A stretch of 64,000 nt of DNA from Bordetella genomosp. 9 (GTDB lineage: Bacteria; Pseudomonadota; Gammaproteobacteria; Burkholderiales; Burkholderiaceae_B). Every line of letters begins with the position of its first letter. Positions within the stretch are counted from its first letter, which is position 1. Below the pieces are notes generated by a model. The model searched no databases and was not told the origin of the DNA. It saw only the letters and a program-made list of their open reading frames with translations. Below, in pieces: positions 1 through 64,000 of this stretch. Where the stretch lies: positions 372,001 to 436,000 of the forward strand of contig NZ_NEVJ01000003.1 of NCBI RefSeq assembly GCF_002261425.1, read 5' to 3'. The translations under genes and the position numbers were made by a program.

Positions 1-216
1 CTTGTTGATGACCTGTTGCAGGGGCCGCCCCGGCGGCACGTCCGTGCCGAGTACGTCCACGACATTGGCGCTGCGGGTGAGCACTTCCAGGGTATCGGCC
101 GACAGGAGCAGGAGCGCGGCGTACGGCTGCACGGCGCCGGGAATACGTATGGGTTCCTGGGCGCAGCGGTCCAGATCCCACTGCGTGGAGGAGGCTTGCG
201 ATTCTTCTTGCGGCAC
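1..216 (-). CDS. Bacteriophytochrome N-terminus (partial, cut by window edge)
   Basis: Only the first 72 codons are visible; the gene continues past base 1. The protein opens with a GTG codon at 216 preceded by a good ribosome site (ACGGAG, about 7 bases upstream). Residues around Cys18 read DRCAQEPIRIPGAVQPYAAL, matching the conserved start of the PAS-2 domain of bacteriophytochromes, where this Cys holds the biliverdin chromophore. The usual IQPHG is VQPYA here, so the family's His is replaced by Tyr. By family knowledge the whole protein would be a red/far-red sensing histidine kinase with PAS, GAF and PHY domains; none of these can be checked because the sequence ends. The call rests on one short but characteristic motif. 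Confidence 0.75.
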   Translation of the reverse strand, partial: MPQEESQASSTQWDLDRCAQEPIRIPGAVQPYAALLLLSADTLEVLTRSANVVDVLGTDVPPGRPLQQVINK

Positions 217-406
217 CAGATCGCTCCGTTGCGTTGGGTGACTCGGTGCCGGTTGGCAGGGCGCTAGGATAGCACTCGCGGCGTGTCGTTTTCGCCATCG
301 CGCCGGCCCTGTCGCGCGCGGCTTGCCGTGTCTCGGGGACAGGAAGAATGAGGGGTGTTTCGTCAGCAAGTTTCGGGCCCGGGGGCCTTGCTTTATAGTC
401 CCGTCC

Positions 407-1720
407 ATGGAGACACAAGACCAGGGGCGGCAACAGCCCCAGACCGGGCAGTCGAAGACCGCGCCGGACAAACGAACGCCCGATGGCGGCTCGCAGTCGG
501 ATGGACTGTTGGACTCGCGACGATCGTGGATCGTCGCCACCATGGCGCTGATCTGCCTGGGCATGTCCTTTGGCGGGCCCTTGATTTCCGTGGTGGGGCT
601 GAAGGCCATCGCCGCCGATATGGGCGGCGCGCGATCGGTGCCGGCATTGGGCAGTTCGCTGGCGTGGCTGGGGTCCGCGGTGGGCGGCATCGTCATGGGG
701 CGGGTGGCCAATCGTTTCGGCGTGCGCTGGACGGTGATAGGCGGGTCGCTATCGGTCTTCACGGGACTGGCGATCTCGAGCATCGGCGAATCCTGGGCCT
801 TGTACCTGGGCCACGGCCTGTTCATCGGCCTGCTGGGACTGGCCGGCCTGAATGCGCCGCTCTACGTTTACGTCAGCCATTGGTTCGAGCGGCGGCGCGG
901 CTCCGCGCTCGCGCTGCTGTCCAGCGGCAATTACGTCGCCGGCATCGTATGGCCGGTCATCTTCGAATCCGTCATCGATCGCTACGGCTGGCGTGCCGCC
1001 ATGGTCGGCTATGGGCTGGTCCAGGTGGCGCTGGTGACGACGCTGGCATTGATCTTCCTGCGGCCGCCGCCGGCGCCTGGCGCCGCGGCCGGGCCGGCCG
1101 CCGCGGGCCACACCGGCCGGATCGCCGGCATGCGGCCCAACACGGTGTTCGTCCTGCTGGGCGCCGCGGGCTTCCTGTGTTGCGTGCCCATGGCCATGCC
1201 GCAGGGCCATCTGGTGGCGCTGTGCACCGATCGCGGCCTGCCGGCCACGGTGGGCGCGGCCATGCTGTCGATGTTGCTGGCGGTGGCCTTCCTGAGCCGC
1301 CAGGCCTGGGGCCTGATCTCCGACCGGATAGGCGGCGTGCGCACGGCCCTGATCAGTTCCGTGATGCAGATGGTGTCGGTGTCGGGCTATCTGTACGTGA
1401 CCCAGCAATTCGGGCTGTTCACCGTTTCGCTCGTCTACGGCCTGGGATTCAGCGCCTTGATCCCGGCCTACGTCCTGTCCGTCCGCGCGATATTCCCGTC
1501 GCGGGAGGCGTATTGGCGCGTGCCCTCGATGCTGCTGATGACCGGTTCCGGCATGGCCACCGGCGGCTGGGTGGCGGGCTTCCTGTACGACCGCTACGGC
1601 AGCTACGACCCCGCCTTCACGCTGGGCCTGGCGGCGAACGTGCTGAACCTGGTGCTGCTGCTGACGTTGACGCAGCGCCTGCACGGCGGCTTCCGCCTGC
1701 CGGTCATGGGGCGCGCCTGA
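407..1720 (+). CDS. MFS transporter
   Basis: A 438-residue permease with about 12 hydrophobic helices after a hydrophilic N-terminal stretch of roughly 40 residues. The loop after helix 2 carries an MFS motif A variant (GRVANRFGVRW), and the equivalent loop in the second half reads SDRIGGVRTA. Such proteins move small solutes across the inner membrane, often by proton symport; organic acids would fit the surrounding catabolic genes, but the substrate cannot be read from the sequence. I chose the ATG at 407; an in-frame TTG at 323 would add 28 residues of unlikely composition. A TATAGT box lies just upstream at about 395. The gene stands alone on its strand, divergent from the phytochrome. Confidence 0.85.
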   Translation: METQDQGRQQPQTGQSKTAPDKRTPDGGSQSDGLLDSRRSWIVATMALICLGMSFGGPLISVVGLKAIAADMGGARSVPALGSSLAWLGSAVGGIVMGRVANRFGVRWTVIGGSLSVFTGLAISSIGESWALYLGHGLFIGLLGLAGLNAPLYVYVSHWFERRRGSALALLSSGNYVAGIVWPVIFESVIDRYGWRAAMVGYGLVQVALVTTLALIFLRPPPAPGAAAGPAAAGHTGRIAGMRPNTVFVLLGAAGFLCCVPMAMPQGHLVALCTDRGLPATVGAAMLSMLLAVAFLSRQAWGLISDRIGGVRTALISSVMQMVSVSGYLYVTQQFGLFTVSLVYGLGFSALIPAYVLSVRAIFPSREAYWRVPSMLLMTGSGMATGGWVAGFLYDRYGSYDPAFTLGLAANVLNLVLLLTLTQRLHGGFRLPVMGRA

Positions 1721-1811
1721 GCCGCGCCGGCCCTGCGCGTGCCAGGCCCCCGCGAGCCGGCCGGGCCAGGCCGGCAAATGGCGTCTACGCGCCTTGCGGT
1801 ACGCTAGTCGC

Positions 1812-2642
1812 ATGAAGATTCAACTGCTCTCCGACCTGCACCTTGAAACGAATGCGGACTTCACGCCGACGCCGGCGCCCGATGCCGATCTCCTGATCCT
1901 GGCGGGCGACATCGGCTCCTACCAGGCGGGCTCCAGGCTGACCGGCGACGATTTCGGGCTGGAACGGTTTGCGCCACGCGACCGTTGGCCGGTGCCGGTC
2001 GTCTACCTGCCCGGCAACCACGAATACGACGCGCATGATTTCGACGCCGCACACGATCGCCTGCGCGCGGTCTGCGACCGCCTGGGCATCGCCTGGCTGG
2101 AGCGCGAAACGCGGGTGATCGATGGCGTGCGCCTGGTGGGCACGACGCTATGGACCGATTTCGACGCCATGGCCAGGCCGGGCGATACGCTGACCCAGGT
2201 CCTGAGCAAGCGCGGCAAGGCTTTCCGCGCGGCGAACTTCTACCTGGAAAAAGCGCGGACGACGCGCGGCGGGCTGCCTTTCATGGCGGAAGAACTGCGC
2301 GAACATTCGCTGGTCTGCCAGGCCTGGCTCCGCGCCGCGCTGGCCGAGCCCTTCGATGGCCCGACGGTGGCGGTGACCCACTTTGCCCCGACGCTGGCGA
2401 GCGCCGATCCCCGCTATGGACTGACGCCGGGCACCGCGGGCTTCTGCAACAGCCTGGACGAGTTGATCCCGCAGGCGCGGATGTGGCTGCATGGCCATCT
2501 GCACCATGCTGTCGATTACGTGCAGGATGGCTGCCGGATCGTATCCAACCCGCTGGGATATGCATCCAAGGGCGAGCAGGAAGGCTTCCGCCCCACGCTG
2601 GTCCTGGACGTCGATGCGACCCCGGCTTCCAGGCAAATGTAA
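1812..2642 (+). CDS. Calcineurin-like metallophosphoesterase
   Basis: A 276-residue cytoplasmic phosphoesterase. The dinuclear metal site of the family is complete: SDLHLE near residue 7, AGDIG near 32, GNHEY near 67, THFAP in the middle and HGHLHH near the C-terminus. These supply the Asp, His and Asn ligands that bind two metals and activate water for phosphoester hydrolysis. The substrate (nucleotide, phosphoprotein or other diester) cannot be predicted. The ATG at 1812 places the first motif seven residues in, as in relatives; an upstream TTG at 1794 adds six residues and is less likely. It lies 91 bases after the MFS gene and 74 bases before a small lipoprotein gene on the same strand. 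Confidence 0.88.
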   Translation: MKIQLLSDLHLETNADFTPTPAPDADLLILAGDIGSYQAGSRLTGDDFGLERFAPRDRWPVPVVYLPGNHEYDAHDFDAAHDRLRAVCDRLGIAWLERETRVIDGVRLVGTTLWTDFDAMARPGDTLTQVLSKRGKAFRAANFYLEKARTTRGGLPFMAEELREHSLVCQAWLRAALAEPFDGPTVAVTHFAPTLASADPRYGLTPGTAGFCNSLDELIPQARMWLHGHLHHAVDYVQDGCRIVSNPLGYASKGEQEGFRPTLVLDVDATPASRQM

Positions 2643-2716
2643 GCACGCGGCATATACCTTGCAGGTCGAGGGGGGTACGCCGCCCGCGGGCGGTTTTCTG
2701 CAAGGAGACCTCGACC

Positions 2717-2881
2717 ATGAAAACGACAATCGCAGCCTTGATGATGGCGGTCGCGCTGACCGCCTGCAACAAATCCTCGGATACGCCGCCGCCTTCGTCC
2801 AGCAGCGGCGCCAGCTCGCAGTCCGGCGCCGCCGCCGCGCCGCCGGGACTGGGCGCCCTGGGCGGCAATACCAAGAAGTAA
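2717..2881 (+). CDS. Small lipoprotein, hypothetical
   Basis: A 54-residue protein with a strong Shine-Dalgarno (AAGGAGA at about 2702-2708). The N-terminus MKTTIAALMMAVALTAC is a lipoprotein signal with a lipobox ending in Cys17, so the mature peptide would be about 38 residues anchored in a membrane by lipid. The mature part is Ser, Pro, Gly and Ala rich (SSDTPPPSSSSGA), probably disordered, with no domain I recognise. Small lipoproteins of this kind are common in Bordetella and relatives and mostly uncharacterised. Its stop codon ends exactly one base before the stop codon of the convergent Bug gene, leaving no room for a separate terminator. Confidence 0.75.
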   Translation: MKTTIAALMMAVALTACNKSSDTPPPSSSSGASSQSGAAAAPPGLGALGGNTKK

Positions 2882-3865
2882 TCAGTTCACCGTGGCGTGG
2901 GATTGCTGCACGATCACGCGCCAGCGGTCGATCTCGTCGGCCAGGAATTTCTTGAAGAATTCCGGCGACTCCGTCATGGGGGCGGTGCCCAGATCTTCCA
3001 GCTGCTTGCGGAATTCCGGCTTGGAGACGGCCTGGTTCACTGCCTTGTTCAGCTTGTCGATGATGGGGCGGGGCGTACGGGCCGGCGCCAGGATCGAATA
3101 CCAGGTGGCGACTTCCATGCCCTGGACGCCCGCTTCCGCCATGGTGGGGATGTTGGGCACGGCGGGGAAGCGCTTGGCGCTGGTGATGGCCAGCGCCTTG
3201 ACCTGGCCGCTTTCGATCAGCTGCTTGCTGCTCGGGATATTGACGAACGTGAAGTCGGCTTCGCCGCTGATGACCGCCGTCAACGACGGCGCGGATCCCT
3301 TGTAGGGCACGTGCGTGGCGGTGATGCCCGCCTTCGTCTTGAACAGCTCGCCGGCCAGGTGCTGGGTGCTGCCGCTGCCCGCCGACGAGAAGTTCAGCTT
3401 GCCGGGATGCTTCTTGCCATAGGCGATCAGCTCGGCCACCGAATTGACCGGCAGCTTGGGATTGACGAGCAGCAGGTTGGGGGCTTCCGCGAAGATCGCG
3501 ATGGGCTCGAAGTCCTTGACCGCGTCGTAGTCGAGCTTGGGGTATAGCGTCACGTTCACCGCGAGCGCCGTCGACGACAGGGTCAGCGTATAGCCGTCCG
3601 GCGCCGAGCGCGCCACGTAGGACGCGCCGATATTGGTGCCCGCGCCGGGCCGGTTTTCCACCACGATGGGCTGGCCCAGAATGGGGCTGAGCTCCTTGGC
3701 GATCAGCCGCGCCGCGACGTCGTTGCCGCCTCCTGGCGCATAGCCCACGACCAGTTTGATCGGATGGTCCGGATAGTTGGCCGTGCCGGAACCTTGCGCC
3801 CGCGCGCAACCGGCGGCCAATGTCAGGCCCGATAAGACCACCGCGATGGAAGTAAGGAACTTCAT
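2882..3865 (-). CDS. Bug/TctC family solute-binding lipoprotein
   Basis: A 327-residue tripartite tricarboxylate transporter-type receptor. The signal peptide ends in the lipobox LAAGC (Cys20), so unlike most Bug proteins in this window it should be lipid-anchored. Family hallmarks are present: YAPGGGNDVAARL after the first strand, ENRPGAGTNIGA, APDGYTL and HVPYKGSAPSL. Bug proteins bind carboxylates or other small acids in the periplasm; here no tctA or tctB membrane gene is nearby, so the transporter it serves is not visible. The start at 3865 gives the expected signal; the longer frame to 3997 adds residues unrelated to the family. It is convergent with the small lipoprotein gene and alone on its strand. 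Confidence 0.9.
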   Translation of the reverse strand: MKFLTSIAVVLSGLTLAAGCARAQGSGTANYPDHPIKLVVGYAPGGGNDVAARLIAKELSPILGQPIVVENRPGAGTNIGASYVARSAPDGYTLTLSSTALAVNVTLYPKLDYDAVKDFEPIAIFAEAPNLLLVNPKLPVNSVAELIAYGKKHPGKLNFSSAGSGSTQHLAGELFKTKAGITATHVPYKGSAPSLTAVISGEADFTFVNIPSSKQLIESGQVKALAITSAKRFPAVPNIPTMAEAGVQGMEVATWYSILAPARTPRPIIDKLNKAVNQAVSKPEFRKQLEDLGTAPMTESPEFFKKFLADEIDRWRVIVQQSHATVN

Positions 3866-4062
3866 GGTGCTGTCTCCGTGTCGTTTATGTACTGGCCGCG
3901 GAGACGCCTGATCCAAGGCAATGTCCACGGTCAGATGTTTATGCGCCTGCGCCGCCTCTGCCTGTGCGTCTGGATCGTGCGGCAGGTATGCGGGCAAGCG
4001 CGTTTCTTATAACACCGAAGAGATCGCCTATCGTCGTCATCCGGGCGCCGGACGTACTGCGG

Positions 4063-4638
4063 TTATCCCTGAGTCCGGGTCAAGTGGGCGCGGCGCAGCC
4101 GCTCGCCGACGCGTTGCAGCCAGGCCGTCCACGGGGCGGCCTCGCGCTGCCGGGGCTGAAACAGCATGGCCGGCGGCGCCGTGCGCGGGGACGCGCCCTG
4201 GGTGACACGCAGCGCATGGCGCAGGCGATCCGCCGGCGGAAACACGAAGGACGCGCACATCCGGTCGACCGCCGCCGCGACGTCCTGCCAGTCGTCGGTA
4301 TGGCTGATCGTGTAGTCGTGGCCTTCGTGGCTGATCGATAGCCAGCGCTGCTGGCTGCCGCCGATGAAAAACCGCAGCGCCACGATATCGCGCGACCTGC
4401 CGAAGGACGGCGCGGGGCAGGGGCCGATGTAGGCCGCCCGCGCCGCTTCCAGTTGCTGCTGCATGGCCGCCAGACGCGCCGGCGCGCTGCCCTGCGAGGG
4501 CTCTATCTGGAGCATCAGGCGCGTATCGCCCAGGCGCAGGGCAAGCACGAAACCGGCGCGGGACATGTCCGCGTCGTCCAGTTCCCATTCGTCCGGCATG
4601 TCGAAGGCGAGGCCGATATGCGGATGGCGATAGTGCAT
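4063..4638 (-). CDS. Hypothetical protein, about 191 aa
   Basis: A 191-residue protein without signal peptide or membrane segment. The N-terminus (YRHPHIGLAFDMPDEWE) and the two central stretches ALRFFIGGSQQRWLSI and DYTISHTDDWQDV recall small DcrB/PsbP-like folds that begin with 'fully expressed' beta strands, but the resemblance is weak and I do not claim the family. The C-terminus is Arg rich. The ATG at 4638 is favoured because AAGG lies about 8 bases upstream; a GTG at 4647 is the alternative. The gene is isolated, with about 200 bases to the upstream end of the Bug lipoprotein gene and 300 bases of promoter region on its other side. Function unknown. Confidence 0.65.
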   Translation of the reverse strand: MHYRHPHIGLAFDMPDEWELDDADMSRAGFVLALRLGDTRLMLQIEPSQGSAPARLAAMQQQLEAARAAYIGPCPAPSFGRSRDIVALRFFIGGSQQRWLSISHEGHDYTISHTDDWQDVAAAVDRMCASFVFPPADRLRHALRVTQGASPRTAPPAMLFQPRQREAAPWTAWLQRVGERLRRAHLTRTQG

Positions 4639-4875
4639 CTGGAACACCTTGGAAATCGCGCGCGGCGGCGGGTGGATCCGCCATGCGCCGGAGAAACGGA
4701 CTAGCCCGAAGGATTTTGTTTTTTAGCGGAAAGCGGACCGCGAGCGCCAGGGGAAAAGGGGGTTCTACGCAAAGCGGTCCTGGCGGGGCATACAGCGGAT
4801 GTGGCTGCACGGATTAAGCAGCGCCGGCCGCCCGTGGGTGCCACCGGCCGGGCCGCTGTGGAGGGCGGCGCGGCG

Positions 4876-4905
4876 TTGACAGGCAAATCCCGGCATGGCT
4901 AGTAT
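4876..4905 (+). promoter_or_regulatory. Sigma-70 type promoter of the Bug-fumarase-GntR set
   Basis: TTGACA at 4876-4881 and TAGTAT at 4900-4905 are separated by 18 bases, close to the sigma-70 consensus. The predicted start of transcription falls about 40 bases before the Bug start codon at 4952, which has the ribosome site GGAGGAG. Position and strength are inferred from sequence only. Confidence 0.7.
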
Positions 4906-4915
4906 GTATATACAT
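4904..4915. promoter_or_regulatory. Palindromic operator candidate ATGTATATACAT
   Basis: A perfect 12-base palindrome overlaps the -10 box. Its core TGTATATACA resembles sites bound by GntR-family regulators. The GntR/UTRA gene that ends this cluster (7548-8288) is the natural candidate to bind it, so binding here would block polymerase. The pairing of regulator and site is inference. Confidence 0.55.
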
Positions 4916-4951
4916 TAATATTTATACAGACATATAAAACCTGGAGGAGAC

Positions 4952-5929
4952 ATGAAATTCAAGGTTATCGCCGCGGCCTGCGCCCTGTACGCCGGCATCA
5001 GCGGCAGCGCTGCCGCCGCCGACTATCCATCGCATGCCATCACCTGGATCGTGCCTTTCGCGGCGGGCGGTCCGACCGACGCCATGGCGCGCAATATCGC
5101 CAACCGGGTCGGGCAGGAGCTCAAGCAGACCATCCTGATCGAGAACGTCGCCGGCGCGGGCGGCACCATAGGCGCGGCCAAGGCGGCCAAGTCGACGCCC
5201 GACGGCTACACCTTCCTGGTCGGGCACGTCGGCTACATGGCGGCGGCGCCTTCGCTGTACCAGCGCCTGCAGTACGACCCGGTCAAGGATTTCGAGGCGG
5301 TGTTCCGCTTCCCGGATACGCCGCTGGTGCTGCTGGTGGGCGCAGGATCCCCGCAGAAGGACGTGAAGTCGCTGGTGGACTACGCCCGCGCGAATCCCGG
5401 CAAGCTGAACTTCGGCAATGCCGGAGTCGGGTCGACCTCGCATCTGGTGGCCGCCATGTTCGCCGCGCAGGCGGGCATCCAGATCACGCCCATTGCGTAC
5501 AAAGGGGCGGGACCGGCGATGAACGACCTGATGGGCGGGCAGGTGGACGCCATGTTCGACCAGACCAACACGGCCCTGCCGCAAACCCGTGGCGGCAAGA
5601 TACGCGCGCTGGCCTTGACGTCGACCGCGCAGATGCCGCAGTTTCCCGGCGTGCCGACCCTGGCGTCCAGCGCGGTGCCGGGCTTCGAGGCGTCGACCTG
5701 GTATGGCCTGTACGCGCCCAAGGGTACGCCGCGCCAGGCCATCGATACGCTGTACGCCGCCTGGCAGCAGGCCTTGAAGGACAAGGACTTCACCGGCAAG
5801 ATGACGGAGCAGGGGATCCAGTTGCTGGATGCGGGCCAGTACGCGCCGGCGGCATTCCAGGCCTACACCGCCGATGAGGTGAAACGCTGGACCGGTGTCA
5901 TCGAACAGGCCGGGATACCGAAGCAGTAG
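4952..5929 (+). CDS. Bug/TctC family solute-binding protein
   Basis: A 325-residue periplasmic receptor with a Sec signal ending near SAAAA (about residue 23). Family landmarks are VPFAAGGPTDAMARN, ENVAGAGGTIGAA, TPDGYTF, and IAYKGAGPAMNDL; the Asp in GGPTD and the Gly-rich loops form the ligand pocket in Bug structures. It is the first gene after a clear promoter and is followed by a class I fumarase-like gene, so a dicarboxylate such as tartrate, fumarate or malate is a reasonable ligand guess. The ATG at 4952 has GGAGGAG about 6 bases upstream. The gap of 87 bases to the next start suggests one transcript. No permease subunits accompany it. Confidence 0.92.
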   Translation: MKFKVIAAACALYAGISGSAAAADYPSHAITWIVPFAAGGPTDAMARNIANRVGQELKQTILIENVAGAGGTIGAAKAAKSTPDGYTFLVGHVGYMAAAPSLYQRLQYDPVKDFEAVFRFPDTPLVLLVGAGSPQKDVKSLVDYARANPGKLNFGNAGVGSTSHLVAAMFAAQAGIQITPIAYKGAGPAMNDLMGGQVDAMFDQTNTALPQTRGGKIRALALTSTAQMPQFPGVPTLASSAVPGFEASTWYGLYAPKGTPRQAIDTLYAAWQQALKDKDFTGKMTEQGIQLLDAGQYAPAAFQAYTADEVKRWTGVIEQAGIPKQ

Positions 5930-6016
5930 GCCGGCTTTCGGGGCGCCGCCGCGCGTCCCGGAACGACCATCGCGGCGGCCACGTCCCGCCATTCCACGTT
6001 CCGCCCTTCAGCACAC

Positions 6017-7567
6017 ATGCGCGACATCCACGCCGAAGACATCGTCACCAGCATCGCCGATGCGCTGCAGTTCGTCAGCTATTACCATCCGGCGGATTTC
6101 GTCGTGGCCCTGCGCCGCGCCTATGAGGCCGAGACCCGGCCCGCCGCGCGCAACGCCATGCTGCAGATCCTGATCAACAGCCGCCTGAGCGCGCGCGCGC
6201 ACCGGCCCATCTGCCAGGATACGGGCGTGGTGCACGTGTATGCGCGCCTGGGCATGGATGCCCGCATCCGCGGCGAGCCGGGCAAGCCGACGCCCACGCT
6301 GCAGGCGCTGGCCGATCGTGCCGTCGCGCGCGCCTATGGCTGGCCGGACAATCCCTTGCGGGCGTCGGTCATACGCGAACCCTTGGGCAAACGCATCAAC
6401 ACCCGCGACAACACGCCGGCCGTGCTGCACGTGGAGCTGGTCGAAGGCGATGGACTGCGGCTGACGGTCGCGGCCAAGGGCGGCGGCGGCGACGTCAAGG
6501 CGCGCTACACGATGCTGAATCCCAGCGATTCCGTGGCCGATTGGGTGGTCGGGCAACTGCCCGGCATGGGCGCGGGATGGTGCCCGCCCGGCAGCCTGGG
6601 CATAGGCGTGGGCGGCACGCCGGAGCAGGCCATGTTCATCGCCAAGCGCGCGCTGTTCGAGCCTATCGATATCGACATGCTGCGCGCGCGCGGCGCCTGT
6701 ACGCCGGCCGAATCGCTGCGCCTGGCGCTGTACGAGCGCATCAATGCGCTCGGCATCGGCGCGCAGGGACTGGGCGGCGACCTGACCGTGCTGGACGTGA
6801 AGGTCGCGGAGGCACCCACGCATGCCGCGCTGCAGGCGGTGGCGATGGTCCCCAACTGCGCGGCCACGCGCTTCGTCTCGTTCGACCTGGACGGCTCGGG
6901 ACCGGCGCGGCTGGAGCCGCCCGATCCTGCGCTGTGGGACGGCCTGCCCGACGCCTTGCCGCTGGACGAGGGCCGCCGCGTCGATCTCGACAGCCTGACG
7001 CGCGACGACGTGGCGCAATGGCGCGCGGGCGAAACGCTGCTGCTGTCCGGCACCTTGCTGACCGGACGCGACGCCGCCCACAAACGGCTGGCGGACATGC
7101 TGGAACGCGGCGAACCCTTGCCGGTGGATCTGCGCAACCGCGCCATCTACTACGTCGGGCCGGTGGACCCGGTGGCGGGCGAAGCCGTGGGGCCGGCCGG
7201 GCCCACCACGTCGAACCGCATGGACAAGTTCATGCCGGCACTGATGGCAAGCACCGGGCTGCTGGTGTCGATAGGCAAGGCGGAGCGGGGCGAACAGGCG
7301 GCCGCGGCCATCGCGCGGGCGGGCGGCGCCTACCTGATCGCGGTGGGCGGCGCCGCCTATCTGGTTTCGCAGGCGGTGCGCGCGGCGCGCGTGGTGGCCT
7401 TCGCCGACCTGGGCATGGAGGCCATCTACGAATTCCAGGTGCGCGACATGCCGGTGACCGTGGCGCTGGACGCGCACGGGGGCTCGGTGCACAGGTTCGC
7501 GATATACAATGCCGGGTCCGAAACGCATGAAAGGGTCGCGACGTCCGATGGAGCCGCGTTACGCTGA
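6017..7567 (+). CDS. Class I fumarate hydratase / L(+)-tartrate dehydratase-like Fe-S enzyme
   Basis: A 516-residue fused alpha-beta hydratase of the oxygen-sensitive [4Fe-4S] type. Three cluster Cys are visible: RPICQDTG near residue 64, GWCPPGS near 193 and VPNCAATR near 280. The C-terminal beta domain shows GPAGPTTSNRMD and FADLGMEAIYEFQV, both standard. The family adds or removes water from dicarboxylates (fumarate to malate, or tartrate to oxaloacetate). At 516 residues it is slightly shorter than E. coli FumA. Which substrate is used cannot be settled; its place between a Bug receptor and a GntR regulator suggests an inducible catabolic enzyme rather than the housekeeping fumarase. The 3' end overlaps the start of the GntR gene. 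The start at 6017 lacks a strong ribosome site. Confidence 0.88.
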   Translation: MRDIHAEDIVTSIADALQFVSYYHPADFVVALRRAYEAETRPAARNAMLQILINSRLSARAHRPICQDTGVVHVYARLGMDARIRGEPGKPTPTLQALADRAVARAYGWPDNPLRASVIREPLGKRINTRDNTPAVLHVELVEGDGLRLTVAAKGGGGDVKARYTMLNPSDSVADWVVGQLPGMGAGWCPPGSLGIGVGGTPEQAMFIAKRALFEPIDIDMLRARGACTPAESLRLALYERINALGIGAQGLGGDLTVLDVKVAEAPTHAALQAVAMVPNCAATRFVSFDLDGSGPARLEPPDPALWDGLPDALPLDEGRRVDLDSLTRDDVAQWRAGETLLLSGTLLTGRDAAHKRLADMLERGEPLPVDLRNRAIYYVGPVDPVAGEAVGPAGPTTSNRMDKFMPALMASTGLLVSIGKAERGEQAAAAIARAGGAYLIAVGGAAYLVSQAVRAARVVAFADLGMEAIYEFQVRDMPVTVALDAHGGSVHRFAIYNAGSETHERVATSDGAALR

Positions 7568-8288
7568 ACTGACCAGGACGCTGATCAAGGACATCGCCGA
7601 CGGTGTCTATCCCGTTGGGGGCAGCCTGCCGTCGGAAATCGACCTGGCGGGCAAGTACGGCGTCAGCCGCGGCACCGTACGGGTGGCGCTGGAACGCATC
7701 CAGACCCTGGGCCTGATTACGCGGCGCAAGCGCGCCGGTACCCGCGTGGAAGCCTCCGCGCCGCGTGCCACCGAATACGGCCCCACCATTTCCACCGTCG
7801 AAGAACTGGTGCAGTACGGCGCCGATACGGAACGCGTGGTGCACAGCGCGCGCGGCATCGTGGTCGACATGGCGCTGGCGGACCGCCTGGGCCTGCCGCC
7901 GGGCAGCCGGTGGACGCACATCCAGACCTCGCGGACCAATCCGCTGTCGCCGGATTATCCATTGGCGTGGTCGCACCTGTACGTGCCGCAGGACCTCGGG
8001 CCGCGCATACGCCGCGCCATGGAAGACAATCATCAGGCGCTGGTCTGCGACCTGATCTGCCAGGCCACCGGCCGCGTGGTCAAGGAAATCCGCCAGACGG
8101 TGCGCGCGGTGGGCGTGCCCGCCGCGATCGCGCAGTCCCTGGGCACGGCGCCCGATGCCCATGCGCTGGAATTCGTGCGCCAATACTACGACCAGTCGGA
8201 CAAGCTGTTCGAAGTCGCCGTCAGCCTGCATCCGGCCGACCGATTCAGCTATACCACGGTGCTGCAAAGGCAGGCGCCGTCCCGCTGA
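7548..8288 (+). CDS. GntR family regulator with UTRA domain
   Basis: About 246 residues. The N-terminal winged helix is typical (AELTRTLIKDIADGVYPVGG, LPSEIDLAGKYGVSRGTVR, then GLITRRKRAGTRV). The C-terminal half, including MALADRLGLPPGSRW and the VRQYYDQSDKLFEVAVSLHP stretch, fits the UTRA effector-binding fold of the HutC subfamily. It probably senses the substrate handled by the upstream fumarase-like enzyme and represses the Bug promoter at 4876, where a palindrome overlaps the -10 box. In-frame starts exist at 7509, 7527 and 7548; I chose 7548 because it reduces the overlap with the fumarase gene to 20 bases and AAGGG lies upstream, but this is uncertain. The next gene is convergent. Confidence 0.88.
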   Translation: MEPRYAELTRTLIKDIADGVYPVGGSLPSEIDLAGKYGVSRGTVRVALERIQTLGLITRRKRAGTRVEASAPRATEYGPTISTVEELVQYGADTERVVHSARGIVVDMALADRLGLPPGSRWTHIQTSRTNPLSPDYPLAWSHLYVPQDLGPRIRRAMEDNHQALVCDLICQATGRVVKEIRQTVRAVGVPAAIAQSLGTAPDAHALEFVRQYYDQSDKLFEVAVSLHPADRFSYTTVLQRQAPSR

Positions 8289-8339
8289 ACGTTCCCTGTG
8301 CGCGTCCGCCGGGCCAGGCGCTGGCCGCCGGCGGCCGCC

Positions 8340-9140
8340 TCAGCGTTCCGCCAGGCCGTGGTCGCGGCCATCGCGGGCGAGATGCAATACGCGCTCGTTG
8401 GGGGGGATGAAGAGCTCCTGGTAATAGACCGGGCTGCCTTTGCCGACATAGGCGCGGATATCCAGGCGCTGCCCCGTGACGCCGGCCCGCACGCCGATCA
8501 TCTTGCAGATCGCGGGCTCGAACCGCCGGGTCGACAGGTATTGGTCCATGCGTCCTATCGCCTGGGCCGTTTCCCGCATGATCAGTTCCTTGAAGTTTTC
8601 CGTCGCCAGTTTCTTCAAGGGCAGGGCGTGGAAGGCCGACAGCCGTTGCGGATCGGCATAGAAACGAGAAAACACCGAGAACTCGTCGCCGATCGCCAGC
8701 ACGCGTTCTATGCACAGCGTCCGGGGGCAGCGCAGGTGTTCGCTCCATGGGCCGGCCTGCTCGACATCGTAGCGGCCGCTGATCTTCGGGTACACAGGCA
8801 GGTATCCCGCACCGCTGTCGTCGATGAAGCGGCAGTGCAGGGGCGCGTGCATGGATTCGTCCGGCTGGCCCGAGACGAATGTGCCATTGCCTTGTTGCCG
8901 CACGATGATGCCTTCGTCCACGAGCATGCGCAGGGCGCGCTGGATCGTGCCGATGCTCAGGGGCAGCGTGGCCGCCCATTCGATCTCGGTGGGCAGGCGC
9001 AGGCCGGGCGACCACGCGCCTTCGGCGACCGCATGGGCGATCGCATCCCGCATCGCCATGTACTTGGGAATCCCAGGACGGACATAGTGGTCGAGCCGGC
9101 GTTGAAGGTCCGCGCCGATCGAGGCTTGATCTTGGTCCAT
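8340..9140 (-). CDS. GntR family regulator with UTRA domain
   Basis: A 266-residue repressor-type protein. After about 20 residues the winged helix reads YMAMRDAIAHAVAEGAWSPG, LRLPTEIEWAA, LSIGTIQRALRMLVDEGII and GNGTFVSG, a standard GntR DNA-binding domain. The rest matches the UTRA fold: ERVLAIGDEFSVFSRFYADP, and a final strand with SPVYYQELFIPPNE, close to the HutC signature. It is divergent from the sulfatase-Bug pair with only 56 bases between start codons, and a perfect palindrome lies in that gap. It therefore most likely controls itself and the sulfatase genes, with the desulfated or sulfated substrate as effector. This is inferred from arrangement. The ATG at 9140 lies within 9 bases of the palindrome. 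Confidence 0.88.
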   Translation of the reverse strand: MDQDQASIGADLQRRLDHYVRPGIPKYMAMRDAIAHAVAEGAWSPGLRLPTEIEWAATLPLSIGTIQRALRMLVDEGIIVRQQGNGTFVSGQPDESMHAPLHCRFIDDSGAGYLPVYPKISGRYDVEQAGPWSEHLRCPRTLCIERVLAIGDEFSVFSRFYADPQRLSAFHALPLKKLATENFKELIMRETAQAIGRMDQYLSTRRFEPAICKMIGVRAGVTGQRLDIRAYVGKGSPVYYQELFIPPNERVLHLARDGRDHGLAER

Positions 9141-9148
9141 TGCTTTAA

Positions 9149-9160
9149 TACTATATAGTA
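9149..9160. promoter_or_regulatory. Palindromic operator candidate TACTATATAGTA in divergent promoter
   Basis: A perfect 12-base palindrome sits in the 56-base AT-rich gap between the divergent GntR and sulfatase genes. The ACTATATAGT core is of the type recognised by GntR/HutC proteins. One bound dimer could shut both promoters. Binding by the adjacent regulator is inferred. Confidence 0.6.
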
Positions 9161-9196
9161 ATAGAGTAATTAAACATCAATTGGGTGGAGCAACAC

Positions 9197-10651
9197 ATGA
9201 GCGTGGAAAACCTGCTTGTCATTATGTCCGATGAACACAACCCGAAGGTAATGGGATGTTCGGGACATCCGGTCGTGCAGACACCGAATCTGGACGCGCT
9301 GGCGGCTTCGGGAACCCGGTTCACGGGCGCCTATACGACCAGCCCGGTCTGCATTCCCGCGCGTGCCGGCTTCGCCTGCGGCAAGTACATCCACCAGATC
9401 GGCTTCTGGGACAACGCCGACGCCTATGACGGCAGTGTGCCGAGCTGGCATCATGTCCTGCGCGAGCGCGGCCATGAGGTGGTGTCGATAGGGAAGCTGC
9501 ATTTCCGGCAGCCGGGCGAGGACCATGGATTCACCCAGGAACAGATTCCCATGCACATCCTGGAAGGCAAGGGCGACCTGATGGGCCTGATCCGGGAAGA
9601 CCTGCCGCGCCGCGGCGGCGCCAAGAAGATGGCCGCCATGGCGGGCCCTGGCGAAACCTCCTACACCTTCTATGACCGGGAAATTTGCGCTCGGGCCCAG
9701 GTCTGGCTGCGCGAGCAGGCGACGCGCGCGCACGACAAGCCGTGGGTGCTGTTCGTGTCGTTCGTCGCCCCGCATTTTCCTCTCACGGCGCCGCCGGAGC
9801 ATTATTACCGCTATTGGGACCAGGACCTGCCGATGCCCAAGCTGTACGCGCGGGAGCAGCGGCCCGGCCATCCCTACTTGCGGGATTACGCCGCAAGTTT
9901 CTGCTACGACGATTACTTCGAATCGGAAAAGGACGTCAAGCGCGCCTTGTCCGGCTATTTCGGGCTGGTGTCCTTCCTGGACGAAAACATCGGCAAGGTC
10001 TTGCGGGCCCTTGACGAATCCGGGCTGGCGGGGAATACGCGCGTCATGTACACCAGCGACCACGGCGACAACCTGGGCGCACGGGGATTGTGGGGAAAGT
10101 CCACCATGTTCGACGAGATCGCCGGCGTGCCCCTGATCATGCGCGGCTCGGACGTGCCGGCTGGCCAGGTGATCGATACCCCGGTGAGCCATGTCGATTG
10201 CTATCCCACCATCGTCAACAGTGTCGGCGTGGATTTCGCCACGGTGCGGGACACGCATCCGGGCGTGGACATGCGCGACATCGCCGCCGGCAGCCGTCCC
10301 GACCGCACCGTCCTGTCGGAGTACCACGGGATGGGGTCCACGTCCGGTGCCTTCGCGATCAGGCACGGACGCTACAAATACATCCATTACGCGCTGTATC
10401 CCGCTCAGCTGTTCGACTTGGAAAGCGACCCGGATGAACTGACGGATCTCGCGGGGGACCCGCACCATGCCCAGGTGTTGGAGGAGTGCCGCCGTCGGCT
10501 GTACGCGGTGTGTGATCCGGAGCAGGTCGATCGCCGCGCCAAGGAGCGCCAGGCGCAGTTGTTGGCGCAGAACGGTGGGCGGGATGCCGTCATCGCGCGC
10601 GGCGACCTCGGCTTTACCCCGGCGCCAGGAACGGCGGCGGACTTCCAGTAG
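9197..10651 (+). CDS. Sulfatase (arylsulfatase/choline-sulfatase type)
   Basis: A 484-residue type I sulfatase. The N-terminal metal-binding segment MSDEHNPKVMGCSGHP is followed by TPNLDALAASG and the signature SPVCIPARAGF, whose Cys in C-x-P-x-R is converted to formylglycine in active enzymes. Metal ligands recur at YTSDHGDNLG, and GKSTMFDE precedes the C-terminal domain, which includes YKYIHYALYPAQLFDLESDP as in many sulfatases. There is no signal peptide, so it should be cytoplasmic, which favours hydrolysis of an imported sulfate ester. No maturase gene is seen here. Start chosen at ATG 9197 (GGTGGAG upstream); a GTG at 9185 is in frame. It probably shares a transcript with the Bug gene 92 bases downstream. 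Confidence 0.88.
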   Translation: MSVENLLVIMSDEHNPKVMGCSGHPVVQTPNLDALAASGTRFTGAYTTSPVCIPARAGFACGKYIHQIGFWDNADAYDGSVPSWHHVLRERGHEVVSIGKLHFRQPGEDHGFTQEQIPMHILEGKGDLMGLIREDLPRRGGAKKMAAMAGPGETSYTFYDREICARAQVWLREQATRAHDKPWVLFVSFVAPHFPLTAPPEHYYRYWDQDLPMPKLYAREQRPGHPYLRDYAASFCYDDYFESEKDVKRALSGYFGLVSFLDENIGKVLRALDESGLAGNTRVMYTSDHGDNLGARGLWGKSTMFDEIAGVPLIMRGSDVPAGQVIDTPVSHVDCYPTIVNSVGVDFATVRDTHPGVDMRDIAAGSRPDRTVLSEYHGMGSTSGAFAIRHGRYKYIHYALYPAQLFDLESDPDELTDLAGDPHHAQVLEECRRRLYAVCDPEQVDRRAKERQAQLLAQNGGRDAVIARGDLGFTPAPGTAADFQ

Positions 10652-10743
10652 GCGGTTCGCGCCGAGGGATGGCGGCCGGTTTCGCCTCCGGCGAACTCGC
10701 CACGTCGACGCCGGTTTTCCACATAACGATAAGGAGACAAACC

Positions 10744-11745
10744 ATGAAGTGGATACACCATAAGGCCGGACTGTCGCTCAGCCGCGCTCTGTTCGCCGCG
10801 GCCTTGTCATGCCTGATGGCGGCGCCGGCGCAGGCGGCCGATGCCTGGCCCAACCGCCCGGTGCGTGTAATCGTCGCCTATCCCGCCGGCGGCGGGCTGG
10901 ACTTCGTGACCCGGGTGCTGGCGCAGCAGTTGACCAAGAAGACCGGCCAGACCTTCGTGGTGGAGAATCGCGCGGGCGCTTCCGGCCTGATCGGCGCGGA
11001 TGCGGTGGTAAAAAGCGCGCCGGACGGATACACGATGCTGGTGGCGTCGCCCGCCGAAGTACTGGTCGGCCCGATCGCGGGGCAGAAGATGCCTTACGAC
11101 CCGCAACGCGACCTGGAACCCGTCACCCTGGCGGGCGAGACGCCGCTGGTCATCGCGGTGAACCCGGCGGTCAAGGCGAAAAGCATGCAGGAGCTGCTCG
11201 AGCAAGCCAGGGGCGGCGGCACGACGCTGTCATATGGAACGCCCGGCAATGGCAGTTCGATGAACTTCGCCGGCGAGTCCATCAACCTGGTGGCGGGGAC
11301 GTCGATCCAGCACGTGCCCTACAAAGGCGCCGCACCGGCCGTGTCGGACCTGCTGGGCAACCACATTCCCATCGGCATCGTCGGCATGCCGCCCACCGTG
11401 CCCTACGAAAAAAACGGGCAGTTGCGCGTGCTGGCGGTGACCAGTGACAAGCGGTCCGGTGCCATGCCGAACGTACCGGCGATGGCGGAGCTGCCTGGAT
11501 TCAAAGGGTATCGCTTCACCAACTGGATGGGCGTCTACGTACCCGCCGGTACGCCCAAGGCCCTGGTCGACAGGATGGCCGCCGATATCGACGCGGTATT
11601 GAAGCAGGCCGACACGCGGGATCTATTGCTCAAGCAGGGGGTCGAACCGGTCGGCGGCACGCCGGCGCAGTTCGCCGCCTTCCTGGCGTCCGAGCGCGAG
11701 CGCTACACCAGGATCGCCCGTGAACGGCATATCAAGACGGATTGA
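10744..11745 (+). CDS. Bug/TctC family solute-binding protein
   Basis: A 333-residue periplasmic receptor with a Sec signal ending in APAQA (about residue 32). Landmarks: VIVAYPAGGGLDFVTRVLA, ENRAGASGLIGADA, APDGYTM, HVPYKGAAPAVSDLLG. The usual GGPxD is GGGLD. It directly follows the sulfatase gene and has an AAGGAGA ribosome site, so it likely supplies the sulfated or related organic substrate to that enzyme. No membrane subunits are encoded nearby, as with the other Bug genes here. The C-terminus (SERERYTRIARERH) carries the family's standard final helix. The next gene is convergent. Confidence 0.92.
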   Translation: MKWIHHKAGLSLSRALFAAALSCLMAAPAQAADAWPNRPVRVIVAYPAGGGLDFVTRVLAQQLTKKTGQTFVVENRAGASGLIGADAVVKSAPDGYTMLVASPAEVLVGPIAGQKMPYDPQRDLEPVTLAGETPLVIAVNPAVKAKSMQELLEQARGGGTTLSYGTPGNGSSMNFAGESINLVAGTSIQHVPYKGAAPAVSDLLGNHIPIGIVGMPPTVPYEKNGQLRVLAVTSDKRSGAMPNVPAMAELPGFKGYRFTNWMGVYVPAGTPKALVDRMAADIDAVLKQADTRDLLLKQGVEPVGGTPAQFAAFLASERERYTRIARERHIKTD

Positions 11746-11814
11746 TTTCGGGGAAGCATCCGGCCCCGTCGGAGAAACGGCCATCCGGACGCGGGCCTTG
11801 TTTCGATCGACGCC

Positions 11815-13056
11815 TCATTCTGGCAGGCTGTCGAACCAGGTCTTCCACCGCGGGACGGCTCGCGCGAAGGTTCCGCGGTGGGTAGTGGCGCCAGTGGAAA
11901 CGGCCTCGACGCGCGTATTGCCGCTGCCCATGGCGTGCTGATACGTGGCGGCGAGTTGTCCCAGGCCCGTGCTGATGGCCTCGTCCGTATCGCCGTAGTA
12001 GTTGCGCACCGGCGTCCGGATCACCCAGCGGTATGCCTGCGTAGTCGCCACCAGGCGGCCGTAGGCGGAGTCGGCGAAGAACCGGGGGTCGAAGTATTCC
12101 TTGCGTATCAGCTTGTGCAGGTCGGCCGGGATGTCGGCGGGATCGAAGGGCTCGCGCGCGTATGCCTTGCGCGATACCTCGTAATACTCGGGATTGATGA
12201 CGGATCGGGCCAGGCCCGGCACGCCGTAATAATTCTCGAAGGAAAAGGACGAAAGGATGAACAGGCTGCTCACCCAGTCGGCGTCGTTCTTGCGCGGAAA
12301 ATCCAGGAAGCCGTTGAGCGCGACGAATACGTCCAAGGGCGCGCTTGCCGTGGCGGCGGCGCTCACCGGAATGCCGGCGTGTTCCAGCCTTTCCAGCAAG
12401 GCCATGGTGACGAAGCCGCCCTGCGACCATCCGGCCAGATACAGTTTGCCGCTGTCCCGTTTAAGGTCGGCCAGTACCGCGCGCGAGGCCACCAGCATGT
12501 CGTAGGTGGCCTGCTGGTGGCTGGCCTTGACCATATAGCCCTCCGGCTCCGGCGAATCTCCCAGGCCAAAATAGTCGGCGCCGATTACCGCATAGCCCTG
12601 GCCGGCGAACTGGGCGATCATCAGCTGGGTTTCGGGCGATTGTTCCGGATATGACGGCACCTGCTGCTTGCCGTACACCGTGCCGTGCTGGTACGACACC
12701 ATGGGCAGGCTGGCCGCCGGGATATCCGGCACGGCGATCAGGCCCGATGCCATGGTAGGCAGATTGCCTTTTTCCGGAATCACCGATGGATAGCTGACCC
12801 GGTAGAGCAGCACTGCGTTGCGGGCGGGGGTATAGGTGGCCGGGATGGCGGCGAACTCGGGCGTATCGACCTGGAGGATGCGATTCAGGCGCTCGATATC
12901 CCAGCGCTGCAGGAATTGATAGCGCACGCCGGCGGCCAGCATCGTGCTGGACGTCACAGTGGCAGCGGCTGGGGCGGCGTGGGCCTGGAAACTGGATGCC
13001 AAAGCCAAAGCCAAAGCCAAGCCCATACTTGGCAAAATGCGCAAGCGGCGGGTCAT
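11815..13056 (-). CDS. Exported alpha/beta hydrolase (lipase/esterase-like)
   Basis: A 413-residue protein. The signal peptide MTRRLRILPSMGLALALALA ends near FQAHA; the Leu-Ala run is encoded by a 6-base tandem repeat. The hydrolase core shows PMVSYQHGTVYG (oxyanion-side His-Gly), the nucleophile elbow AGWSQGG near residue 205 and a late segment with YYGDTDEAIS that could provide the acid, with THRGTFARAV near the end supplying His. The fold resembles secretory lipases and prolyl-oligopeptidase-like esterases; the substrate is unknown. I chose ATG 13056 because it starts the signal; ATG 13131 would add 25 basic residues. It stands alone, divergent from the alcohol dehydrogenase with about 190 bases between. 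Confidence 0.8.
   Translation of the reverse strand: MTRRLRILPSMGLALALALASSFQAHAAPAAATVTSSTMLAAGVRYQFLQRWDIERLNRILQVDTPEFAAIPATYTPARNAVLLYRVSYPSVIPEKGNLPTMASGLIAVPDIPAASLPMVSYQHGTVYGKQQVPSYPEQSPETQLMIAQFAGQGYAVIGADYFGLGDSPEPEGYMVKASHQQATYDMLVASRAVLADLKRDSGKLYLAGWSQGGFVTMALLERLEHAGIPVSAAATASAPLDVFVALNGFLDFPRKNDADWVSSLFILSSFSFENYYGVPGLARSVINPEYYEVSRKAYAREPFDPADIPADLHKLIRKEYFDPRFFADSAYGRLVATTQAYRWVIRTPVRNYYGDTDEAISTGLGQLAATYQHAMGSGNTRVEAVSTGATTHRGTFARAVPRWKTWFDSLPE
12998..13020. repeat. Hexanucleotide tandem repeat GCCAAA x 3.8
   Basis: Nearly four copies of GCCAAA in a row. On the minus strand they encode the Leu-Ala-Leu-Ala run of the hydrolase signal peptide. Copy-number change would lengthen or shorten the hydrophobic core by two residues without shifting the frame. 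Confidence 0.75.
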
Positions 13057-13248
13057 CGACCCATTGCACCTGTTGCGATGCCCGGCCCTGCGGCGTGCAC
13101 CGGATCGTTCAAATCGAAGTGTTTCAATCATGGGGTATGGCGACGAAAGCAGTAGGCAGGCTGGATTCGCGGACGTTTTTAACACGGGTAGGGGGCGAAT
13201 GACGCTATTGTTCGCGATGGAGCGTTCCTTCAACGTCAGGAGAAAACG

Positions 13249-14266
13249 ATGCGCAAGATGCAGGCGGTGCAGGTAGCGAAAGCCCATGGTCCTCTGGAAA
13301 TCGTCGAGCGCGACGTGCCGGAGCCGCCTGCGGGCCATGTGCTGATCAAGGTGCAGGCGTGCGGGATCTGCCATAGCGATTCCTTCACGAAAGAAGGGCT
13401 GTGGCCCGGCTTGCAGTTTCCGCGCGTGCCGGGACACGAGATCGCGGGCGTGATCGATACGCTGGGCAGCGGCGTCCAGGATTGGCGGGTCGGGCAGCGC
13501 GTGGGCGTGGGTTGGCATGGCGGGCATTGCGGCCATTGCGACAGCTGCCGGCATGGCGATTTCGTGCTCTGCCAGACCGCGCTGGTGCCGGGCATCAGCT
13601 ACGACGGCGGCTATGCGGACTACATGGTGGCGCCGCAGGAGGCCCTGGCGCGCATGCCCGACGATCTGTCGGACGTCGACGCCGCGCCGCTGCTCTGCGC
13701 GGGCATCACCACCTTCAACGCCTTGCGCAACAGCGGCGCGCGCGCCGGCGACGTGGTGGCCATCCTGGGCATCGGCGGGCTGGGCCATCTGGGCGTGCAG
13801 TTCGCGCGGCAGATGGGCTTCGTGACCGTCGCGATCGCCCGCGGCCAGGACAAGGCGCCGCTGGCGCTGCAGCTCGGGGCGCATCACTACATCGACAGCG
13901 AGGCACAGGACGTCGCCGAGACGCTGCGCGGCCTGGGCGGCGCCAAGGTCGTGCTGGCGACGGTCACCAGCGGCAAGGCCATGAGCGCCGTGATGGGCGG
14001 CCTGGGGCGCAATGGCAAGCTGATCATGGTCGGCATCTCCCAGGAACCCGTGGAAGTGCCGGTGACGCAGTTCATCTCGGGCCGCAATTCGGTCCAGGGC
14101 TGGCCATCGGGCACGGCGGCGGATTCGCAGGAAACGCTGGCCTTCAGCCATGTCGGGCGTCAAGCCGATGATCGAGGAATATCCCCTGTCGCGGGCGGCG
14201 GAAGCCTACGATCGGATGATGAGCGGCAAGGCGCGCTTCAGGGTGGTGCTGACGCCGGGCAAGTGA
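13249..14266 (+). pseudogene. Zinc-dependent alcohol dehydrogenase with a frameshift
   Basis: A medium-chain dehydrogenase/reductase. Catalytic zinc ligands are in CGICHSD and PGHEIAG; structural zinc Cys in CGHCDSCRHGDFVLC; the NAD(P) fold in LGIGGLGHLGVQFA. The frame from 13249 reads normally to ETLAFS (about codon 300, near 14148), then turns into non-family sequence running to 14481. One base later the other frame gives MSGVKPMIEEYPLSRAAEAY and then FRVVLTPGK with a stop at 14264-14266, the expected C-terminus. Loss of two bases in an AGC-GCC-ATG context would explain it. The gene is thus either a recent pseudogene or a sequencing/assembly error. Two-thirds of the cofactor domain remain in frame. 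An AGGAG site precedes the ATG. The true stop abuts the next gene's stop. Confidence 0.85.
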
Positions 14267-14746
14267 TCAGGCGGGCGTCGTCCTGGCCTTGCCGCGCATC
14301 TCGTCGGCCGGCCGCGGGAAGCCGCTGCGATCCGTGTAGTCCGGGTAATCGACGCCGCGGTGGCGGGGCGGCCGGCGATATGCATTGGCGGCGTAGACAT
14401 CGACGGCGGCGACCGTGGCCAGGTTGGCCAGTGTGGCGCCGGTGCGCAACATCGTCGCGCGGCGGCTCCGGTCGCCGGTGACGGTGGCCATATCCAGCAC
14501 GTCGCCGCCGACCCGTGCCCAGAGCCAGGGCGCGGCGTCCTGCGATTTCAGGATACCCAGGCCGGTGGCGATTTCGCGCACGCCGTAAAGGCGCACCAAT
14601 GTGGGATGCTGCTTGACGCCGCAGAGGCGGGCGATGGTTCGGGGCATGGCCAGTTCGGCGATGCCCAATCCGATGCTGAACCATCCGAGGCCATTGGCCA
14701 ATCGGCCATGCGCGGCGGCGCGTCTGGAATTCGTGGTGTCGTTCAT
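14267..14746 (-). CDS. Small membrane protein, hypothetical
   Basis: A 159-residue protein with two or three likely membrane segments (NGLGWFSIGLGIAELAM, the LYGVREIATGLGIL region, and TLANLATVAAVDVYAAN). The N-terminal hydrophilic stretch and the GxxELAxP pattern resemble an uncharacterised membrane family often found fused to or next to cyclase/dehydrase-type proteins in proteobacteria; I cannot name a function. The C-terminus is Arg, Pro and Asp rich and probably cytoplasmic. Start ATG 14746 has GGGAGC upstream. Its stop codon is directly adjacent to the repaired stop of the frameshifted alcohol dehydrogenase on the other strand. Confidence 0.7.
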   Translation of the reverse strand: MNDTTNSRRAAAHGRLANGLGWFSIGLGIAELAMPRTIARLCGVKQHPTLVRLYGVREIATGLGILKSQDAAPWLWARVGGDVLDMATVTGDRSRRATMLRTGATLANLATVAAVDVYAANAYRRPPRHRGVDYPDYTDRSGFPRPADEMRGKARTTPA

Positions 14747-14832
14747 GGATGCTCCCTGTCGATAGGTCGCATCAACCAGCAAAGACTGTTCCGCTGGCCG
14801 TTGTGTGACGGCGGCCAGCGGTTGCACGGCGC

Positions 14833-15111
14833 CTAGCGGCGGTCGGTGACTTCGACCAGGTGGTAGCCGAACTGGGTCTTGACCGGGCCTTGCACGGCAT
14901 TGACGGGCGCGCTGAACACGACTTCGTCGAATTCACGCACCATCTGGCCGGGACCGAAAGTGCCCAGGTTGCCGCCGTCGCGGCCCGAAGGGCACTGGGA
15001 ATGTTCACGCGCGACTTGCGCGAAATCGGCGCCGCCTTCGATGGCGGTCTTCAGTTCATTGCATTGCTGTTCCGTGGGAACCAGAATGTGGCGGGCGGTG
15101 GCTTGGGCCAT
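14833..15111 (-). CDS. ppiC: Single-domain parvulin peptidyl-prolyl isomerase (PpiC type)
   Basis: A 92-residue protein that is a bare rotamase domain. It has the parvulin landmarks ARHILVPTEQQC at the start, FAQVAREHSQCPSGRDGGNL in the middle and GPVKTQFGYHLVEVTDR at the end; the two active-site His (in ARHIL and GYHLV) and the SxCPS Cys region are present. Enzymes of this size, such as E. coli PpiC (93 residues), are cytoplasmic and catalyse cis-trans isomerisation at proline. No signal peptide is present. Start ATG 15111 has an AGGAGA site upstream. It is probably a single-gene unit between the membrane protein and the LigJ-like gene. Confidence 0.92.
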   Translation of the reverse strand: MAQATARHILVPTEQQCNELKTAIEGGADFAQVAREHSQCPSGRDGGNLGTFGPGQMVREFDEVVFSAPVNAVQGPVKTQFGYHLVEVTDRR

Positions 15112-15206
15112 GTGATCGATCTCCTGTGGGCGTGGTGAACTCGACAGCGTAACCCAATCGGACGCGCCTTGCCGTGACGCGTTGCAAACCACCGCCACCC
15201 GCGCGC

Positions 15207-16232
15207 TCAGTGTCCGCGCGCCTTCAGTTGCGCATCCAGGCGCGTATAGACGCGGCGGGCGTTGCCTTCGAAGATCTTGTAGCGCGCTTCGGGCGTGATG
15301 TCGGCCGCCGATACGTAGCGGCGCGTGTCATCGAAATAGTGCCCGGTTTCCGGATCGATACCGCGCACCGCGCCGATCATCTCGCTGGCGAAGAGGATGT
15401 TGTCGATGGGAATGACCCGCGTCAGCAGATCGATGCCGGGCTGATGGTAGACGCAGGTATCGAAAAAGATATTGTTCAGCAGGTGATCCTGCAGCAGGGG
15501 CTTCTTCAATGCCTGCGCCAGGCCGCGGAAACGGCCCCAGTGATAGGGCACCGCGCCGCCGCCGTGCGGGATGACCAGCTTGAGCGTCGGGAAGTCGCTG
15601 AACAAATCGGAGTCCAGGCATTGCATGAAGGCCGTCGTGTCGGCGTTCAGGTAATGCGCGCCCGTCGTGTGGAAGCAGGCGTTGCAGCTCTGGCTGACGT
15701 GCACCATGGCGGGCACGTCGTACTCGACCAGCTTTTCGTAAAGCGGATACCAGTAGCGGTCGCTGAGCGGCGGGCTGGTCCAATGGCCGCCCGAAGGATC
15801 CGGGTTCAGGTTGACGGCGACGTTGCCGTACTCCTCCACGCAGCGCTTCAGTTCGGGCAGGCAGGTGGCGACATCCACGCCCGGGCTCTGCGGCAGCATG
15901 GCGGCCGGCACGAAATGGTCGGGGAACAGCGAGGCGACGCGGAAGCACATCTCGTTGCAGATCGCCGTCCAGGTCGAGGACACCTGGAAGTCGCCGATGT
16001 GATGCGCCATGAAGCTGGCGCGCGGGCTGAACACAGTCAGGTCGTGGCCGCGTTCCTTCATGATGCGCAGCTGATTGGTCTCGATCGCCTCGCGCAATTC
16101 GTCATCGCTGATGTGCAGCTCCGACGCCTTGGGCGCCGGCGTGCCGTCGTTGATCGAAGCGATCTGGCGCTTGCGCCATGCTTCCAGGGCGGGCGGGGCG
16201 GTGGTGAAGTGTCCGTGGCAATCGATGATCAT
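15207..16232 (-). CDS. ligJ: 4-oxalomesaconate hydratase-like amidohydrolase (LigJ type)
   Basis: A 341-residue amidohydrolase-superfamily protein. It begins with the metal site MIIDCHGHF, and continues with HDLTVFSPRASFMAHH, VAVNLNPDPSGGHW, VHVSQSCNACFHTTG, IPHGGGAVPYHWGRFRG and the C-terminal Asp/Glu region LFASEMIGAVRGIDP. Length, start and the GGAVPYHWGR segment match LigJ of the protocatechuate 4,5-cleavage/gallate route, which hydrates 4-oxalomesaconate to 4-carboxy-4-hydroxy-2-oxoadipate. The other genes of that route are not in the window, so a related decarboxylase or hydratase role is possible. It lies upstream of ppiC on the same strand with a 95-base gap, and a terminator separates it from the Bug genes. 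Confidence 0.78.
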   Translation of the reverse strand: MIIDCHGHFTTAPPALEAWRKRQIASINDGTPAPKASELHISDDELREAIETNQLRIMKERGHDLTVFSPRASFMAHHIGDFQVSSTWTAICNEMCFRVASLFPDHFVPAAMLPQSPGVDVATCLPELKRCVEEYGNVAVNLNPDPSGGHWTSPPLSDRYWYPLYEKLVEYDVPAMVHVSQSCNACFHTTGAHYLNADTTAFMQCLDSDLFSDFPTLKLVIPHGGGAVPYHWGRFRGLAQALKKPLLQDHLLNNIFFDTCVYHQPGIDLLTRVIPIDNILFASEMIGAVRGIDPETGHYFDDTRRYVSAADITPEARYKIFEGNARRVYTRLDAQLKARGH

Positions 16233-16361
16233 GGCTCATCCGGTGTAGCGCCCGCGCTGCGGCGGGCTCGTGAATCGTGCGGAGCTGTCTCACCCTGGGG
16301 CGCCGCGGGTGGCGCCGCGAACATGGGCGATCTATGGTGCGACCCGCGCAGCCTGTGCGTC

Positions 16362-16373
16362 AAATATATATTT
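16362..16373. promoter_or_regulatory. AT-rich palindrome AAATATATATTT upstream of ligJ-like gene
   Basis: A perfect 12-base palindrome (approximate position) lies about 130 bases upstream of the ligJ-like start in an otherwise GC-rich region, followed by AT-rich sequence up to 16405. It may be part of a regulator site or promoter. No matching regulator gene is adjacent, so the assignment is weak. Confidence 0.35.
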
Positions 16374-16420
16374 CCGAGCGATTCCATATCGAAATCGAAT
16401 AAATCGCGCAGCCGCGGCGC

Positions 16421-16448
16421 AACAAAAAACCCAGGCCGGGGCCTGGGT
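16421..16448 (-). terminator. Rho-independent terminator after the tandem Bug genes
   Basis: ACCCAGGCC (16429-16437) pairs perfectly with GGCCTGGGT (16440-16448) across a 2-base centre. Read leftward, the stem is followed by TTTTTGTT. It lies 43 bases beyond the stop of the Bug gene at 16492, in the direction of its transcription. Confidence 0.85.
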
Positions 16449-16491
16449 CGATACGCCTGGACAGGCGTGTGATCGCGGGCTTCACGCCGCG

Positions 16492-17469
16492 TCAGTCTTC
16501 CTGGCGCATGCCGGTGGCCTTGACCACCGCGCCCAGGCGCGCGCGCTCTTCGTCGCAGAACTTGACGAAGTCGGCGCGCGTGCCGCCGACGGGTTCGATG
16601 CCCAGTTCGGTCAGGCGCTTGACGTTGGCCGGATCCTTCATCGCGGCGTCCACCGCGCTGGCGACCTTGTCCAGGATGGCGTCAGGCGTGCCCTTGGGCG
16701 CGTGCACGCCGGCCCAGTGCGCGATCTTGATTTCGGGGAAGCCCTGTTCGGCGGCGGTGCTCAGTTCCGGATAGGCCTTGATGCGTTCGGACCACGTGCA
16801 GGCCAGCGCCTTGAGCTTGCCGGAACGGATCATGGGCAGCACGACGATGCTGGCCTCGGACGTCGCGTCGACCTGGTTGCCGATCACGGCGGTGACCGAT
16901 TCGGAGCCGCTCTTGTACGGGATCAGGTCCAGCTTGGCGCCGTAGGTGGTGGCCAGGATGCCTTCCACGAAATGCGGCGTGCTGCCGGTGCCGGCGGTGG
17001 CGAAATGCAGGCCATGGCCTTGCTTGGACGCTTCGACGAATTCCTTCAGGGTCGAGTAGGGCGAGTTCGCGGGCGCCACCACGACGGACGGCGCCAGGCC
17101 CACCATGGCGACCGGCACCAGATCGCTGTCCTTGTAGTGGACCTTGCGGATCATGCTGTTGGAGATCACGCCGGCGGCGCTGATCAGGAAGGTATAGCCG
17201 TCGTTGTCGGCGCGCGCGACATAGTCGGTGCCGATGACCGCGCCGGCGCCCGGCTTGTTCTCGACGACGACCTGGGCGTTCAGGTTCTTGGCGATGCCTT
17301 CGGCCGCGGCGCGGCCCAGCAGGTCGTTGGCGCCGCCCGGCGCGAACGGCACGATGACGCGGATGGGCTTGGACGGCCACTTGTCGTCCGCGAAGGCGAT
17401 TTTCGGGGTCGCGGCGACGGCGGCCATGCCAAAGGCGGCCGTACTGAAACGGCGACGAGAGATGTTCAT
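16492..17469 (-). CDS. Bug/TctC family solute-binding protein (copy A of a tandem pair)
   Basis: A 325-residue periplasmic receptor. The signal contains twin Arg in MNISRRRFSTAAFG, so export by the Tat route is possible, with cleavage near IAFA. Landmarks: VPFAPGGANDLLGRAAAEG, ENKPGAGAVIGTDYVA, NDGYTFL, IPYKSGSESVTAVIG. It is very similar along its whole length to the next gene upstream (17660-18640), including the identical RLTELGIEPVGGTRADFVKF near the C-terminus; most changes are conservative. The two therefore arose by duplication and may bind related ligands. A clear terminator follows it. There is no catabolic gene in the same operon, although the ligJ-like gene lies downstream beyond the terminator. 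Confidence 0.92.
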   Translation of the reverse strand: MNISRRRFSTAAFGMAAVAATPKIAFADDKWPSKPIRVIVPFAPGGANDLLGRAAAEGIAKNLNAQVVVENKPGAGAVIGTDYVARADNDGYTFLISAAGVISNSMIRKVHYKDSDLVPVAMVGLAPSVVVAPANSPYSTLKEFVEASKQGHGLHFATAGTGSTPHFVEGILATTYGAKLDLIPYKSGSESVTAVIGNQVDATSEASIVVLPMIRSGKLKALACTWSERIKAYPELSTAAEQGFPEIKIAHWAGVHAPKGTPDAILDKVASAVDAAMKDPANVKRLTELGIEPVGGTRADFVKFCDEERARLGAVVKATGMRQED

Positions 17470-17659
17470 TGCTGTGCTCCGGGGGTAATGCTTTTTAGTA
17501 GTTATGGTTTGTGGACTTGGTTCGTGGGACTTGGTGGGGACGTGTAATTTAACCGATTCAACGGCGCTTACGCGCCGCGTCGCGGCTTCGCAGCCGCGGC
17601 GCGATGCATTATCGAAGATGCTGTCGTGAACCTGTCAGCAAGGCGCCCAGGCGATAGGA

Positions 17660-18640
17660 TCAGGAGTCCTGCCGCATGCCCGTCGCCTTGACCACGGCGC
17701 CCAATCTGGCGCGCTCTTCGTCGCAGAATTTGACGAAGTCCGCGCGCGTGCCGCCCACCGGCTCGATGCCCAGTTCCGTCAGGCGCTTGACGTTGGCCGG
17801 GTCCTTCATGGCCTGATCCACGCCGGCGGCGATCTTGTCCAGGATGGCGTCGGGCGTGCCCTTGGGCGCATGCACGCCGGCCCAGTGCGCGATCTTGATT
17901 TTCGGAAAGCCCTGTTCGGCGGCGGTGGACAGCTCCGGATAGGCCTGGATGCGTTCGGACCAGGTGCAGGCCAGGGCCTTGAGCTTGCCGGCGCGGATCA
18001 TGGGCAGCACGACGATGCTGGCTTCGGACGTGGCGTCCACCTGGCCGCCTATCACCGCCGACACGGATTCCGATCCGCTCTTGTACGGCACCAGATCGAG
18101 CTTGGCGCCGTAGTCGGTGGTCAGGATGCCTTCGACGAAGTGCGGCGTGCTGCCGGTGCCCGCCGTCGAAAAATGCAGGCCGCCGTGGCTTTTCTTCGAC
18201 GCCTCGACGAAGTCCTTCAGGTTGGCGTACGGCGAGCTGGCCGGCGTGATGATGACCGACGGCGCCAGGCCGATCATGGCGACGGGCACCAGGTCGCTGT
18301 CCTGGTATTGCACCTTGCGGATCATGCTGTTGGAGATCACGCCGGCGCCGCTGATCAGGAAGGTATAGCCATCGTTGTCGGCACGCGCGACGTAGTCGGT
18401 GCCGATGACGGCGCCGGCGCCGGGCTTGTTCTCGACGACGACGCTGGCCTTCAGGTATTGCGCGATGCCTTCGGCCGCGGCACGCCCGAGCAGGTCGTTG
18501 GCGCCGCCCGCGGCGAAGGGGACGATGATGCGGATGGGCTTGGACGGCCACTTGTCGTCCGCGAAAGCGATCCTGGGCGCAACGGCGATGCTGGCAAGGC
18601 CGAGCGCGGCCGCGTTCAGGCGGCGTCGCACGATATCCAT
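17660..18640 (-). CDS. Bug/TctC family solute-binding protein (copy B of a tandem pair)
   Basis: A 326-residue receptor nearly the same as copy A; differences cluster in the signal peptide (MDIVRRRLNAAALG), in the segment after the first Gly-rich loop (AQYLKASVV) and in SPYANLKDFVEASKKSHGG. The pocket motifs VPFAAGGANDLLGRA, ENKPGAGAVIG and VPYKSGSESVSAVIGG are kept. By family knowledge it captures a small carboxylate in the periplasm. The 190-base gap between the copies has AT-rich patches and could hold a separate promoter for copy A, so they may be expressed independently. It lies 239 bases from the end of the ClC channel gene on the same strand. Confidence 0.92.
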   Translation of the reverse strand: MDIVRRRLNAAALGLASIAVAPRIAFADDKWPSKPIRIIVPFAAGGANDLLGRAAAEGIAQYLKASVVVENKPGAGAVIGTDYVARADNDGYTFLISGAGVISNSMIRKVQYQDSDLVPVAMIGLAPSVIITPASSPYANLKDFVEASKKSHGGLHFSTAGTGSTPHFVEGILTTDYGAKLDLVPYKSGSESVSAVIGGQVDATSEASIVVLPMIRAGKLKALACTWSERIQAYPELSTAAEQGFPKIKIAHWAGVHAPKGTPDAILDKIAAGVDQAMKDPANVKRLTELGIEPVGGTRADFVKFCDEERARLGAVVKATGMRQDS

Positions 18641-18879
18641 GTTCTGTCTCCGGTCGGTCGTTGTTATGCGTGGCGCCGTGCGGTGCGGATGTGCCGCCTG
18701 CGTCGCCCGCGCTGTGGGTGCAGCGTGGCTATTATCCGCGCGATGCGGACGCGCGGGAATCCCCGCGCCGGCTCAGTCCGCGCCGGCTCAAAGGCGCGGC
18801 CGGGGATCGCCTCGAACGATCGCCTCGCAAACGATCGCCGTCCGGATTGCGCCCAGCCCGATGTTGCGACACAGCATGG

Positions 18880-20673
18880 TCAAGGCCCGGGCGGCTGCGC
18901 CGGCCGCTGGCGCAACAGCGCATGCAGGGGCGTGCGGCGGAAGGTCTCGAAGCGCTCTTCTTCTTCGGAAAACGCCAGCGACGGCTTGACCAGGTCGCTG
19001 CGGCTGATCAGGCCGACCAGGCGGCGCGATGCGGCGTCGGCGACGACCGGCACGCGTTCCAGGCCATGGACGGCCAGGCGATTGGCCACGGTGCGGCAGG
19101 TTTCGCCGGGCAGCGCCATGATGGGCACGTTGGCGCCGAACAGGTCAGCCATCCTGTGCGCCGCCGGATCGGCCAGGCCCTGCAGCAGCGCGTCGCGGTC
19201 GATCATGCCGAGCAGGGCGCCCGCGCGCACCACGGGATAGGCACGGTGGGTCTGTCCTTCGCCGAAATAGCCGTCCAGCGCGACGCGCGGCGCCACGTCG
19301 GCATCGATGGTGCGCACGGCGGCCGTCATGACCTCGTGAACAAAGTGACGTTCCAGCGGATCGATGCCGTATTCCCGGTAGATGTGGTAGCCGCGCCGGG
19401 CGATTTTTTCCGTCAGGATGGAACGGCGCATGACCAGCACCGTGAAGCCATAGGCGCAGGCGGATGCGGTCAGCAGCGGCAGCAGGGCGTTGACGTCGTG
19501 CGTCAGCTCGAAGGCGAACAGCACCGCCATGATGGGCGCGCGCATCATGCCGCCCAGCGTCGCCGCCATGGATACCATGGGCCAGAGCCCGGGCTGGCCG
19601 CCCGGCATGTACGGGCCGAGTATGGCGCCGGCCGCCGCGCCCATCATGAGCAGGGGCGCCAGGACGCCGCCCGAGGTGCCCGACGCCAGCGAGATGACCC
19701 AGATGACGGCCTTGACCAGGATCAGGCCCGCCACGGCGCCCAGCGCCAGGTGGTTGTGCAGCAGGTCGCCGATGACGTCGTAGCCCACGCCGAGCGCGCG
19801 CGGCTGGAAGTACCCCCCGATGCCGATCGCCAGGCCGCCCAGCGCCGGCCACCACATCCAGTGCAGCGGCAGCTTCATGAACAGGTCTTCCATCTTGTAG
19901 AGCGACGTCGACAGGCCCCAGGACAAGGCGCCCGCGACCACGCCCGCGACGGCGCAGGCGACCAGGCCCGTCGGCCCCAGCACGTCGGTCTGCAGGGGAA
20001 ACAGCGCGCCGCCTTCCAGGACCAGGGGCCGGAAGAAGCCGGCCACCGCGCACGCGACCGCGACCGGCAGGAAGCTGCGCGGCCGCAGTTCGAACAGCAG
20101 GAGCTCCACCGCCAGCATGACCGCCGCGATCGGCGTGCCGAAGACGGCCGTCATGCCGGCCGTCGCGCCGGCCACCAGCAGGGTCTTGCGTTCGGCGCCG
20201 CTCAGGTGGAAATGCTGGGCGATGAGCGAGCCGATGGCGCCGCCGGTCATGATGATGGGGCCTTCCGCGCCGAACGGGCCGCCGCTGCCGATCGCGATCG
20301 CCGAGGACAAGGGCTTGAGCACGGCCACCTTGGGCGACATGCGGCTCTTGCCGAACAGGATGGCTTCGATCGCTTCCGGAATGCCGTGGCCGCGGATCTT
20401 TTCCGTGCCATAGCGCGCGATCAGCCCGATGATCAGGCCGCCGATGGCGGGGACGACGATGACCCACAGGCCCAGGGCGTTGTCCGCGGGAGAACGCGCG
20501 TCGAAGGACAGCCGCTGGAAGAAGAACAGGTTGGTGAAGAAGCCGATCAGCCGCAGCAGGGCATAGGCGGTGAGGGTGCTGAGTATGCCGATCACGGCGG
20601 CGATCGCCGCGATGCGCAGCAAGCGCGCGCTGGCGGCGAAATCGCCCTTGTTCTTGTCGGGGTGCAGGGTCAT
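18880..20673 (-). CDS. ClC-type chloride channel/transporter with C-terminal CBS pair
   Basis: A 597-residue membrane protein. Residues up to about 430 form the ClC core: HGIPEAIEAI (first motif), GSGGPFGAEGPI with the gating Glu, and GTSGGVLAPLLMMG (third motif). The last 150 residues, with MTAAVRTIDADVAPRVALDG and VPVVADAASRRLVGLISRSD, form two CBS domains, which often bind adenosine nucleotides and regulate transport. The retained gating Glu is consistent with a chloride/proton antiporter, though this is not proof. I prefer ATG 20673; a GTG at 20697 is in frame. It is divergent from the DUF3348-DUF802 cassette, with a palindrome between them. Confidence 0.92.
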   Translation of the reverse strand: MTLHPDKNKGDFAASARLLRIAAIAAVIGILSTLTAYALLRLIGFFTNLFFFQRLSFDARSPADNALGLWVIVVPAIGGLIIGLIARYGTEKIRGHGIPEAIEAILFGKSRMSPKVAVLKPLSSAIAIGSGGPFGAEGPIIMTGGAIGSLIAQHFHLSGAERKTLLVAGATAGMTAVFGTPIAAVMLAVELLLFELRPRSFLPVAVACAVAGFFRPLVLEGGALFPLQTDVLGPTGLVACAVAGVVAGALSWGLSTSLYKMEDLFMKLPLHWMWWPALGGLAIGIGGYFQPRALGVGYDVIGDLLHNHLALGAVAGLILVKAVIWVISLASGTSGGVLAPLLMMGAAAGAILGPYMPGGQPGLWPMVSMAATLGGMMRAPIMAVLFAFELTHDVNALLPLLTASACAYGFTVLVMRRSILTEKIARRGYHIYREYGIDPLERHFVHEVMTAAVRTIDADVAPRVALDGYFGEGQTHRAYPVVRAGALLGMIDRDALLQGLADPAAHRMADLFGANVPIMALPGETCRTVANRLAVHGLERVPVVADAASRRLVGLISRSDLVKPSLAFSEEEERFETFRRTPLHALLRQRPAQPPGP

Positions 20674-20713
20674 GCGCGCGTCATTCCGGAAAGCCACGAT
20701 GGAGGATGGCGCA

Positions 20714-20731
20714 AGTATATCGTAGTACGAT
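20714..20731 (-). promoter_or_regulatory. -10 box and palindrome in the ClC/DUF3348 divergent gap
   Basis: On the minus strand TATACT (rc of 20714-20719) is a near-perfect -10 box for the ClC gene. Immediately next to it ATCGTA-G-TACGAT (20719-20731) is a 13-base palindrome within the -10/-35 spacer. This could be an operator; the regulator is unknown and no clear -35 is visible. Confidence 0.45.
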
Positions 20732-20790
20732 GTATTTCCGGAGCTGGCGTGTAGGCGCCGTGTAAACTGCCGGATTTTTGATTCGGCGGT

Positions 20791-21564
20791 ATGGATTCAG
20801 CACACCGGCGCGCAGGCCTGAGCGGCCCGACCCTGGTTCGCCTGCTTGCCCGCCTGACGGACATCGATGTTTCGGAACCCAGACAGTCCCTGGCCGACCG
20901 GCTCAGCCTGTGGCTGGGCTGGACGGACGCGATTGCCCTGTCCGCGGTGCTGAACAGCAATCCGCCGACGGCGGATCGCCAGCCCGACAGCGCGGAAGAA
21001 GAGGAGTGTGCCCGGGTGCGCAACGCGTTGACCAACGCCATCACGGAAAAGAACCGCGCGCCCAGGGCGGCGGACAGCCATCCCAGGACGCGCGCCGCCG
21101 CGGCCGAGCGTGGGCGGGCGCCCGCGGCGCCGGTCGACTACGGCCTTTACCGGCAGCGCTATCTTTCCCTGCAACAAGCCATGGAAACCGGCATCGGCAA
21201 CCTGCGCACGCGCCTGCGCGGCATGATGGCCGGCCGCACGCCGGCCATGACGCAGCTGGCGGCCGTCGACGCCATCATGGAAAAAGCCCTGGGCGCGCGG
21301 GAACACAATGCCCTGGCGGCGGTGCCGGGCCTGCTGGAAGGCTATTTCCACCGCCTGCGCCGCGCCGAGGCCGCCGCCCTGGCCGAGGCCGAGGACGCCG
21401 GCCATCCGCCGCCGGCCGCCGCCGGCGCGTGGCTGGATGTATTTCGCCAGGACATGCGTGCAATCCTGCTCGCCGAACTGGATATTCGTTTCAAGCCTGT
21501 CGAAGGCCTGCTGGCGGCGTTGCGCGTTCCGCGCGGCGGCCGCGCTGAACCCGGGATGTCATGA
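20791..21564 (+). CDS. DUF3348 family protein, first gene of motor-like cassette
   Basis: A 257-residue soluble protein with no signal or membrane segment. The conserved parts are the N-terminal LVRLLARLTDIDVSEPRQSL and SLWLGWTDAIALSAVL, and a helical C-terminal half from YGLYRQRYLSLQQAM to FKPVEGLLAAL. The middle is Ala, Arg and Glu rich. I recognise it as the DUF3348 family of beta-proteobacteria, whose function is not known to me. Its stop overlaps the next start by four bases (ATGA), so it is translationally coupled to the DUF802 gene and is probably made in step with it. A cytoplasmic partner of the motor-like membrane proteins downstream is a reasonable guess. No clear ribosome site precedes ATG 20791. 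Confidence 0.75.
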   Translation: MDSAHRRAGLSGPTLVRLLARLTDIDVSEPRQSLADRLSLWLGWTDAIALSAVLNSNPPTADRQPDSAEEEECARVRNALTNAITEKNRAPRAADSHPRTRAAAAERGRAPAAPVDYGLYRQRYLSLQQAMETGIGNLRTRLRGMMAGRTPAMTQLAAVDAIMEKALGAREHNALAAVPGLLEGYFHRLRRAEAAALAEAEDAGHPPPAAAGAWLDVFRQDMRAILLAELDIRFKPVEGLLAALRVPRGGRAEPGMS

Positions 21565-24116
21565 CCAGAATTCTCTCTATCGCTGCTTTCGTCTTGGGCC
21601 TGGCCGTCGTGGGCTGGGTGGGCGCGGGCTATATCGGTTCGAATCCCCTGGCGCTGGCGATGACCGCCATGATCGCGGTGGTTTTCCTGGGCGGTTGCTG
21701 GGAGCTGCGCCGCTACCAGGTGGCGACGGGCACGCTATCGCGCGCGCTGGCCGGCCTGTCGACGCCGCCGGCCACCCTGGCGGGCTGGCTGGACACGCTG
21801 CACCCCGCCTTGCGCGGGCCGGTGCGCCTGCGGGTCGAAGGCGACCGCGTGGCGCTGCCCGGACCGGCGCTCACGCCTTACCTGGTGGGCCTGCTGGTGT
21901 TGCTGGGCATGCTGGGTACCTTCCTCGGCATGGTGGCCACCCTGCGCGGCACCGGCATCGCGCTGGAAAGCGCGACGGATCTGCAAGCCATCCGGGCGTC
22001 GCTGGCGGCTCCCGTGAAGGGACTGGGCTTCGCCTTCGGCACGTCCGTCGCGGGCGTGGCGGCCTCGGCCGCGCTGGGCTTGCTGTCGGCGCTGTGCCGG
22101 CGCGAGCGCATCCTGGCCGGACAGCGGCTGGACATGGGCGTCGCCACGGTGCTGCGCGAGCACACGGCCGCCCATCGGCGCGACGAGACCTTCCGTCTGC
22201 TGCAACGCCAGGCCGAGGCGATGCCCGTCCTGGTGGACCGTCTACAGACCATGATGACGGGCATGGAGCAGCGCAATCAGTCGCTGAACGAGCAACTGGC
22301 CAGCGGCATGGCGGCGATGGAGCGGCAGCATGCCGCCATGGGCGAACGCCTGGCCACCGGACAGGCGGCGCTCGACCAGCGGCTGGCTTCCGGGCAGGAT
22401 GCCCTGAACACCCGATTGGGCGCTGGCCAGGAAGCCTTCCACGAGAAGACGGAGGCCGCCTACGCGCGGCTGGCCGCGTCGGTGGAGCACACGCTGAAGG
22501 AAAGCGCGGCCGAGGGCGCTCGCCTGGCGGGCGCGGCCCTGCAGCCGGTCGTCGAAGCGACCATGGCCGGCCTGGCGCGCGAAACCGCGGCCTTGCGCGA
22601 ATCCGTCGCGCAGGCGGTCAGGCAGCAGCACGAAGCGATCGAACAGGCCGTGCAGCGGCAGCACGTATCCTTCACCCAGGCGGTGGATCGGCAGCATGCC
22701 TCCATCACCGAGGCGGTGGAACGGCAGCATGCGTCCATTACCGAGACGGTGGAACGGCAACATGCATCGATTACCCAGGCGGTCGAACGGCAGCACGACG
22801 CCATCACCCAGGCCGCCCGGCAACAGCACGACGCCGTGGCCCAGGCCACGCTGGCGCAGCGGGAAACCATCGCCCTGGCGCTGCAGCGGCAGCAGGATAC
22901 GGTGGCCGATGCCGTGCAGAAGCAGCTGGACGGCGTGTCCACCCGTTTCGAGGCCACCGCGGCCGCGCTGGAACAGCTCTGGAACCAGGCGCTGAACCAG
23001 CACAGGCAAAGCAATGCCGCCTTGGCCGACGACCTGCGCGGGACGCTGGATCGCTATGCCGGCACGTTCGAGCAGCGCTCGGCCAGCCTGGTGGACGCGG
23101 TCGCCGGCCGTCTGGATACCGTCACCGCGGACATGTCGCGCGCCTGGACGGACGCACTGGCCTTGCAGCAGGATGTCGGCGGCGAACTGGCGACGCGCAA
23201 CCAGCAGGCGCTGACCGCGGCCGCCGCGGCCTTCGAGCAGCATTCCGCCGCGCTGCTGGCCCAATTGCTGGCGAGCTTCGAACAACAATCCGTGGCCTTG
23301 CTGCAGGCGGTCGAGCAGACCCACGACAGCCAGCGGCTGGCTCTGGAAGCGCGCGACCGCGAAAGGCTGGATGCCTGGACCGGCTCGCTGTCCGCCATCG
23401 CGGGCGACATGCGCGCGCAATGGCGCGAGACCGGCGAACAGACGACGGCGCGTCAGCAGGAAATCTGCGACACGCTGTCGCGCACCGCGCGCGAGATCAC
23501 CGAACATACGCAATCGCATGCCCGCGAGACCATCGCCGAGATCGAACGCCTGGTGCAAGCCGCCGCGGAAGCGCCGCGCGCGGCCGCCGACGTGGTCGCC
23601 GAGCTGCGCCAGAAGCTGTCCGACAGCATGGTCCGCGACAACGCCATGCTGGAAGAACGCAGCCGGCTGCTCGACACCCTGGGCACCTTGCTGGACGCGG
23701 TCAATCGCGCGTCCACCGAACAGCGCGAGGCCGTGGAAGCCCTGGTCGGCACATCCGCCGATCTGCTGGCGCGCGTCGGCAGCCAGTTCACCGATACGCT
23801 GGAAGCGGAAACCGCCAAACTGGCGGAAGCCGCGGGCCTGGTTTCCGGCAGCGTGGTCGAGGTGGCGAGCATGGGCGACGCCTTTGGCGCGGCCGTGCAG
23901 GCCTATGGCCAGTCCAACGAAAAGCTGATGGAGCATCTGCAGCGCATCGAAGGGGCCCTGGAAAAATCCATCGCCCGCAGCGACGAGCAGCTCGCGTATT
24001 ACGTGGCGCAGGCGCGCGAGGCGATCGACCTGAGCGTGATGTCGCAGAAGCAGATCATCGAGGAGCTGCAGCAACTGGCCGAGCAGCGCACGTCGGCGGG
24101 TAGCGAAGCGGCATGA
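21561..24116 (+). CDS. DUF802 protein: MotA/ExbB-like membrane core with long coiled-coil tail
   Basis: An 851-residue protein. Four membrane helices are visible: residues about 4-24, 29-48, 108-132 and 153-178. The third and fourth, LLVLLGMLGTFLGMVATL and GFAFGTSVAGVAASAALGLL, have the spacing and Gly/Thr/Ser pattern of the MotA/TolQ/ExbB proton-channel family. From residue 200 to the end the protein is almost wholly predicted helix, with exact 11-residue repeats at 352-461. A membrane motor core with a very long cytoplasmic helical tail is the layout known from ZorA of the Zorya defence system. The next gene gives the MotB-like partner. I recognise DUF802 as the family name; its role is unknown. 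All four cassette genes overlap. ExbB-like signalling or envelope energisation are alternatives. Confidence 0.8.
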   Translation: MTRILSIAAFVLGLAVVGWVGAGYIGSNPLALAMTAMIAVVFLGGCWELRRYQVATGTLSRALAGLSTPPATLAGWLDTLHPALRGPVRLRVEGDRVALPGPALTPYLVGLLVLLGMLGTFLGMVATLRGTGIALESATDLQAIRASLAAPVKGLGFAFGTSVAGVAASAALGLLSALCRRERILAGQRLDMGVATVLREHTAAHRRDETFRLLQRQAEAMPVLVDRLQTMMTGMEQRNQSLNEQLASGMAAMERQHAAMGERLATGQAALDQRLASGQDALNTRLGAGQEAFHEKTEAAYARLAASVEHTLKESAAEGARLAGAALQPVVEATMAGLARETAALRESVAQAVRQQHEAIEQAVQRQHVSFTQAVDRQHASITEAVERQHASITETVERQHASITQAVERQHDAITQAARQQHDAVAQATLAQRETIALALQRQQDTVADAVQKQLDGVSTRFEATAAALEQLWNQALNQHRQSNAALADDLRGTLDRYAGTFEQRSASLVDAVAGRLDTVTADMSRAWTDALALQQDVGGELATRNQQALTAAAAAFEQHSAALLAQLLASFEQQSVALLQAVEQTHDSQRLALEARDRERLDAWTGSLSAIAGDMRAQWRETGEQTTARQQEICDTLSRTAREITEHTQSHARETIAEIERLVQAAAEAPRAAADVVAELRQKLSDSMVRDNAMLEERSRLLDTLGTLLDAVNRASTEQREAVEALVGTSADLLARVGSQFTDTLEAETAKLAEAAGLVSGSVVEVASMGDAFGAAVQAYGQSNEKLMEHLQRIEGALEKSIARSDEQLAYYVAQAREAIDLSVMSQKQIIEELQQLAEQRTSAGSEAA
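22614..22943 (+). repeat. Ten 33-base repeats encoding hendecads in the DUF802 tail
   Basis: Residues 352-461 fall into ten consecutive 11-residue units with consensus A-V-x-R-Q-H-x-x-I-T-x; the best copies are AVDRQHASITE, AVERQHASITE and TVERQHASITQ. The unit is kept at protein level with varied codons, so it is old rather than a fresh expansion. Hendecad repeats form nearly straight or right-handed coiled coils. Confidence 0.85.
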
Positions 24117-24814
24117 ACGACGATATCGATGGCGGCATCGAGACCACGGTCCCGACCTGGGCCGTGTTTGGCGACCTGATGTCGGCCGCCCTGGGCGCCT
24201 TCGTTCTCATCCTGGTCGGTGTGGTGGGCCTGCAACTGCAGTTGTCGGCCAAGCTCGACGAGGAAGTCAAGCAGCGGCAGGCCGAGACGCAGCGGCGCCA
24301 GACGCTGGAGCAGGCGCTGGCCGTGCCGCTGGCGACGGGGCGCATCACCCTGGTCAACGGCCGCATCGGCATCAGCGGGAATGTGCTGTTCGCCTTGAAT
24401 TCCGACCAGTTGCAGCCCGAGGGGCGCGAGGTGCTGAAGAGCCTGGCGCAACCGCTGACCGATTACCTGCGTACCCGCGATGAGGTGCTGATGGTGAGCG
24501 GCTTCACCGACAACCAGCAGGTGCGCGGCAACAATCGCGGATTTGCCGACAATTGGGAGCTGTCCGCGCAACGGGCGCTGACGGTGACGCGGGCGCTGAT
24601 CGACGCCGGGGTGGCGCCGGAGTCGGTGTTTGCGGCGGCCTTCGGGGCGGAGCATCCGGTGGCGTCGAACGCCGACGCGGATGGCCGCGCCAAGAACCGC
24701 CGCGTGGAAATCGCGCCGGTGCCACGGCAGGCGGGGCAGGAGCGCGCGCCGCAGATGGTGCCGCAAACGGCGCCGCCGGCCGGCACGGGCGCCCAGAGGC
24801 CGGGCGGTGAGTAA
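24113..24814 (+). CDS. OmpA/MotB-like protein, partner of DUF802
   Basis: A 233-residue protein with one membrane helix (about residues 22-42) directly after PTWAVFGDLMSAALGA. Asp21 lines up with the proton-carrying Asp of MotB-type stator proteins, which sits at the same place before the helix. A helical linker (EEVKQRQAETQRRQTLEQAL) leads to an OmpA-like domain: FALNSDQLQPEGREVLKSLA, VSGFTDNQQVRG, NWELSAQRALTV and NRRVEIAPV, which binds peptidoglycan in relatives. The last 25 residues are Pro and Gln rich. With the MotA/ExbB-like DUF802 protein it makes the two essential parts of an ion-driven membrane motor. The start overlaps the DUF802 stop (ATGA) and the end overlaps the DUF2894 start by eight bases. 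Confidence 0.85.
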   Translation: MNDDIDGGIETTVPTWAVFGDLMSAALGAFVLILVGVVGLQLQLSAKLDEEVKQRQAETQRRQTLEQALAVPLATGRITLVNGRIGISGNVLFALNSDQLQPEGREVLKSLAQPLTDYLRTRDEVLMVSGFTDNQQVRGNNRGFADNWELSAQRALTVTRALIDAGVAPESVFAAAFGAEHPVASNADADGRAKNRRVEIAPVPRQAGQERAPQMVPQTAPPAGTGAQRPGGE

Positions 24815-25511
24815 GGCGCCACCAGACGGCGCCACGGCGCCCAGCGTGCTCGATACGCTGGCGGCCTGGCGCGAACAGGGCGCCGATCGGCTGGACCCGA
24901 CCCGGTTCCGCATCATCGAGGCGCTGGCGCGCCGCGCCGCCGCCGCCCAAGGCGATGCCGCGCGCGGCGTGCTGGAACAAAGGCTGGCGCAACGGGTGCA
25001 GGCCTATCAGCGCGATGTCGACGCGGCCCGCGTGCAACCCGTCGAAGGCCATCCGGACGGCGGGCAGCCGGCGGCGACGCCGGGGCCGGAAAGTCCGCTT
25101 TCCGCCTTTATCCGGGAATTGCAGGCAACCGCCGCCAGGCCGGCCGCCTCGGCTGCTTCGGCTGCTTCGGCCGAAGACGCCGCGCCGAGCATGGCCGCCG
25201 CCAGCTATCCCGACCTCGCATTGCTGGACTTCTTCCGCGACACCTGGGGCCGCTACAAGACCCGCCGGCAGTTGAAGCAATCCGAAGAGCGCGTCCCGGA
25301 AAACGCCGGGCCGCTGAACTCCAGCCTGCTGGTGCACCGCACCCTGTCGCTTATGCGCGAGGTTTCTCCCGAATACCTGCATCAATTTCTTTCCTACGTC
25401 GACGCGTTGGCATGGGTGGAGCAGGCCACCAGCGTCGATCTCCTGACCGACAAGGACCGGGCCAGAGGCGGTGCCCGGAAAGCCTCCCGCGGCCCTCGAT
25501 CCCCGGGCTAG
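24807..25511 (+). CDS. DUF2894 family protein, last gene of motor-like cassette
   Basis: A 234-residue soluble protein starting with GTG at 24807, inside the end of the OmpA-like gene. The conserved N-terminal block reads LDTLAAWREQGADRLDPTRF, RIIEALARRAA and EQRLAQRVQAYQRDV; the C-terminal block includes YPDLALLDFFRDTWGRYKTR and LMREVSPEYLHQFLSYVDAL. A variable, Ala-rich linker joins them. I recognise the DUF2894 family, of unknown function, regularly found with DUF802 and DUF3348. No membrane segment or enzyme motif is seen. Tight coupling with the motor-like pair points to a structural, regulatory or output role in the same complex. After its stop come about 150 bases of spacer before the Yellow-like lipoprotein. 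Confidence 0.72.
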   Translation: MSKAPPDGATAPSVLDTLAAWREQGADRLDPTRFRIIEALARRAAAAQGDAARGVLEQRLAQRVQAYQRDVDAARVQPVEGHPDGGQPAATPGPESPLSAFIRELQATAARPAASAASAASAEDAAPSMAAASYPDLALLDFFRDTWGRYKTRRQLKQSEERVPENAGPLNSSLLVHRTLSLMREVSPEYLHQFLSYVDALAWVEQATSVDLLTDKDRARGGARKASRGPRSPG

Positions 25512-25664
25512 TCCTTCTGGCTAGTCATAAGTAGTTACGCCATTCGGCCATCGCGGTCCGCTGTTTGCTAGAGCAGCCACCGGCAAGGCCGGCGCGCCCG
25601 TCGTGCGGCCCCGTCATCTTTCAATTCGGCGCGTCGCCAGCGCGTCGATTCAAGGAGAATCCGC

Positions 25665-26795
25665 ATGCCATTGGCCAAATCCCTGACCGTCATGGGCCGT
25701 CTCGCCACGGCCTGCCTCGCGCTTGCCATCATCCAGGGTTGCGCGAGCCGTCCCGAAAGCAATGAACCGCTGGTCCCCACCTTCCAGAGCCAGAGGGTGC
25801 TGAACGGCGTCACCACCACGCCGGAAGGCCGGGTGTTCGTCAGCTATCCGCAGGCTGACGGCAAAGGCATGCAGGTTGCCGAACTGGACGCGCAAGGCCA
25901 GCCTTATCCGTTCCCCGACGCCAGCTGGAACAGCCCGCAGAGCTGGGCGCCCGGCACGGTGGGATCGGGCTATGTGCAAGTGAATTCGCTGCGCACCGGT
26001 CCGGACGGCAAGCTGTGGATCCTGGATGCCGGGGCGCCGGGCATGGGCCAGCAGGCGGTCAAGGGCGGCGCGCGGCTGTTCCGCTTCGATCCGCAGACCC
26101 GGCAGCTGCTGCAGACCTACGACCTGGCGGCCGCCGTCTATCCGTACAGCTTTATCGACGACGTCCGCTTCAACGGCCGCTACGCCTATCTGACCGACGC
26201 CGGCGCGCCCGGGTTGATCGTGCTCGATCTGCAGACCGGGGCAGTGCGCCGGGTGCTGGACAACAATAACGCCACCACCGCCATGCGGCAGTTGCGGGCG
26301 GATGGCCATGCGGTGCTGGATACCAAGGGCCAGCCGGTGCGCGTCCATGCCGACCAGCTGGAAGTGTCGCCGGACGGGCAATGGCTGTACTTCCAGCCGG
26401 CTTCCGGTCCCATGGCGCGGATCGCCACGCGCTGGCTGAACGATCCGGCGGTGTCCGAAAAGGAAATCGAGTCTCGGGTCGAGCTGGCCTGGGCTGACAC
26501 GCCCAGCACGGGCGGCACGGCCATCGACGCCCAGGGCAATCTGTACACCACGGATACCGACAAGCATCGCATCCTGCGGATCAGCCCCGAGGGCAAGATC
26601 TCCACGGTGATCCAGGACGATCGCCTGGTCTGGGGCGATGCGCTGTGGATCGACCGCCAGGGTTTCCTGTGGATTCCGGCTTCGCAGCTCAGCCGTACGC
26701 CGGCGTTCAATAGCGGCCGTATGGAGGTGCAGTACCCGGTGTGGATCTACCGGCTGCAGATCCATGCGGCGCCGAGCCCGCTGGATCATCCTTGA
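25665..26795 (+). CDS. Major royal jelly/Yellow-family lipoprotein
   Basis: A 376-residue protein with a lipoprotein signal whose lipobox IIQGC ends at Cys27. The mature part is a beta-propeller of the MRJP/Yellow family: RVLNGVTTTPEGRVFVSYPQ, WAPGTVGSGYVQVNSLRTGP, GKLWILDAGAP, YLTDAGAPGLIVLDL and WGDALWIDRQGFLWIPASQL are characteristic. Bacterial members have been called L-dopachrome tautomerase-related proteins, but enzyme activity is not established in most; ligand binding is equally likely. The protein should face the periplasm, anchored in a membrane. It has an AAGGAGA ribosome site and stands alone, ending near a hairpin-rich AT stretch shared with the convergent chrA gene. Confidence 0.82.
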   Translation: MPLAKSLTVMGRLATACLALAIIQGCASRPESNEPLVPTFQSQRVLNGVTTTPEGRVFVSYPQADGKGMQVAELDAQGQPYPFPDASWNSPQSWAPGTVGSGYVQVNSLRTGPDGKLWILDAGAPGMGQQAVKGGARLFRFDPQTRQLLQTYDLAAAVYPYSFIDDVRFNGRYAYLTDAGAPGLIVLDLQTGAVRRVLDNNNATTAMRQLRADGHAVLDTKGQPVRVHADQLEVSPDGQWLYFQPASGPMARIATRWLNDPAVSEKEIESRVELAWADTPSTGGTAIDAQGNLYTTDTDKHRILRISPEGKISTVIQDDRLVWGDALWIDRQGFLWIPASQLSRTPAFNSGRMEVQYPVWIYRLQIHAAPSPLDHP

Positions 26796-26818
26796 GCCGC
26801 CGACTTCACGTGAGCCTG

Positions 26819-26889
26819 CCCCTTCGCCCGAGTTAAAGAAAATTATTTAAAGTAGTTTCTTTAAAGTGATTTCTTAACTCGGAGAAGGG
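26819..26889. repeat. AT-rich imperfect inverted repeat with internal 15-base direct repeat
   Basis: CCGAGTTAA (26828-26836) pairs with TTAACTCGG (26874-26882), and flanking CCCTTC/GAAGGG extend the stem. Between them TTTAAAGTAGTTTCT and TTTAAAGTGATTTCT are direct repeats. It lies between convergent genes and may act as a two-way terminator, though it lacks a clean GC stem with U-tract. It is far more AT rich than its surroundings. Confidence 0.6.
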
Positions 26890-27009
26890 TGAACAACCGA
26901 ATTTAATCAGTAAGTTGAGGCGTGTACTTGATGTATTTTGGTAGGGGTTGGTGATTGGCCTGTACGCTCAGCGTGGGAGCGACGCCGGCAGCGGCGGTAC
27001 GGGCCAGCA

Positions 27010-28194
27010 TCAGCCGACCGCCGCCATCAACCAGCCGCCCGCCGCGGCGAGGGCGACGATCAGCAGCGGCGGCCAGCGCATGACCGTCAATAGCGCGAAG
27101 CACAGCAACGCCAGGCCGAAATCCGCCGGCGATCCGATGGCGCTGGTCCAGACCGGGTTGTACAGCGCGGACAGCAGTATCCCCACCACGCCGGCATTGA
27201 TGCCGGCGACCGCGTTCTGTATGCCTGGCCGCGAGCGCAGCAAATGCCAGAAGGGCAAGGCCGCCACCACCAGCAGCGCGGCGGGCAGGAAGATCGCCAC
27301 CAGCATGGCGAACCCGCCGGCCCACCCGGACAAGGGCCCGTTGGACACCGTGCCGAGAAAGGCCGCGAACGTGAACAGCGGTCCCGGCACCGCCTGCGCC
27401 GCGCCATACCCCGCCAGGAAGTCGGCGTTCGACACCATGCCGCCGCTGACCGCGGTGGACTGCAGCAGGGGAAGCACCACGTGGCCGCCGCCGAACACCA
27501 GCGCGCCGGAACGATAGAAGCCGGCGAACTGCGTCAGCCACGCCTGTCCCGTCAGCTCCGCCAGCACGGGCAGGCCGGCCAGCAGCACGAAGAACAACAC
27601 GAGGGCGACGGCGCCGGTCCGCGTGCCGATGTTCAAGGCCATGGCCGCGGGCAAGGGCCGTGGCGGGACGCGCAACAGCGCCGCGCCCACCAGGCCGCAG
27701 GCTACGATGGCGCCCACCTGGCTCCACGCGGTAGGCAGCAACAGCGTCAGCAATGTCGCCGCGACGGCCAGCATGGCGCGGGGCCGATCCGGGCACAGCG
27801 AGCGGGCCATGCCCCATACCGCCTGCGCCACGATCGCCACGGCGACGATCTTCAGGCCATGGACGGCGCCTGAACCGGCGAGCCCGCCGTAACGGGACAG
27901 GCCCAGGCCGAACACGATCAGCAGCAGCGCCGAAGGCAGGGTGAACGCCACCCAGGCGGCCAGCATGCCGGCCCAGCCGGCCCGCATCAGGCCGATGGTC
28001 ATGCCGACCTTGCTGCTGGCGGGGCCGGGCAGGAATTGGCTCAACGCGACGATATCGGAATACGTGTGTTCGTCCAGCCATTTGCGGCGTTCGACGAATT
28101 CGCCGCGAAAGTACCCCAGATGGGCAACCGGGCCGCCGAAGGACGTCAATCCAAGGCGCAGAAACAGCAGGAAAACGTCGATCCAGGCGGGCAT
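27010..28194 (-). CDS. chrA: Chromate transporter ChrA
   Basis: A 394-residue inner-membrane protein with two homologous halves, the long-chain ChrA form. The first half begins FLRLGLTSFGGPVAHLGYF and has ALSQFLPGPASSKVGMTIG; the second repeats the pattern with FYRSGALVFGGGHVVLPLL and YGAAQAVPGPLFTFAAFLG. These FGG and PGP motifs define the CHR superfamily, which exports chromate, probably with proton or sulfate exchange. No chrB-type regulator is adjacent, so resistance in the strain cannot be inferred; some homologues have other substrates. The ATG at 28194 gives the usual short N-terminus. It is convergent with the Yellow-like gene and 59 bases from the next gene upstream on the same strand. 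Confidence 0.92.
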   Translation of the reverse strand: MPAWIDVFLLFLRLGLTSFGGPVAHLGYFRGEFVERRKWLDEHTYSDIVALSQFLPGPASSKVGMTIGLMRAGWAGMLAAWVAFTLPSALLLIVFGLGLSRYGGLAGSGAVHGLKIVAVAIVAQAVWGMARSLCPDRPRAMLAVAATLLTLLLPTAWSQVGAIVACGLVGAALLRVPPRPLPAAMALNIGTRTGAVALVLFFVLLAGLPVLAELTGQAWLTQFAGFYRSGALVFGGGHVVLPLLQSTAVSGGMVSNADFLAGYGAAQAVPGPLFTFAAFLGTVSNGPLSGWAGGFAMLVAIFLPAALLVVAALPFWHLLRSRPGIQNAVAGINAGVVGILLSALYNPVWTSAIGSPADFGLALLCFALLTVMRWPPLLIVALAAAGGWLMAAVG

Positions 28195-28253
28195 CGTTGC
28201 AGGGTTTCAGTGGCGGTGCGTCTATATAGCACAGCCCCATGACCCCGCGACGG

Positions 28254-28583
28254 CTAAGGCCGGGTGGCCGTGGCCGATCCGGCGGCTGCGGTGGGGGCGC
28301 CCGCCGGCATGGCCCCGGGCTGCATCTCGATGTTCAGCCACCGGTCTCCCGGCTCGCCGCTGAGCGTTCGGGCCGTGCCGGGGAGCAGGTGGTACTCGGT
28401 GCGTTGCGTGTTCTCCGATTCCACGAACAGCACGATCTCCTGCTCGGTCGTGTTTGTCAGGTATATCTGCTCGGACGTCACGGAGAGGCTGGGCACGACC
28501 GCCGCGGCGGTCTGCGCGTTGGCCGCGCAAGAAATGGACAAGGCGAAGGCAAGCGCCACGGGGCGGTGCAAATGGCTGCGCAT
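28254..28583 (-). CDS. Small exported protein, hypothetical
   Basis: A 109-residue protein with a Sec signal (MRSHLHRPVALAFALSISCA, cleavage near ANA). The mature part has a beta-rich core (SVTSEQIYLTNTTEQEIVLF, TEYHLLPGTARTLSG, RWLNIEMQPG), which suggests a small immunoglobulin-like or chaperone-like sandwich, then an Ala, Gly and Thr-rich tail. I do not recognise a family. The presence of a TxxxIxLxNxT pattern typical of periplasmic surface strands is suggestive only. A GAGGTCC sequence sits before ATG 28583. It could share a transcript with chrA, 59 bases downstream. Confidence 0.62.
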   Translation of the reverse strand: MRSHLHRPVALAFALSISCAANAQTAAAVVPSLSVTSEQIYLTNTTEQEIVLFVESENTQRTEYHLLPGTARTLSGEPGDRWLNIEMQPGAMPAGAPTAAAGSATATRP

Positions 28584-28992
28584 GATGTGGACCTCGATGT
28601 ATCCAGCGATGGACCTACGGGGTGCGGCAGCGGCGCGAATAGGGCGACCGGCCGCGTTGTGTCGCGGCGCTGGCGCATAAGCAGCGACGGCACGCCAGGC
28701 CGGCGCCGATTACACAGCGCGTCCCGGCCGGGAACAATTGCGACTTCGCTCAGTGGGCCCTGACAGCGGGCCGTGGCGACCGTGCGAGGCCATCCCTTAT
28801 GGCACATCCCTACGCCGACGCGCCCGGTTGCGACCTCCGGAAAATTCATGCTTTTATAAGTAAAAGGTAGCCAACCGCCCCGACGCCGGTCGCTTTTGGG
28901 GACGGCGGCCGCACCGGGCGAGGTGCGCACGGCGTGCAAAGCGCGTCCGGATGGCACGTGATGCACGAGAACGCCTGTGGGCATGCCGGCCC
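28584..28992. other. Intergenic region, about 409 bases
   Basis: No gene with recognisable product was found here. Frames that cross it are long only because of GC-rich composition. The single notable element is CTTTTA-TAAG-TAAAAG at 28851-28866, a small AT-rich inverted repeat that could be part of a promoter for the small exported protein on the minus strand. Confidence 0.55.
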
Positions 28993-29937
28993 TTATCGCC
29001 CGGCGTCGCGGGCCACGCTGGTATCGAGCATCCGCGCCAGTTCCTGCCGCGTGCGCGGCGCGCGCTGCTGTACGCCCGCCGCCCAGGGCTCCATGTCGGT
29101 CAGCACCGTCATCAGCGATTCCGTATCCAGCCGGGCCGGAAAGCGGAATTGCGGCCATGCCTTTTCGATCACGGGCACGGGCGCGTTGACGGCCTTGGAC
29201 AGGGCCGGCCAATACTTGCGCGGATGGGCGCTCAATTCCCCGGACACGTCGGCGATCGTCTTCACCGACCGCACCAGCGCCTCGCGCCGCCGCGGGTCAT
29301 TCAGTACCGCCGTGGTCGTATTCAGGTTGAACCGCTCGAAGTAGGCGTGGGGCGGCTTGCGCGGATCCGTCATGACGATCGCATCCTTGCCGAGCTGGTC
29401 GATGGCGTTCTGCGGGTGAGGCTCCCACATCGCCATCGCGTCGGCCTGGCCCTGGACCAGGGCGGGCGGCATGGCTTCCGGTTCGAGCTTGACCGGCGTG
29501 ACGTCGGCCAGCGTCAAGCCGGCCGATTGCAGCATGACGCGCAGGAAGTACTCGGAAGACGTCGCCGGCGTATAGGCGACGCGCTTGCCGCGCAGGTCGG
29601 CGATGCGGTGTACGCCGGCGCTGCGGCGGCCAACCATCCGGTAATGGCATTCGGCCAGCGTCAGGATTATCCGCAGCTGCGGCTGCAGCACCGCGCTGAG
29701 CGTCGCCTGGGTTTCGCTGCCGGTGGCGGCGTCGGCCTGGCCACCCACCAGCTGCGCCGACGCCGCGCGCCCGTTCGGCAGGCGCACCACGCGGATGCCG
29801 GGCGGATTGCCGATCAGCAGGGGGCCGCTTTCTATCGTGGTCTGGTTGACCGCGACCGGCATCAGGCCATCGTCGGCGCGCGCCGCCGACCACAGCGGGG
29901 CCGTCGCCAGCAGACCCAGTAATTGGCGTCTTTGCAT
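28993..29937 (-). CDS. ABC transporter substrate-binding protein, NitT/TauT (SsuA-like) type
   Basis: A 314-residue protein with a short signal (MQRRQLLGLLATAPLWSAARA). The body follows the SsuA/NrtA fold: PVAVNQTTIESGPLLIGNPP, QLVGGQADAATGSETQATL, ADLRGKRVAYTPATSSEYFL, LVQGQADAMAMWEPHPQNA and MTDPRKPPHAYFERFNL. Relatives bind nitrate, taurine, alkanesulfonates or thiamine precursors. No ATPase or permease gene lies nearby, so it is an orphan receptor. It begins 13 bases after the hydrolase gene upstream and is almost certainly in the same transcript, which suggests its ligand is a product or substrate of that hydrolase; that link is inferred. Confidence 0.85.
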   Translation of the reverse strand: MQRRQLLGLLATAPLWSAARADDGLMPVAVNQTTIESGPLLIGNPPGIRVVRLPNGRAASAQLVGGQADAATGSETQATLSAVLQPQLRIILTLAECHYRMVGRRSAGVHRIADLRGKRVAYTPATSSEYFLRVMLQSAGLTLADVTPVKLEPEAMPPALVQGQADAMAMWEPHPQNAIDQLGKDAIVMTDPRKPPHAYFERFNLNTTTAVLNDPRRREALVRSVKTIADVSGELSAHPRKYWPALSKAVNAPVPVIEKAWPQFRFPARLDTESLMTVLTDMEPWAAGVQQRAPRTRQELARMLDTSVARDAGR

Positions 29938-29950
29938 CGTCGTCTCCTGC

Positions 29951-31093
29951 TCAACCGGCGGAACCCGCGGTGCGTGGGCGCGGCTGTTTTTCGATATTGC
30001 GGTCGATCCAATCCAGCAACCAGTCGGCGACCTTCAGGCTGTTGCGGTCCTGCATCAGCATGTGGGAGTTGCCGCGGAAGCCGACCTGCGGCAGTTCCAC
30101 GAGCCGCGCGTTGCCGCCGGCCTTGGCGACCGCATCGATGAATTCGCGGCATTTCTGCAGCCGGGGCGCCCAGCGCGGGGCGATTTCGACGTTGTCGCCA
30201 TAGACCACCAGGATGGGCAGCCGCGTGTAGGGCTTGAGATCGCCGGTCGCCGCGGGGCATACCGTCGGCTCGATCGCGACGATGCCGGCTATCCCCTCGG
30301 CACTGATCGCAGCCGTCTGGAAGGGGTAGACGCCGCCCTGCGAATGGCTCATCAGGATCGTGCCGCGCAGTTGCCGGGCCAGGGTCGACAGATTGGGCAC
30401 GGTGGGATTGGGCGACGGCAGGGCCGCGAACCAGTCGGGCACCAGCTGCTTCCACAGTTCGGCCTGGGCTTCCAGGGGAAAGGCCAGGTTGGGGTAGGGC
30501 TTGGGATACTCCGGACCGAAGCGGAACACGGTCCAGGCTTCCTCATGCCCGGCCGCGAACAGGGCGGGCAGGGTGTCGGGCGCCGTCTTGCCCATCTTCA
30601 CGCTATTGATGGCGGATGGATCGAAGGCCGAGCGCCCGCGCGCGACCTGGTCGATGGTGTACGTCGCGTAGCCTTTGCGGACGAAGTATTCCTGCCAACC
30701 CATGCGGCCGTCCGGCGTGGTTTCCCAGGTCTTGCCGGTCAGGCAGCAGCCATGGATCAGCGTGATGGAATAGCGCCTGGCGCGCGGCGGTATCTGGTAG
30801 CTGACGTACATCTGGTCGACGGTGATGGTGCCTTCGGCGCCGCGTCCGGGCGCCGTCGACAAGGTGTCCGAGCGCACCTCGCGGCCGCCGACGAAGAAGC
30901 TGCCCTGGGCTTGCAGGGTCAGCGGCTTGCCCGTGCTTGTGCTCGCGGGCGGGGCGGCCATGGCGCCGGCCATGGCCACCATGGCGAGCGCCGCCGTGGC
31001 GACCCGTGCCACGATCCCGCGCGCGGCGGCTTTCCACGCGACGCCGCGCACGGCGTCCTTCCATTGAATACCGAACGTCTCTCCAAACGTCAT
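29951..31093 (-). CDS. Exported alpha/beta hydrolase
   Basis: A 380-residue hydrolase with an N-terminal region of about 45 residues containing a hydrophobic stretch (GIVARVATAALAMVAMAGA) that should act as a signal or anchor. The core shows LIHGCCLTGKTWETTPDG (oxyanion loop), the nucleophile elbow LMSHSQGGVYP near residue 245, ILVVYGDNVEIAP (acid strand) and GNSHMLMQDRNS carrying the catalytic His. This matches the esterase-like family with HGxxxTxxxW loops found in many proteobacteria; its substrate is unknown. ATG 31093 was chosen because it yields the signal and has GGAGACAGG upstream; the longer frame to 31180 is unlikely. It leads an operon with the SsuA-like receptor and is divergent from the CorA-like gene. 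Confidence 0.82.
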   Translation of the reverse strand: MTFGETFGIQWKDAVRGVAWKAAARGIVARVATAALAMVAMAGAMAAPPASTSTGKPLTLQAQGSFFVGGREVRSDTLSTAPGRGAEGTITVDQMYVSYQIPPRARRYSITLIHGCCLTGKTWETTPDGRMGWQEYFVRKGYATYTIDQVARGRSAFDPSAINSVKMGKTAPDTLPALFAAGHEEAWTVFRFGPEYPKPYPNLAFPLEAQAELWKQLVPDWFAALPSPNPTVPNLSTLARQLRGTILMSHSQGGVYPFQTAAISAEGIAGIVAIEPTVCPAATGDLKPYTRLPILVVYGDNVEIAPRWAPRLQKCREFIDAVAKAGGNARLVELPQVGFRGNSHMLMQDRNSLKVADWLLDWIDRNIEKQPRPRTAGSAG

Positions 31094-31269
31094 GGTCCTG
31101 TCTCCGTTGTTGTTTTCGTTATCCGCGGCGCCTGCGGCGCCGTCGGTACCCGCAAGGGTACAGTCGCCGGCTGACAACACACTTAGGGCGGATGCGTTGT
31201 CATACTGGCGTCATGGGGCAACGGTATTGATGGCGCCTGTTTCACCGACTCCCACCGGTACGCCGCCCC

Positions 31270-32304
31270 ATGGATACTACCGTCCGCACGGATCCGCTCG
31301 CCAGCCGCAAGCGCTTGCTTACCCTTTCGGCCGGACCCGGGGGCCTGATCTGCGCCTTTCGTTTCGGTGGCGGACAGCCCGTGCGGCTGAACTGGGCCGA
31401 CATCCAGGACGGCGCGCCCGCCGGGCCCGGGGAATTCACCTGGATCCACCTGAAGATCGCCGACAGCCGCATCCATGACTGGCTGGAGCACGCGCAGGAT
31501 ATTCCGGAGGCCGCCCGTCATTTCCTGGCGGGCCGCGACAGCCGTCCGCGCCTGCACGTCACCGACTACGGCGTGCACGGCCTGCTGGTGGACCTGAAGA
31601 TGGACGCCGACGCGCAGGACGATGAAAAAGGCGTGCTGCATTTCTTCATGGACGGCACGCGCCTGATCACCGTGCGCACCCGCGCGCTGCGATCCACCGA
31701 CAAGCTGCGCCGCCTGATCGAGGAGGGCGCCGACTACGATTGCACGCTGAATCTGCTGGCCGGTCTGCTGCAGTGCCTGCACGAAGGCTTCCAGGAAAAG
31801 CTGGAGGCCTTGACCGACGAGGTCGACGATATCGAGGCGTCCGTGCTGTCGGACCGGCGCGAGGCCGACCGCAGCGCGCTCAGCGCCGTGCGCCGCCAAC
31901 TGGCGGAGTTTCGCCGCTACATCAATCCCGAGCGGAACATCCTCGGACGCCTGTGCACCCTGGGCCACGATTGGGCCGACAGCGATGCGCGCGACCACCT
32001 GGCGCAGGTCATCGACGGCTTGCACGGCCTGGCCGGCACCATCGACGCCCTGTACGAACGCGCCAAGCTGCTGCAGGAAGAGATCGCCTCGCAGATGGCC
32101 GAGGAGATGAACCGCAACCTGATGGTGCTGTCCGTCCTGACCGCCTTGCTGATGCCCGGCACCCTGCTGTCCGGCATCTTCGGCATGAACATGGCCGACG
32201 TGCCTGGGCTGCAGACCCCCGGCGCGTTCTGGTGGGTCCTGGGCCTGATGGGGGCGCTGGGCGCCGGGATGCTGTTGCTGCTGAAGAAACTGCGGCTGTT
32301 CTGA
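31270..32304 (+). CDS. zntB: CorA-family metal channel, ZntB type
   Basis: A 344-residue protein with a large cytoplasmic domain (to about residue 280) and two C-terminal membrane helices. The signature Gly-Met-Asn is in SGIFGMNMADVPG, right after the first helix (VLSVLTALLMPGTLL). The cytoplasmic part includes WIHLKIADSRIHDWL and the long stalk helix LYERAKLLQEEIASQMAEEM. The sequence around GMN and the basic end LLLLKKLRLF fit ZntB, which transports zinc with protons, better than the magnesium channel CorA. Assignment between the two is from pattern only. The gene is isolated, with about 175 bases to the divergent hydrolase operon. Confidence 0.88.
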   Translation: MDTTVRTDPLASRKRLLTLSAGPGGLICAFRFGGGQPVRLNWADIQDGAPAGPGEFTWIHLKIADSRIHDWLEHAQDIPEAARHFLAGRDSRPRLHVTDYGVHGLLVDLKMDADAQDDEKGVLHFFMDGTRLITVRTRALRSTDKLRRLIEEGADYDCTLNLLAGLLQCLHEGFQEKLEALTDEVDDIEASVLSDRREADRSALSAVRRQLAEFRRYINPERNILGRLCTLGHDWADSDARDHLAQVIDGLHGLAGTIDALYERAKLLQEEIASQMAEEMNRNLMVLSVLTALLMPGTLLSGIFGMNMADVPGLQTPGAFWWVLGLMGALGAGMLLLLKKLRLF

Positions 32305-32318
32305 CGCCCGGAACAGGC

Positions 32319-32567
32319 TCAGAACAGGTGCCGCAGCGCCCAGTACAGCAGGCCCGACAGCAGCATCGCGGCCGGCAGGGTCAGCACCCAGGCCAGCGCC
32401 AGGTTGCGCAGCGTGGCCAGTTGCAGCCCCGACCGGTTGGCGGCCATGGTGCCGGCCACGGTCGCCGTGACCGGGCCGGTCCGCTGGTCGAAGCGCGGCC
32501 GCGCGGCCTGGCGGTGCGCGGCGCCCTGCGAGGACGGCAGCGCCGCGGTGTCGGATGCGGTATTCAT
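32319..32567 (-). pseudogene. Relic of a PiT-family phosphate permease C-terminus
   Basis: Codes for 82 residues. The C-terminal half, VAGTMAANRSGLQLATLRNL followed by ALAWVLTLPAAMLLSG, matches the last helix region of PiT phosphate permeases (AGTM..N.SGLQ..T..N...AWVLTLP). The N-terminal 35 residues (SSQGAAHRQAARPRFDQR) are unrelated hydrophilic sequence. No other part of a permease (about 330 residues expected) is present on either side. A ribosome site AAAAGG stands before the ATG, so the fragment may still be translated as a one-helix membrane peptide. It directly follows the polyphosphate kinase 2 gene, a usual partner of phosphate permeases. A functional small protein is the alternative reading. 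Confidence 0.6.
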
Positions 32568-32650
32568 GGATGTACCTTTTCAGGCGGGGAAGAACCCGCG
32601 CGGCGCGCCGGCACCTGCCGCGTATGGGCGGGGCGGGCGGCGCGGGACGG

Positions 32651-33568
32651 TCAATAGCGTTCGGGGACCATCATCTCGGGCGGGACTGGATGACGGACGT
32701 AGTCGGCGTGGCGTTCGCGCGGCGGCAGGACGATGCCGGGACGTTCGACCTCGTGGTATTGCATCTGCGTCAGCAGGTGCGCGATGCAGTTCAGGCGGGC
32801 GCGCTTCTTGTCCACCGCCTGCACCACCCACCAGGGCGCTTCATCGATGTGGGTGCGTTCCAGCATGGTTTCCTTGGCGCGCGTGTAGGCTTCCCAACGG
32901 CGCCGCGATTCCAGGTCCATGGGGCTGAGCTTCCACTGTTTCAGCGGATCGTTGATGCGCCCCAGGAAGCGCAGGTGCTGCTCTTCGTCGGTGATCGAGA
33001 ACCAGTACTTGATCAACTGGATGCCGGAGCGGACCAGCATCTTTTCGAATTCCGGCACGGTGCGGAAGAACTCTTCGTACTGTTCGTCGTTGCAGAAGCC
33101 CATGACGTGCTCGACGCCCGCGCGGTTGTACCAGCTGCGGTCGAACAGGACGACTTCGCCGGCGGCCGGCAGGTGCGACACGTAGCGCTGGAAATACCAC
33201 TGCGTGCGTTCGCGGTCGTTGGGCGCGGGCAGGGCGGCCACGCGGCAGACGCGGGGGTTCAGGCGCTGGGTGATCCGCTTGATCACGCCGCCCTTGCCGG
33301 CGGCATCGCGGCCTTCGAAAAGGATCACCACCTTGTGCCCGGTGGCGACGACCCAGTTCTGCAGCTTGACCAGTTCGCCCTGCAGGCGGAACAGCTCGCG
33401 GAAGTAGGTGCGCCGCCAGGCTTTCTCCTCGTCCGTGGGCATGTGGGCCGGTTCGCCCTGCAGCTCCTCGAAGGTGCGGTCTTCCAGCTCCAGCTCGAGC
33501 TCTTCGTCGTAGTGGTCCGCCAGGTCACGGTGTATGCGCCGTACCAGTTCCTCGTCTATCCCGTTCAC
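32651..33568 (-). CDS. ppk2: Polyphosphate kinase 2
   Basis: A 305-residue cytoplasmic enzyme that transfers phosphate between polyphosphate and nucleoside diphosphates or monophosphates. The Walker A motif is FEGRDAAGKGGVIKR near residue 85, the Walker B-type Asp is in VVLFDRSWYNRAGVEHVMGF, and the lid region with arginines follows at about 150-175. The N-terminus (YDEELELELEDRTFEELQG) is acidic and helical, as in PPK2 class I proteins of Burkholderiales, and the length fits that class. Class I enzymes mainly phosphorylate diphosphates, but this cannot be confirmed from sequence alone. It is followed by the phosphate permease relic and preceded by an enolase-superfamily gene 54 bases away. 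Confidence 0.94.
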   Translation of the reverse strand: MNGIDEELVRRIHRDLADHYDEELELELEDRTFEELQGEPAHMPTDEEKAWRRTYFRELFRLQGELVKLQNWVVATGHKVVILFEGRDAAGKGGVIKRITQRLNPRVCRVAALPAPNDRERTQWYFQRYVSHLPAAGEVVLFDRSWYNRAGVEHVMGFCNDEQYEEFFRTVPEFEKMLVRSGIQLIKYWFSITDEEQHLRFLGRINDPLKQWKLSPMDLESRRRWEAYTRAKETMLERTHIDEAPWWVVQAVDKKRARLNCIAHLLTQMQYHEVERPGIVLPPRERHADYVRHPVPPEMMVPERY

Positions 33569-33622
33569 GTCCTGCTCCCTGTTTGCTGCAAGGGATGCTA
33601 TGACGCTCGAATGACAACGAAG

Positions 33623-34702
33623 TTACCGCGGTGGCGTGTGAAAGGCCTGCTCCTGCACCAGGTGGTCGCGCAGCGCGGCACGGTCCACCGTTGGATGGTA
33701 TCCGGCCGGCAGCAGGATGCCGCCGTCCTGGAAGCGCAACGGGTTTTCCAGCAGCCGTTCGCGGGCTTTCAGGAAGCCGTTCATTTCGCCGGCGTTGTCG
33801 ATCGCCGCGACCGCGACGCAGGCTTCCATCCAGCAGGCGATTTCCAGCGACACCCCGTCGCCGAGCACCGGCACCATGCCCAGGGCGCGGATGCGCCCCA
33901 GCGCGGCGCACAGATCGTCCAGGCGGCCGATCTTCTTCAGCTTGAGCTTGACGTAGCCGACATTGGGAATGGCGCCGGCCCGGTCGATATCGTCGACCCC
34001 GTAGATGGACTCGTCCAGCATGACCGGGACCGTGGAACGTTCCGCCACCGCGGCATTGCCGGTCCAGTCGTCCGAGGCGCACGGCTGTTCGAACAGTTCT
34101 ATCCCGGCCGGATCGAGGCGCGACGCGAAACGGATGCCGTCCGCGCTGTCGTAGCCGCGATTGGCGTCCAGCCGCAGGGTCGCGCGCCCGGCGGCGACGC
34201 GCTGGATGCGTTGCACGCGTTCCAGGTCCCGGCGCCAGTCGAAGCCCACCTTCACCTTCAAGGTACGGAAGCCTTGTTCGACCAGTTGCCCGATCTCGTC
34301 GCGCAACGCGTGTTCCTCGTCCTCCTGGCAGGGGGCGAGCAGGGGCACGGACGCATCCTCGCGCACCTGCAGCAGGGCGTGCCCGGCCAGCATGTCCAGC
34401 GCGCCATACATCGCGCTGCAGACGCCAGGCAGGCGCGCGGCATGGCCGTCGACCACCGTGCGTGCCTGCGCCAGCGTCATGCCGGGTATGCGGCGCCCCA
34501 TGTCGAGCAGGGCCTGCCATGAATCGGCGCGCGATTCCGTGGTGTATCCCACGGACACCATGCATTCGCCCCAGCCCACGCCGCCGCCGGCGTGGATCTC
34601 GACGACGTACGGGTCGAACATCACTTTGTCGCCCGTCGACAGCTTGTAGGGCACGGTCAGGGGGAAGGCGACCTGCCGCACCGCGGCGTATTCCACTTTC
34701 AT
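33623..34702 (-). CDS. Mandelate racemase/muconate lactonizing enzyme family protein
   Basis: A 359-residue enolase-superfamily member. The N-terminal capping domain starts MKVEYAAVRQVAFPLTVPYK. The barrel carries KVKVGFDW (the Lys-x-Lys at the end of strand two), the metal ligands in LRLDANRGYD, LFEQPCASDDW and VMLDESIYGVDD, and a KLKLKKIGRLDD strand with further Lys. This Lys/Lys arrangement fits the muconate cycloisomerase or dipeptide epimerase branches rather than mandelate racemase with Lys/His. The reaction starts by removing a proton next to a carboxylate. It is the last gene of an operon behind a Bug receptor (7-base gap) and a TauD dioxygenase, so its substrate is probably an acid taken up by that receptor. 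Confidence 0.87.
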   Translation of the reverse strand: MKVEYAAVRQVAFPLTVPYKLSTGDKVMFDPYVVEIHAGGGVGWGECMVSVGYTTESRADSWQALLDMGRRIPGMTLAQARTVVDGHAARLPGVCSAMYGALDMLAGHALLQVREDASVPLLAPCQEDEEHALRDEIGQLVEQGFRTLKVKVGFDWRRDLERVQRIQRVAAGRATLRLDANRGYDSADGIRFASRLDPAGIELFEQPCASDDWTGNAAVAERSTVPVMLDESIYGVDDIDRAGAIPNVGYVKLKLKKIGRLDDLCAALGRIRALGMVPVLGDGVSLEIACWMEACVAVAAIDNAGEMNGFLKARERLLENPLRFQDGGILLPAGYHPTVDRAALRDHLVQEQAFHTPPR

Positions 34703-34709
34703 GCGGACG

Positions 34710-35741
34710 CTACTCCATTGTTTTGATGCCGGACGTGCGCACGATGCCGGCCCAGCGGTCGATCTCGCTCTTCAGGTATGCGGCGGAAGACGCGGGCGTG
34801 GAGTCCGCCGTGACCTCGATGACCAGGCTTTTCAGCTTGTCGGCGGTCGCCGGATCGGACAGGGCCGCATTGATGGCCTTGTTCAGCTTGTCCACAATGG
34901 GCATGGGCGTGTTCGCCGGCACGAACACCATGTTCCACGTCGATGCGTCCACGCCGGGAATGCCTGCTTCGGCGATGGTCGGCACGTCGGGCAATTCCGG
35001 CGACCGGTGATTGGCCGCGATGCCGATGGCTTTCAGCGAACCATTGCGCACCAGCGACATCGCCGAACTCGCCGTTTCGAAGGTGTAGAGGTGGCGCTTG
35101 GCGATCATGTTCTGGTGCGCCGGGCCGGAGCCGGTATACGGCACCACGAACGCGTCCACGCCCGCCTGGCGGTTGAAGAACTCCGTCACCAGGTGGGTGG
35201 CGCTGGCGTAGCCCGACGTCGCGTAGCTGTACTTGCCCGGCGCCGCCTTCAAGGTCGATACCAGTTGCTGGATGGTGGCGGGTCCATCGGGCGCCACCAG
35301 CACGAGCGCGGGACAGGACCCCACCAGCGCGACCGGCTGCAGGTCCTTGATGGCGTCGTACGCCAGTTTCCGGTACACGGACGGGGCGACCGCGATGGAC
35401 GCGGTGCCGAACAGGATGGTGTATCCGTCCGGCGTTTCCCGCGCGGCCTGCGCCACGCCGATATTGCCCGCGGCGCCGCCTCGGTTCAGGACGATCACCG
35501 ACTGGCCGAGCTGGCGGCCGAGCTTGTCGGCCAGCACGCGGGCGAAGACGTCCGTCGGGCCGCCCGGCGCGAAGGGAACGATCATGTTGATCGTGTGCTG
35601 CGGGTAGGCGTCGGCCCGGGCCGATGCGGCCGCGACGCCCAGGCACACGGCCAGGACGGCGTGCGCCAGAAGGCGCGCGGTCAGGGGCACTGGTAGGTGT
35701 GCGCACGGCCCGCGGCCGGGCAATGCCGCTTTCTTGTCCAT
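34710..35741 (-). CDS. Bug/TctC family solute-binding protein
   Basis: A 343-residue receptor with an unusually long N-terminal signal region: about 22 residues precede the hydrophobic stretch ARLLAHAVLAVCLGVAAA, and cleavage is expected near ARA. Landmarks: VPFAPGGPTDVFARVLA, LNRGGAAGNIGVA, TPDGYTI, VPYTGSGPAHQNMI. The 'ENRPGA' segment is altered to LNRGGAA. It is the middle gene of the dioxygenase-Bug-enolase family operon, controlled by the divergent LysR protein, so it most likely captures the substrate degraded by the two enzymes. The distance to the enolase-family gene is only 7 bases. A start further downstream cannot be excluded because the hydrophilic N-terminus is atypical. Confidence 0.9.
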   Translation of the reverse strand: MDKKAALPGRGPCAHLPVPLTARLLAHAVLAVCLGVAAASARADAYPQHTINMIVPFAPGGPTDVFARVLADKLGRQLGQSVIVLNRGGAAGNIGVAQAARETPDGYTILFGTASIAVAPSVYRKLAYDAIKDLQPVALVGSCPALVLVAPDGPATIQQLVSTLKAAPGKYSYATSGYASATHLVTEFFNRQAGVDAFVVPYTGSGPAHQNMIAKRHLYTFETASSAMSLVRNGSLKAIGIAANHRSPELPDVPTIAEAGIPGVDASTWNMVFVPANTPMPIVDKLNKAINAALSDPATADKLKSLVIEVTADSTPASSAAYLKSEIDRWAGIVRTSGIKTME

Positions 35742-35826
35742 GCTGCTGTCTCCTCTCGTTTCGCCGCCGCGAGGGCGGGGATGTCATCGCGGGCGCCCTC
35801 TGCGGGGCGCGCCGCCGCACGGCGGA

Positions 35827-36717
35827 TCACGCCGCCAGGCGTTCGCCGATCTGCGTGCGATACATCAGGCGCCGGCTCGACGCGTCGAAGGCGTCGCGCT
35901 GGTGCATGGTGCAGCGGTTGTCCCACAGGATGGCATCGCCGACCTGCCAGATCTGCGTCCACTTGGCCTCCGGCCGCGTGGAGCGCGCCCACAGCTCATC
36001 GAGCAGGGCTTCGCTTTCTTCCAGCGGCAGGCCCACCAGGTAGGCGTTGCGGCGGCGCCCCAGGAACAGGCACTTGCGTCCCGTGACCGGGTGCACCTTG
36101 ACCACGGGATGAATGGCGCCCACCGTATCGCGGGGATCGGTGACGCGCGCATAGCCTTCGCGCAGCTCTCCGGTGCTGTTGATGCTGGCGTCATGCACGC
36201 ATTTCAGGTTTTCGACGCGCTGTTTCAGCGCGGGCGGCAGGTCTTCGTAGGCCTTGTACATATTGACGAAACTGGTGCCGCCGCCGGCCGGCGGGATTTC
36301 CAGCGAGTACAGGCAGCTGGCCTTGGGCGGCACGTCCTTGTAGGTCATGTCGGAATGCCATTCCGCCTCGCCCGCGCCCAGCCCGCCGATGGGCTTGCCG
36401 TCGACGATGATATTGGAAATCACGTTGATTTCCAGCGGCAGGTCATTGGTGCCGCCGCGTATCGAACCCTTGACCGGCCGCTTGTCCAGCGGCCCCAGGG
36501 CGCTGGAGAAGGCGATCAGGTGTTCGGCGGCCAGGCCGGGGTTGCCGCGAAAGCGCAGCACCAGGTGATCGGCCCAGGCCTGCTCGATCACCGCGAGCGC
36601 TTCCGCGGTTGGGGCGCGCCGCATGTCGTAGCCGACGATGTCGGCGCCCAGCGCGGCGCCGGTGGGGACCACGGTTATTTTGCTGCCTTGCGGTAAAGCG
36701 TTTGCCTGCGCGCTCAT
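35827..36717 (-). CDS. TauD/TfdA family alpha-ketoglutarate dioxygenase
   Basis: A 296-residue Fe(II)/2-oxoglutarate-dependent enzyme. The metal triad is visible: His and Asp in EAEWHSDMTYKDVPPKA near residue 105 and the distal His in WDNRCTMHQRDAFD near 262; the Arg that binds 2-oxoglutarate follows in SSRRLMYRTQI. The family hydroxylates substrates such as taurine, sulfate esters or phenoxyacetates, often releasing the leaving group. It begins the operon with the Bug and enolase-family genes and faces the LysR gene across 93 bases. Start ATG 36717 has GGAGACACC upstream. The substrate is not known; absence of sulfonate-specific neighbours argues only weakly against taurine. Confidence 0.9.
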   Translation of the reverse strand: MSAQANALPQGSKITVVPTGAALGADIVGYDMRRAPTAEALAVIEQAWADHLVLRFRGNPGLAAEHLIAFSSALGPLDKRPVKGSIRGGTNDLPLEINVISNIIVDGKPIGGLGAGEAEWHSDMTYKDVPPKASCLYSLEIPPAGGGTSFVNMYKAYEDLPPALKQRVENLKCVHDASINSTGELREGYARVTDPRDTVGAIHPVVKVHPVTGRKCLFLGRRRNAYLVGLPLEESEALLDELWARSTRPEAKWTQIWQVGDAILWDNRCTMHQRDAFDASSRRLMYRTQIGERLAA

Positions 36718-36810
36718 GGGGTGTCTCCTTGCGTGTGCCATGGAGCCACTGTAGTAAAGTCGGGTTGATTCGTGAATTTTCATTTTTCTATATATCTATT
36801 CATTAAATTT

Positions 36811-37734
36811 ATGAGTATCACGATCAAGCAGCTCGAGGCATTCGTGGCCGTCACCAACACGCTGAGCTTCAGCAAGGCGGCCGCCATCGTGCATCTTTCG
36901 CAACCGGCGCTGAGTTCGAACATACGGCGGCTCGAGGAGACGATAGGCGCGCGGCTGTTCGACCGTGATACGCGCACGGTGGCGTTGACGGCGGTGGGCA
37001 CCGAATTCGCCGCCATCGCGCGCGGCCTGCTGGATAACGTCGAGCATGGGCTGGCCCACATCCGCCGTCATGCCGCCGGTGAGCGCGGCAGCCTGTCGCT
37101 GGCAATGGCGCCGTCGCTGGCCGCCAGCTTCCTGCCAGGCATCATCGGCGCCTACGCGGCCGCCTATCCTCAGGTCGACCTGCGGCTGTACGACGTGCTG
37201 TCTGACGAGGCCGTGGAACTCGTGCGCACGCGCGCGGTGGACCTGGCCCTGACGCCGCGTCGGGACGACGCCAGCGACCTGTTGCAGCGCGACGTGCTCA
37301 TGGATGATCTGGTGGTGCTGTGCGCCGACCGCCATGCGCTGGCGGCGCGTCGCGGCATCACCTGGGAAGACCTGGTCGCGTACCCGCAGATTGCCAAGAA
37401 GGGCGGCAGCGGCGTGCGCCACATCATCGACAGGGAATACCTGAAGCGGGGACTGTCCTTCGTGCCCGCCTACGAGGTCGAGCACGTGGCCACCATGATC
37501 GGCCTGATCGTCGCGGGCCTGGGCTATGGCGTGTTTCCGCGCTCGACCACCGCGTCCTTCAACATGGACGGTCTGGTGCTGCTGCCGTTCTCGGCGCGCG
37601 TGCGGCCGCGCAGGCGCATATCGGCGACGACCCTGAAGTCCCGGTCTCCCAATGCCGCGGTGGAGACCTTCGTGCGCCTCTGCCGTGAGAAAGCCAGGCA
37701 GGCGGCTCATGCGAATGCCGGATGGAAAGGATGA
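36811..37734 (+). CDS. LysR family transcriptional regulator
   Basis: A 307-residue activator-type regulator. The winged helix spans residues 1-60: IKQLEAFVAVTNTLSFSKAA, VHLSQPALSSNIRRLEETIG and ARLFDRDTRTVALTAVG. The effector domain begins GSLSLAMAPSLAASFLPGII and ends near VRLCREK. LysR proteins bind a T-N11-A site and respond to a pathway metabolite. It is divergent from the TauD-Bug-enolase family operon, which it should control. The gap holds AT-rich sequence (CTATATATCTATTCATTAAA) fit for promoters in both directions. I chose ATG 36811; a GTG at 36772 would add 13 unlikely residues. The next gene downstream is unrelated and starts 154 bases later. Confidence 0.93.
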   Translation: MSITIKQLEAFVAVTNTLSFSKAAAIVHLSQPALSSNIRRLEETIGARLFDRDTRTVALTAVGTEFAAIARGLLDNVEHGLAHIRRHAAGERGSLSLAMAPSLAASFLPGIIGAYAAAYPQVDLRLYDVLSDEAVELVRTRAVDLALTPRRDDASDLLQRDVLMDDLVVLCADRHALAARRGITWEDLVAYPQIAKKGGSGVRHIIDREYLKRGLSFVPAYEVEHVATMIGLIVAGLGYGVFPRSTTASFNMDGLVLLPFSARVRPRRRISATTLKSRSPNAAVETFVRLCREKARQAAHANAGWKG

Positions 37735-37887
37735 GCCGCGGCATGCCAGGATGCAGCCAAATCGCTGTACCTGACAAAATGTAAAGCGACCGGCTTGGGT
37801 AGCGCTCGATACGACTTGGCCGTTTTTGCGGCGGCCGGGGAGGAACGGCGACCTCCCTGGCTCAGGTCGAAAGGAAGCGCGTTCATC

Positions 37888-38907
37888 ATGCAAGACGAAA
37901 ACGTGGAGTCCCTGAGCGCCATGAGCATGGCGCTGGAGGGACAGGCGGCGGCTGCGCGCGCCGCCACGCCGGCCAGGGCGCTGACGCGCTTCCTGCTGAT
38001 GGCGGCGGCGGTGTGGGTGCTGCTGGATGCCTGCTACCAGGCCCTGCCGCTGATCCGTCCCGGCGCCGACGTGGTGCTGGAAGCCAAGTTCGAGTCGCTG
38101 GTCAAGGCGCGCATGTTTTCTTCGGAAGACCGGGCGCGGATCCTGGTGTTCGGCAACAGCAAGACGCTGGCCGGCTTCCGGCCGGAACAGTTCGACGCGG
38201 CCTTCAAGCCGGGCGTGCATTCGTACAACCTGGGCCTGCCCGGCGACGGCCGCATCCTGCCGATACTGAATGCGGCGATCACGGCGGGGAACATCCCCAC
38301 GCACGTCTTCCTGACCATCCCCTGGGACAGCAAGCCGCGGCCGACGCTGCTGGACAGGCTGCGCGACGACGAAACCATCCTGTACACGCTGATCCCGTTC
38401 CGCGACCTGCCGCGCGACCTGGTGGCCTTCGTCGCCACCAGCCATTTCGAATTCCGCCAGCGCTACGAGGAAGGGCGCCACGAGCGGGATCACATGCTGT
38501 CGCAGCGCGGCTGGTATTTCATCAAGGGGCAGAGCTTCTTCCCCAGCGGCGAGCTGCCCGATGACTATGCCATCCCGACCGATCATCCGGCGGAAATCCT
38601 GCCGCGCGACATTCCCGAGTCTTCGTTCGTGCTGGACGAACTGGAGCGCCTGTCGCGCCAGCACGGCTTCAAGGTGATCCTGGTGCCCGGCAATATGCGC
38701 ATGCACGCGCAGGCCGCGCCGCCGGCGGCCGATGCCGGCCGCGACCTGGCCGTCGCCGGTCACCCCGGCATGCGCATCGTCGGACCCGACTACTGGATCT
38801 ACCCGCCCAAGGATTACTCGGATGCCGTGCACCTGAATCCCCTGGGCGCGACGGCGTATACGAGCGATCTGGCGCGCCTGGTCGCCGACACCGGGCTGTT
38901 GAACTGA
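37888..38907 (+). CDS. SGNH-type acetyltransferase/esterase partner of MBOAT protein (AlgJ/DltD-like)
   Basis: A 339-residue protein with one N-terminal membrane helix (about residues 32-52, FLLMAAAVWVLLDACYQALP) and a periplasmic domain. The SGNH blocks are recognisable: ILVFGNSKTLAGFRPEQFD holds the nucleophile Ser and the final DYSDAVHLNPLGA the catalytic Asp and His. Proteins like this accept an acyl group from an MBOAT channel and pass it to a polysaccharide or peptidoglycan (AlgJ/AlgX, DltD, PatB). The next gene is the MBOAT protein and overlaps by one base, confirming the pair. The polymer they modify is not visible. An AAGGAAG ribosome site precedes ATG 37888; the longer frame to 37795 lacks support. 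Confidence 0.8.
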   Translation: MQDENVESLSAMSMALEGQAAAARAATPARALTRFLLMAAAVWVLLDACYQALPLIRPGADVVLEAKFESLVKARMFSSEDRARILVFGNSKTLAGFRPEQFDAAFKPGVHSYNLGLPGDGRILPILNAAITAGNIPTHVFLTIPWDSKPRPTLLDRLRDDETILYTLIPFRDLPRDLVAFVATSHFEFRQRYEEGRHERDHMLSQRGWYFIKGQSFFPSGELPDDYAIPTDHPAEILPRDIPESSFVLDELERLSRQHGFKVILVPGNMRMHAQAAPPAADAGRDLAVAGHPGMRIVGPDYWIYPPKDYSDAVHLNPLGATAYTSDLARLVADTGLLN

Positions 38908-40346
38908 TGCTATTCAACTCGTTCGAATTCTTCGCCTTCTTCGCCGTTTTCCTGGCCGTTTTCTTCGCGGTCCCGGCGAAGCGCCAGCCGCTCGTGCTGC
39001 TGGTGGCCAGCTACCTGTTCTACATGGGCTGGCGTCCGTCGTTCGCCATCCTGCTGGCCTTCACCACGGTGGTGGACTACACCACCGCGCTGGCCATGGA
39101 AAGGGCGCGCACGCAGGCGGCGCGGCGCCTGGCGATGCTGGCCGCCCTGGGCATCAACCTGGGCATCCTGGGTACGGTCAAGTACCTGGACTTCCTGATC
39201 TCCAACATCGTGGGGATCACGGGATTCTTCGGCATCGAGATCCCGGCCTATGCCCTGGGCCTGATTCTGCCGGTCGGGATTTCCTTCTACACCTTCCAGT
39301 CGGTGGGCTACACGCTGGACGTCTACAACCGCCGTATTCCGGCCGAGCGCAACTTCGTGACCTACGCGCAGTACGTGTCGTTCTTCCCGCAGCTGGTGGC
39401 CGGGCCCATCGAGCGGGGCGGGCACATGCTGCCGCAGTTCCGCCGCCGCCACGTATTCCGTTACGACAACCTGGTCAGCGGCGGCTGGCTGATTGGCTAC
39501 GGACTGTTCAAGAAGATGTGTATCGCCGACGCGATATCGCCTTTCGTCGCCGGCATCTACGCGACCCCCGACGCGTATTCCGGCGGCTATCACGTGCTGG
39601 CCGCGCTCCTGTTCGCGGTGCAGATCTATTGCGATTTCTCGGGATATTCGGACATCGCCCGCGGCGCCGCGCGCATCATGGATTACGAGCTGATGATCAA
39701 TTTCAGGCAGCCGTACTTCTCGGCCAGCCTGACCGAATTCTGGCGGCGCTGGCATATCTCCCTGTCGTCCTGGTTCCGCGATTACCTGTATATGCCGCTG
39801 GGCGGCAACCGGAACGGCGAAGGCGCGGCCGTGCGCAACATCGTCATCGTGTTCGTGGTGAGCGGCATATGGCACGGCGCCGCGTGGACCTTCGTGGCGT
39901 GGGGCGCGCTGCATGGCCTGGGCCTGGTGCTGGAGCGCTGGTTCCGCGACACCACCCTGAAGCGCTGGCTGGCCGACGCGCTGCCTGGCCTGTCGTCGAT
40001 GGCCGGACGCGTGTGGATGCTGTTCCTGGTGCTGGCGGGCTGGGTGTTCTTCCGCGCCGGCTCGCTGTCGGATGCGGCCAACGTCTTCCGCCATCTGGGC
40101 GCGCCGGGGACGATGTCCTACGGCGTGTTCAATACGCTGGGGCTCTCCGCCTTCCAGAGCGCGGTGCTGGCGCTGTCGCTCGCCTTGCTGTTCGTCGTCG
40201 ACTACCAGCTGGTCTATCGCCCGGAGCGCCTGCGGCGCCTGGCGGCGATCGCGCCCCTGAACACCGTGGCGGGGGTCGGCCTTGCCTATTACGTGCTGCT
40301 GTTCGGCGTCTTCGGCAGGACCGAGTTCATCTATTTCCAGTTCTGA
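38907..40346 (+). CDS. MBOAT family O-acyltransferase (AlgI/PatA/DltB-like)
   Basis: A 479-residue polytopic inner-membrane protein. It starts with FNSFEFFAFFAVFLAVFFA and LLVASYLFYMGWRPSFAILL, the usual opening of AlgI-type proteins, and carries the family motifs ILPVGISFYTFQSVGYTLDV, FPQLVAGPIERGGHMLPQ, YCDFSGYSDIARGAA, NFRQPYFSASLTEFWRRWHI and SGIWHGAAW, in which His is catalytic. Such proteins move acyl groups, normally acetyl, across the membrane to the SGNH partner encoded just upstream. Start ATG 38907 overlaps the previous stop (TGATG). Alginate acetylation is unlikely since no other alg genes are here; peptidoglycan or an exopolysaccharide are alternatives. Confidence 0.93.
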   Translation: MLFNSFEFFAFFAVFLAVFFAVPAKRQPLVLLVASYLFYMGWRPSFAILLAFTTVVDYTTALAMERARTQAARRLAMLAALGINLGILGTVKYLDFLISNIVGITGFFGIEIPAYALGLILPVGISFYTFQSVGYTLDVYNRRIPAERNFVTYAQYVSFFPQLVAGPIERGGHMLPQFRRRHVFRYDNLVSGGWLIGYGLFKKMCIADAISPFVAGIYATPDAYSGGYHVLAALLFAVQIYCDFSGYSDIARGAARIMDYELMINFRQPYFSASLTEFWRRWHISLSSWFRDYLYMPLGGNRNGEGAAVRNIVIVFVVSGIWHGAAWTFVAWGALHGLGLVLERWFRDTTLKRWLADALPGLSSMAGRVWMLFLVLAGWVFFRAGSLSDAANVFRHLGAPGTMSYGVFNTLGLSAFQSAVLALSLALLFVVDYQLVYRPERLRRLAAIAPLNTVAGVGLAYYVLLFGVFGRTEFIYFQF

Positions 40347-40378
40347 GGCGCGCCGCCCCTTCGCAGCTTAATCGCCGC

Positions 40379-41209
40379 CTATCCTCGCCGGGGCGCGCCG
40401 TCCACCTGGCGCCGCACTTCGTCGGCCACCGGGTGGATGTCCGGCACGGAGGCCGGCGCCATCAGGCTGTAGCCCAATCCCTGGTCGGACCACGCATAGC
40501 CGGACACGTCGCCCTGCTTGTGGGCCGACATCGGCGTGTCGCCTTCCACCGCCATGGGGCGGACCATCATGGCGATGCGCGTGCCGTGCGTGTCGTTGTA
40601 CAGGAAAAGCCCGGCAGGGCCGTGTTCGGTCGCGACGAGCCGGCCGCCCATGAAGCGATAGCCGGCGGCGTCCAGGTCGGGCAGGGCGATGCGGCGGTCC
40701 AGCCGTTGCGAGATCCACGCCACCAGCTGGGCGCTGTCGGTGGCGGGCATTTCGACGGGCCGCGTGGGGTCGGCGGCGTAGACCTGGTAGCTGGCGGCGG
40801 CTTCACGGGCCAGCGCGGCGATACCGCCCGCCGAGGCAAGCTCCTGCGTGGCGACGGGCGCGCCGATGCCCGGGCCCGCGGCGCCGCCGCGCAGGTTCCA
40901 GCCGCCGACGCCGCCGATGCCCAGGGCCAGCACGATGGATGCGGCGATGCGCCAGGGGATGCGGCGGCGCTGCCGGTACGCTTCCACCATGCGCGCCAGG
41001 TCGAGTTCGGGCGGGATGGGTTCTTCCATGACGGGCGCCAGCTCGTCGCGCAGGCGCCGGCGCAGGCCGGCGTGCTGGCGCATGCGGTCGGCGACCTCGG
41101 GGTGGCCGGCCAGGTAGGCCTCGACCTGGGCGCGCCGGGCGCCATGCAGCGCGCCGTCCACATAGGCGTGCAGGTCTTCTTCGCGGATGGGTGATTCGTC
41201 CCGCTTCAT
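40379..41209 (-). CDS. Anti-sigma factor, one membrane helix
   Basis: A 276-residue protein. The N-terminal domain reads EEDLHAYVDGALHGARRAQV and EAYLAGHPEVADRMRQHAGL, typical of anti-sigma domains that grip ECF sigma factors, but without the His-Cys-Cys zinc motif. A single membrane helix follows near residues 86-104 (IPWRIAASIVLALGIGGVGG). The periplasmic half (QVYAADPTRPVEMPATDSAQ, WISQRLDRRIALPDL, FMGGRLVATEHGPAGLFLY) would sense the signal. Its start overlaps the sigma gene stop by four bases, the normal coupling for such pairs. It is the last gene of the four-gene operon beginning at 43829. Convergent with the MBOAT gene. Confidence 0.88.
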   Translation of the reverse strand: MKRDESPIREEDLHAYVDGALHGARRAQVEAYLAGHPEVADRMRQHAGLRRRLRDELAPVMEEPIPPELDLARMVEAYRQRRRIPWRIAASIVLALGIGGVGGWNLRGGAAGPGIGAPVATQELASAGGIAALAREAAASYQVYAADPTRPVEMPATDSAQLVAWISQRLDRRIALPDLDAAGYRFMGGRLVATEHGPAGLFLYNDTHGTRIAMMVRPMAVEGDTPMSAHKQGDVSGYAWSDQGLGYSLMAPASVPDIHPVADEVRRQVDGAPRRG

Positions 41210-41772
41210 TTCACTCTCCGCAGCAGCGGGCGCCGGCGGTCGCGCGCGCCGTTTTCATTGTCCGCGTCATGCCGCGGGCCGGCGCTGTCGGCCACGCGCA
41301 TGATGCGCAGCAGTTTCTCCCGCGCCCGCGCCAGCCGCGATGTGACCGTACCGGTCGGGATGTCCAGGACCCTGGCCGCTTCTTCATATGACATGTCTTC
41401 CACCGAGACCAGCAACAGCACGCTGCGCTGTTCGTCCGGTAATTGTTCCAGGGCGCGCACGACGTCCTTGTAATGCAAGGCATCGTCCTGTGCGGGCCGC
41501 ACGGCCAGCACGGCTTCGTCCACGTCGTGCAGCGGCATGTCGGCCGCGCGCGGACGAACTCGTCGCAGATGATCCATCGCCATGTTGTGCAGGATGGCGA
41601 ACACCCACTTGCGGGTGTCGCCGTCCTCGCGCCGCTGGCGCCAGCGCGCGATGACGCGTTCCAGGCAGTCCTGTACCACGTCATCGGCAACCGCCGGGTC
41701 GTGCAGCAGCGCCCTGGCATAGCGGCGCAGCGAAGGTATCAGCGGCTCGACGAGCCGCATCATATCGTCCAC
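41206..41772 (-). CDS. ECF (extracytoplasmic function) RNA polymerase sigma factor
   Basis: A 188-residue sigma factor with regions 2 and 4 only. Region 2 runs from EPLIPSLRRYARALLHDPAV, ADDVVQDCLERVIARW to WVFAILHNMAMDHLRR; region 4 from ALEQLPDEQRSVLLLVSVED to YEEAARVLDIPTGTVTSRLA. The C-terminal 30 residues are hydrophilic. It is followed by its anti-sigma gene (ATGA overlap) and preceded, 27 bases away, by the beta-propeller gene, so the DUF305 and propeller genes are probably its targets. A fitting ECF promoter is seen upstream of the DUF305 gene. A second ATG at 41760 is a possible start. Confidence 0.94.
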   Translation of the reverse strand: MDDMMRLVEPLIPSLRRYARALLHDPAVADDVVQDCLERVIARWRQRREDGDTRKWVFAILHNMAMDHLRRVRPRAADMPLHDVDEAVLAVRPAQDDALHYKDVVRALEQLPDEQRSVLLLVSVEDMSYEEAARVLDIPTGTVTSRLARAREKLLRIMRVADSAGPRHDADNENGARDRRRPLLRRVK

Positions 41773-41799
41773 TTCAAGTCCTCGTTGCGTCGAACCGGG

Positions 41800-43272
41800 T
41801 CAGAGCGCCTGCACCTGCACCGGCGCGCCGGGCTTGCCGTCGACCTGCGGCGCGATCACCAGGTAGCGCTTGGTGTCCGTGGCGCCGGCATCCGACTGCA
41901 CAACCTGGCGGATCGGGCCGATGGCGTTGACGATAGCCGATCCGGCAGGGTTGGTGGTGAAGTTCGCCAGGGGCTGCAGGGCGCCGCCGCCGTCGGCATG
42001 TTCGGCCAGCGCCAGCACGTAGGGATGGCGGGGCTCCAGGCCGGTCGCGGAGGCCTGCAGCACCTGCAGCAGGCCCTGGTCGAACAAGGTGACGGAAGTG
42101 GGCGGCATGTCGCTGGCCTGCGGTTGGCCGTCGCGGATCGCATGCAGGGCCAGATGGGCGGCCTGGCCGGCGACGCCCAGCGGCTGCAGGTTCTGCATGC
42201 CGTCGCCCTCGGGCACCGCGTCGGGCACGTAGGCGATGGCCTGCGGGGCCTGGCCGATTGGCACATTGCCGATCACCGTATTGGTGGCCGTGTCGATGGC
42301 GGCGAGCGCATCGCCGTTTTCCAGGCCCACGTAGACGCGCTTGCCGTCGCCGGACGGCCAGACGCCATGGGGCAGCTTGCCCACCGGTATGGTGGCGACC
42401 TGGCTGAAATCGTCGGTGCGGAAGACCTTGACCTGGTTCAGGCCGCCGATGGTCACATAGGCAAAACTGCCCTTGTCGTTGCGCGCGAAATTCACGTGGT
42501 TGGTGATGGGGCCGGTATCTATCGTCTTCAGCAGCTTGAAAGGCGGCCGCGCGTCGAAGACCTGCGTCTTGCCCACGTCCTTCAGCGTGAACCAGACCTG
42601 CTTGCCGTCCGCGGTGGCGGCGATGTTGGGGCAGAAGGGGCTGGCCTGCGGGACCTTGCCGACGATCTTGTGGTTGGAGACCTGCACGACCACGGTTTCA
42701 GGGTTGAAGGACGAACAGACGTAGCCGTACTTGCCGTCCGGCGAGAAAATCTGCATTCCCGGGCCGGCGGCCGTGGTGATGCGGGTCTTTTCCTGGTAGG
42801 TCCTGGCGTCGATCACCGACACGTAGTTCTCGCCGCGCACGGTCACCCAGACTTCCTTGCCGTCGGGCGTGTAGAAAGCCTCGTGCGGCGAGCGGCCGAC
42901 GTAGGTCACGTGCTTGACGCTGTTGGTGGCCGTGTCGATGAAGGTCACCGAATTCGAACCGATGGAGACGACGGCCAGCGTGCGGTGGTCCGGCGAATAG
43001 CCCATCCCGTGCACCAGCACTTGTCCGCGATACAGGGGGCTGAAGTTGCCCGGCGCGGGGTCGCCCAGGCGGATGACGCCCAGCAGCCGGTTGTCCACCG
43101 GGTCGGTCACGGACACGGTGTTGGAGAACTGCTCGGCGGCGTAGACCCGGTCGCGGTGGCTGGCCGGCACGTCGGCGGCGGCGGCGGCGCCGGGCGCCTG
43201 GCCGGCATGCGAGGTCGCGGCCGCGCAGAGCAGGGCGGCGCTCACCATATTCAGGACAAAGGTGCGTTTCAT
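41800..43272 (-). CDS. Exported YVTN-type beta-propeller protein
   Basis: A 490-residue periplasmic protein with a Sec signal (MKRTFVLNMVSAALLCAAAT, cleavage near SHA). The body has repeated propeller blades: YAAEQFSNTVSVTDPVDNRL, YSPDHRTLAVVSIGSNSVTF, YTPDGKEVWVTVRGENYVSV, FSPDGKYGYVCSSFNPETVV and YVGLENGDALAAIDTATNTV, the YVTN pattern of surface and redox-associated proteins. Two free Cys (CSSF and FCPNIA) are present in the middle. The C-terminal 120 residues are less repeat-like and may be a separate beta domain. Its start overlaps the DUF305 stop by four bases, and the sigma gene follows. Function within the stress or metal response is unknown. Confidence 0.82.
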   Translation of the reverse strand: MKRTFVLNMVSAALLCAAATSHAGQAPGAAAAADVPASHRDRVYAAEQFSNTVSVTDPVDNRLLGVIRLGDPAPGNFSPLYRGQVLVHGMGYSPDHRTLAVVSIGSNSVTFIDTATNSVKHVTYVGRSPHEAFYTPDGKEVWVTVRGENYVSVIDARTYQEKTRITTAAGPGMQIFSPDGKYGYVCSSFNPETVVVQVSNHKIVGKVPQASPFCPNIAATADGKQVWFTLKDVGKTQVFDARPPFKLLKTIDTGPITNHVNFARNDKGSFAYVTIGGLNQVKVFRTDDFSQVATIPVGKLPHGVWPSGDGKRVYVGLENGDALAAIDTATNTVIGNVPIGQAPQAIAYVPDAVPEGDGMQNLQPLGVAGQAAHLALHAIRDGQPQASDMPPTSVTLFDQGLLQVLQASATGLEPRHPYVLALAEHADGGGALQPLANFTTNPAGSAIVNAIGPIRQVVQSDAGATDTKRYLVIAPQVDGKPGAPVQVQAL

Positions 43273-43829
43273 TGCGTGGATACTCCTGCGGACATCGTGT
43301 GATGGTGGTGGGACATGGACATGGGCTCGGAAGCCGCCGCCGGGGTGGCGGCCTGGGTGGGGGTCTGGTTGGCTGTCTGGCCGGGCGCCGCGCTGGCCGG
43401 GGGCGCGGACGCGGGAGAGGCGCCCTGGGGGTGCGCGGGCGCGGCAGGCTGCGTCGGCGCGGGTGCCGAAGGCGGCAGCGGCTGGCCGAGCGCCAGGCGC
43501 ATCGCGGCGATCTCCTGCTGCTGGTCGACGATGATTTCCTGGGCGATGCGCCGCAATTGTTCGTTGCGGCCGTAGCGCAGTTCCGCCTGCGCCATCTCGA
43601 TCGCGCCCTGGTGGTGCGGAATCATCATGGCGACGAAATCCTGGTCGACGTCGCCGCTGGGTTTCGCTTCCATGCCGGCCATCATGCGGTCCATGGCGGC
43701 ATTGTTCTCCGCCAGGAAGGCGGCTTCGTCGCCGCCGGCGGCGCTGGCGGCGGTCCCCAGCGCCAGTCCAGCCGCCAGGGCCAGGGCCAGGGCGGCCCCG
43801 CGCCGGGTGCGGGCAATGCGTATGGTCAT
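43269..43829 (-). CDS. DUF305 family exported protein with His/Met-rich tail
   Basis: A 186-residue periplasmic protein. After the signal (ARTRRGAALALALAAGLALG) comes the DUF305 core: FLAENNAAMDRMMAGMEA, DFVAMMIPHHQGAIEMAQAE and LRYGRNEQLRRIAQEIIVDQ, a ferritin-like helical bundle whose Met and His pairs are thought to bind copper. A Pro/Ala linker leads to the end SEPMSMSHHHHTMSAG, a likely metal-binding tail. Start ATG 43829 follows GAGGACGCG. First gene of the operon with propeller, sigma and anti-sigma genes and downstream of a putative ECF promoter. A copper- or metal-linked stress role is plausible from the family and tail, not proven. Confidence 0.85.
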   Translation of the reverse strand: MTIRIARTRRGAALALALAAGLALGTAASAAGGDEAAFLAENNAAMDRMMAGMEAKPSGDVDQDFVAMMIPHHQGAIEMAQAELRYGRNEQLRRIAQEIIVDQQQEIAAMRLALGQPLPPSAPAPTQPAAPAHPQGASPASAPPASAAPGQTANQTPTQAATPAAASEPMSMSHHHHTMSAGVSTQ

Positions 43830-43866
43830 CGCGTCCTCGTCTCGAAAGTGTGGGTCGTTACGGGGG

Positions 43867-43894
43867 TAGACGGATGCCGGGGCCGAATCCTTCC
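43867..43894 (-). promoter_or_regulatory. Putative ECF-sigma promoter of the DUF305 operon
   Basis: On the minus strand GGAAGG (rc of 43889-43894) is followed after exactly 16 bases by CGTCTA (rc of 43867-43872), the GGAA-N16-CGTC layout common to ECF promoters. It lies about 38 bases upstream of the DUF305 start codon and could be used by the sigma factor of the same operon. Confidence 0.5.
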
Positions 43895-44123
43895 ATCGGC
43901 GCAGGATTTTTTTCATTGGCGCCCGGGGCGGCGGCCAGAATCACCATCGAGGTAAATGGGGGCAGTATCAGCGGCCAGGGGCGATCGGCCGGTTTCGGGG
44001 GGTTTTAGGCCGTTTTTGCGCCCGTTGGGTCCGGGGCGGGCTTACTAGAATTGCCCTGTCTCGCCCGTCGCGCGGGACCTGGCCGGCCGGATGCCCGGGC
44101 CGGCTGCCTTCATGGGCCCCACA

Positions 44124-45071
44124 ATGAATGCTTCAACCCTGATCGGTATCGCGGTCGCCCTCGTGACCCTGGCGGCCGCCATATTCACGTCGTCGCCCGA
44201 CGCGATCGCCTTCGTCAATCTGCCCGGCCTGGGCATCGTGCTGGGCGGCACCGCCGCCGCGCTGTTCATCGGCTATCCGATGACGGAAGTGCGCCGGATC
44301 GCGCCGCTGCTGCGGCTGGTGTTCCGCAATGAAAAGCTGGATATGCAGCGCGACATCGACGAACTGGTCGCCCTGGCGCACAGCTGGGCCAGCTCGGACG
44401 TGCACAACGTCGAACGCGAACTGCAGAAGGTCACCAATCCCTTCCTGCGCACCGGCGTGCAGTTGATCATCGACAACACGCCCGAAGAGCAGATCATCGA
44501 ACTGCTGCAGTGGCGCATCGCCCGCATGCGCGCGCGCGAGCAGGCCGAAGCGCAGATGTTCCGCACGATGGCCAGCTTCGCGCCCGCCTTCGGCATGCTG
44601 GCCACCCTGATCGGCCTGGTCAACCTGATGACGGTGCTGGGTTCGCAAGGCATGGACGTCATCGGCAAGCAGATGGGCATCGCCCTGATCGCGACCTTCT
44701 ACGGCATCCTGCTGGCCAACCTGATCTGCAAGCCCATCGCGATCAAGCTGGAACGCCGCACCGAACAGCGCCTGGTGCTGATGAACATGATCCTGCAGGG
44801 CATATCCATGATGTCCGAGCGGCGCGGCCCGGCGGTGGTGCGCGAGACCCTGAATTCCTTCATGCAGAACCTGGAGGACGAGATCCGCGAACAGCCGCCC
44901 AGGAAGAAAGCCCCGGCCAAGGCCGCGGCCGGCGCCGCCGCCGCTGTCCCCGCGGCCAGCAGTCGCGGCGCGGCCCGCCAGGCGCCGGCCCGCACCGCGC
45001 CGAGCATGGGCGCACCTTCGATGGTGGATGCCGCCTCCCTGCGTAGCCGGGCAACGTCGCAACGGCCATGA
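44124..45071 (+). CDS. MotA/TolQ-family channel protein (orphan stator)
   Basis: A 315-residue protein with four membrane helices near residues 5-22, 34-54, 151-175 and 183-206. The later pair (MFRTMASFAPAFGMLATLIG and MGIALIATFYGILLANLICK) is the MotA proton-channel signature. The cytoplasmic loop is RNEKLDMQRDIDELVALAHS to WRIARMRAREQAEAQ, as in MotA/PomA. After helix four it has an extra C-terminal tail of over 80 residues, Ala and Pro rich, that usual MotA proteins lack. It overlaps the MotB-like gene (ATGA) and forms a stator unit with it. No flagellar genes are in the window. It may power flagella elsewhere in the genome, or another machine. Start at ATG 44124 because the first helix then begins directly. 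Confidence 0.87.
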   Translation: MNASTLIGIAVALVTLAAAIFTSSPDAIAFVNLPGLGIVLGGTAAALFIGYPMTEVRRIAPLLRLVFRNEKLDMQRDIDELVALAHSWASSDVHNVERELQKVTNPFLRTGVQLIIDNTPEEQIIELLQWRIARMRAREQAEAQMFRTMASFAPAFGMLATLIGLVNLMTVLGSQGMDVIGKQMGIALIATFYGILLANLICKPIAIKLERRTEQRLVLMNMILQGISMMSERRGPAVVRETLNSFMQNLEDEIREQPPRKKAPAKAAAGAAAAVPAASSRGAARQAPARTAPSMGAPSMVDAASLRSRATSQRP

Positions 45072-45946
45072 GCTCGAATCCGACCCGCGCGTCGTGGATA
45101 GACATCGCCATACGGCGCAAGGCTGAAGAAGAAGAACGCCAGCGCCGCGAGCGCACCAAGACCGTACGGCGCAACCGCTACGAGCGCTGGCACGTGCCGG
45201 AGACCCTGGACCGGGAACCCGACAACTGGCTGATGACCTACCTGGACCTGATCACGCTGCTGCTGGCGCTGTTCGTGGTGATGCTGGCCTTGACGCGCAT
45301 CGGCCCGGGCCCCGGCGCCAAGCCGCCGCAGGTCGCCGCCGGCGTCAGCCTGGCCAAGTTGCCGCCCGGCCCGGTCGAGCCCTGGGCCGCGGATCTGCCG
45401 CGGATACCGGAAGAATGGTCGCGGCTGCCCGACCCGCCGCCCGCACCGGTCGCCACCGCGCCGGCCGAACCGCTGGAACCGCCCGCCGCGCCCATCAAGA
45501 TGCCGACCGCCGCGGAACTGGGCCTGGCCGACCTGGGCAAATCGGTGGACGTGCAGATCAACCGCCAGACGGTCAGCTTTCGCATCAGCAACGAACTGCT
45601 GTTCACCTCGGGACAGGCGACCTTGAGCAAGGAAGGCGGACCGCTGATCAAGAAGCTGGCCGATGTGATCAATCGCAGCAAGTACCCGGTTTCCGTGGAA
45701 GGCCATAGCGACAACGTACCCATCCTGACGCGGCAGTTCGCGTCGAACTGGGACCTGTCGACCAGCCGCGCGACGTCGGTGCTGCGCGAACTGGTGCACG
45801 ATGGCGTCGACGGACAGCGCCTGCGCGCCGTGGGCTACGCCGATACCAAGCCGCTGGAAAGCAACGATACGCAGGCCGGCCGCGCCGCCAACCGGCGGGT
45901 GGAACTGATCATGCGCATCATGCCGGACAAGAACGCGCCGGATTGA
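45068..45946 (+). CDS. MotB-like OmpA-domain stator protein
   Basis: A 292-residue partner of the MotA-like protein. It has a long basic, charged N-terminus (RRKAEEEERQRRERTKTVRR), then NWLMTYLDLITLLLALFVVM, with Asp60 at the proton-binding position just before the single membrane helix. A Pro-rich linker (WSRLPDPPPAPVATAPAEPL) is followed by the OmpA domain: NELLFTSGQATLSKEGGPLI, SVEGHSDNVPI, NWDLSTSRATSVLRELV and AANRRVELIMRI, which attaches to peptidoglycan in relatives. The membrane Asp and peptidoglycan domain together identify an ion-driven stator. The charged N-terminus is longer than in E. coli MotB. A convergent MBL-fold gene ends 4 bases after its stop. Confidence 0.88.
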   Translation: MSSNPTRASWIDIAIRRKAEEEERQRRERTKTVRRNRYERWHVPETLDREPDNWLMTYLDLITLLLALFVVMLALTRIGPGPGAKPPQVAAGVSLAKLPPGPVEPWAADLPRIPEEWSRLPDPPPAPVATAPAEPLEPPAAPIKMPTAAELGLADLGKSVDVQINRQTVSFRISNELLFTSGQATLSKEGGPLIKKLADVINRSKYPVSVEGHSDNVPILTRQFASNWDLSTSRATSVLRELVHDGVDGQRLRAVGYADTKPLESNDTQAGRAANRRVELIMRIMPDKNAPD

Positions 45947-45950
45947 GCGT

Positions 45951-46646
45951 TCAGACGCGGCCGCAGGCCAGGTTGGCCGGCACCGCGATATCCATCAGCT
46001 GGGGGCGGGGCAGGTTCAGGCCATTCATGATGGCGACGTATTCCGCTTCGGTCTTGCCGGCCAGGCGCGGGTTGTGATGCTTTTCCTCGCCTATCGTCGA
46101 CGCCGTGCAGCCGCGGTAGTCGTGGGCCGGATAGACGATGGTGTCGTCGGGCAGCCGGAACAGCCGGTTGACGATCGAATCCCACGAACGGCGCGGGTCG
46201 CCGCCCTGGAAGTCGGTGCGCCCCGTGCCGCGTATCAGCAGGACGTCACCCGTAAAGACCGCCATCGGCCGGTCGGGATTCAGCACGAAGCTGAAGGATT
46301 CCTCGGTATGGCCCGGCGTGTAGATGCCTTGCAGCGCGATATCGCCGACCCGCAGGATTTCCCCGTCCACCACGCGCCGCGCCACGCAGTCGGCCTTGGT
46401 GTATTCGCCCATCACCGTGGCGCAGCCGGTCGCGTCCGACAGATCCGCCAGCGCCGTGATGTGGTCGGCATGCGTATGCGTGTCGATGGCATGCAGCAGG
46501 CGCACGTCGAGCTGGCGCAGCAGGCTGGCATAGTCCGGCAGACGTTCCTTGACCGGATCGATGATCAACGCCTCGCCGCCCGTGCCGGTGGCGATCAGAT
46601 AGGTGTAGGTGGACGACGCGGCGTCGAAGAATTGGCGCAGGAGCAT
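45951..46646 (-). CDS. MBL-fold persulfide dioxygenase-like hydrolase (ETHE1 type)
   Basis: A 231-residue metallo-beta-lactamase fold protein. The metal motif reads IDTHTHADHITALADL near residue 58, followed by TPGHTEESFSFVL, FTGDVLLIRGTGRTDFQGGD and VYPAHDYRGCTASTIGEE. The GTGRTDFQGGD and HDYRG segments are specific to the ETHE1 branch, where one iron oxidises glutathione persulfide to sulfite. Glyoxalase II and other hydrolases share the general motif, but the ETHE1 residues make this reading more likely. The gene is a single unit; no sulfurtransferase or sqr gene is adjacent. Its upstream region is AT rich and contains inverted repeats that could bind a sulfide-responsive repressor, none of which is encoded here. 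Confidence 0.86.
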   Translation of the reverse strand: MLLRQFFDAASSTYTYLIATGTGGEALIIDPVKERLPDYASLLRQLDVRLLHAIDTHTHADHITALADLSDATGCATVMGEYTKADCVARRVVDGEILRVGDIALQGIYTPGHTEESFSFVLNPDRPMAVFTGDVLLIRGTGRTDFQGGDPRRSWDSIVNRLFRLPDDTIVYPAHDYRGCTASTIGEEKHHNPRLAGKTEAEYVAIMNGLNLPRPQLMDIAVPANLACGRV

Positions 46647-46680
46647 GGCGGGCCTCCGGAAATGCGGACGGGGTTTGGCT

Positions 46681-46740
46681 CATTCCCGTGGCTAGCTAAT
46701 TCCTTTGGGAAATAAGCAAATTTCTAAAAATTATAAGCAT
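46681..46740. promoter_or_regulatory. AT-rich inverted repeats upstream of the ETHE1-like gene
   Basis: ATTCC-TTT-GGGAAAT and AATTT-CTAA-AAATT are two small inverted repeats within a markedly AT-rich stretch ahead of the ETHE1-like start codon on the minus strand. They fit a promoter-operator region. Repressor identity is unknown. Confidence 0.4.
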
Positions 46741-46869
46741 GGGCCTGGGGGTGTCGTCAATGCCCGGCGCCGGTCCGGCTCTTTTACTATCTGACCCGGT
46801 GCCCGCCACACGCGGGCGCGCCGCGCTTCCAACAGCGTGGTGCCGCCGTACCTACAGGATACTCACCCA

Positions 46870-47679
46870 ATGACCACGCCTGATACCCATTTCATCCAGG
46901 CCGGCGGCGCCGGCTTCGCCATCGTGGAGGACGGTCCGCCCGACGCGCCGTGCGTGCTGTTCAGCCATTCCGTCATGACCTCGCATGCGATGTGGCAAGG
47001 CCAGTTCGAACTGCTGCGCCAGGCCGGCTATCGCGTCATCGCCTACGATGCGCGCGGGCATGGCGCCAGTACGGTGACACCCGCGCCGTACAGCATGCGC
47101 CAGCTGGGCGATGACGTGATCGCGCTGATGGACGCGATGCGGATCGATATGGTGCACCTGGTCGGCCTGTCGCTGGGCGGCATGATCGGCTTCGATCTGG
47201 CCGGGCGGCATCCGCGGCGGCTGGCCAGCGCCGTCATCTGCGACGCCCGCGCCGATTCGCCGGCGTCGTTCGCCGCGCCCTGGGATGAGCGTATCGCACT
47301 GGCGCGCGCGCAAGGCATGCAGTCGCTGGCGGCGCCCACGATCGCGCGGTGGTTCGGGGCAGCGGGGCGGGAAACGGATGCGGCGCGCGCGGTCTATCGA
47401 TTGATCTGCGAGACGCCGGTTGAAGGCTTTGCCGGCACGGCGGCCGCGTTGAAGGATTTCGATTTCCGCGATGGACTGGACGGCGTCGATCTGCCTGTAA
47501 CCCTGATCTGCGGCGAGGACGACGGCGTGCTGCCGGCGGAGATGGCCAGCCTGGCCCAACGCATTCCGGGCGCCGTGCTGGAGATGATTCCCGCCGCGGG
47601 CCATTTGCCCAATATCGAAAACCGCGCCGCCTTCGATGCCGCCCTGATGCGGCATTTCGCCCGCGTCGCGGGCCGGTGA
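46870..47679 (+). CDS. Alpha/beta hydrolase, 3-oxoadipate enol-lactonase-like
   Basis: A 269-residue cytoplasmic hydrolase. The core is classic: LFSHSVMTSHAMWQGQFELL (oxyanion loop), YDARGHGASTV, VGLSLGGMIGFDLAG with the nucleophile Ser near residue 97, ICGEDDGVLP with the acid, and PAAGHLPNIENRAAFDA with the catalytic His. This order and spacing fit PcaD-type enol-lactonases, which hydrolyse 3-oxoadipate enol-lactone in the beta-ketoadipate pathway; other family members act on different esters or lactones. The gene stands alone with no pca genes nearby, so specificity is unproven. ATG 46870 is chosen over an upstream GTG at 46837. A 40-base palindrome 98 bases after its stop probably terminates it. 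Confidence 0.83.
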   Translation: MTTPDTHFIQAGGAGFAIVEDGPPDAPCVLFSHSVMTSHAMWQGQFELLRQAGYRVIAYDARGHGASTVTPAPYSMRQLGDDVIALMDAMRIDMVHLVGLSLGGMIGFDLAGRHPRRLASAVICDARADSPASFAAPWDERIALARAQGMQSLAAPTIARWFGAAGRETDAARAVYRLICETPVEGFAGTAAALKDFDFRDGLDGVDLPVTLICGEDDGVLPAEMASLAQRIPGAVLEMIPAAGHLPNIENRAAFDAALMRHFARVAGR

Positions 47680-47750
47680 CGGGACGCCAGCAGTTCGGCC
47701 GGATCCAGGGCTGGCGACCGGACGCGGCGCTTTGCCGGGGCGCGGACACC

Positions 47751-47780
47751 GGGCGGGAACGGGCGGGAACGGGCGGGGCA
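47751..47780. repeat. Tandem repeat GGGCGGGAAC, nearly three copies
   Basis: Two exact 10-base units and a third imperfect copy directly precede the large palindrome in the gap between convergent genes. No function is apparent. Confidence 0.7.
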
Positions 47781-47817
47781 AGGAAAACGGGACGCCGCGG
47801 CGTCCCGTTTTCCTTGC
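47778..47817. terminator. Perfect 40-base palindrome, likely bidirectional terminator
   Basis: GCAAGGAAAACGGGACGCCG (47778-47797) is exactly the reverse complement of 47798-47817. The central GC-rich stem is flanked by AAAA on one side and TTTT on the other, giving a terminator hairpin with a U-tract in both directions. It lies between two convergent genes. Confidence 0.85.
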
Positions 47818-47819
47818 GG

Positions 47820-48737
47820 TCACAACACCGAATCGCGCGTGCGGCCGCCGCGCGTGGCGGCATAGGTGGACGCGAACGCGCCGATCAACATCGAGAGGAA
47901 GGCCCACAGCGCGAATCCCACCGCGGCCTTGCGCGCCTGGTCGGCGGCCTCGCGGGCCTTCTGCGCCGCCTCGTCGGCCGTCTGCTTCGCGCGGTTCATC
48001 GCATCGTCGATGCGCTTTTCCGCGGTGGGCTGGTCGACGCCGGTCTGCGTGGCAATCACGCGCGCAACGTAGGTCTTGTCTTCGGGCGTGATGGAGCCGC
48101 GCGCGATGCTCACCGCGACGATGCGGCCGACCTCGGCCTTCGCGGCGTCACCCTGCGACGCATCGGGACGGTCGGAACGGAACAGGCTGTCGACGAAGTA
48201 CTGCATCGACTGGCCCTGCATGCCGCCCGCGCCGCCGCCGTTGCCCGCCGTCGAGGCCGCCGTCGATACCGCGGCGGCGCCGACGCCGGACACCGCGTCC
48301 GCGCCGACCTTGGCCGCGCCGCTGACCGCCGACGATATGCCCGAGCCCAGCAGGAAGGCGCTGGCCACGGCCGCGACCGCCCACACCAGGAAACCGTGCG
48401 CGGTATCGCGGAAATAGACTTCATCGGTATGGACGTCGACCCACTTGGTGCGCATGCGGCCGGCGATATAGCCGCCCAGCCCGGCCGAAATGATCTGGAT
48501 GATCACCAGCCAGATGATGACGCCGATGCCCAGCGTCTTGGCGGAAGCGCCTTCGCCGCCCCAGGGCGACATGGACGCGAAGCCGAAGCCGGCGCCGGCC
48601 AGCAGCAGCATCAGGTAGGTGGCGGCCGTGACGAACGCGCCCGCCAGGACTGCCCCCCACGATACCGCCGAGCCGTACGACTCGCGCTTGCCCAGGGATG
48701 CCGGCGTTACCCCGGTATGAAGATTGGTGCCTTCCAT
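47820..48737 (-). CDS. Membrane protein with C-terminal charged helix, hypothetical
   Basis: A 305-residue protein. The N-terminal half has three or four membrane helices (VSWGAVLAGAFVTAATYLML, IGVIIWLVIIQIISAGLGGY, FLVWAVAAVASAFLLGSGIS); a Gly/Ala/Ser stretch follows (AVSTAASTAGNGGGAGG). The rest includes a charged helix rich in Lys, Ala and Gln (KRIDDAMNRAKQTADEAAQK), of the late-embryogenesis-like or apolipophorin type, before a last membrane helix (FALWAFLSMLIGAFASTYAA). I know similar uncharacterised membrane proteins in Burkholderiales. The VDVHTDEVYFRDTAHGFLVW segment is the most conserved-looking part. Function unknown; stress tolerance is only a guess. It stops directly at the palindromic terminator. 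Confidence 0.75.
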   Translation of the reverse strand: MEGTNLHTGVTPASLGKRESYGSAVSWGAVLAGAFVTAATYLMLLLAGAGFGFASMSPWGGEGASAKTLGIGVIIWLVIIQIISAGLGGYIAGRMRTKWVDVHTDEVYFRDTAHGFLVWAVAAVASAFLLGSGISSAVSGAAKVGADAVSGVGAAAVSTAASTAGNGGGAGGMQGQSMQYFVDSLFRSDRPDASQGDAAKAEVGRIVAVSIARGSITPEDKTYVARVIATQTGVDQPTAEKRIDDAMNRAKQTADEAAQKAREAADQARKAAVGFALWAFLSMLIGAFASTYAATRGGRTRDSVL

Positions 48738-48853
48738 GGTAGACCTCGCTCACGACGTTGAAACGTGCGCCGCGTAGAGCAATCGGCATACCCACGACCA
48801 TGGATGAGGAGGGCCCGGCCGGAATTCCAGGCCGGGCGACCTGCCGGATCCGC

Positions 48854-49855
48854 TTAATCCACCTGCGCGCCGGACTGCTTGACCAGGTTCGACCACTTGG
48901 CGAGTTCGTCGCGGCCGAAGGCGTCCAGCCCCGAGGCCGGGATGTTGCTTTTCTCCACGCCCTGGCCCTGCAGCTTGGCGGCCACGCCCGCGTCGGCCAG
49001 CACGCCGTTGGTCGCGTCGCGCAGCTTTTGCAGCACCGCCGGAGGCGTCCCGGCCGGCGCATAGACCATGAACCATGCGACCAGGTTGAAGTCGCTGCCG
49101 GTCTGTTCGGCGATGGTGGGCACGTCCGGCGCGGCGGCGCTGCGTTGCGCGCCCGAAGTGCCCAGCGCGCGCAGCTTGCCGGCCTTGATCTGCGGCAGGA
49201 CGGCGATCGGGTGGTAGAACATGAATTGCACCTGGCCCGACATGACGTCGGTCAGGGCCTGGCTGCCTTCCTTGTAGGGCACGTGCACCATGGTGCCGCC
49301 CAGGCGGGACTTCAGCAGCTCGCCCGCCAGATGGCCCGACGTGCCCGTGCCGGCGGATGCGAAGCTGATGCCGGCGGGCTGCGCCGCGGCCGCCGCCAGG
49401 TCCTTCAGCGATTTGTAGGGCGAGGACGCGCTGACCACCAGCAGCGTCGGCGTCGACCCCGGCATGGCGATGGGCGCGAAATCGCGGATCGGGTCATAGC
49501 CCAGGCGGTGGTACAGCGCCTTGTTGATGGCGTGCGTGCCCACGGTGCCCATCACCAGCGTGTAGCCGTCGGGCGCGGCGCGGGCGACGAATTCCGTGCC
49601 GATGGAGCCGCCGGCGCCCGCGCGGTTCTCGACGATGACCGGCTGGCCCAGCGCTTTCGCCATGGCGTCGCCGACGATGCGCGCCACGCTGTCGGTGGTG
49701 GTGCCGGCGCCGAAGGGAACGATCATTTTGATCGGATGGTCCGGATAGTCGGCCGCCAGGGCGCGCGGCGGCGTGGCGAGCAGCAGGGCGCCTGCTGCCA
49801 GTGCGAGCGCCGCGAAGGCGCGCCGGCCGGCGGGATGTACCGATGCTTTCATCAT
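48854..49855 (-). CDS. Bug/TctC family solute-binding protein
   Basis: A 333-residue receptor with a Sec signal (HPAGRRAFAALALAAGALLL, cleavage near ALA). Landmarks: VPFGAGTTTDSVARIVGDA, ENRAGAGGSIGTEFVA, APDGYTLVMG, VPYKEGSQALTDVMSG. The standard GGPxD is GTTTD, a notable change at the ligand loop. It is downstream of the CoA-transferase and citryl-CoA lyase genes on the same strand, separated from them by 126 bases with a 9-base tandem repeat array. Its ligand is therefore plausibly the branched or tri-acid activated and cleaved by those two enzymes. Start ATG 49855 is the first of two adjacent Met codons. A mild GGAGACA site precedes it. Confidence 0.92.
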   Translation of the reverse strand: MMKASVHPAGRRAFAALALAAGALLLATPPRALAADYPDHPIKMIVPFGAGTTTDSVARIVGDAMAKALGQPVIVENRAGAGGSIGTEFVARAAPDGYTLVMGTVGTHAINKALYHRLGYDPIRDFAPIAMPGSTPTLLVVSASSPYKSLKDLAAAAAQPAGISFASAGTGTSGHLAGELLKSRLGGTMVHVPYKEGSQALTDVMSGQVQFMFYHPIAVLPQIKAGKLRALGTSGAQRSAAAPDVPTIAEQTGSDFNLVAWFMVYAPAGTPPAVLQKLRDATNGVLADAGVAAKLQGQGVEKSNIPASGLDAFGRDELAKWSNLVKQSGAQVD

Positions 49856-49907
49856 GCTTGTCTCCGTTCTTGTGGTTGTTGGTATGGTTGTTCCTGCGAA
49901 CGTGCTC

Positions 49908-49965
49908 GATCGCATTGATCGCATTGATCGCATTGATCGCGTTTGATGCGTTTGATCGCGTCGAT
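49908..49965. repeat. Tandem array of 9-base units (GATCGCATT)
   Basis: Three exact copies of GATCGCATT (49908-49934) are followed by GATCGCGTT, TGATGCGTT and TGATCGCG variants. The array lies between the Bug gene start and the citryl-CoA lyase stop. It may alter spacing of a promoter for the Bug gene or be neutral; copy number is likely to vary between strains. Confidence 0.8.
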
Positions 49966-49981
49966 CGCCCCCGTGATGCGT

Positions 49982-50794
49982 TCAGTGTTCCGACTTGCCG
50001 AACCCAGCCGGAACTTCGCCTTCATACCGCAGTTCGCGCGTCGCCTGATACGACAAGGCGAACCCTGCCGGCTGCTGGAATTCTTCGTTCAGATGGGCGA
50101 TCAGGCCCGCGGCCCGCGCCAGCAGCGGCACGCCGCGCAGCGCCTGCAAGGGGAAGCCCACGCCCAGCAGCACCGCCGGGATGGCGGCGGAGACATTCAG
50201 CTTCAGTGCTTTGTTGATCACGCCCGGAATCTGGCGTTCCACCGCCTCGGCGATATCGACGTATTCCATGCCCGCGCCGCAGCCGCGCGCGACTTCGAAC
50301 AGGCGGGCCACGCGCGGATCGCGTTCCTTGTGCAGCGGATGGCCGTAGCCGGGGATGGCCTTGCCTTCGGCGGCATAGCGCTTCAGGACGGCCTGCGCGG
50401 CGGCGTCGATGTCCACGCCCTGGGCCGCCGCCGTCTCGCGGATTTCCGTGAACAGGCGCCCGGCGGTTTCGGAAGCGCCCAGGATGACCGAGCCGCAGCC
50501 CAGCAGCCCGGCCGCCACCGCGCCCTGCAAGGCGTCGGGCGCGGCGGCCAGCGTCATGCGCGCCGCCTGCACGCTGGGCACGAAGCCGTGTTCGGCGATG
50601 GCGACCAGCGTCGCGTTCAGCACCGTGGTCGCGGCGGCGTCGGGACGCCGTCCGGTGACCAGCAGATGGAAGTAGTCGGTGAAGGAGATCTGGCCGATCA
50701 GGTCTTTGCACAGGTCTTCGCCGCGCACGACGATGGTGTGCTCGTCGGACGTGCAGATGGCGGTAGTGGGAATGGTGGCCTTGCCGATCTTCAT
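49982..50794 (-). CDS. Citryl-CoA lyase / short citrate synthase family protein
   Basis: A 270-residue protein of the citrate synthase fold, about 100-150 residues shorter than true citrate synthases. The active-site blocks are there: GEDLCKDLIGQISFTDYFHL at the N-terminus, then GKAIPGYGHPLHKERDPRVA with the catalytic His region and ALKLNVSAAIPAVLLGVGFP near the end. Proteins of this length are annotated citryl-CoA lyases, which split citryl-CoA or a related CoA ester into acetyl-CoA and a keto acid. The start overlaps the CoA-transferase stop (ATGA), so the two act in series: activation, then cleavage. Their natural substrate could be citrate, citramalate or another tertiary hydroxy acid. 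The long frame to 51067 is spurious. Confidence 0.82.
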   Translation of the reverse strand: MKIGKATIPTTAICTSDEHTIVVRGEDLCKDLIGQISFTDYFHLLVTGRRPDAAATTVLNATLVAIAEHGFVPSVQAARMTLAAAPDALQGAVAAGLLGCGSVILGASETAGRLFTEIRETAAAQGVDIDAAAQAVLKRYAAEGKAIPGYGHPLHKERDPRVARLFEVARGCGAGMEYVDIAEAVERQIPGVINKALKLNVSAAIPAVLLGVGFPLQALRGVPLLARAAGLIAHLNEEFQQPAGFALSYQATRELRYEGEVPAGFGKSEH

Positions 50795-51957
50795 GATGCG
50801 TCCTTCTCGGAGGTCGTGGCCCGCGCCTGTTCGAGTGCGGCGCGGATCTGCGTATTGTGTTCGCCCAGCAGCGGCGGCGGCGTCACGTCGACGGGGCGCT
50901 CGCCGTCGAAGCTGACGGGCGATCGCACGGTGCGCCAGGGTCCCAGCGTGGGGTGGTCGGCCTGCACTTCCAGCTGCATGTGCAAGGCCTGCGGGTCCTG
51001 CAGGGCTTCCGCCGTGTCGTACATGGGCGCGTGCGGCACGTCGTGCGCCGCCAGGCGGCGGCACCATTCGTCGCGGGTGCGCCCGGCGAAGACGCCGCCC
51101 AGGATCTCGATCAGCGCTTCCTGGTTGGCGATGCGGCCTTCACGCGTGGCGAAGCGCGCATCGGCCAGGATGTCGGGCCGCTCCATGGCTTCGGCCAGCC
51201 CGCGCCAGAACTTTTCCGGCGACGACATGTGCAGCGCGATCTTTTTGCCGTCGGCGCAGGCCAGCGCATAGGACTGCGATACCCGCGGCCGGCTGTAGGG
51301 GTCCATGATCTCGCCTTGCGCGAAGAAATGCGTGAAGGCGTCCAGGTTGAAGTGGCACATGGCTTCCAGCATCGACACCTCGACGACGCGGCCGACGCCG
51401 GTGCGTGCGCGTTCGACCAGCGCGCCCAGGATGCCGTAGGCGGCGTAGAAACCCGTCAGCGCATCGGCGATGGCCGGCCCCACCACGCGTGGATTGGCCG
51501 GATTCACCAGCAGGTTCAGGAAGCCGCTGGCGGCCTGCGCGACCGTGTCGTAGGCGGGACGCCCGGCGGCCGGCCCGGTCTGGCCGAAACCGCTGATCGC
51601 GCAGTACACCAGGCGGGGATTGAGTTCGCGCAGGCGTTCCGGCCCGGCGCCCATGCGTTCGGCCGCGCCAGGGCGGAAATTCTGGATATAGACGTCGGCG
51701 CCGCGGATCAGCTCGTCGAACAGCGCGGCGTCCTCGGCATTCTTGACGTTCAGCTCGATGCTGCGCTTGTTGCGGTTGTAGGTCTGGTAGTGCGGGCTGT
51801 ACAGCCCGCCCTTGAAGGCGCGGAAAGGATCGCCGGTTTCCGGTTGCTCGACCTTGATCACATCGGCGCCCAGGTCGCCCAGCAGCATGCCTGCCGCCGG
51901 GCCGGTGATGAAGGTCCCTTGTTCGATGACGGTGATGCCGTCCAGTACCTTGGCCAT
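50791..51957 (-). CDS. CaiB/BaiF family (family III) CoA-transferase
   Basis: A 388-residue enzyme. It begins MAKVLDGITVIEQGTFITGP and keeps family features: MLLGDLGADVIKVEQPETGD, NRNKRSIELNVKNAEDAAL, YIQNFRPGAAERMGAGPERL and the catalytic Asp in GPAIADALTGFYAAYGILGA. Family III enzymes move CoA between carboxylic acids without a free acyl-CoA intermediate escaping. It is the first gene of the unit with citryl-CoA lyase and the Bug receptor and is divergent from a LysR gene 138 bases away. Start ATG 51957 follows TTGGAGG; a TTG at 51975 is possible. The acid it activates is unknown. Confidence 0.92.
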   Translation of the reverse strand: MAKVLDGITVIEQGTFITGPAAGMLLGDLGADVIKVEQPETGDPFRAFKGGLYSPHYQTYNRNKRSIELNVKNAEDAALFDELIRGADVYIQNFRPGAAERMGAGPERLRELNPRLVYCAISGFGQTGPAAGRPAYDTVAQAASGFLNLLVNPANPRVVGPAIADALTGFYAAYGILGALVERARTGVGRVVEVSMLEAMCHFNLDAFTHFFAQGEIMDPYSRPRVSQSYALACADGKKIALHMSSPEKFWRGLAEAMERPDILADARFATREGRIANQEALIEILGGVFAGRTRDEWCRRLAAHDVPHAPMYDTAEALQDPQALHMQLEVQADHPTLGPWRTVRSPVSFDGERPVDVTPPPLLGEHNTQIRAALEQARATTSEKDAS

Positions 51958-52013
51958 GTGCGTGTTCGCCTCCAATCCTGACAGGTCGGCAGACTATCCG
52001 GCGCCGGTGAAAG

Positions 52014-52067
52014 ATGGAAATGATTAATTTGACGATTTATTATTGACGTCATCGATCATTCGAACAG
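52014..52067. promoter_or_regulatory. AT-rich divergent promoter region with LysR-type dyad
   Basis: The outer arms AATGAT and ATCATT enclose two TTGACG sequences in an AT-rich 42-base stretch in the gap between the CoA-transferase and LysR genes. This is the expected site for LysR control of both directions; no exact T-N11-A box was fixed. Confidence 0.45.
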
Positions 52068-52094
52068 ACAACAGCAAGCGCGTGGGGAGACGGC

Positions 52095-53072
52095 GTGGAA
52101 CTGCGGCACCTTCGGTATTTCATCGCCCTGGCGGGCTCCCTGAATTTCACGCGGGCGGCGGAACGCGTGCACGTCACGCAGTCCACGCTGTCGCACCAGA
52201 TCCGGCAGCTGGAAGAGGAAGTCGGCCAGCGGCTGTTCGAGCGGATCGGCAAGCGCGTCGTGATGACGCCCGCCGGCGAGTCCTTCGTGGCCTACGCGGC
52301 GCGCGCGCTCAAGGAAGTGGACATGGGCCTGGGCGAGCTCAAGCGCGATACGGCTTCCATGATGGGTGAAGTGCGCGTCGGCACCACCCACACCTTCAAC
52401 CTGGAATTCATCCCGGATTGCGTGGCGCGCTTCCTGCTGCAGAGTCCGGCCGTCAGGATCGTGATCGAGGAGCTGCCCGCCGATGCCATCGCGGCGCAGC
52501 TGGAAGGCGGCAAGCTGGATTTCGGGGTGGCCTACCGGCCGGCGGCGTCCAGCGCGCTGCAGTTCGAACCCTGGTTCAACGAAGAGCTCGTGCTGGTCGT
52601 GGGTGAGCAGCATCCGCTGGCCGATCGCCGGCGCATCCGCATGATCGAGCTGCATCGGGAGCCGCTGGTGCTGCTGCCGCCCGGGTTTTCGACCCGGCGC
52701 ATGCTGGATGAGTGCTTCGCGGCCGCGGGCGCCGAGCCCGTCGTGATCGCGGAAATGAATTCGATCGCCGCGATGGTCGGGCTGGCCGGACGCATGCAGG
52801 TCGGCACGATCGTCGTGGCCGGCGCGGCCGCGCTGAACCCGGCGCTGCGGGTGATTCCGCTGGAAAACCCCACGCCCATGCGCACGCCCGGCCTGCTGTT
52901 CAACAACGCGCTGCCGCAATCGCGCGCCAGCCTGGCCTTTGCCGCCTTGCTGCGGCGCGAGGCCATGTCGCGCGGCACGCGGCCGGCCCAACGGCCGGCC
53001 GCGCGCAAGCGCAAGACCGCGATAGCCGCCGCTCCAGCGCCGCGCGGCCGCGCCCGCCAGGCCGCGCGCTGA
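52095..53072 (+). CDS. LysR family regulator (CynR-like) with basic tail
   Basis: A 325-residue regulator. The helix-turn-helix is at residues 1-60: MELRHLRYFIALAGSLNFTR, VHVTQSTLSHQIRQLEEEVG and QRLFERIGKRVVMTPAG, matching the CynR/CbbR-like subgroup. The effector part begins GEVRVGTTHTFNLEFIPD. The last 40 residues (RGTRPAQRPAARKRKTAIAA and on) form a very basic extension absent from most LysR proteins; it may help DNA binding or be disordered. The GTG start at 52095 follows GGGGAGA. It faces the CoA-transferase operon and should regulate it. Its stop is 9 bases from the convergent amidohydrolase gene. Confidence 0.92.
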   Translation: MELRHLRYFIALAGSLNFTRAAERVHVTQSTLSHQIRQLEEEVGQRLFERIGKRVVMTPAGESFVAYAARALKEVDMGLGELKRDTASMMGEVRVGTTHTFNLEFIPDCVARFLLQSPAVRIVIEELPADAIAAQLEGGKLDFGVAYRPAASSALQFEPWFNEELVLVVGEQHPLADRRRIRMIELHREPLVLLPPGFSTRRMLDECFAAAGAEPVVIAEMNSIAAMVGLAGRMQVGTIVVAGAAALNPALRVIPLENPTPMRTPGLLFNNALPQSRASLAFAALLRREAMSRGTRPAQRPAARKRKTAIAAAPAPRGRARQAAR

Positions 53073-53081
53073 CCCAGCCGA

Positions 53082-54194
53082 TCACGTCAACCGCAATCCC
53101 AGCAGGCGCTGGGCATTGCCGCCCAGGATCGCCACGCGCTGCGCGTCACTGAGCGTCTTCGTGGCGAACACCTGGTCCACGGGATGATCCTCCCAGGGGA
53201 TGGGGTGGTCGGTGCCCAGCACGACCTGGCTGGCGCCCACCTGGGCCACGAGGTGCCGCAAGGCTTCCGGCGTGAACACCAGGTTGTCGAAGTAAAGCTG
53301 GTTCAGGTATTCGGTCGGCTTCTTCTTCAAGACGATGTCGGGATTGCAGTTCTGCGGCGAAACGAAGCACGAGTGATCCATGCGGGGCGCATACGATCCC
53401 AGGTAGCCGCCGCCGTGCGCGGCCAGGATCTTCAGGCGCGGGTACTTGTCCAGCACGCCTTCGTAGATCAGGTGCTGCAGCGCAATGGTGGTGTCCAGCG
53501 GATTGCCGATCACATTCGACATCCAGCCGTTGCCCTTGAACCGCTTGGCCAGTTCGGGCGTGCTCTGCGGATGGATGAACAGCACGGCGCCCAGTTCCTC
53601 GGCCTTGGCCCAGACGGGATGGAATTTCGGATCGGAGAATTCCTCGCCATTCACGCTGCCGCCGATGGCCGCGCCGCGCAGGCCCTGCGTCTTGATGGCC
53701 GTTTCCAGCTCCTGCACCGCCAGGTCGGGGTACTGCAGCGATAGCGAGGCGAAGGCCGCGAAGCGCTGGGGATAGGCCGCGCACAGCTCGGCGAATCGCG
53801 TGTTGTGGATCTTGACGATGGCGGCAGAGGTATCGCGGTCCTTGCGATACCAGAAGGGATTGATGGACAGCACTTCCATGTCGATACCCATCGCATCCAT
53901 GGCGGCCAGGCGTTTCCGGATGGCGTCCTGGTTGGACGCGGCGATGAAGTGCTCCGGCACGCCCTTCACCGGCGGCAGCACGCCCTTCGCGTCGGCGCCC
54001 ATCAGGTCGACGGCGTCCTGGAAGTAGCAGTGCGCGTGCGTATCGACGGTGCGTACGCGCTTGCCGTTGACGGTGACGGGAAGATGCCTGGGCGCGGCGG
54101 GCGCCTGCGCGCGGGCTGCATCCAGCAGGCCGCACGAGCAGAAGCCCATGCCCAGGCCGGTGGCGGTTTTCAGGAAGGCGCGACGGGATTTCAT
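53082..54194 (-). CDS. Tat-exported amidohydrolase family protein
   Basis: A 370-residue protein with an exact twin-arginine motif in MKSRRAFLKTATGLGMGF, so it should be exported folded. The amidohydrolase-2 barrel shows VDTHAHCYFQDAVDLMG (first two metal His), VLFIHPQSTPE, LKILAAHGGGYLGSY and a late LGTDHPIPWEDH with the Asp. Relatives are decarboxylases and hydratases of aromatic acids (ACMSD-like) or periplasmic hydrolases. Tat export fits a protein that needs metal loaded in the cytoplasm. It is the last gene of a run of three on this strand (aldehyde dehydrogenase, old yellow enzyme, this), with gaps of about 100-170 bases, so co-transcription is possible. Substrate unknown. Confidence 0.86.
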   Translation of the reverse strand: MKSRRAFLKTATGLGMGFCSCGLLDAARAQAPAAPRHLPVTVNGKRVRTVDTHAHCYFQDAVDLMGADAKGVLPPVKGVPEHFIAASNQDAIRKRLAAMDAMGIDMEVLSINPFWYRKDRDTSAAIVKIHNTRFAELCAAYPQRFAAFASLSLQYPDLAVQELETAIKTQGLRGAAIGGSVNGEEFSDPKFHPVWAKAEELGAVLFIHPQSTPELAKRFKGNGWMSNVIGNPLDTTIALQHLIYEGVLDKYPRLKILAAHGGGYLGSYAPRMDHSCFVSPQNCNPDIVLKKKPTEYLNQLYFDNLVFTPEALRHLVAQVGASQVVLGTDHPIPWEDHPVDQVFATKTLSDAQRVAILGGNAQRLLGLRLT

Positions 54195-54367
54195 GCTCTG
54201 TCTCCGATGTGTTTTTCGTTATGCGGTGCGCGTCAGCGCCCGCGTCGGAGATGCGAGGATACGGATAAATGCGAGGCTTGCCGCGCGATCCGTTGCGTGA
54301 TGAGACCGCCGTCTGCGTGGAATACAACAGCGGCGTCCGCGGACAGGTTATTGAAAGGTGACCGGCG

Positions 54368-55567
54368 CTAGATCCTTTCGCTCAGGGCCTCGTCGCCGGG
54401 CGACGCGGGCGCGCCGGTGCGGTTCAGCGGCATGGCGGCGATGACTTCCCGCCGGATCAGCCGCACCGATTGTTCCGGCGGCAGCAGCCGATAGGCGTCC
54501 TGGCCCATCATGCGCACCGCCGCATGCACGGGCCAGTTCGGATTCCAGATCAGCTCGCGCGCCAGCGCGATCAGGTCGGCCTGGCCGGCCCGCAGGATGG
54601 CTTCGGCCTGTTCGGCCTCGGTGATCAGGCCCACCGCCATCGTGGGACAGCCGGTGCGGCCGCGCACCGCTTCGGCGAAAGGCACCTGGTAGCCCGGCAC
54701 CCGCCGTACCACCGGCATGGCGGTATTGCCGGACAGACCGCCGGACGAGCAGTCGATGACGTCGACACCGCGATCGCGCAGTGCGGCGGCCAGCGCCACC
54801 GTATCGTCGATATCCCATATGCCGCCACGGCCATCCACCGCCGATACGCGGAAGAACAGGGGCAGGTGATCCGGCCAGGCGGCGCGTACCGTCTCCGCGA
54901 CTTCAAGCGCGAAGCGCATGCGGTTTTCGCGCGACCCGCCGTAGCCGTCCTGCCTGCGGTTGGTCAGCGGCGACAGGAACTGGTGGATGATGTAGCCATG
55001 CGCGCCGTGGATTTCCAGGATCTGGTAGCCGGCATCCAGCGCGCGCGCCGCCGCTTCTTGCCAGTCCCGCAGGTGGCGCCGTATGTCGGAGGCGTCCATT
55101 TCGCGCATGCGGGGCCAGGCGGGCGGCGGCTCGCGCAAACTGGGCACCATGCAGGTCCAGGGCGGCGTGCCGGCATCCGCGCTGGCGTCGGTCAGCGGCG
55201 CCCAGTCCTGCAGCGCGCCATGGCAGGACCCCTTGCCGCCCGAATGGCCCAGCTGCACCGCGGGCACCGCGCCCTGTTCCAGGATGAATTCGTTGATGCG
55301 GCGATACGCCGCCACGTGGTCGTCGTTCCACAGGCCCGCGCACTCGTAGGTCTTGCGGCCGTGGGGCTCGATCGCGGTTTCCTCGCCGAAGACCACCGCC
55401 GCGCCGCCCACGGCGAACTTGCCGAAGTTGATCGTCTGCCACGCGCCCGGCCCGCCATCGACGGAATGGTACTGGCACATGGGCGACGCCACGATGCGAT
55501 TGCGCAGCGTGACGGACCGCAGCGTCAGCGGCGTGAAGAGCAGGGGAACAGCCGGTGTGTTTTCCAT
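54368..55567 (-). CDS. Old yellow enzyme family NADH:flavin oxidoreductase (YqjM/XenA-like)
   Basis: A 399-residue FMN enzyme. It opens with LFTPLTLRSVTLRNRIVASP and the YqjM-type site SPMCQYHSVDG, whose Cys tunes the flavin. Further motifs are AVQLGHSGGKGSC, IHGAHGYIIHQFLSPLTNRR (substrate His pair and FMN loop), GGSRENRMRFALEV and GLITEAEQAEAILRAGQADL. These enzymes use NAD(P)H to reduce activated double bonds of enones and related compounds. Its substrate in this cluster cannot be read. Start ATG 55567 is clear. The C-terminal tail (NRTGAPASPGDEALSERI) is a little longer than in YqjM. Aldehyde dehydrogenase and Tat amidohydrolase genes flank it on the same strand. Confidence 0.9.
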   Translation of the reverse strand: MENTPAVPLLFTPLTLRSVTLRNRIVASPMCQYHSVDGGPGAWQTINFGKFAVGGAAVVFGEETAIEPHGRKTYECAGLWNDDHVAAYRRINEFILEQGAVPAVQLGHSGGKGSCHGALQDWAPLTDASADAGTPPWTCMVPSLREPPPAWPRMREMDASDIRRHLRDWQEAAARALDAGYQILEIHGAHGYIIHQFLSPLTNRRQDGYGGSRENRMRFALEVAETVRAAWPDHLPLFFRVSAVDGRGGIWDIDDTVALAAALRDRGVDVIDCSSGGLSGNTAMPVVRRVPGYQVPFAEAVRGRTGCPTMAVGLITEAEQAEAILRAGQADLIALARELIWNPNWPVHAAVRMMGQDAYRLLPPEQSVRLIRREVIAAMPLNRTGAPASPGDEALSERI

Positions 55568-55666
55568 ATGCCTTCCAGGCGGGCGTTGCGGCTACCCGTC
55601 CGGCGCCGGCGCGCTTTGCAGCGTGCACGGGCGCCCGGCGGAGCGCGGGCTTGGTCAGCCCTTATC

Positions 55667-57142
55667 TTATTCGCCCGCGAAGATATTCGGCATCTTGAGG
55701 TCGGTGGATATCCAGACGCTTTTCGCTTCCATGAATTCCTTGACCGAGTCGATGCCGCCTTCGCGGCCGATCCCGCTGTGCTTCACGCCGCCGAAGGGCG
55801 TGGTGTAGCTGCTGGAGCGGTAGTTGTTGATCCACACCGTGCCGGCCTTCAGGCGTTCGGACATCAGCATGGCGCGATGCAGGCTGGTGGTCCAGACGCC
55901 GGCCGCCAGCCCGAAGCGGATGTCGTTGCCGATGCGGATGGCGTCTTCCTCGTCCTTGAATTTCAACACCGACAGCACCGGACCGAATACCTCTTCCTGG
56001 GCGATGCGCATGTCGTTGGTGACGTCGACGAAGATGGTCGGTTCGATGAATTGCCCGGCCCCGTAACCCGGCCCGGACAAGGTGCGCCCGCCCGCCACGC
56101 AGCGCGCGCCTTCCTGCTTCGCGACCTCGATATAGTCGCGGATCTTGTCGAACTGCGGCTTGGTGGTGATGGGCCCGATCTCGCTGGCGGGATCGGCGGG
56201 GTCGCCGATTTTCGCCGTCCGGGTGATCCCGGCCAGGCGCTCGACGAATGCGTCGTGGATGGATTCCTGCAGCAGCACGCGCGAGCCGGCCACGCAGGTC
56301 TGGCCCGTGGCGGAGAATATCCCGGCGATCACGCCCTTGACGGCTTGGTCCAGGTCGGCGTCGTCGAACACGATATTGGGCGACTTGCCGCCCAGCTCCA
56401 GCGACACGCGCTTGAGGCTTTGCGCGGCGGTGGCGTAGATCCGGCGTCCTGCTTCGTCGCCGCCCGTGAAGGCGATGCGGTGCACGTCGGGATGGCGGAC
56501 CAACGGTTCGCCGACTTCCGCGCCGAAGCCCGTTAGGGTGTTGAAGACGCCCGGCGGAAAGCCGGCTTCCTCGAACAGCCGGGCCAGTTCGAACAGCGAC
56601 GCCGACGTGTACTCGGACGGCTTGCAGACCACGGTGTTGCCGGCGCACAGCGCGGGCGCCATCTTCCAGGTGGTCAGCGGCAGCGACGAATTCCATGGCG
56701 TGATGCAGGCCACCACGCCCATGGGCTCGTAGCGGATGAAGTTGTAGACCTTGGGCCGGTCGATGGGCACGACCGCGCCCTGGATCTTGTCGGCCAGGCC
56801 GCCGAAGTAGTAGTAGTACTTGGCCATGTACTTCATCTGGCCCAGCACGTCGCGCGTCAGCTTGCCGTTGTCGCGGCATTCGACGGCCGCCAGATGCTCG
56901 GCGTCGCGTTCGATCAGCGCGCCCAGCCTGTGCAGCAGCATGCCGCGATCGCTGGCGGACATGGTCGACCAGGGGCCTTCGAAGGCGCGCGCCGCGGCGG
57001 TCACCGCGAGGTCGACGTCGTCCGCGTTGCAGCGTGGAATCTCGGCCCAGGCCGCTCCGGAGTAGGGGTCATGCGTTTCGAACCACGCATTGGACCGCGG
57101 GTCGCGCCACTCGTTATCGATGAAGAGCTGGTAGCGTTTCAT
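55667..57142 (-). CDS. NAD(P)-dependent aldehyde dehydrogenase
   Basis: A 491-residue enzyme that oxidises aldehydes to acids. The typical landmarks are CITPWNSSLPLTTWKMAPAL, FTGGDEAGRRIYATAA, SLELGGKSPNIVFDDADLDQ with the general-base Glu, GIFSATGQTCVAGSRVLLQE with the catalytic Cys, and EEVFGPVLSVLKFKDEEDAI. The N-terminal MKRYQLFIDNEWRDP is usual for this group, and I chose ATG 57142 on that basis. Substrate specificity is not evident. The divergent LysR protein (125 bases away) likely controls it and perhaps the two genes after it. An intervening gap of 99 bases to the old yellow enzyme gene suits one transcript. Confidence 0.94.
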   Translation of the reverse strand: MKRYQLFIDNEWRDPRSNAWFETHDPYSGAAWAEIPRCNADDVDLAVTAAARAFEGPWSTMSASDRGMLLHRLGALIERDAEHLAAVECRDNGKLTRDVLGQMKYMAKYYYYFGGLADKIQGAVVPIDRPKVYNFIRYEPMGVVACITPWNSSLPLTTWKMAPALCAGNTVVCKPSEYTSASLFELARLFEEAGFPPGVFNTLTGFGAEVGEPLVRHPDVHRIAFTGGDEAGRRIYATAAQSLKRVSLELGGKSPNIVFDDADLDQAVKGVIAGIFSATGQTCVAGSRVLLQESIHDAFVERLAGITRTAKIGDPADPASEIGPITTKPQFDKIRDYIEVAKQEGARCVAGGRTLSGPGYGAGQFIEPTIFVDVTNDMRIAQEEVFGPVLSVLKFKDEEDAIRIGNDIRFGLAAGVWTTSLHRAMLMSERLKAGTVWINNYRSSSYTTPFGGVKHSGIGREGGIDSVKEFMEAKSVWISTDLKMPNIFAGE

Positions 57143-57266
57143 GGGGGTGTCTCCGGATGTGCAGCCGTCCATTCTCTGGGTTGGCACCGATAAGCTCAAA
57201 CGACTTCTTGTGCTACGCTGCATGACTCTGACTCATGGAAGCCCAGGCATCGTGGAACATCCATCC

Positions 57267-58175
57267 ATGTCGCGGCTGCCGCCGCTGACCGCGTTGCGGG
57301 CCTTCGAATCGGCGGCGCGCAACCGCAGTTTCACCAAGGCGGCGCAGGAGCTTTTCCTGACCCAGTCGGCCATCAGCCGCCACGTGCGCAACCTGGAAGA
57401 ACTGTTCGGCATTCCGCTGTTCTATCGCAACCATCGCGCGGTGACGCTAACCCCGGATGGCGAGGCCTATATGCGCGACGTCGTCGATGCCTTCGCGCGC
57501 ATCGATCTGGCGACGCGGCGGCTGAAATTTTCTGGCCGGCAGAACGTGTTGAACCTGCAGGCCTTCTCCACCTTCGCGATGTATTGGCTGATCCCCAGGC
57601 TGGGGCGCTTCCAGGAAATCAATCCGGAAATCGAGGTGCGGCTGACGGCGTCGGTGGCGCCGCTGGATTTCGAACATAGCGACATCCATGCGTCGATACG
57701 CGCGGTGGCCGGGCGCGTGGACGACGGCATCCGCAGCGACAGGCTGTTCGATTACCGGCTGATCGCCGTGGGCGCGCCGTCGATGGCGGCGGCCTGGCCC
57801 TTGCGCGCGCCGGGCGACCTGAAGAATGCGACGCTGCTGCACTCGCTGGCCCGCCCGGAAGACTGGGGCGTATGGCTGCGCGCGGTCGGCGCGGAGGACG
57901 TGCCGCTGGAAGGCGGCATGAAGTTCGAGTCCTCGGCGATGGCATACCGCGCGGCGGAGCAGGGCCTGGGCGTGGCGCTGGCGCAGAGTTTCCTGGTGCA
58001 GGGGGAACTGGCCAATGGGACGCTGCGGCGGATATTCCCGCACGAAGTGGCGTCGGAACGCACCTACTACCTGATGAGCTCGCCACGGCATTGCGGCGAT
58101 CCGGCGCTGGAGCTTTTCCGCGGCTGGCTGCTGGACGAGATCGCCGCGGCCACCGCGCAGCCGGCGGCCGCGTAG
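57267..58175 (+). CDS. LysR family regulator (GcvA-like)
   Basis: A 302-residue regulator. Residues 1-60 are MSRLPPLTALRAFESAARNR, SFTKAAQELFLTQSAISRHV, RNLEELFGIPLFYRNHRAVT, a pattern (LPPLxALRAFEAxAR) that defines the GcvA/AmpR-type subgroup. The ligand domain has RQNVLNLQAFSTFAMYWLI, an IRAVAGRVDDGIRSDRLFDY segment and SSAMAYRAAEQGLGVALAQS. ATG 57267 is selected since the family motif begins there; ATG 57222 would add 15 residues. It is divergent from the aldehyde dehydrogenase gene, which is its probable target, and convergent with a MmgE/PrpD gene 20 bases beyond its stop. Confidence 0.92.
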   Translation: MSRLPPLTALRAFESAARNRSFTKAAQELFLTQSAISRHVRNLEELFGIPLFYRNHRAVTLTPDGEAYMRDVVDAFARIDLATRRLKFSGRQNVLNLQAFSTFAMYWLIPRLGRFQEINPEIEVRLTASVAPLDFEHSDIHASIRAVAGRVDDGIRSDRLFDYRLIAVGAPSMAAAWPLRAPGDLKNATLLHSLARPEDWGVWLRAVGAEDVPLEGGMKFESSAMAYRAAEQGLGVALAQSFLVQGELANGTLRRIFPHEVASERTYYLMSSPRHCGDPALELFRGWLLDEIAAATAQPAAA

Positions 58176-58195
58176 GGGTCAGCGGGCGGAAAGCT

Positions 58196-59554
58196 TCAGG
58201 CGGAGACGCTCGCCAGCCGCGCCTGCACGTGCGCATAGGCGCCGCCATACGAACCCTGGTAGAGCGCGGCCACGCCGCCATGCGGATCGTCGGCGCCCAT
58301 CAGCCTGCGCGCATGCTCGATACCCCAACCGCGCAGGTCCTGCATCGAGCGCCTGGCTTCATGGATCATCGCGCCGCCGCGCCAGATGCGCGCGCCGATC
58401 ACGGCGTTCCTGAGCCCCGTGGGCGCGTCGCGATCCATGCGCAGCTCGATCCGCGGGAACAGCGCGGCCACCGCCGGCGCGGGCGCCCACGGGCCCGCAG
58501 GCCCGGAAAACGCCGCGTAGGAGATGTCGCCGGCGCCGGCGATCGCGGCCACGGCCTGCGCGCTGTTGCGCGCCTGGCGCAGGTCCCTGGGAGCCGGGCA
58601 ATCCAGGTGAGGCACCCAGGGCATGTCGATCTCGATGCGCTCGACCGGGCCGCCGTCGACGACTTCTTCCAGGATCGCCACCAGCAGGTTCAGGTAGATG
58701 TTGCAGGGATAGCGCTTGAAAACCAGCGCTTCGGCCGCCTTCGGGCCGGCGGCCGCCAGGCGCGCGGCATCGACGTGGTCCTGGCCGAACAGCGTGCCCA
58801 GGCCGCGCTGGAAATCGCGCGATGCTTCCCAGCCCCGCGCGGCCAGCAGCGCCGCTTCCAGCCCATGCAGCGCGCCCCAGCCGAAGTGCGTCATGCCTAT
58901 CATCGACGCCGCGCTGTTGACCGCGAGTCCGGACGCGCGGGTCAAGGCGATGGCCAGCGCGTTGACGCAGGCCTGCGGCGGCAGGCCCAGCATGCGCGCC
59001 GCGCTGGCCGCGGCGGCGAGCGTGCCGAAGACGCCGGGGCTGTGGAAACCCACGCCCGGCCGCGTTCCCGTGATGGCGCCCCGGAAGCGCCATGCCGCGT
59101 CGACGCCCGCCAGGACGGCGGAACCGATCTGGGCATCGGCATCGGCATCGGCATCGTGCGCCGCGGCCTGGGCGGTGCCCGCGGAAAGCCGGCCGGCCTG
59201 CGCGCGAACCAGCTTGTGCGCCGCGCAGGCTGCCAGGGTGGCGGGCAGCACCGTATGCGACGGCCCCGGATCCATGGGGTCCAGGTCGGAAGCCCCCGCC
59301 AGCGTCCCGAGATGGCCGATGCGATCCAGCGGTTCGAGCAAGCCGCCGAGCATGCCGTCGATGCGGCCGGCGGTATCGGCCGCATCGCCCCTGGCCCGGA
59401 AAGGCCAGACCCAGCGCTCCCGCTCGATACCGAACAGCGTGCACAGCAGGGAAGCCCGGATGCCCTGGTCGATCGCGGTCCTGGCCGCCGGCGTTTCGTC
59501 GTGGATGTCGGCGTGCGCGACCGAGGCGCCCAGCTCCAGAAACTCATGCTGCAT
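58196..59554 (-). CDS. MmgE/PrpD family protein (divergent)
   Basis: A 452-residue protein of the 2-methylcitrate dehydratase/iron-independent dehydratase family. It retains HSPGVFGTLAAAASAARMLG, GMTHFGWGALHGLEAALLAA and FKRYPCNIYLNLLVAILEEV, segments matching the PrpD domain organisation, but the N-terminal third is weakly conserved and lacks the usual DYDD segment. Members act on 2-methylcitrate, cis-aconitate-like acids or other substrates; this one is likely a catabolic specialist. A run of (Asp-Ala) dipeptides comes from a 6-base repeat. It is divergent from the flavoprotein-Bug-PrpD set, which suggests joint control. ATG 59554 follows GGAGACAG. Confidence 0.8.
   Translation of the reverse strand: MQHEFLELGASVAHADIHDETPAARTAIDQGIRASLLCTLFGIERERWVWPFRARGDAADTAGRIDGMLGGLLEPLDRIGHLGTLAGASDLDPMDPGPSHTVLPATLAACAAHKLVRAQAGRLSAGTAQAAAHDADADADAQIGSAVLAGVDAAWRFRGAITGTRPGVGFHSPGVFGTLAAAASAARMLGLPPQACVNALAIALTRASGLAVNSAASMIGMTHFGWGALHGLEAALLAARGWEASRDFQRGLGTLFGQDHVDAARLAAAGPKAAEALVFKRYPCNIYLNLLVAILEEVVDGGPVERIEIDMPWVPHLDCPAPRDLRQARNSAQAVAAIAGAGDISYAAFSGPAGPWAPAPAVAALFPRIELRMDRDAPTGLRNAVIGARIWRGGAMIHEARRSMQDLRGWGIEHARRLMGADDPHGGVAALYQGSYGGAYAHVQARLASVSA
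59133..59156. repeat. Hexanucleotide tandem repeat GCATCG x 4
   Basis: Four exact copies in the MmgE/PrpD gene encode an Asp-Ala run on the minus strand. Changes in copy number would keep the frame. Confidence 0.75.
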
Positions 59555-59763
59555 CGCTGTCTCCTGTCTTCCGCTTGATGCGTTCTTGATGCGATTTTGA
59601 TCCGATCCAGCGCTGACTATACACAGCAACTACGCCTGTCCCAGCACGATATCTACGCACGCTTCGCATAACTCCCACTCATGCAAACCGGCAAAAATAT
59701 CGATTGAGGCCCCCGCCGAAATCACCAACACTAGCCGCATATTTCATGACCAGGAAAACGCAT

Positions 59764-61227
59764 ATGGTTGCGCAAGAAGAATCCCGCTTCGATGTGGTGG
59801 TGGTGGGTTGCGGGGTGGCGGGCCTGAGCGCGGCGGTGGCCGCCGCCGAAGCCGGCGCCAAGGTCGCCCTGCTGGAAAGGTCGACCTACGAAGAGCGAGG
59901 CGGCAACACCCGATATACGGAGGCCTACCTGCGCATGAAGAGCGAAACGGAGCTCGCGCACGACTTCGAATCGCTCCTGATCGACAACAGCGGCTATTAC
60001 ATCCAGCCGGACTTCGCCGAATCCACCGTGCGCGACTATGAGAACTGGTCGCCGGTCGTGAAGGCGCTGCCGTTCACGGATCCGGAGCTGATCTCCACCT
60101 TCACCGAGTCCGTGCCCGACGCCATCGCGTGGCTGAAGGCCCACGGCATCAGCTTCGGCGAAGCCGGCTTCTACGGCCTGACGCCGCGTCCGTCGCCGCG
60201 TATCGCGGTCAACGGCGGCGGCCTGCAGCTGGTGGAAACCATGACGGCCTGCGCCGAAAAGGCCGGCGTGCGCTTCTTCTACGAGATGACCGCCTACGAG
60301 CTGCTGCAGTCGGAAGACGGCAAGGTCCGCGGCCTGAAGGCCACGGATACGGCCAACGTGCCGCACCGCTTCCATTGCAATGCCGTCATCCTGGCCTGCG
60401 GCGGCTTCCAGGGCAATTCGGAAATGGTCATCCGCTATATCGGCGCGAAGGGACGTTATCTGCGCCCGGTCGCCCCGGGCGGCTATTACAACAAGGGCGA
60501 GGGCATCAAGATGGCGCTGCGTATCGGCGCGGCGCCGTCGGGCGACTTCGCGGAATACCACGGCCAGCCCATCGATCCGCGATCAAGCGCGTCCGAAGCG
60601 CTGGTCATGGTGTATCCCTATGGCGTGCTGATCAATCGCGACGGCAAGCGCTTCATCGATGAAGCCCCCGGCACCATCGATGCGCACTACGAAGAAACCA
60701 TCCGCCTGATCGCCGAGCAGAAGAAGGGCATCGCCTACTGCATCCTGGACGACAAGATCAACCGCATCCCCAATTGGAAGCGCTGCGTGCGCAGCGACCA
60801 GCCGCCGGAAACGGCGCCGGACATCGCGTCGCTGGGCAGGAAGCTGGGCTTCGACGGCGAGGCCGCGCAGCGCACCATCGACGAATACAACCGCGCCTGC
60901 GGCGCGGGCACCTTCAATCCGGAAATCCTGGACGGCCTGGCCACCAGCGGCCTGTCGCCGCGCAAGTCCAACTATGCCGTGCCGCTGGATACGCCGCCTT
61001 TCCACGTCTATCCGATCATTTCGGCCAACACCTTCACGCTGGGAGGATTGAAGGTGAACGCCAACGCGCAGGTGGTCAAGAACGAAGGGTGCATACTGCC
61101 GGGCCTGTACGCCGCCGGCGAGACGATGGGCCTGTACTACGGGCGTTATCCGGGGGCCACGTCCGTGCTGCGGGGCGCGGTGTTCGGCCGACGGGCAGGG
61201 GAGCACGCCGCCACGCATGCCACATAG
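59764..61227 (+). CDS. FAD-binding fumarate reductase/tricarballylate dehydrogenase-like flavoprotein
   Basis: A 487-residue flavoprotein. The FAD fold reads VVVVGCGVAGLSAAVAAAEA, then LLERSTYEERGGNTRYTEAY, a segment typical of TcuA-type tricarballylate dehydrogenases. Further on are CNAVILACGGFQGNSEM and a C-terminal TFTLGGLKVNANAQVV and GLYAAGETMGLYYGRYPGA, which close the FAD site in the fumarate reductase family. No haem or Fe-S motif is seen. TcuA oxidises tricarballylate to cis-aconitate; other homologues use steroids or other acids. The location upstream of a Bug gene and a MmgE/PrpD gene (which handles a related tri-acid) supports a tricarboxylic substrate. ATG 59764 has AGGAAAA; ATG 59746 lacks a ribosome site. 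Confidence 0.85.
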   Translation: MVAQEESRFDVVVVGCGVAGLSAAVAAAEAGAKVALLERSTYEERGGNTRYTEAYLRMKSETELAHDFESLLIDNSGYYIQPDFAESTVRDYENWSPVVKALPFTDPELISTFTESVPDAIAWLKAHGISFGEAGFYGLTPRPSPRIAVNGGGLQLVETMTACAEKAGVRFFYEMTAYELLQSEDGKVRGLKATDTANVPHRFHCNAVILACGGFQGNSEMVIRYIGAKGRYLRPVAPGGYYNKGEGIKMALRIGAAPSGDFAEYHGQPIDPRSSASEALVMVYPYGVLINRDGKRFIDEAPGTIDAHYEETIRLIAEQKKGIAYCILDDKINRIPNWKRCVRSDQPPETAPDIASLGRKLGFDGEAAQRTIDEYNRACGAGTFNPEILDGLATSGLSPRKSNYAVPLDTPPFHVYPIISANTFTLGGLKVNANAQVVKNEGCILPGLYAAGETMGLYYGRYPGATSVLRGAVFGRRAGEHAATHAT

Positions 61228-61277
61228 CGGCAGCGCGGCGCGCAACAAAAATCAATTCAAAAACAACGGAGACAAGC

Positions 61278-62291
61278 ATGTTGAACCGACACTACAAACG
61301 CCGGGCCGCACTGGGCCTGGGCGGCGTACTCGCCATGGCCGCCATCGCCGTATCGACGGCGGCGCACGCGCAGCCCCAGGGCAATTATCCTGACAAGCCG
61401 ATACAGCTGATCGTGCCGTATTCCGCGGGCGGTCCCACCGACGTGGCGGCGCGCGTCATGGCGCAGGCGCTGTCGCAGCGCATCGGACAGAACATCGTCG
61501 TCATGTCCATGCCGGGGGCCGGCGGCGTGATCGGCACGGATGCCGTCAACCGCGCCAAGCCGGATGGCTACACCTTGCTGTTCGCCGTGAATTCGATGGC
61601 GATCTTCCCGTATACGCGCTCGGCTAAAAATCCCTTGCCATTCGATCCCAACGGCTTCGCGCCCATCGGCAGCGTTGCCGAGTCGGCGCACGTCATCGTC
61701 GCCAACAAGAACCTGGGCATCAAGACCATCGCCGACCTGGTCGCCGCCGCCAAGAAGAAACCCGACGTCTACAGCTTCGGTTCGGCCGGCATAGGCGGCA
61801 CCACACACCTGCCCATCGCCTTGTTCGCGCACCGCGCCGGCATCAAGCTCCTGCACGTGCCGTACAAGGGCGCCGCGCCGGCGATGTCCGACACCATGGC
61901 GGGCGTGGTCTCCATTTCCGGCCCGGGTTATACGGACGCGGTAAAGGCCGCCATCGACAATGGCACGCTGGTGGCGCTGGCGACGACGTCCGCCAAGCGC
62001 CTGCCTTTCCTGCCCAATGTGCCGACACTGGCGGAGCAGGGCTATCCCGACATGGTCTTTCCGATCTGGTACGCGATGTTCGCCCCCAAGGGGACGCCCG
62101 ACAATGTGGTCGAAAAATTGAATGCGGCGTTGAAGGCGATGGCAAGCGATGCGGCGTACCAGAAGCAGCAGGCCGCGCAGGGCAACGTCGTCACCTATAT
62201 GACGCCGCCCCAGGTGGCCGGCATGCTCAAGACCGACATCGCGAAGCTGGGCACGCGGCTGAAGGACGCCGGCATCAACCTGGAGGAATAA
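61278..62291 (+). CDS. Bug/TctC family solute-binding protein
   Basis: A 337-residue receptor. The signal HYKRRAALGLGGVLAMAAIA has twin Arg and ends near AHAQ. Landmarks: VPYSAGGPTDVAARVMAQA, GAGGVIGTDAVNR, KPDGYTLLF, VPYKGAAPAMSDTMAG. In place of the usual ENRPGA it has MSMPGAGG, a departure at the loop that contacts ligand. Between the flavoprotein (50 bases before) and a MmgE/PrpD gene (6 bases after), it appears to be the capture component for the acid used by both enzymes. The GGAGACAAG site stands before ATG 61278. Its C-terminus (MLKTDIAKLGTRLKDAGINL) is the standard final helix. Confidence 0.92.
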   Translation: MLNRHYKRRAALGLGGVLAMAAIAVSTAAHAQPQGNYPDKPIQLIVPYSAGGPTDVAARVMAQALSQRIGQNIVVMSMPGAGGVIGTDAVNRAKPDGYTLLFAVNSMAIFPYTRSAKNPLPFDPNGFAPIGSVAESAHVIVANKNLGIKTIADLVAAAKKKPDVYSFGSAGIGGTTHLPIALFAHRAGIKLLHVPYKGAAPAMSDTMAGVVSISGPGYTDAVKAAIDNGTLVALATTSAKRLPFLPNVPTLAEQGYPDMVFPIWYAMFAPKGTPDNVVEKLNAALKAMASDAAYQKQQAAQGNVVTYMTPPQVAGMLKTDIAKLGTRLKDAGINLEE

Positions 62292-62297
62292 GGCCTC

Positions 62298-63665
62298 ATG
62301 GACGCCAATAGCGGCAAGGATGCATCGCTGACGCGCCTGCTCGTCGAACGCGCGCTGGCGCTGCGCCACGATGCGCTGCCCGCCGACGTGCGTATCGTCG
62401 CCCGCGACTGCCTGGTGGACTGGCTGGGTTGCGCGTTCGCCGCGCTGGACGAGCCGGTCAGCGGCATCGTCGACGCCTTGGCCCGGGAAGAGGGCGGCCA
62501 TGGGCAGGCGACCGTCCTGGGCCGCGCCTGGCGCGGCACGACGGCGCAGGCCGCGCTGGTCAATGGCACGATGTCGCACGCGCTGGACTACGACGACGTC
62601 AACCTGTCGGTGCCGGGCCATATGTCGGCGGCCATCCTGCCGGCGCTGCTGGCCCTGGCGGAACAGCGCGGCCGCGCGCCGGCCGACGTGATCGCCGCCT
62701 TCGTGGCGGGCTATGAGTTCGCCTGCGCCATCGGCACCCTGGTGGAACCCGCGCACTATGCGAACGGCTTCCATGCGACCGGCACCATCGGCTGCCTGGG
62801 CGCCGCGGTGGCATGCGCCCATTTGATCGGGCTGTCACCCGTCCAGGCCAGCCATGCGGTCGGCGTGGCCGCCACGCAGGCCGCCGGCCTGAAGGCCATG
62901 TTCGGCAGCATGGCCAAGCCCCTGCACGCCGGCCTGGCGTCGCAGGGCGGATTGCGCGCGGCGCTGCTGGCTGAAAAAGGCTTCGTCAGCAGGACCGACA
63001 TCCTGGAATGCCGCCAGGGGTATGCCGCCGTGCACGGCCAGGATTTCCACGTCGGCCTGGCGACGTCGCCGCCCGCCAGCGGCTTCCATATCCTGAACAA
63101 CCTGTTCAAGTTCCATGCGGCCTGCTACAGCACGCACTCGACGATCGAGGCCATCGCCGCGCTGCGTTCCGCGCATGGCATCGCGGCGGATCAGGTTGCC
63201 CGTATCGAGGTCGTGGCGGGCGAGGGCTGCTCCATCTGCAATATCCAGGCGCCGGCCACCGCGCTGGAGGCCAAGTTCAGCCTGCGCGCGACCGCGGCCT
63301 TCGCCATGTTGGGCATCGACACGGGCAGCCTGCGGACCTGGGAGCGGTTCAGCGATCCGTCCGTCGCCGCCATGCTGGCGAAGGTCGCGGTCAGGCTGGT
63401 GCCGGGGATGAGCCTGAGCGATTCCACCGTCACGATCCTGCACGGCGCCGACATGTCGTCCACGCTGACCTACGACTGCGGCGTGCCGATCGACGACAAG
63501 GCGGCGCAGTCGGAGAAGGTTTTCGCCAAGTTCCGCGCCGTCGCGCAACCCGCGCTGGGAGAGGCCGGCGTCGCCGAGGTCCTGGCGCGGATGGCGTCCT
63601 TCGACCGACAACCGGATCTCAGGGAACTGATGCGGCGGTGCGCCGCGCCAGGGGGAAATCCCTAA
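62298..63665 (+). CDS. MmgE/PrpD family protein (2-methylcitrate dehydratase-like)
   Basis: A 455-residue member of the MmgE/PrpD family, closer to the canonical form than the other copy. The N-terminal helical domain has DCLVDWLGCAFAAL and the conserved NGTMSHALDYDDVN, followed by GYEFACAIGTLVEPAHYANG, FHATGTIGCLGAAVACAHLI and LAEKGFVSRTDILECRQGY. The second domain includes FKFHAACYSTHSTIEAIAAL. The DYDDV and FHATGT segments are family signatures. Known activities are dehydration of 2-methylcitrate or isomerisation of cis-aconitate. It begins 6 bases after the Bug stop and is the third gene of the operon. After it comes a promoter region for the LivG gene, so transcription may end here. Confidence 0.9.
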   Translation: MDANSGKDASLTRLLVERALALRHDALPADVRIVARDCLVDWLGCAFAALDEPVSGIVDALAREEGGHGQATVLGRAWRGTTAQAALVNGTMSHALDYDDVNLSVPGHMSAAILPALLALAEQRGRAPADVIAAFVAGYEFACAIGTLVEPAHYANGFHATGTIGCLGAAVACAHLIGLSPVQASHAVGVAATQAAGLKAMFGSMAKPLHAGLASQGGLRAALLAEKGFVSRTDILECRQGYAAVHGQDFHVGLATSPPASGFHILNNLFKFHAACYSTHSTIEAIAALRSAHGIAADQVARIEVVAGEGCSICNIQAPATALEAKFSLRATAAFAMLGIDTGSLRTWERFSDPSVAAMLAKVAVRLVPGMSLSDSTVTILHGADMSSTLTYDCGVPIDDKAAQSEKVFAKFRAVAQPALGEAGVAEVLARMASFDRQPDLRELMRRCAAPGGNP

Positions 63666-63676
63666 TGATCGACTGA

Positions 63677-63727
63677 TTGCGGCACCGCCGAAAACGCGAC
63701 TAGTATATCCAGGATATTGGATCCAAT
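63677..63727 (+). promoter_or_regulatory. Promoter with two overlapping palindromes upstream of livG
   Basis: TTGCGG (63677-63682) and TAGTAT (63701-63706) with an 18-base spacer form a likely promoter. Just downstream, ATATCC-A-GGATAT (63705-63717) and ATTGGATCCAAT (63716-63727) are perfect palindromes that share bases. The second resembles sites of GntR/FCD regulators. The regulator is not visible in the window. Confidence 0.55.
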
Positions 63728-63782
63728 CCTTGGCGAGCGCGGCAGGGTCCTGTCGCCGCCCGCCTGTCGCAGGAACCGGCCG

Positions 63783-64000
63783 GTGCTGAATATCAGGCAG
63801 TTGAATGTCCGCTTCGGCGGTCTGCGGGTGCTGAACGACGCGACCTTCACGGTCCGTGAAAACGCCATCACGGGCCTGATCGGCCCCAATGGCGCCGGCA
63901 AGACCACGCTGTTCAATTGCATCACCGGCCTGCTGCCCGCCGCGCGCGGATCGGTGGAATTCCACGGCGATCCCATCCTGGGATGGCGGCCCGACCGCAT
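63783..64000 (+). CDS. livG: Branched-chain amino acid-type ABC transporter ATPase LivG (partial, cut by window edge)
   Basis: Only the first 72 codons plus two bases are present; the gene runs off the right edge. The visible protein begins LNIRQLNVRFGGLRVLNDAT, keeps the family pattern, and has the Walker A motif LIGPNGAGKTTLFNCITGLL near residue 35, then RGSVEFHGDPI. 'FGGLRVLNDATFTV' and 'IGPNGAGKTTLFN' are characteristic of the LivG branch of ABC ATPases that power uptake of branched-chain amino acids or similar amides. The start is a GTG at 63783 with AGGAA upstream. The rest of the transporter presumably follows outside the window, and the palindromes upstream suggest local repression. 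Confidence 0.85.
   Translation, partial: MLNIRQLNVRFGGLRVLNDATFTVRENAITGLIGPNGAGKTTLFNCITGLLPAARGSVEFHGDPILGWRPDR

Follow-up and report, generated by a model that had tools for sequence, protein, structure and literature searches.

A Zorya type III operon in Bordetella genomosp. 9 whose ZorA protein has a repeat-variable rod between a conserved motor and a conserved tip

The window analysed in this study is a 64,000-nucleotide stretch of the Bordetella genomosp. 9 genome (contig NZ_NEVJ01000003.1, positions 372,001 to 436,000). As shown in Table 1, four genes lie on its plus strand between positions 20791 and 25511 in the order DUF3348, ZorA, ZorB and DUF2894, each overlapping the next (by 4, 4 and 8 bases), as an initial annotation had described. 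All four were matched by the PADLOC models for Zorya type III, and ZorB was also matched by the NCBIfam model PRK09040 (hypothetical protein, 9.1e-114). The cassette belongs to Zorya type III, an anti-phage system already in the literature. The type was defined in 2021 from 6,401 cases, and a copy from Stenotrophomonas nitritireducens reduced plaquing of at least one phage in E. coli (Payne et al. 2021, PMC8565338). The machine had been annotated as uncharacterised, which was wrong, since the gene set is that of type III and a homologue protects E. coli. Two component names are swapped between sources: DUF2894 is ZorF3 and DUF3348 is ZorG3 in PADLOC-DB (models PDLC00652-00658), whereas DUF3348 is ZorF and DUF2894 is ZorG in PMC8565338 and PMC11890865.

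Table 1. Positions in the window of the Zorya type III genes and of features within their proteins.
Feature	Position	Strand	Description
DUF3348 protein	20791..21564	+	257 aa; PF11828 4.3e-86; PADLOC 1.5e-92; no membrane segment; all-helical AlphaFold2 model, pLDDT 76.8, pTM 0.67
ZorA type III (DUF802 protein)	21561..24116	+	851 aa; PADLOC ZorA3 1122.9 bits; NCBIfam ZorA_2 6.3e-07, below its cut-off
ZorA motor part	21561..22235	+	residues 1-225; four hydrophobic segments; putative pore residues Thr120, Thr161, Ser162
11-residue tandem array in ZorA rod	22611..22937	+	residues about 351-459; about 10 copies (9.91); lag-11 score 40.0, identity 0.59
Best stretch of Pfam DUF802, part of rod	22935..23093	+	residues 459-511; PF05650
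ZorA conserved tip	23529..24113	+	residues 657-851; many residues invariant in 76/76
ZorB type III	24113..24814	+	233 aa; one membrane helix, OmpA-type domain; PADLOC ZorB3 3.5e-114; PF00691 2.4e-19
ZorB Asp21 codon	24173..24175	+	D in 76/76 operons and 42/42 of the second set
DUF2894 protein	24807..25511	+	234 aa; GTG start; PF11445 5.4e-57; PADLOC 2.7e-69; no membrane segment; helical AlphaFold2 model, pLDDT 70.3, pTM 0.39
Basic C-terminal tail of DUF2894	25443..25508	+	last 22 residues; median net charge +6 (range 2 to 10), n=76

The window and 80 fetched loci gave a set of 81, in which all four genes were complete in 76 (75 fetched loci and the window). Gene order was identical in 76/76. 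Four of the five incomplete loci (L003, L009, L011 and L051) run off the end of their contig, and L070 lacks most of the operon. From about position 10716 of L070 onward, a DUF3348 gene and a short ZorA-like start are followed by no match to ZorA, ZorB or DUF2894 in the remaining locus, and this may be a truncated operon or an assembly fault. A second set of 43 regions yielded 41 ZorA proteins, one region having no motor and one being cut by a contig end. It repeats three loci of the first set (L185, L190 and L192 are identical to L047, L057 and L067), so that 38 of the 41 ZorA were new.

Simple hydropathy placed four membrane-like segments in ZorA of the window (residues 4-22, 29-47, 108-126 and 157-175) and one in ZorB (residues 22-40). 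By the same crude scan, 28 of the 76 ZorA had four segments, 38 had five, nine had six and one had three. The initial annotation had proposed a DUF802 protein with a MotA/ExbB-like core and a tail of about 650 residues. The core held when the fold was tested by sequence models, and the tail beyond residue 225 measured 626 residues; however, the four-helix core was recognised by the ZorA models and not by Pfam DUF802 (PF05650, 53 positions), which matched in two stretches (9e-26) and best within the tail. Identity to the window was high in motor residues 101-175 (mean 0.88 to 0.95 in the 76-operon alignment). Thr120, Thr161 and Ser162 were invariant in 76/76 operons and in 41/41 ZorA of the second set.

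An Asp is the ion-carrying residue of stator B subunits. The membrane Asp21 and the OmpA domain predicted for ZorB were both present, and the Asp, whose conservation had been set as a test, was invariant among the homologues of both sets (Table 1). The proposed stator pair with a long ZorA-like tail is supported by this residue and by the ZorA3 and ZorB3 models. In the OmpA domain, a putative peptidoglycan-binding domain, D133, R154, N195, R196 and R197 were invariant in our alignment. ZorB matched the MotB structure 3khn_A over residues 85-201 only (5.5e-16), and the cryo-EM ZorB chain 8vvn_B when scored as a whole sequence (3.2e-4), although none of the individual stretches passed. ZorA5ZorB2 (5:2) structures have been solved for types I and II; there the corresponding Asp sits against a ring of Ser/Thr residues, and defence requires it (PMC11890865). 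Judged by residue conservation, the reading of an ion-driven motor is supported by the invariant ZorB Asp21 and ZorA Thr120, Thr161 and Ser162.

DUF3348 and DUF2894 had been proposed as cytoplasmic partners of the motor. Consistent with this, hydropathy found no membrane segment in 76/76 DUF3348 and 76/76 DUF2894 proteins. Neither protein had a convincing Pfam domain besides its own DUF, their models had no convincing structural match, and neither Pfam nor structure comparison revealed an effector domain such as a nuclease or helicase in either. The C-terminal tail of DUF2894 was within one charge of the most basic 22-mer of its own protein in 75/76. We infer that DUF2894 may dock to the ZorA tip or to DNA.

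ZorA varied widely in length, from 643 to 1229 aa among the 76 operons and from 555 to 1229 aa over both sets. At 0.15 nm per residue, the 76 lengths correspond to a computed rod reach of about 63 to 151 nm. As many as 48/76 ZorA were 696-699, 784-788, 871-872, 958-959 or 1045 aa long, in steps of about 87 residues. The remaining 28/76 were off this series, and the best single step over all lengths was 85.25, not 87. The strongest mean self-match of the tails was at lag 87. When each tail was scanned separately, strong repeats, defined by a score of at least 25 (best of 40 shuffled tails, 7.6), were found in 55/76. The unit length varied by lineage and was 11, 29, 33, 51, 55, 80, 87, 98, 131 or 149 residues. 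In the second set, strong repeats were found in 18/41 ZorA, or 17/38 without the duplicates.

Taking 3.636 residues per helical turn, we found that every unit of the first set came within 0.13 turn of an integer. The mean cosine of this register fit was 0.938, which was equalled by 1 in 20,000 jittered sets. The second set added units of 22, 62, 69, 76 and 124 residues, none of them from the duplicated loci, and with the pitch fixed beforehand these were at most 0.11 turn off whole; for 62, 69 and 76 alone the chance was 0.0075, assuming uniform deviations. All 15 unit lengths jointly beat 20,000/20,000 jittered sets. These P values overstate the case, because the units are partly multiples of each other (22, 33 and 55 of 11; 87 = 3 x 29; 124 = 2 x 62) or sums (80 = 29 + 51; 131 = 51 + 80; 98 = 87 + 11; 62 = 51 + 11). 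Even so, units of close to whole turns remain plainly the rule. The hydrophobic period of type III tails averaged 3.65 residues, and that of the window tail peaked at 3.675, with 3.58-3.60 nearer the tip.

In the window ZorA, residues 351-450 could hardly be paired with other sequences of the alignment (0.01-0.03), as one would expect of differing repeat units. The tree built from the conserved parts has 76 rows, with long branches, including that of the window, and unsure deep forks; on it, repeat state, coded in 20 states, must have changed 35 times or more. Closely related loci were one unit apart: L028 has two copies of the 87-residue unit and L046 has three, and L035/L036 and L072/L077 differ likewise by one unit. 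The 29-residue unit occurs three times in L040 and six times in L027. Two units within the arrays of L036, L046 and L033 were 94-96 percent identical in DNA, higher than the 80-92 percent between end units and those of the compared species, which points to recent duplication in these three. A between-species unit identity of 0.53 was set aside because the array anchors were unaligned between species. These results suggest that species differ in rod length by close to whole numbers of helical turns, with both ends unchanged. The repeat rule was not found in the Zorya literature searched. The Zorya structure paper of Hu et al. (Nature, 2025), which reportedly treats the type I tail, lay outside that search.

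At the far end of the rod, the tip was conserved and acidic (median charge -11). Its identity to the window was 0.71-0.92 in 10 of 13 blocks of 15 residues and 0.49-0.62 in the other three. As controls, we used eight ZorA of the same bacterial family that were found by the type I model, with matches spanning most of the model; their scores of 29.7 to 184.9 bits all lie below the cut-off of 190, so they represent other types and are not proven type I. G191, whose match was its own type III ZorA, and partial matches were left out. Unlike type III ZorA, the eight controls had no tandem repeats (scores 4 to 6 only) and a small length spread (664-692 aa); their tail hydrophobic period was 3.635. 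PMC11890865 describes the components of types I and II as varying little in size within a family; the controls agree with this, and type III, at 555-1229 aa, departs from it. Type III ZorA has a fixed motor, a fixed tip and a repeat-variable rod between them.

The neighbourhood of the cassette was examined over ten flanking genes (15207-20697 and 25665-32301). The annotation that ZorC, ZorD and ZorE are lacking was confirmed for these ten and the four cassette genes: none had a PADLOC match to zorC or zorD or a Pfam helicase, and none had a model or domain match to zorE or HNH. No other defence model matched the flanking genes except for a weak match (1.5e-4) of a CorA-type transporter to CorA, so there was no sign of a defence island. 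Flanks differed between genera, and no conserved neighbour named a function, the commonest flanking family occurring in 18/76 loci.

In genome G108, the cassette is flanked as in the window by ClcA, MRJP-like, ChrA, NMT1 and CorA genes, which were 86-89 percent identical between the two; two unnamed neighbours were 82 percent and 61 percent identical (the latter over 44 of 109 residues). Within the cassette, identity was 86-90 percent for ZorB, 79 for DUF3348, 66 for ZorA and 58 for DUF2894. Two adjacent genes for TctC-type solute receptors lie on the minus strand of the window (16492-17469 and 17660-18640) beside an amidohydrolase gene; the pair had no match in the 13 kb upstream of ClcA in G108. 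A 409-aa open frame (29951-31180, minus strand) was 81.8 percent identical over 363 residues in G108 and had no Pfam match at 0.001.

The distribution of the operon was followed through DUF3348, in genome sets that each include a centre genome picked for carrying it. DUF3348 was found in 9/9 genomes of the genus of Bordetella genomosp. 2, in 41/43 of the genus of Achromobacter kerstersii, in 98/268 of the family around G001, in 279/398 sampled from the family around G004 and in 8/369 sampled from the whole class. Of the 119 non-carriers in the G004 family, 17 of the 20 listed have genomes under 3 Mb. Most carriers had a single DUF3348 match (41/41 in the Achromobacter genus, 6/9 in the Bordetella genus and 269/279 in the G004 family), and the remaining carriers had two, as split hits or second copies. 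Type III is near-fixed in two genera and widespread in one family.

DUF2894 was present in 98/98 DUF3348-bearing genomes of the 268-genome family. It was found in 100/268 altogether, the other two being short matches in G040 and G095. The G095 match (G095:C1:838834-838950) is confined to the final 39 positions of the DUF2894 model, in a genome without a DUF3348 match, and is a possible remnant. One TAG stop codon lies within the DUF2894 match of G086 (G086:C56:89888-90373). At L188 (G511:C2:482000-489700), the ZorA motor was not found and the ZorB match was split over two frames, with DUF3348, the tip and DUF2894 still there; this is probably a decaying copy.

The type I ZorA model at its cut-off matched 0/268 genomes of the G001 family. 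At a threshold of 0.001 it matched 52/268, many of these being weak hits at type III ZorA itself, and at 60 bits or more five genomes, one of them (G035) in the Achromobacter genus. DUF3348 was found in 27 of 72,556 plasmid records, all replicons of 0.37 to 3.5 Mb of which 7 were predicted mobilizable, and in 0/50,697 phages. Distances between type III operons followed those of rpoB (r = 0.68, P = 2e-4, 27 genomes), with values for the parts from 0.47 (ZorA motor) to 0.66; the rpoB frame was picked by motif, and the 27 genomes came from 30 loci, two of them having no rpoB match. This correlation indicates mainly vertical descent with some discord. Type III looks resident in several Burkholderiales genera. 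Such residency was not found in the literature searched, the search being one for Zorya in general. Among frequent carriers, PMC11890865 already names Burkholderia, Paraburkholderia and Ralstonia, and it regards the pattern shown by the three Zorya types as typical of anti-phage systems.

We consider it reasonably probable that the cassette is a Zorya III defence motor, a ZorA5ZorB2 assembly with a long rod and tip in which DUF3348 and DUF2894 replace ZorC and ZorD or ZorE. Five ZorA and two ZorB would form an ion-driven motor in the inner membrane, with the 5:2 assembly and its rotation presumed for type III. A phage that disturbs the envelope may lead ZorB to grip or sense peptidoglycan, and ions passing Asp21 would turn ZorA together with the long helical rod reaching into the cytoplasm. 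The probable docking site of DUF3348 and DUF2894 is the conserved tip or its surroundings, and the two proteins probably either block the incoming phage themselves or relay that block. The basic tail of DUF2894 would be the best candidate for contact with DNA or the acidic tip, and the rod middle would be a spacer whose length may change if helical register is kept. This defence motor is supported by the PADLOC, Pfam and NCBIfam matches, the invariant residues, the gene order (76/76) and the joint presence of DUF3348 and DUF2894 (98/98). The conserved motor and tip around a variable rod, the near-equal tail periods of type III (3.65) and other types (3.635), and the basic DUF2894 tail beside an acidic ZorA tip point the same way, as do the published protection (PMC8565338) and the structural and mutant work on types I and II (PMC11890865). 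The lack of a recognised effector domain in DUF3348 and DUF2894 counts against it. An ion leak, in which ZorAB opens on infection and de-energises the cell with DUF3348 and DUF2894 only as a gate and no nucleic-acid effector, would agree with the absence of an enzyme fold in both proteins and with the regulator role that Payne et al. proposed for them (PMC8565338). We nevertheless regard a leak as unlikely, as the pore alone would give little reason for such strong conservation of a tip so distant from the membrane, and the authors of the type I and II work suggest that ZorAB recruits effectors acting on DNA (PMC11890865).

Near-fixed presence in some genera, which is unusual for a defence system, and the absence of a defence island in the ten flanking genes also count against the defence motor. 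Both would fit a cassette that in Burkholderiales is primarily a resident envelope or housekeeping machine, its protection of E. coli on overexpression being a side effect or second role. Such a machine is also favoured by the carriage of the operon in 41/43, 9/9 and 279/398 genomes, mostly with one DUF3348 match per carrier, by distances that follow rpoB (r = 0.68, n = 27), by its absence from 50,697 phages, and by the 27 plasmid records all being replicons of 0.37 to 3.5 Mb, of which 7 were predicted mobilizable. However, the operon is rare in the class (8/369) and absent from 170/268 genomes of the G001 family, and it seems dispensable, given the incomplete L070 and L188 and what may be a remnant in G095. 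ZorA and DUF2894 are also less alike between the window and G108 than most neighbours are, as expected of a conflict system, and a homologue has published phage protection (PMC8565338); we therefore think a primary housekeeping role quite improbable. In a CRISPRi screen of Burkholderia cenocepacia K56-2, which has a predicted Zorya III, none of the predicted defence genes affected fitness against phage Bcep176, which counts against a simple defence reading, although transcription of the first gene or first two genes of Zorya I and III did change (PMC12584637). A report on Variovorax does no more than list Zorya type III as a predicted system (PMC11953036).

How the rod came to vary is a separate matter from the identification as Zorya III. 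Repeats may arise by neutral slippage in replication or recombination, with out-of-register changes lost because they break the helical bundle, and rod length would then have no function. Many unit types, at least 35 changes of repeat state on the 76-row tree, sister species one unit apart and the commonness of repeat-poor forms near 698 residues agree with slippage, whereas the eight ZorA tails of other types have no repeats despite nearly the same helical period. We give this account about an even chance, and it rivals only a functional reading of length. Tentatively, and with rather less confidence, we propose that type III ZorA is a drive shaft of evolvable length, resident in several Burkholderiales genera, in which a five-helix rod joining the two fixed ends would be lengthened and shortened repeatedly by tandem duplication, and selection would keep only changes of nearly whole turns so that the rotational register between motor and tip is held and reach is tunable.

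If the drive-shaft reading is true, angular coupling between motor and tip, by torque or twist along the rod, matters for defence, and reach into the cytoplasm can be tuned. Type III bears on how the ZorA rod relays a signal from the membrane motor to effectors, which is a question in Zorya biology, and it is a Zorya type with no DNA-acting effector recognised. It offers a natural experiment: 114 different rods whose lengths vary and whose ends do not, together with a rule of almost whole turns at a pitch of 3.636. Its near-fixed presence in some Burkholderiales genera asks whether a defence system may be standing inherited immunity rather than exchangeable cargo.

MotAB, ExbBD and TolQR stators share a motor core and a B-subunit Asp. 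ZorAB resembles them in both, and the window differs from them in its 626-residue cytoplasmic tail and its DUF3348 and DUF2894 partners. With Zorya types I and II the cassette shares a MotA/MotB-like pair, a membrane Asp, an OmpA domain and a long helical tail; it lacks the zorC and zorD of type I and the zorE of type II. All four components are common to the window and Zorya type III as described by PADLOC and by Payne et al. (2021), with no difference in gene content. Within that type, the window ZorA, at 851 aa and with its 11-residue array, stands outside the length series near 698, 785, 872, 959 and 1045.
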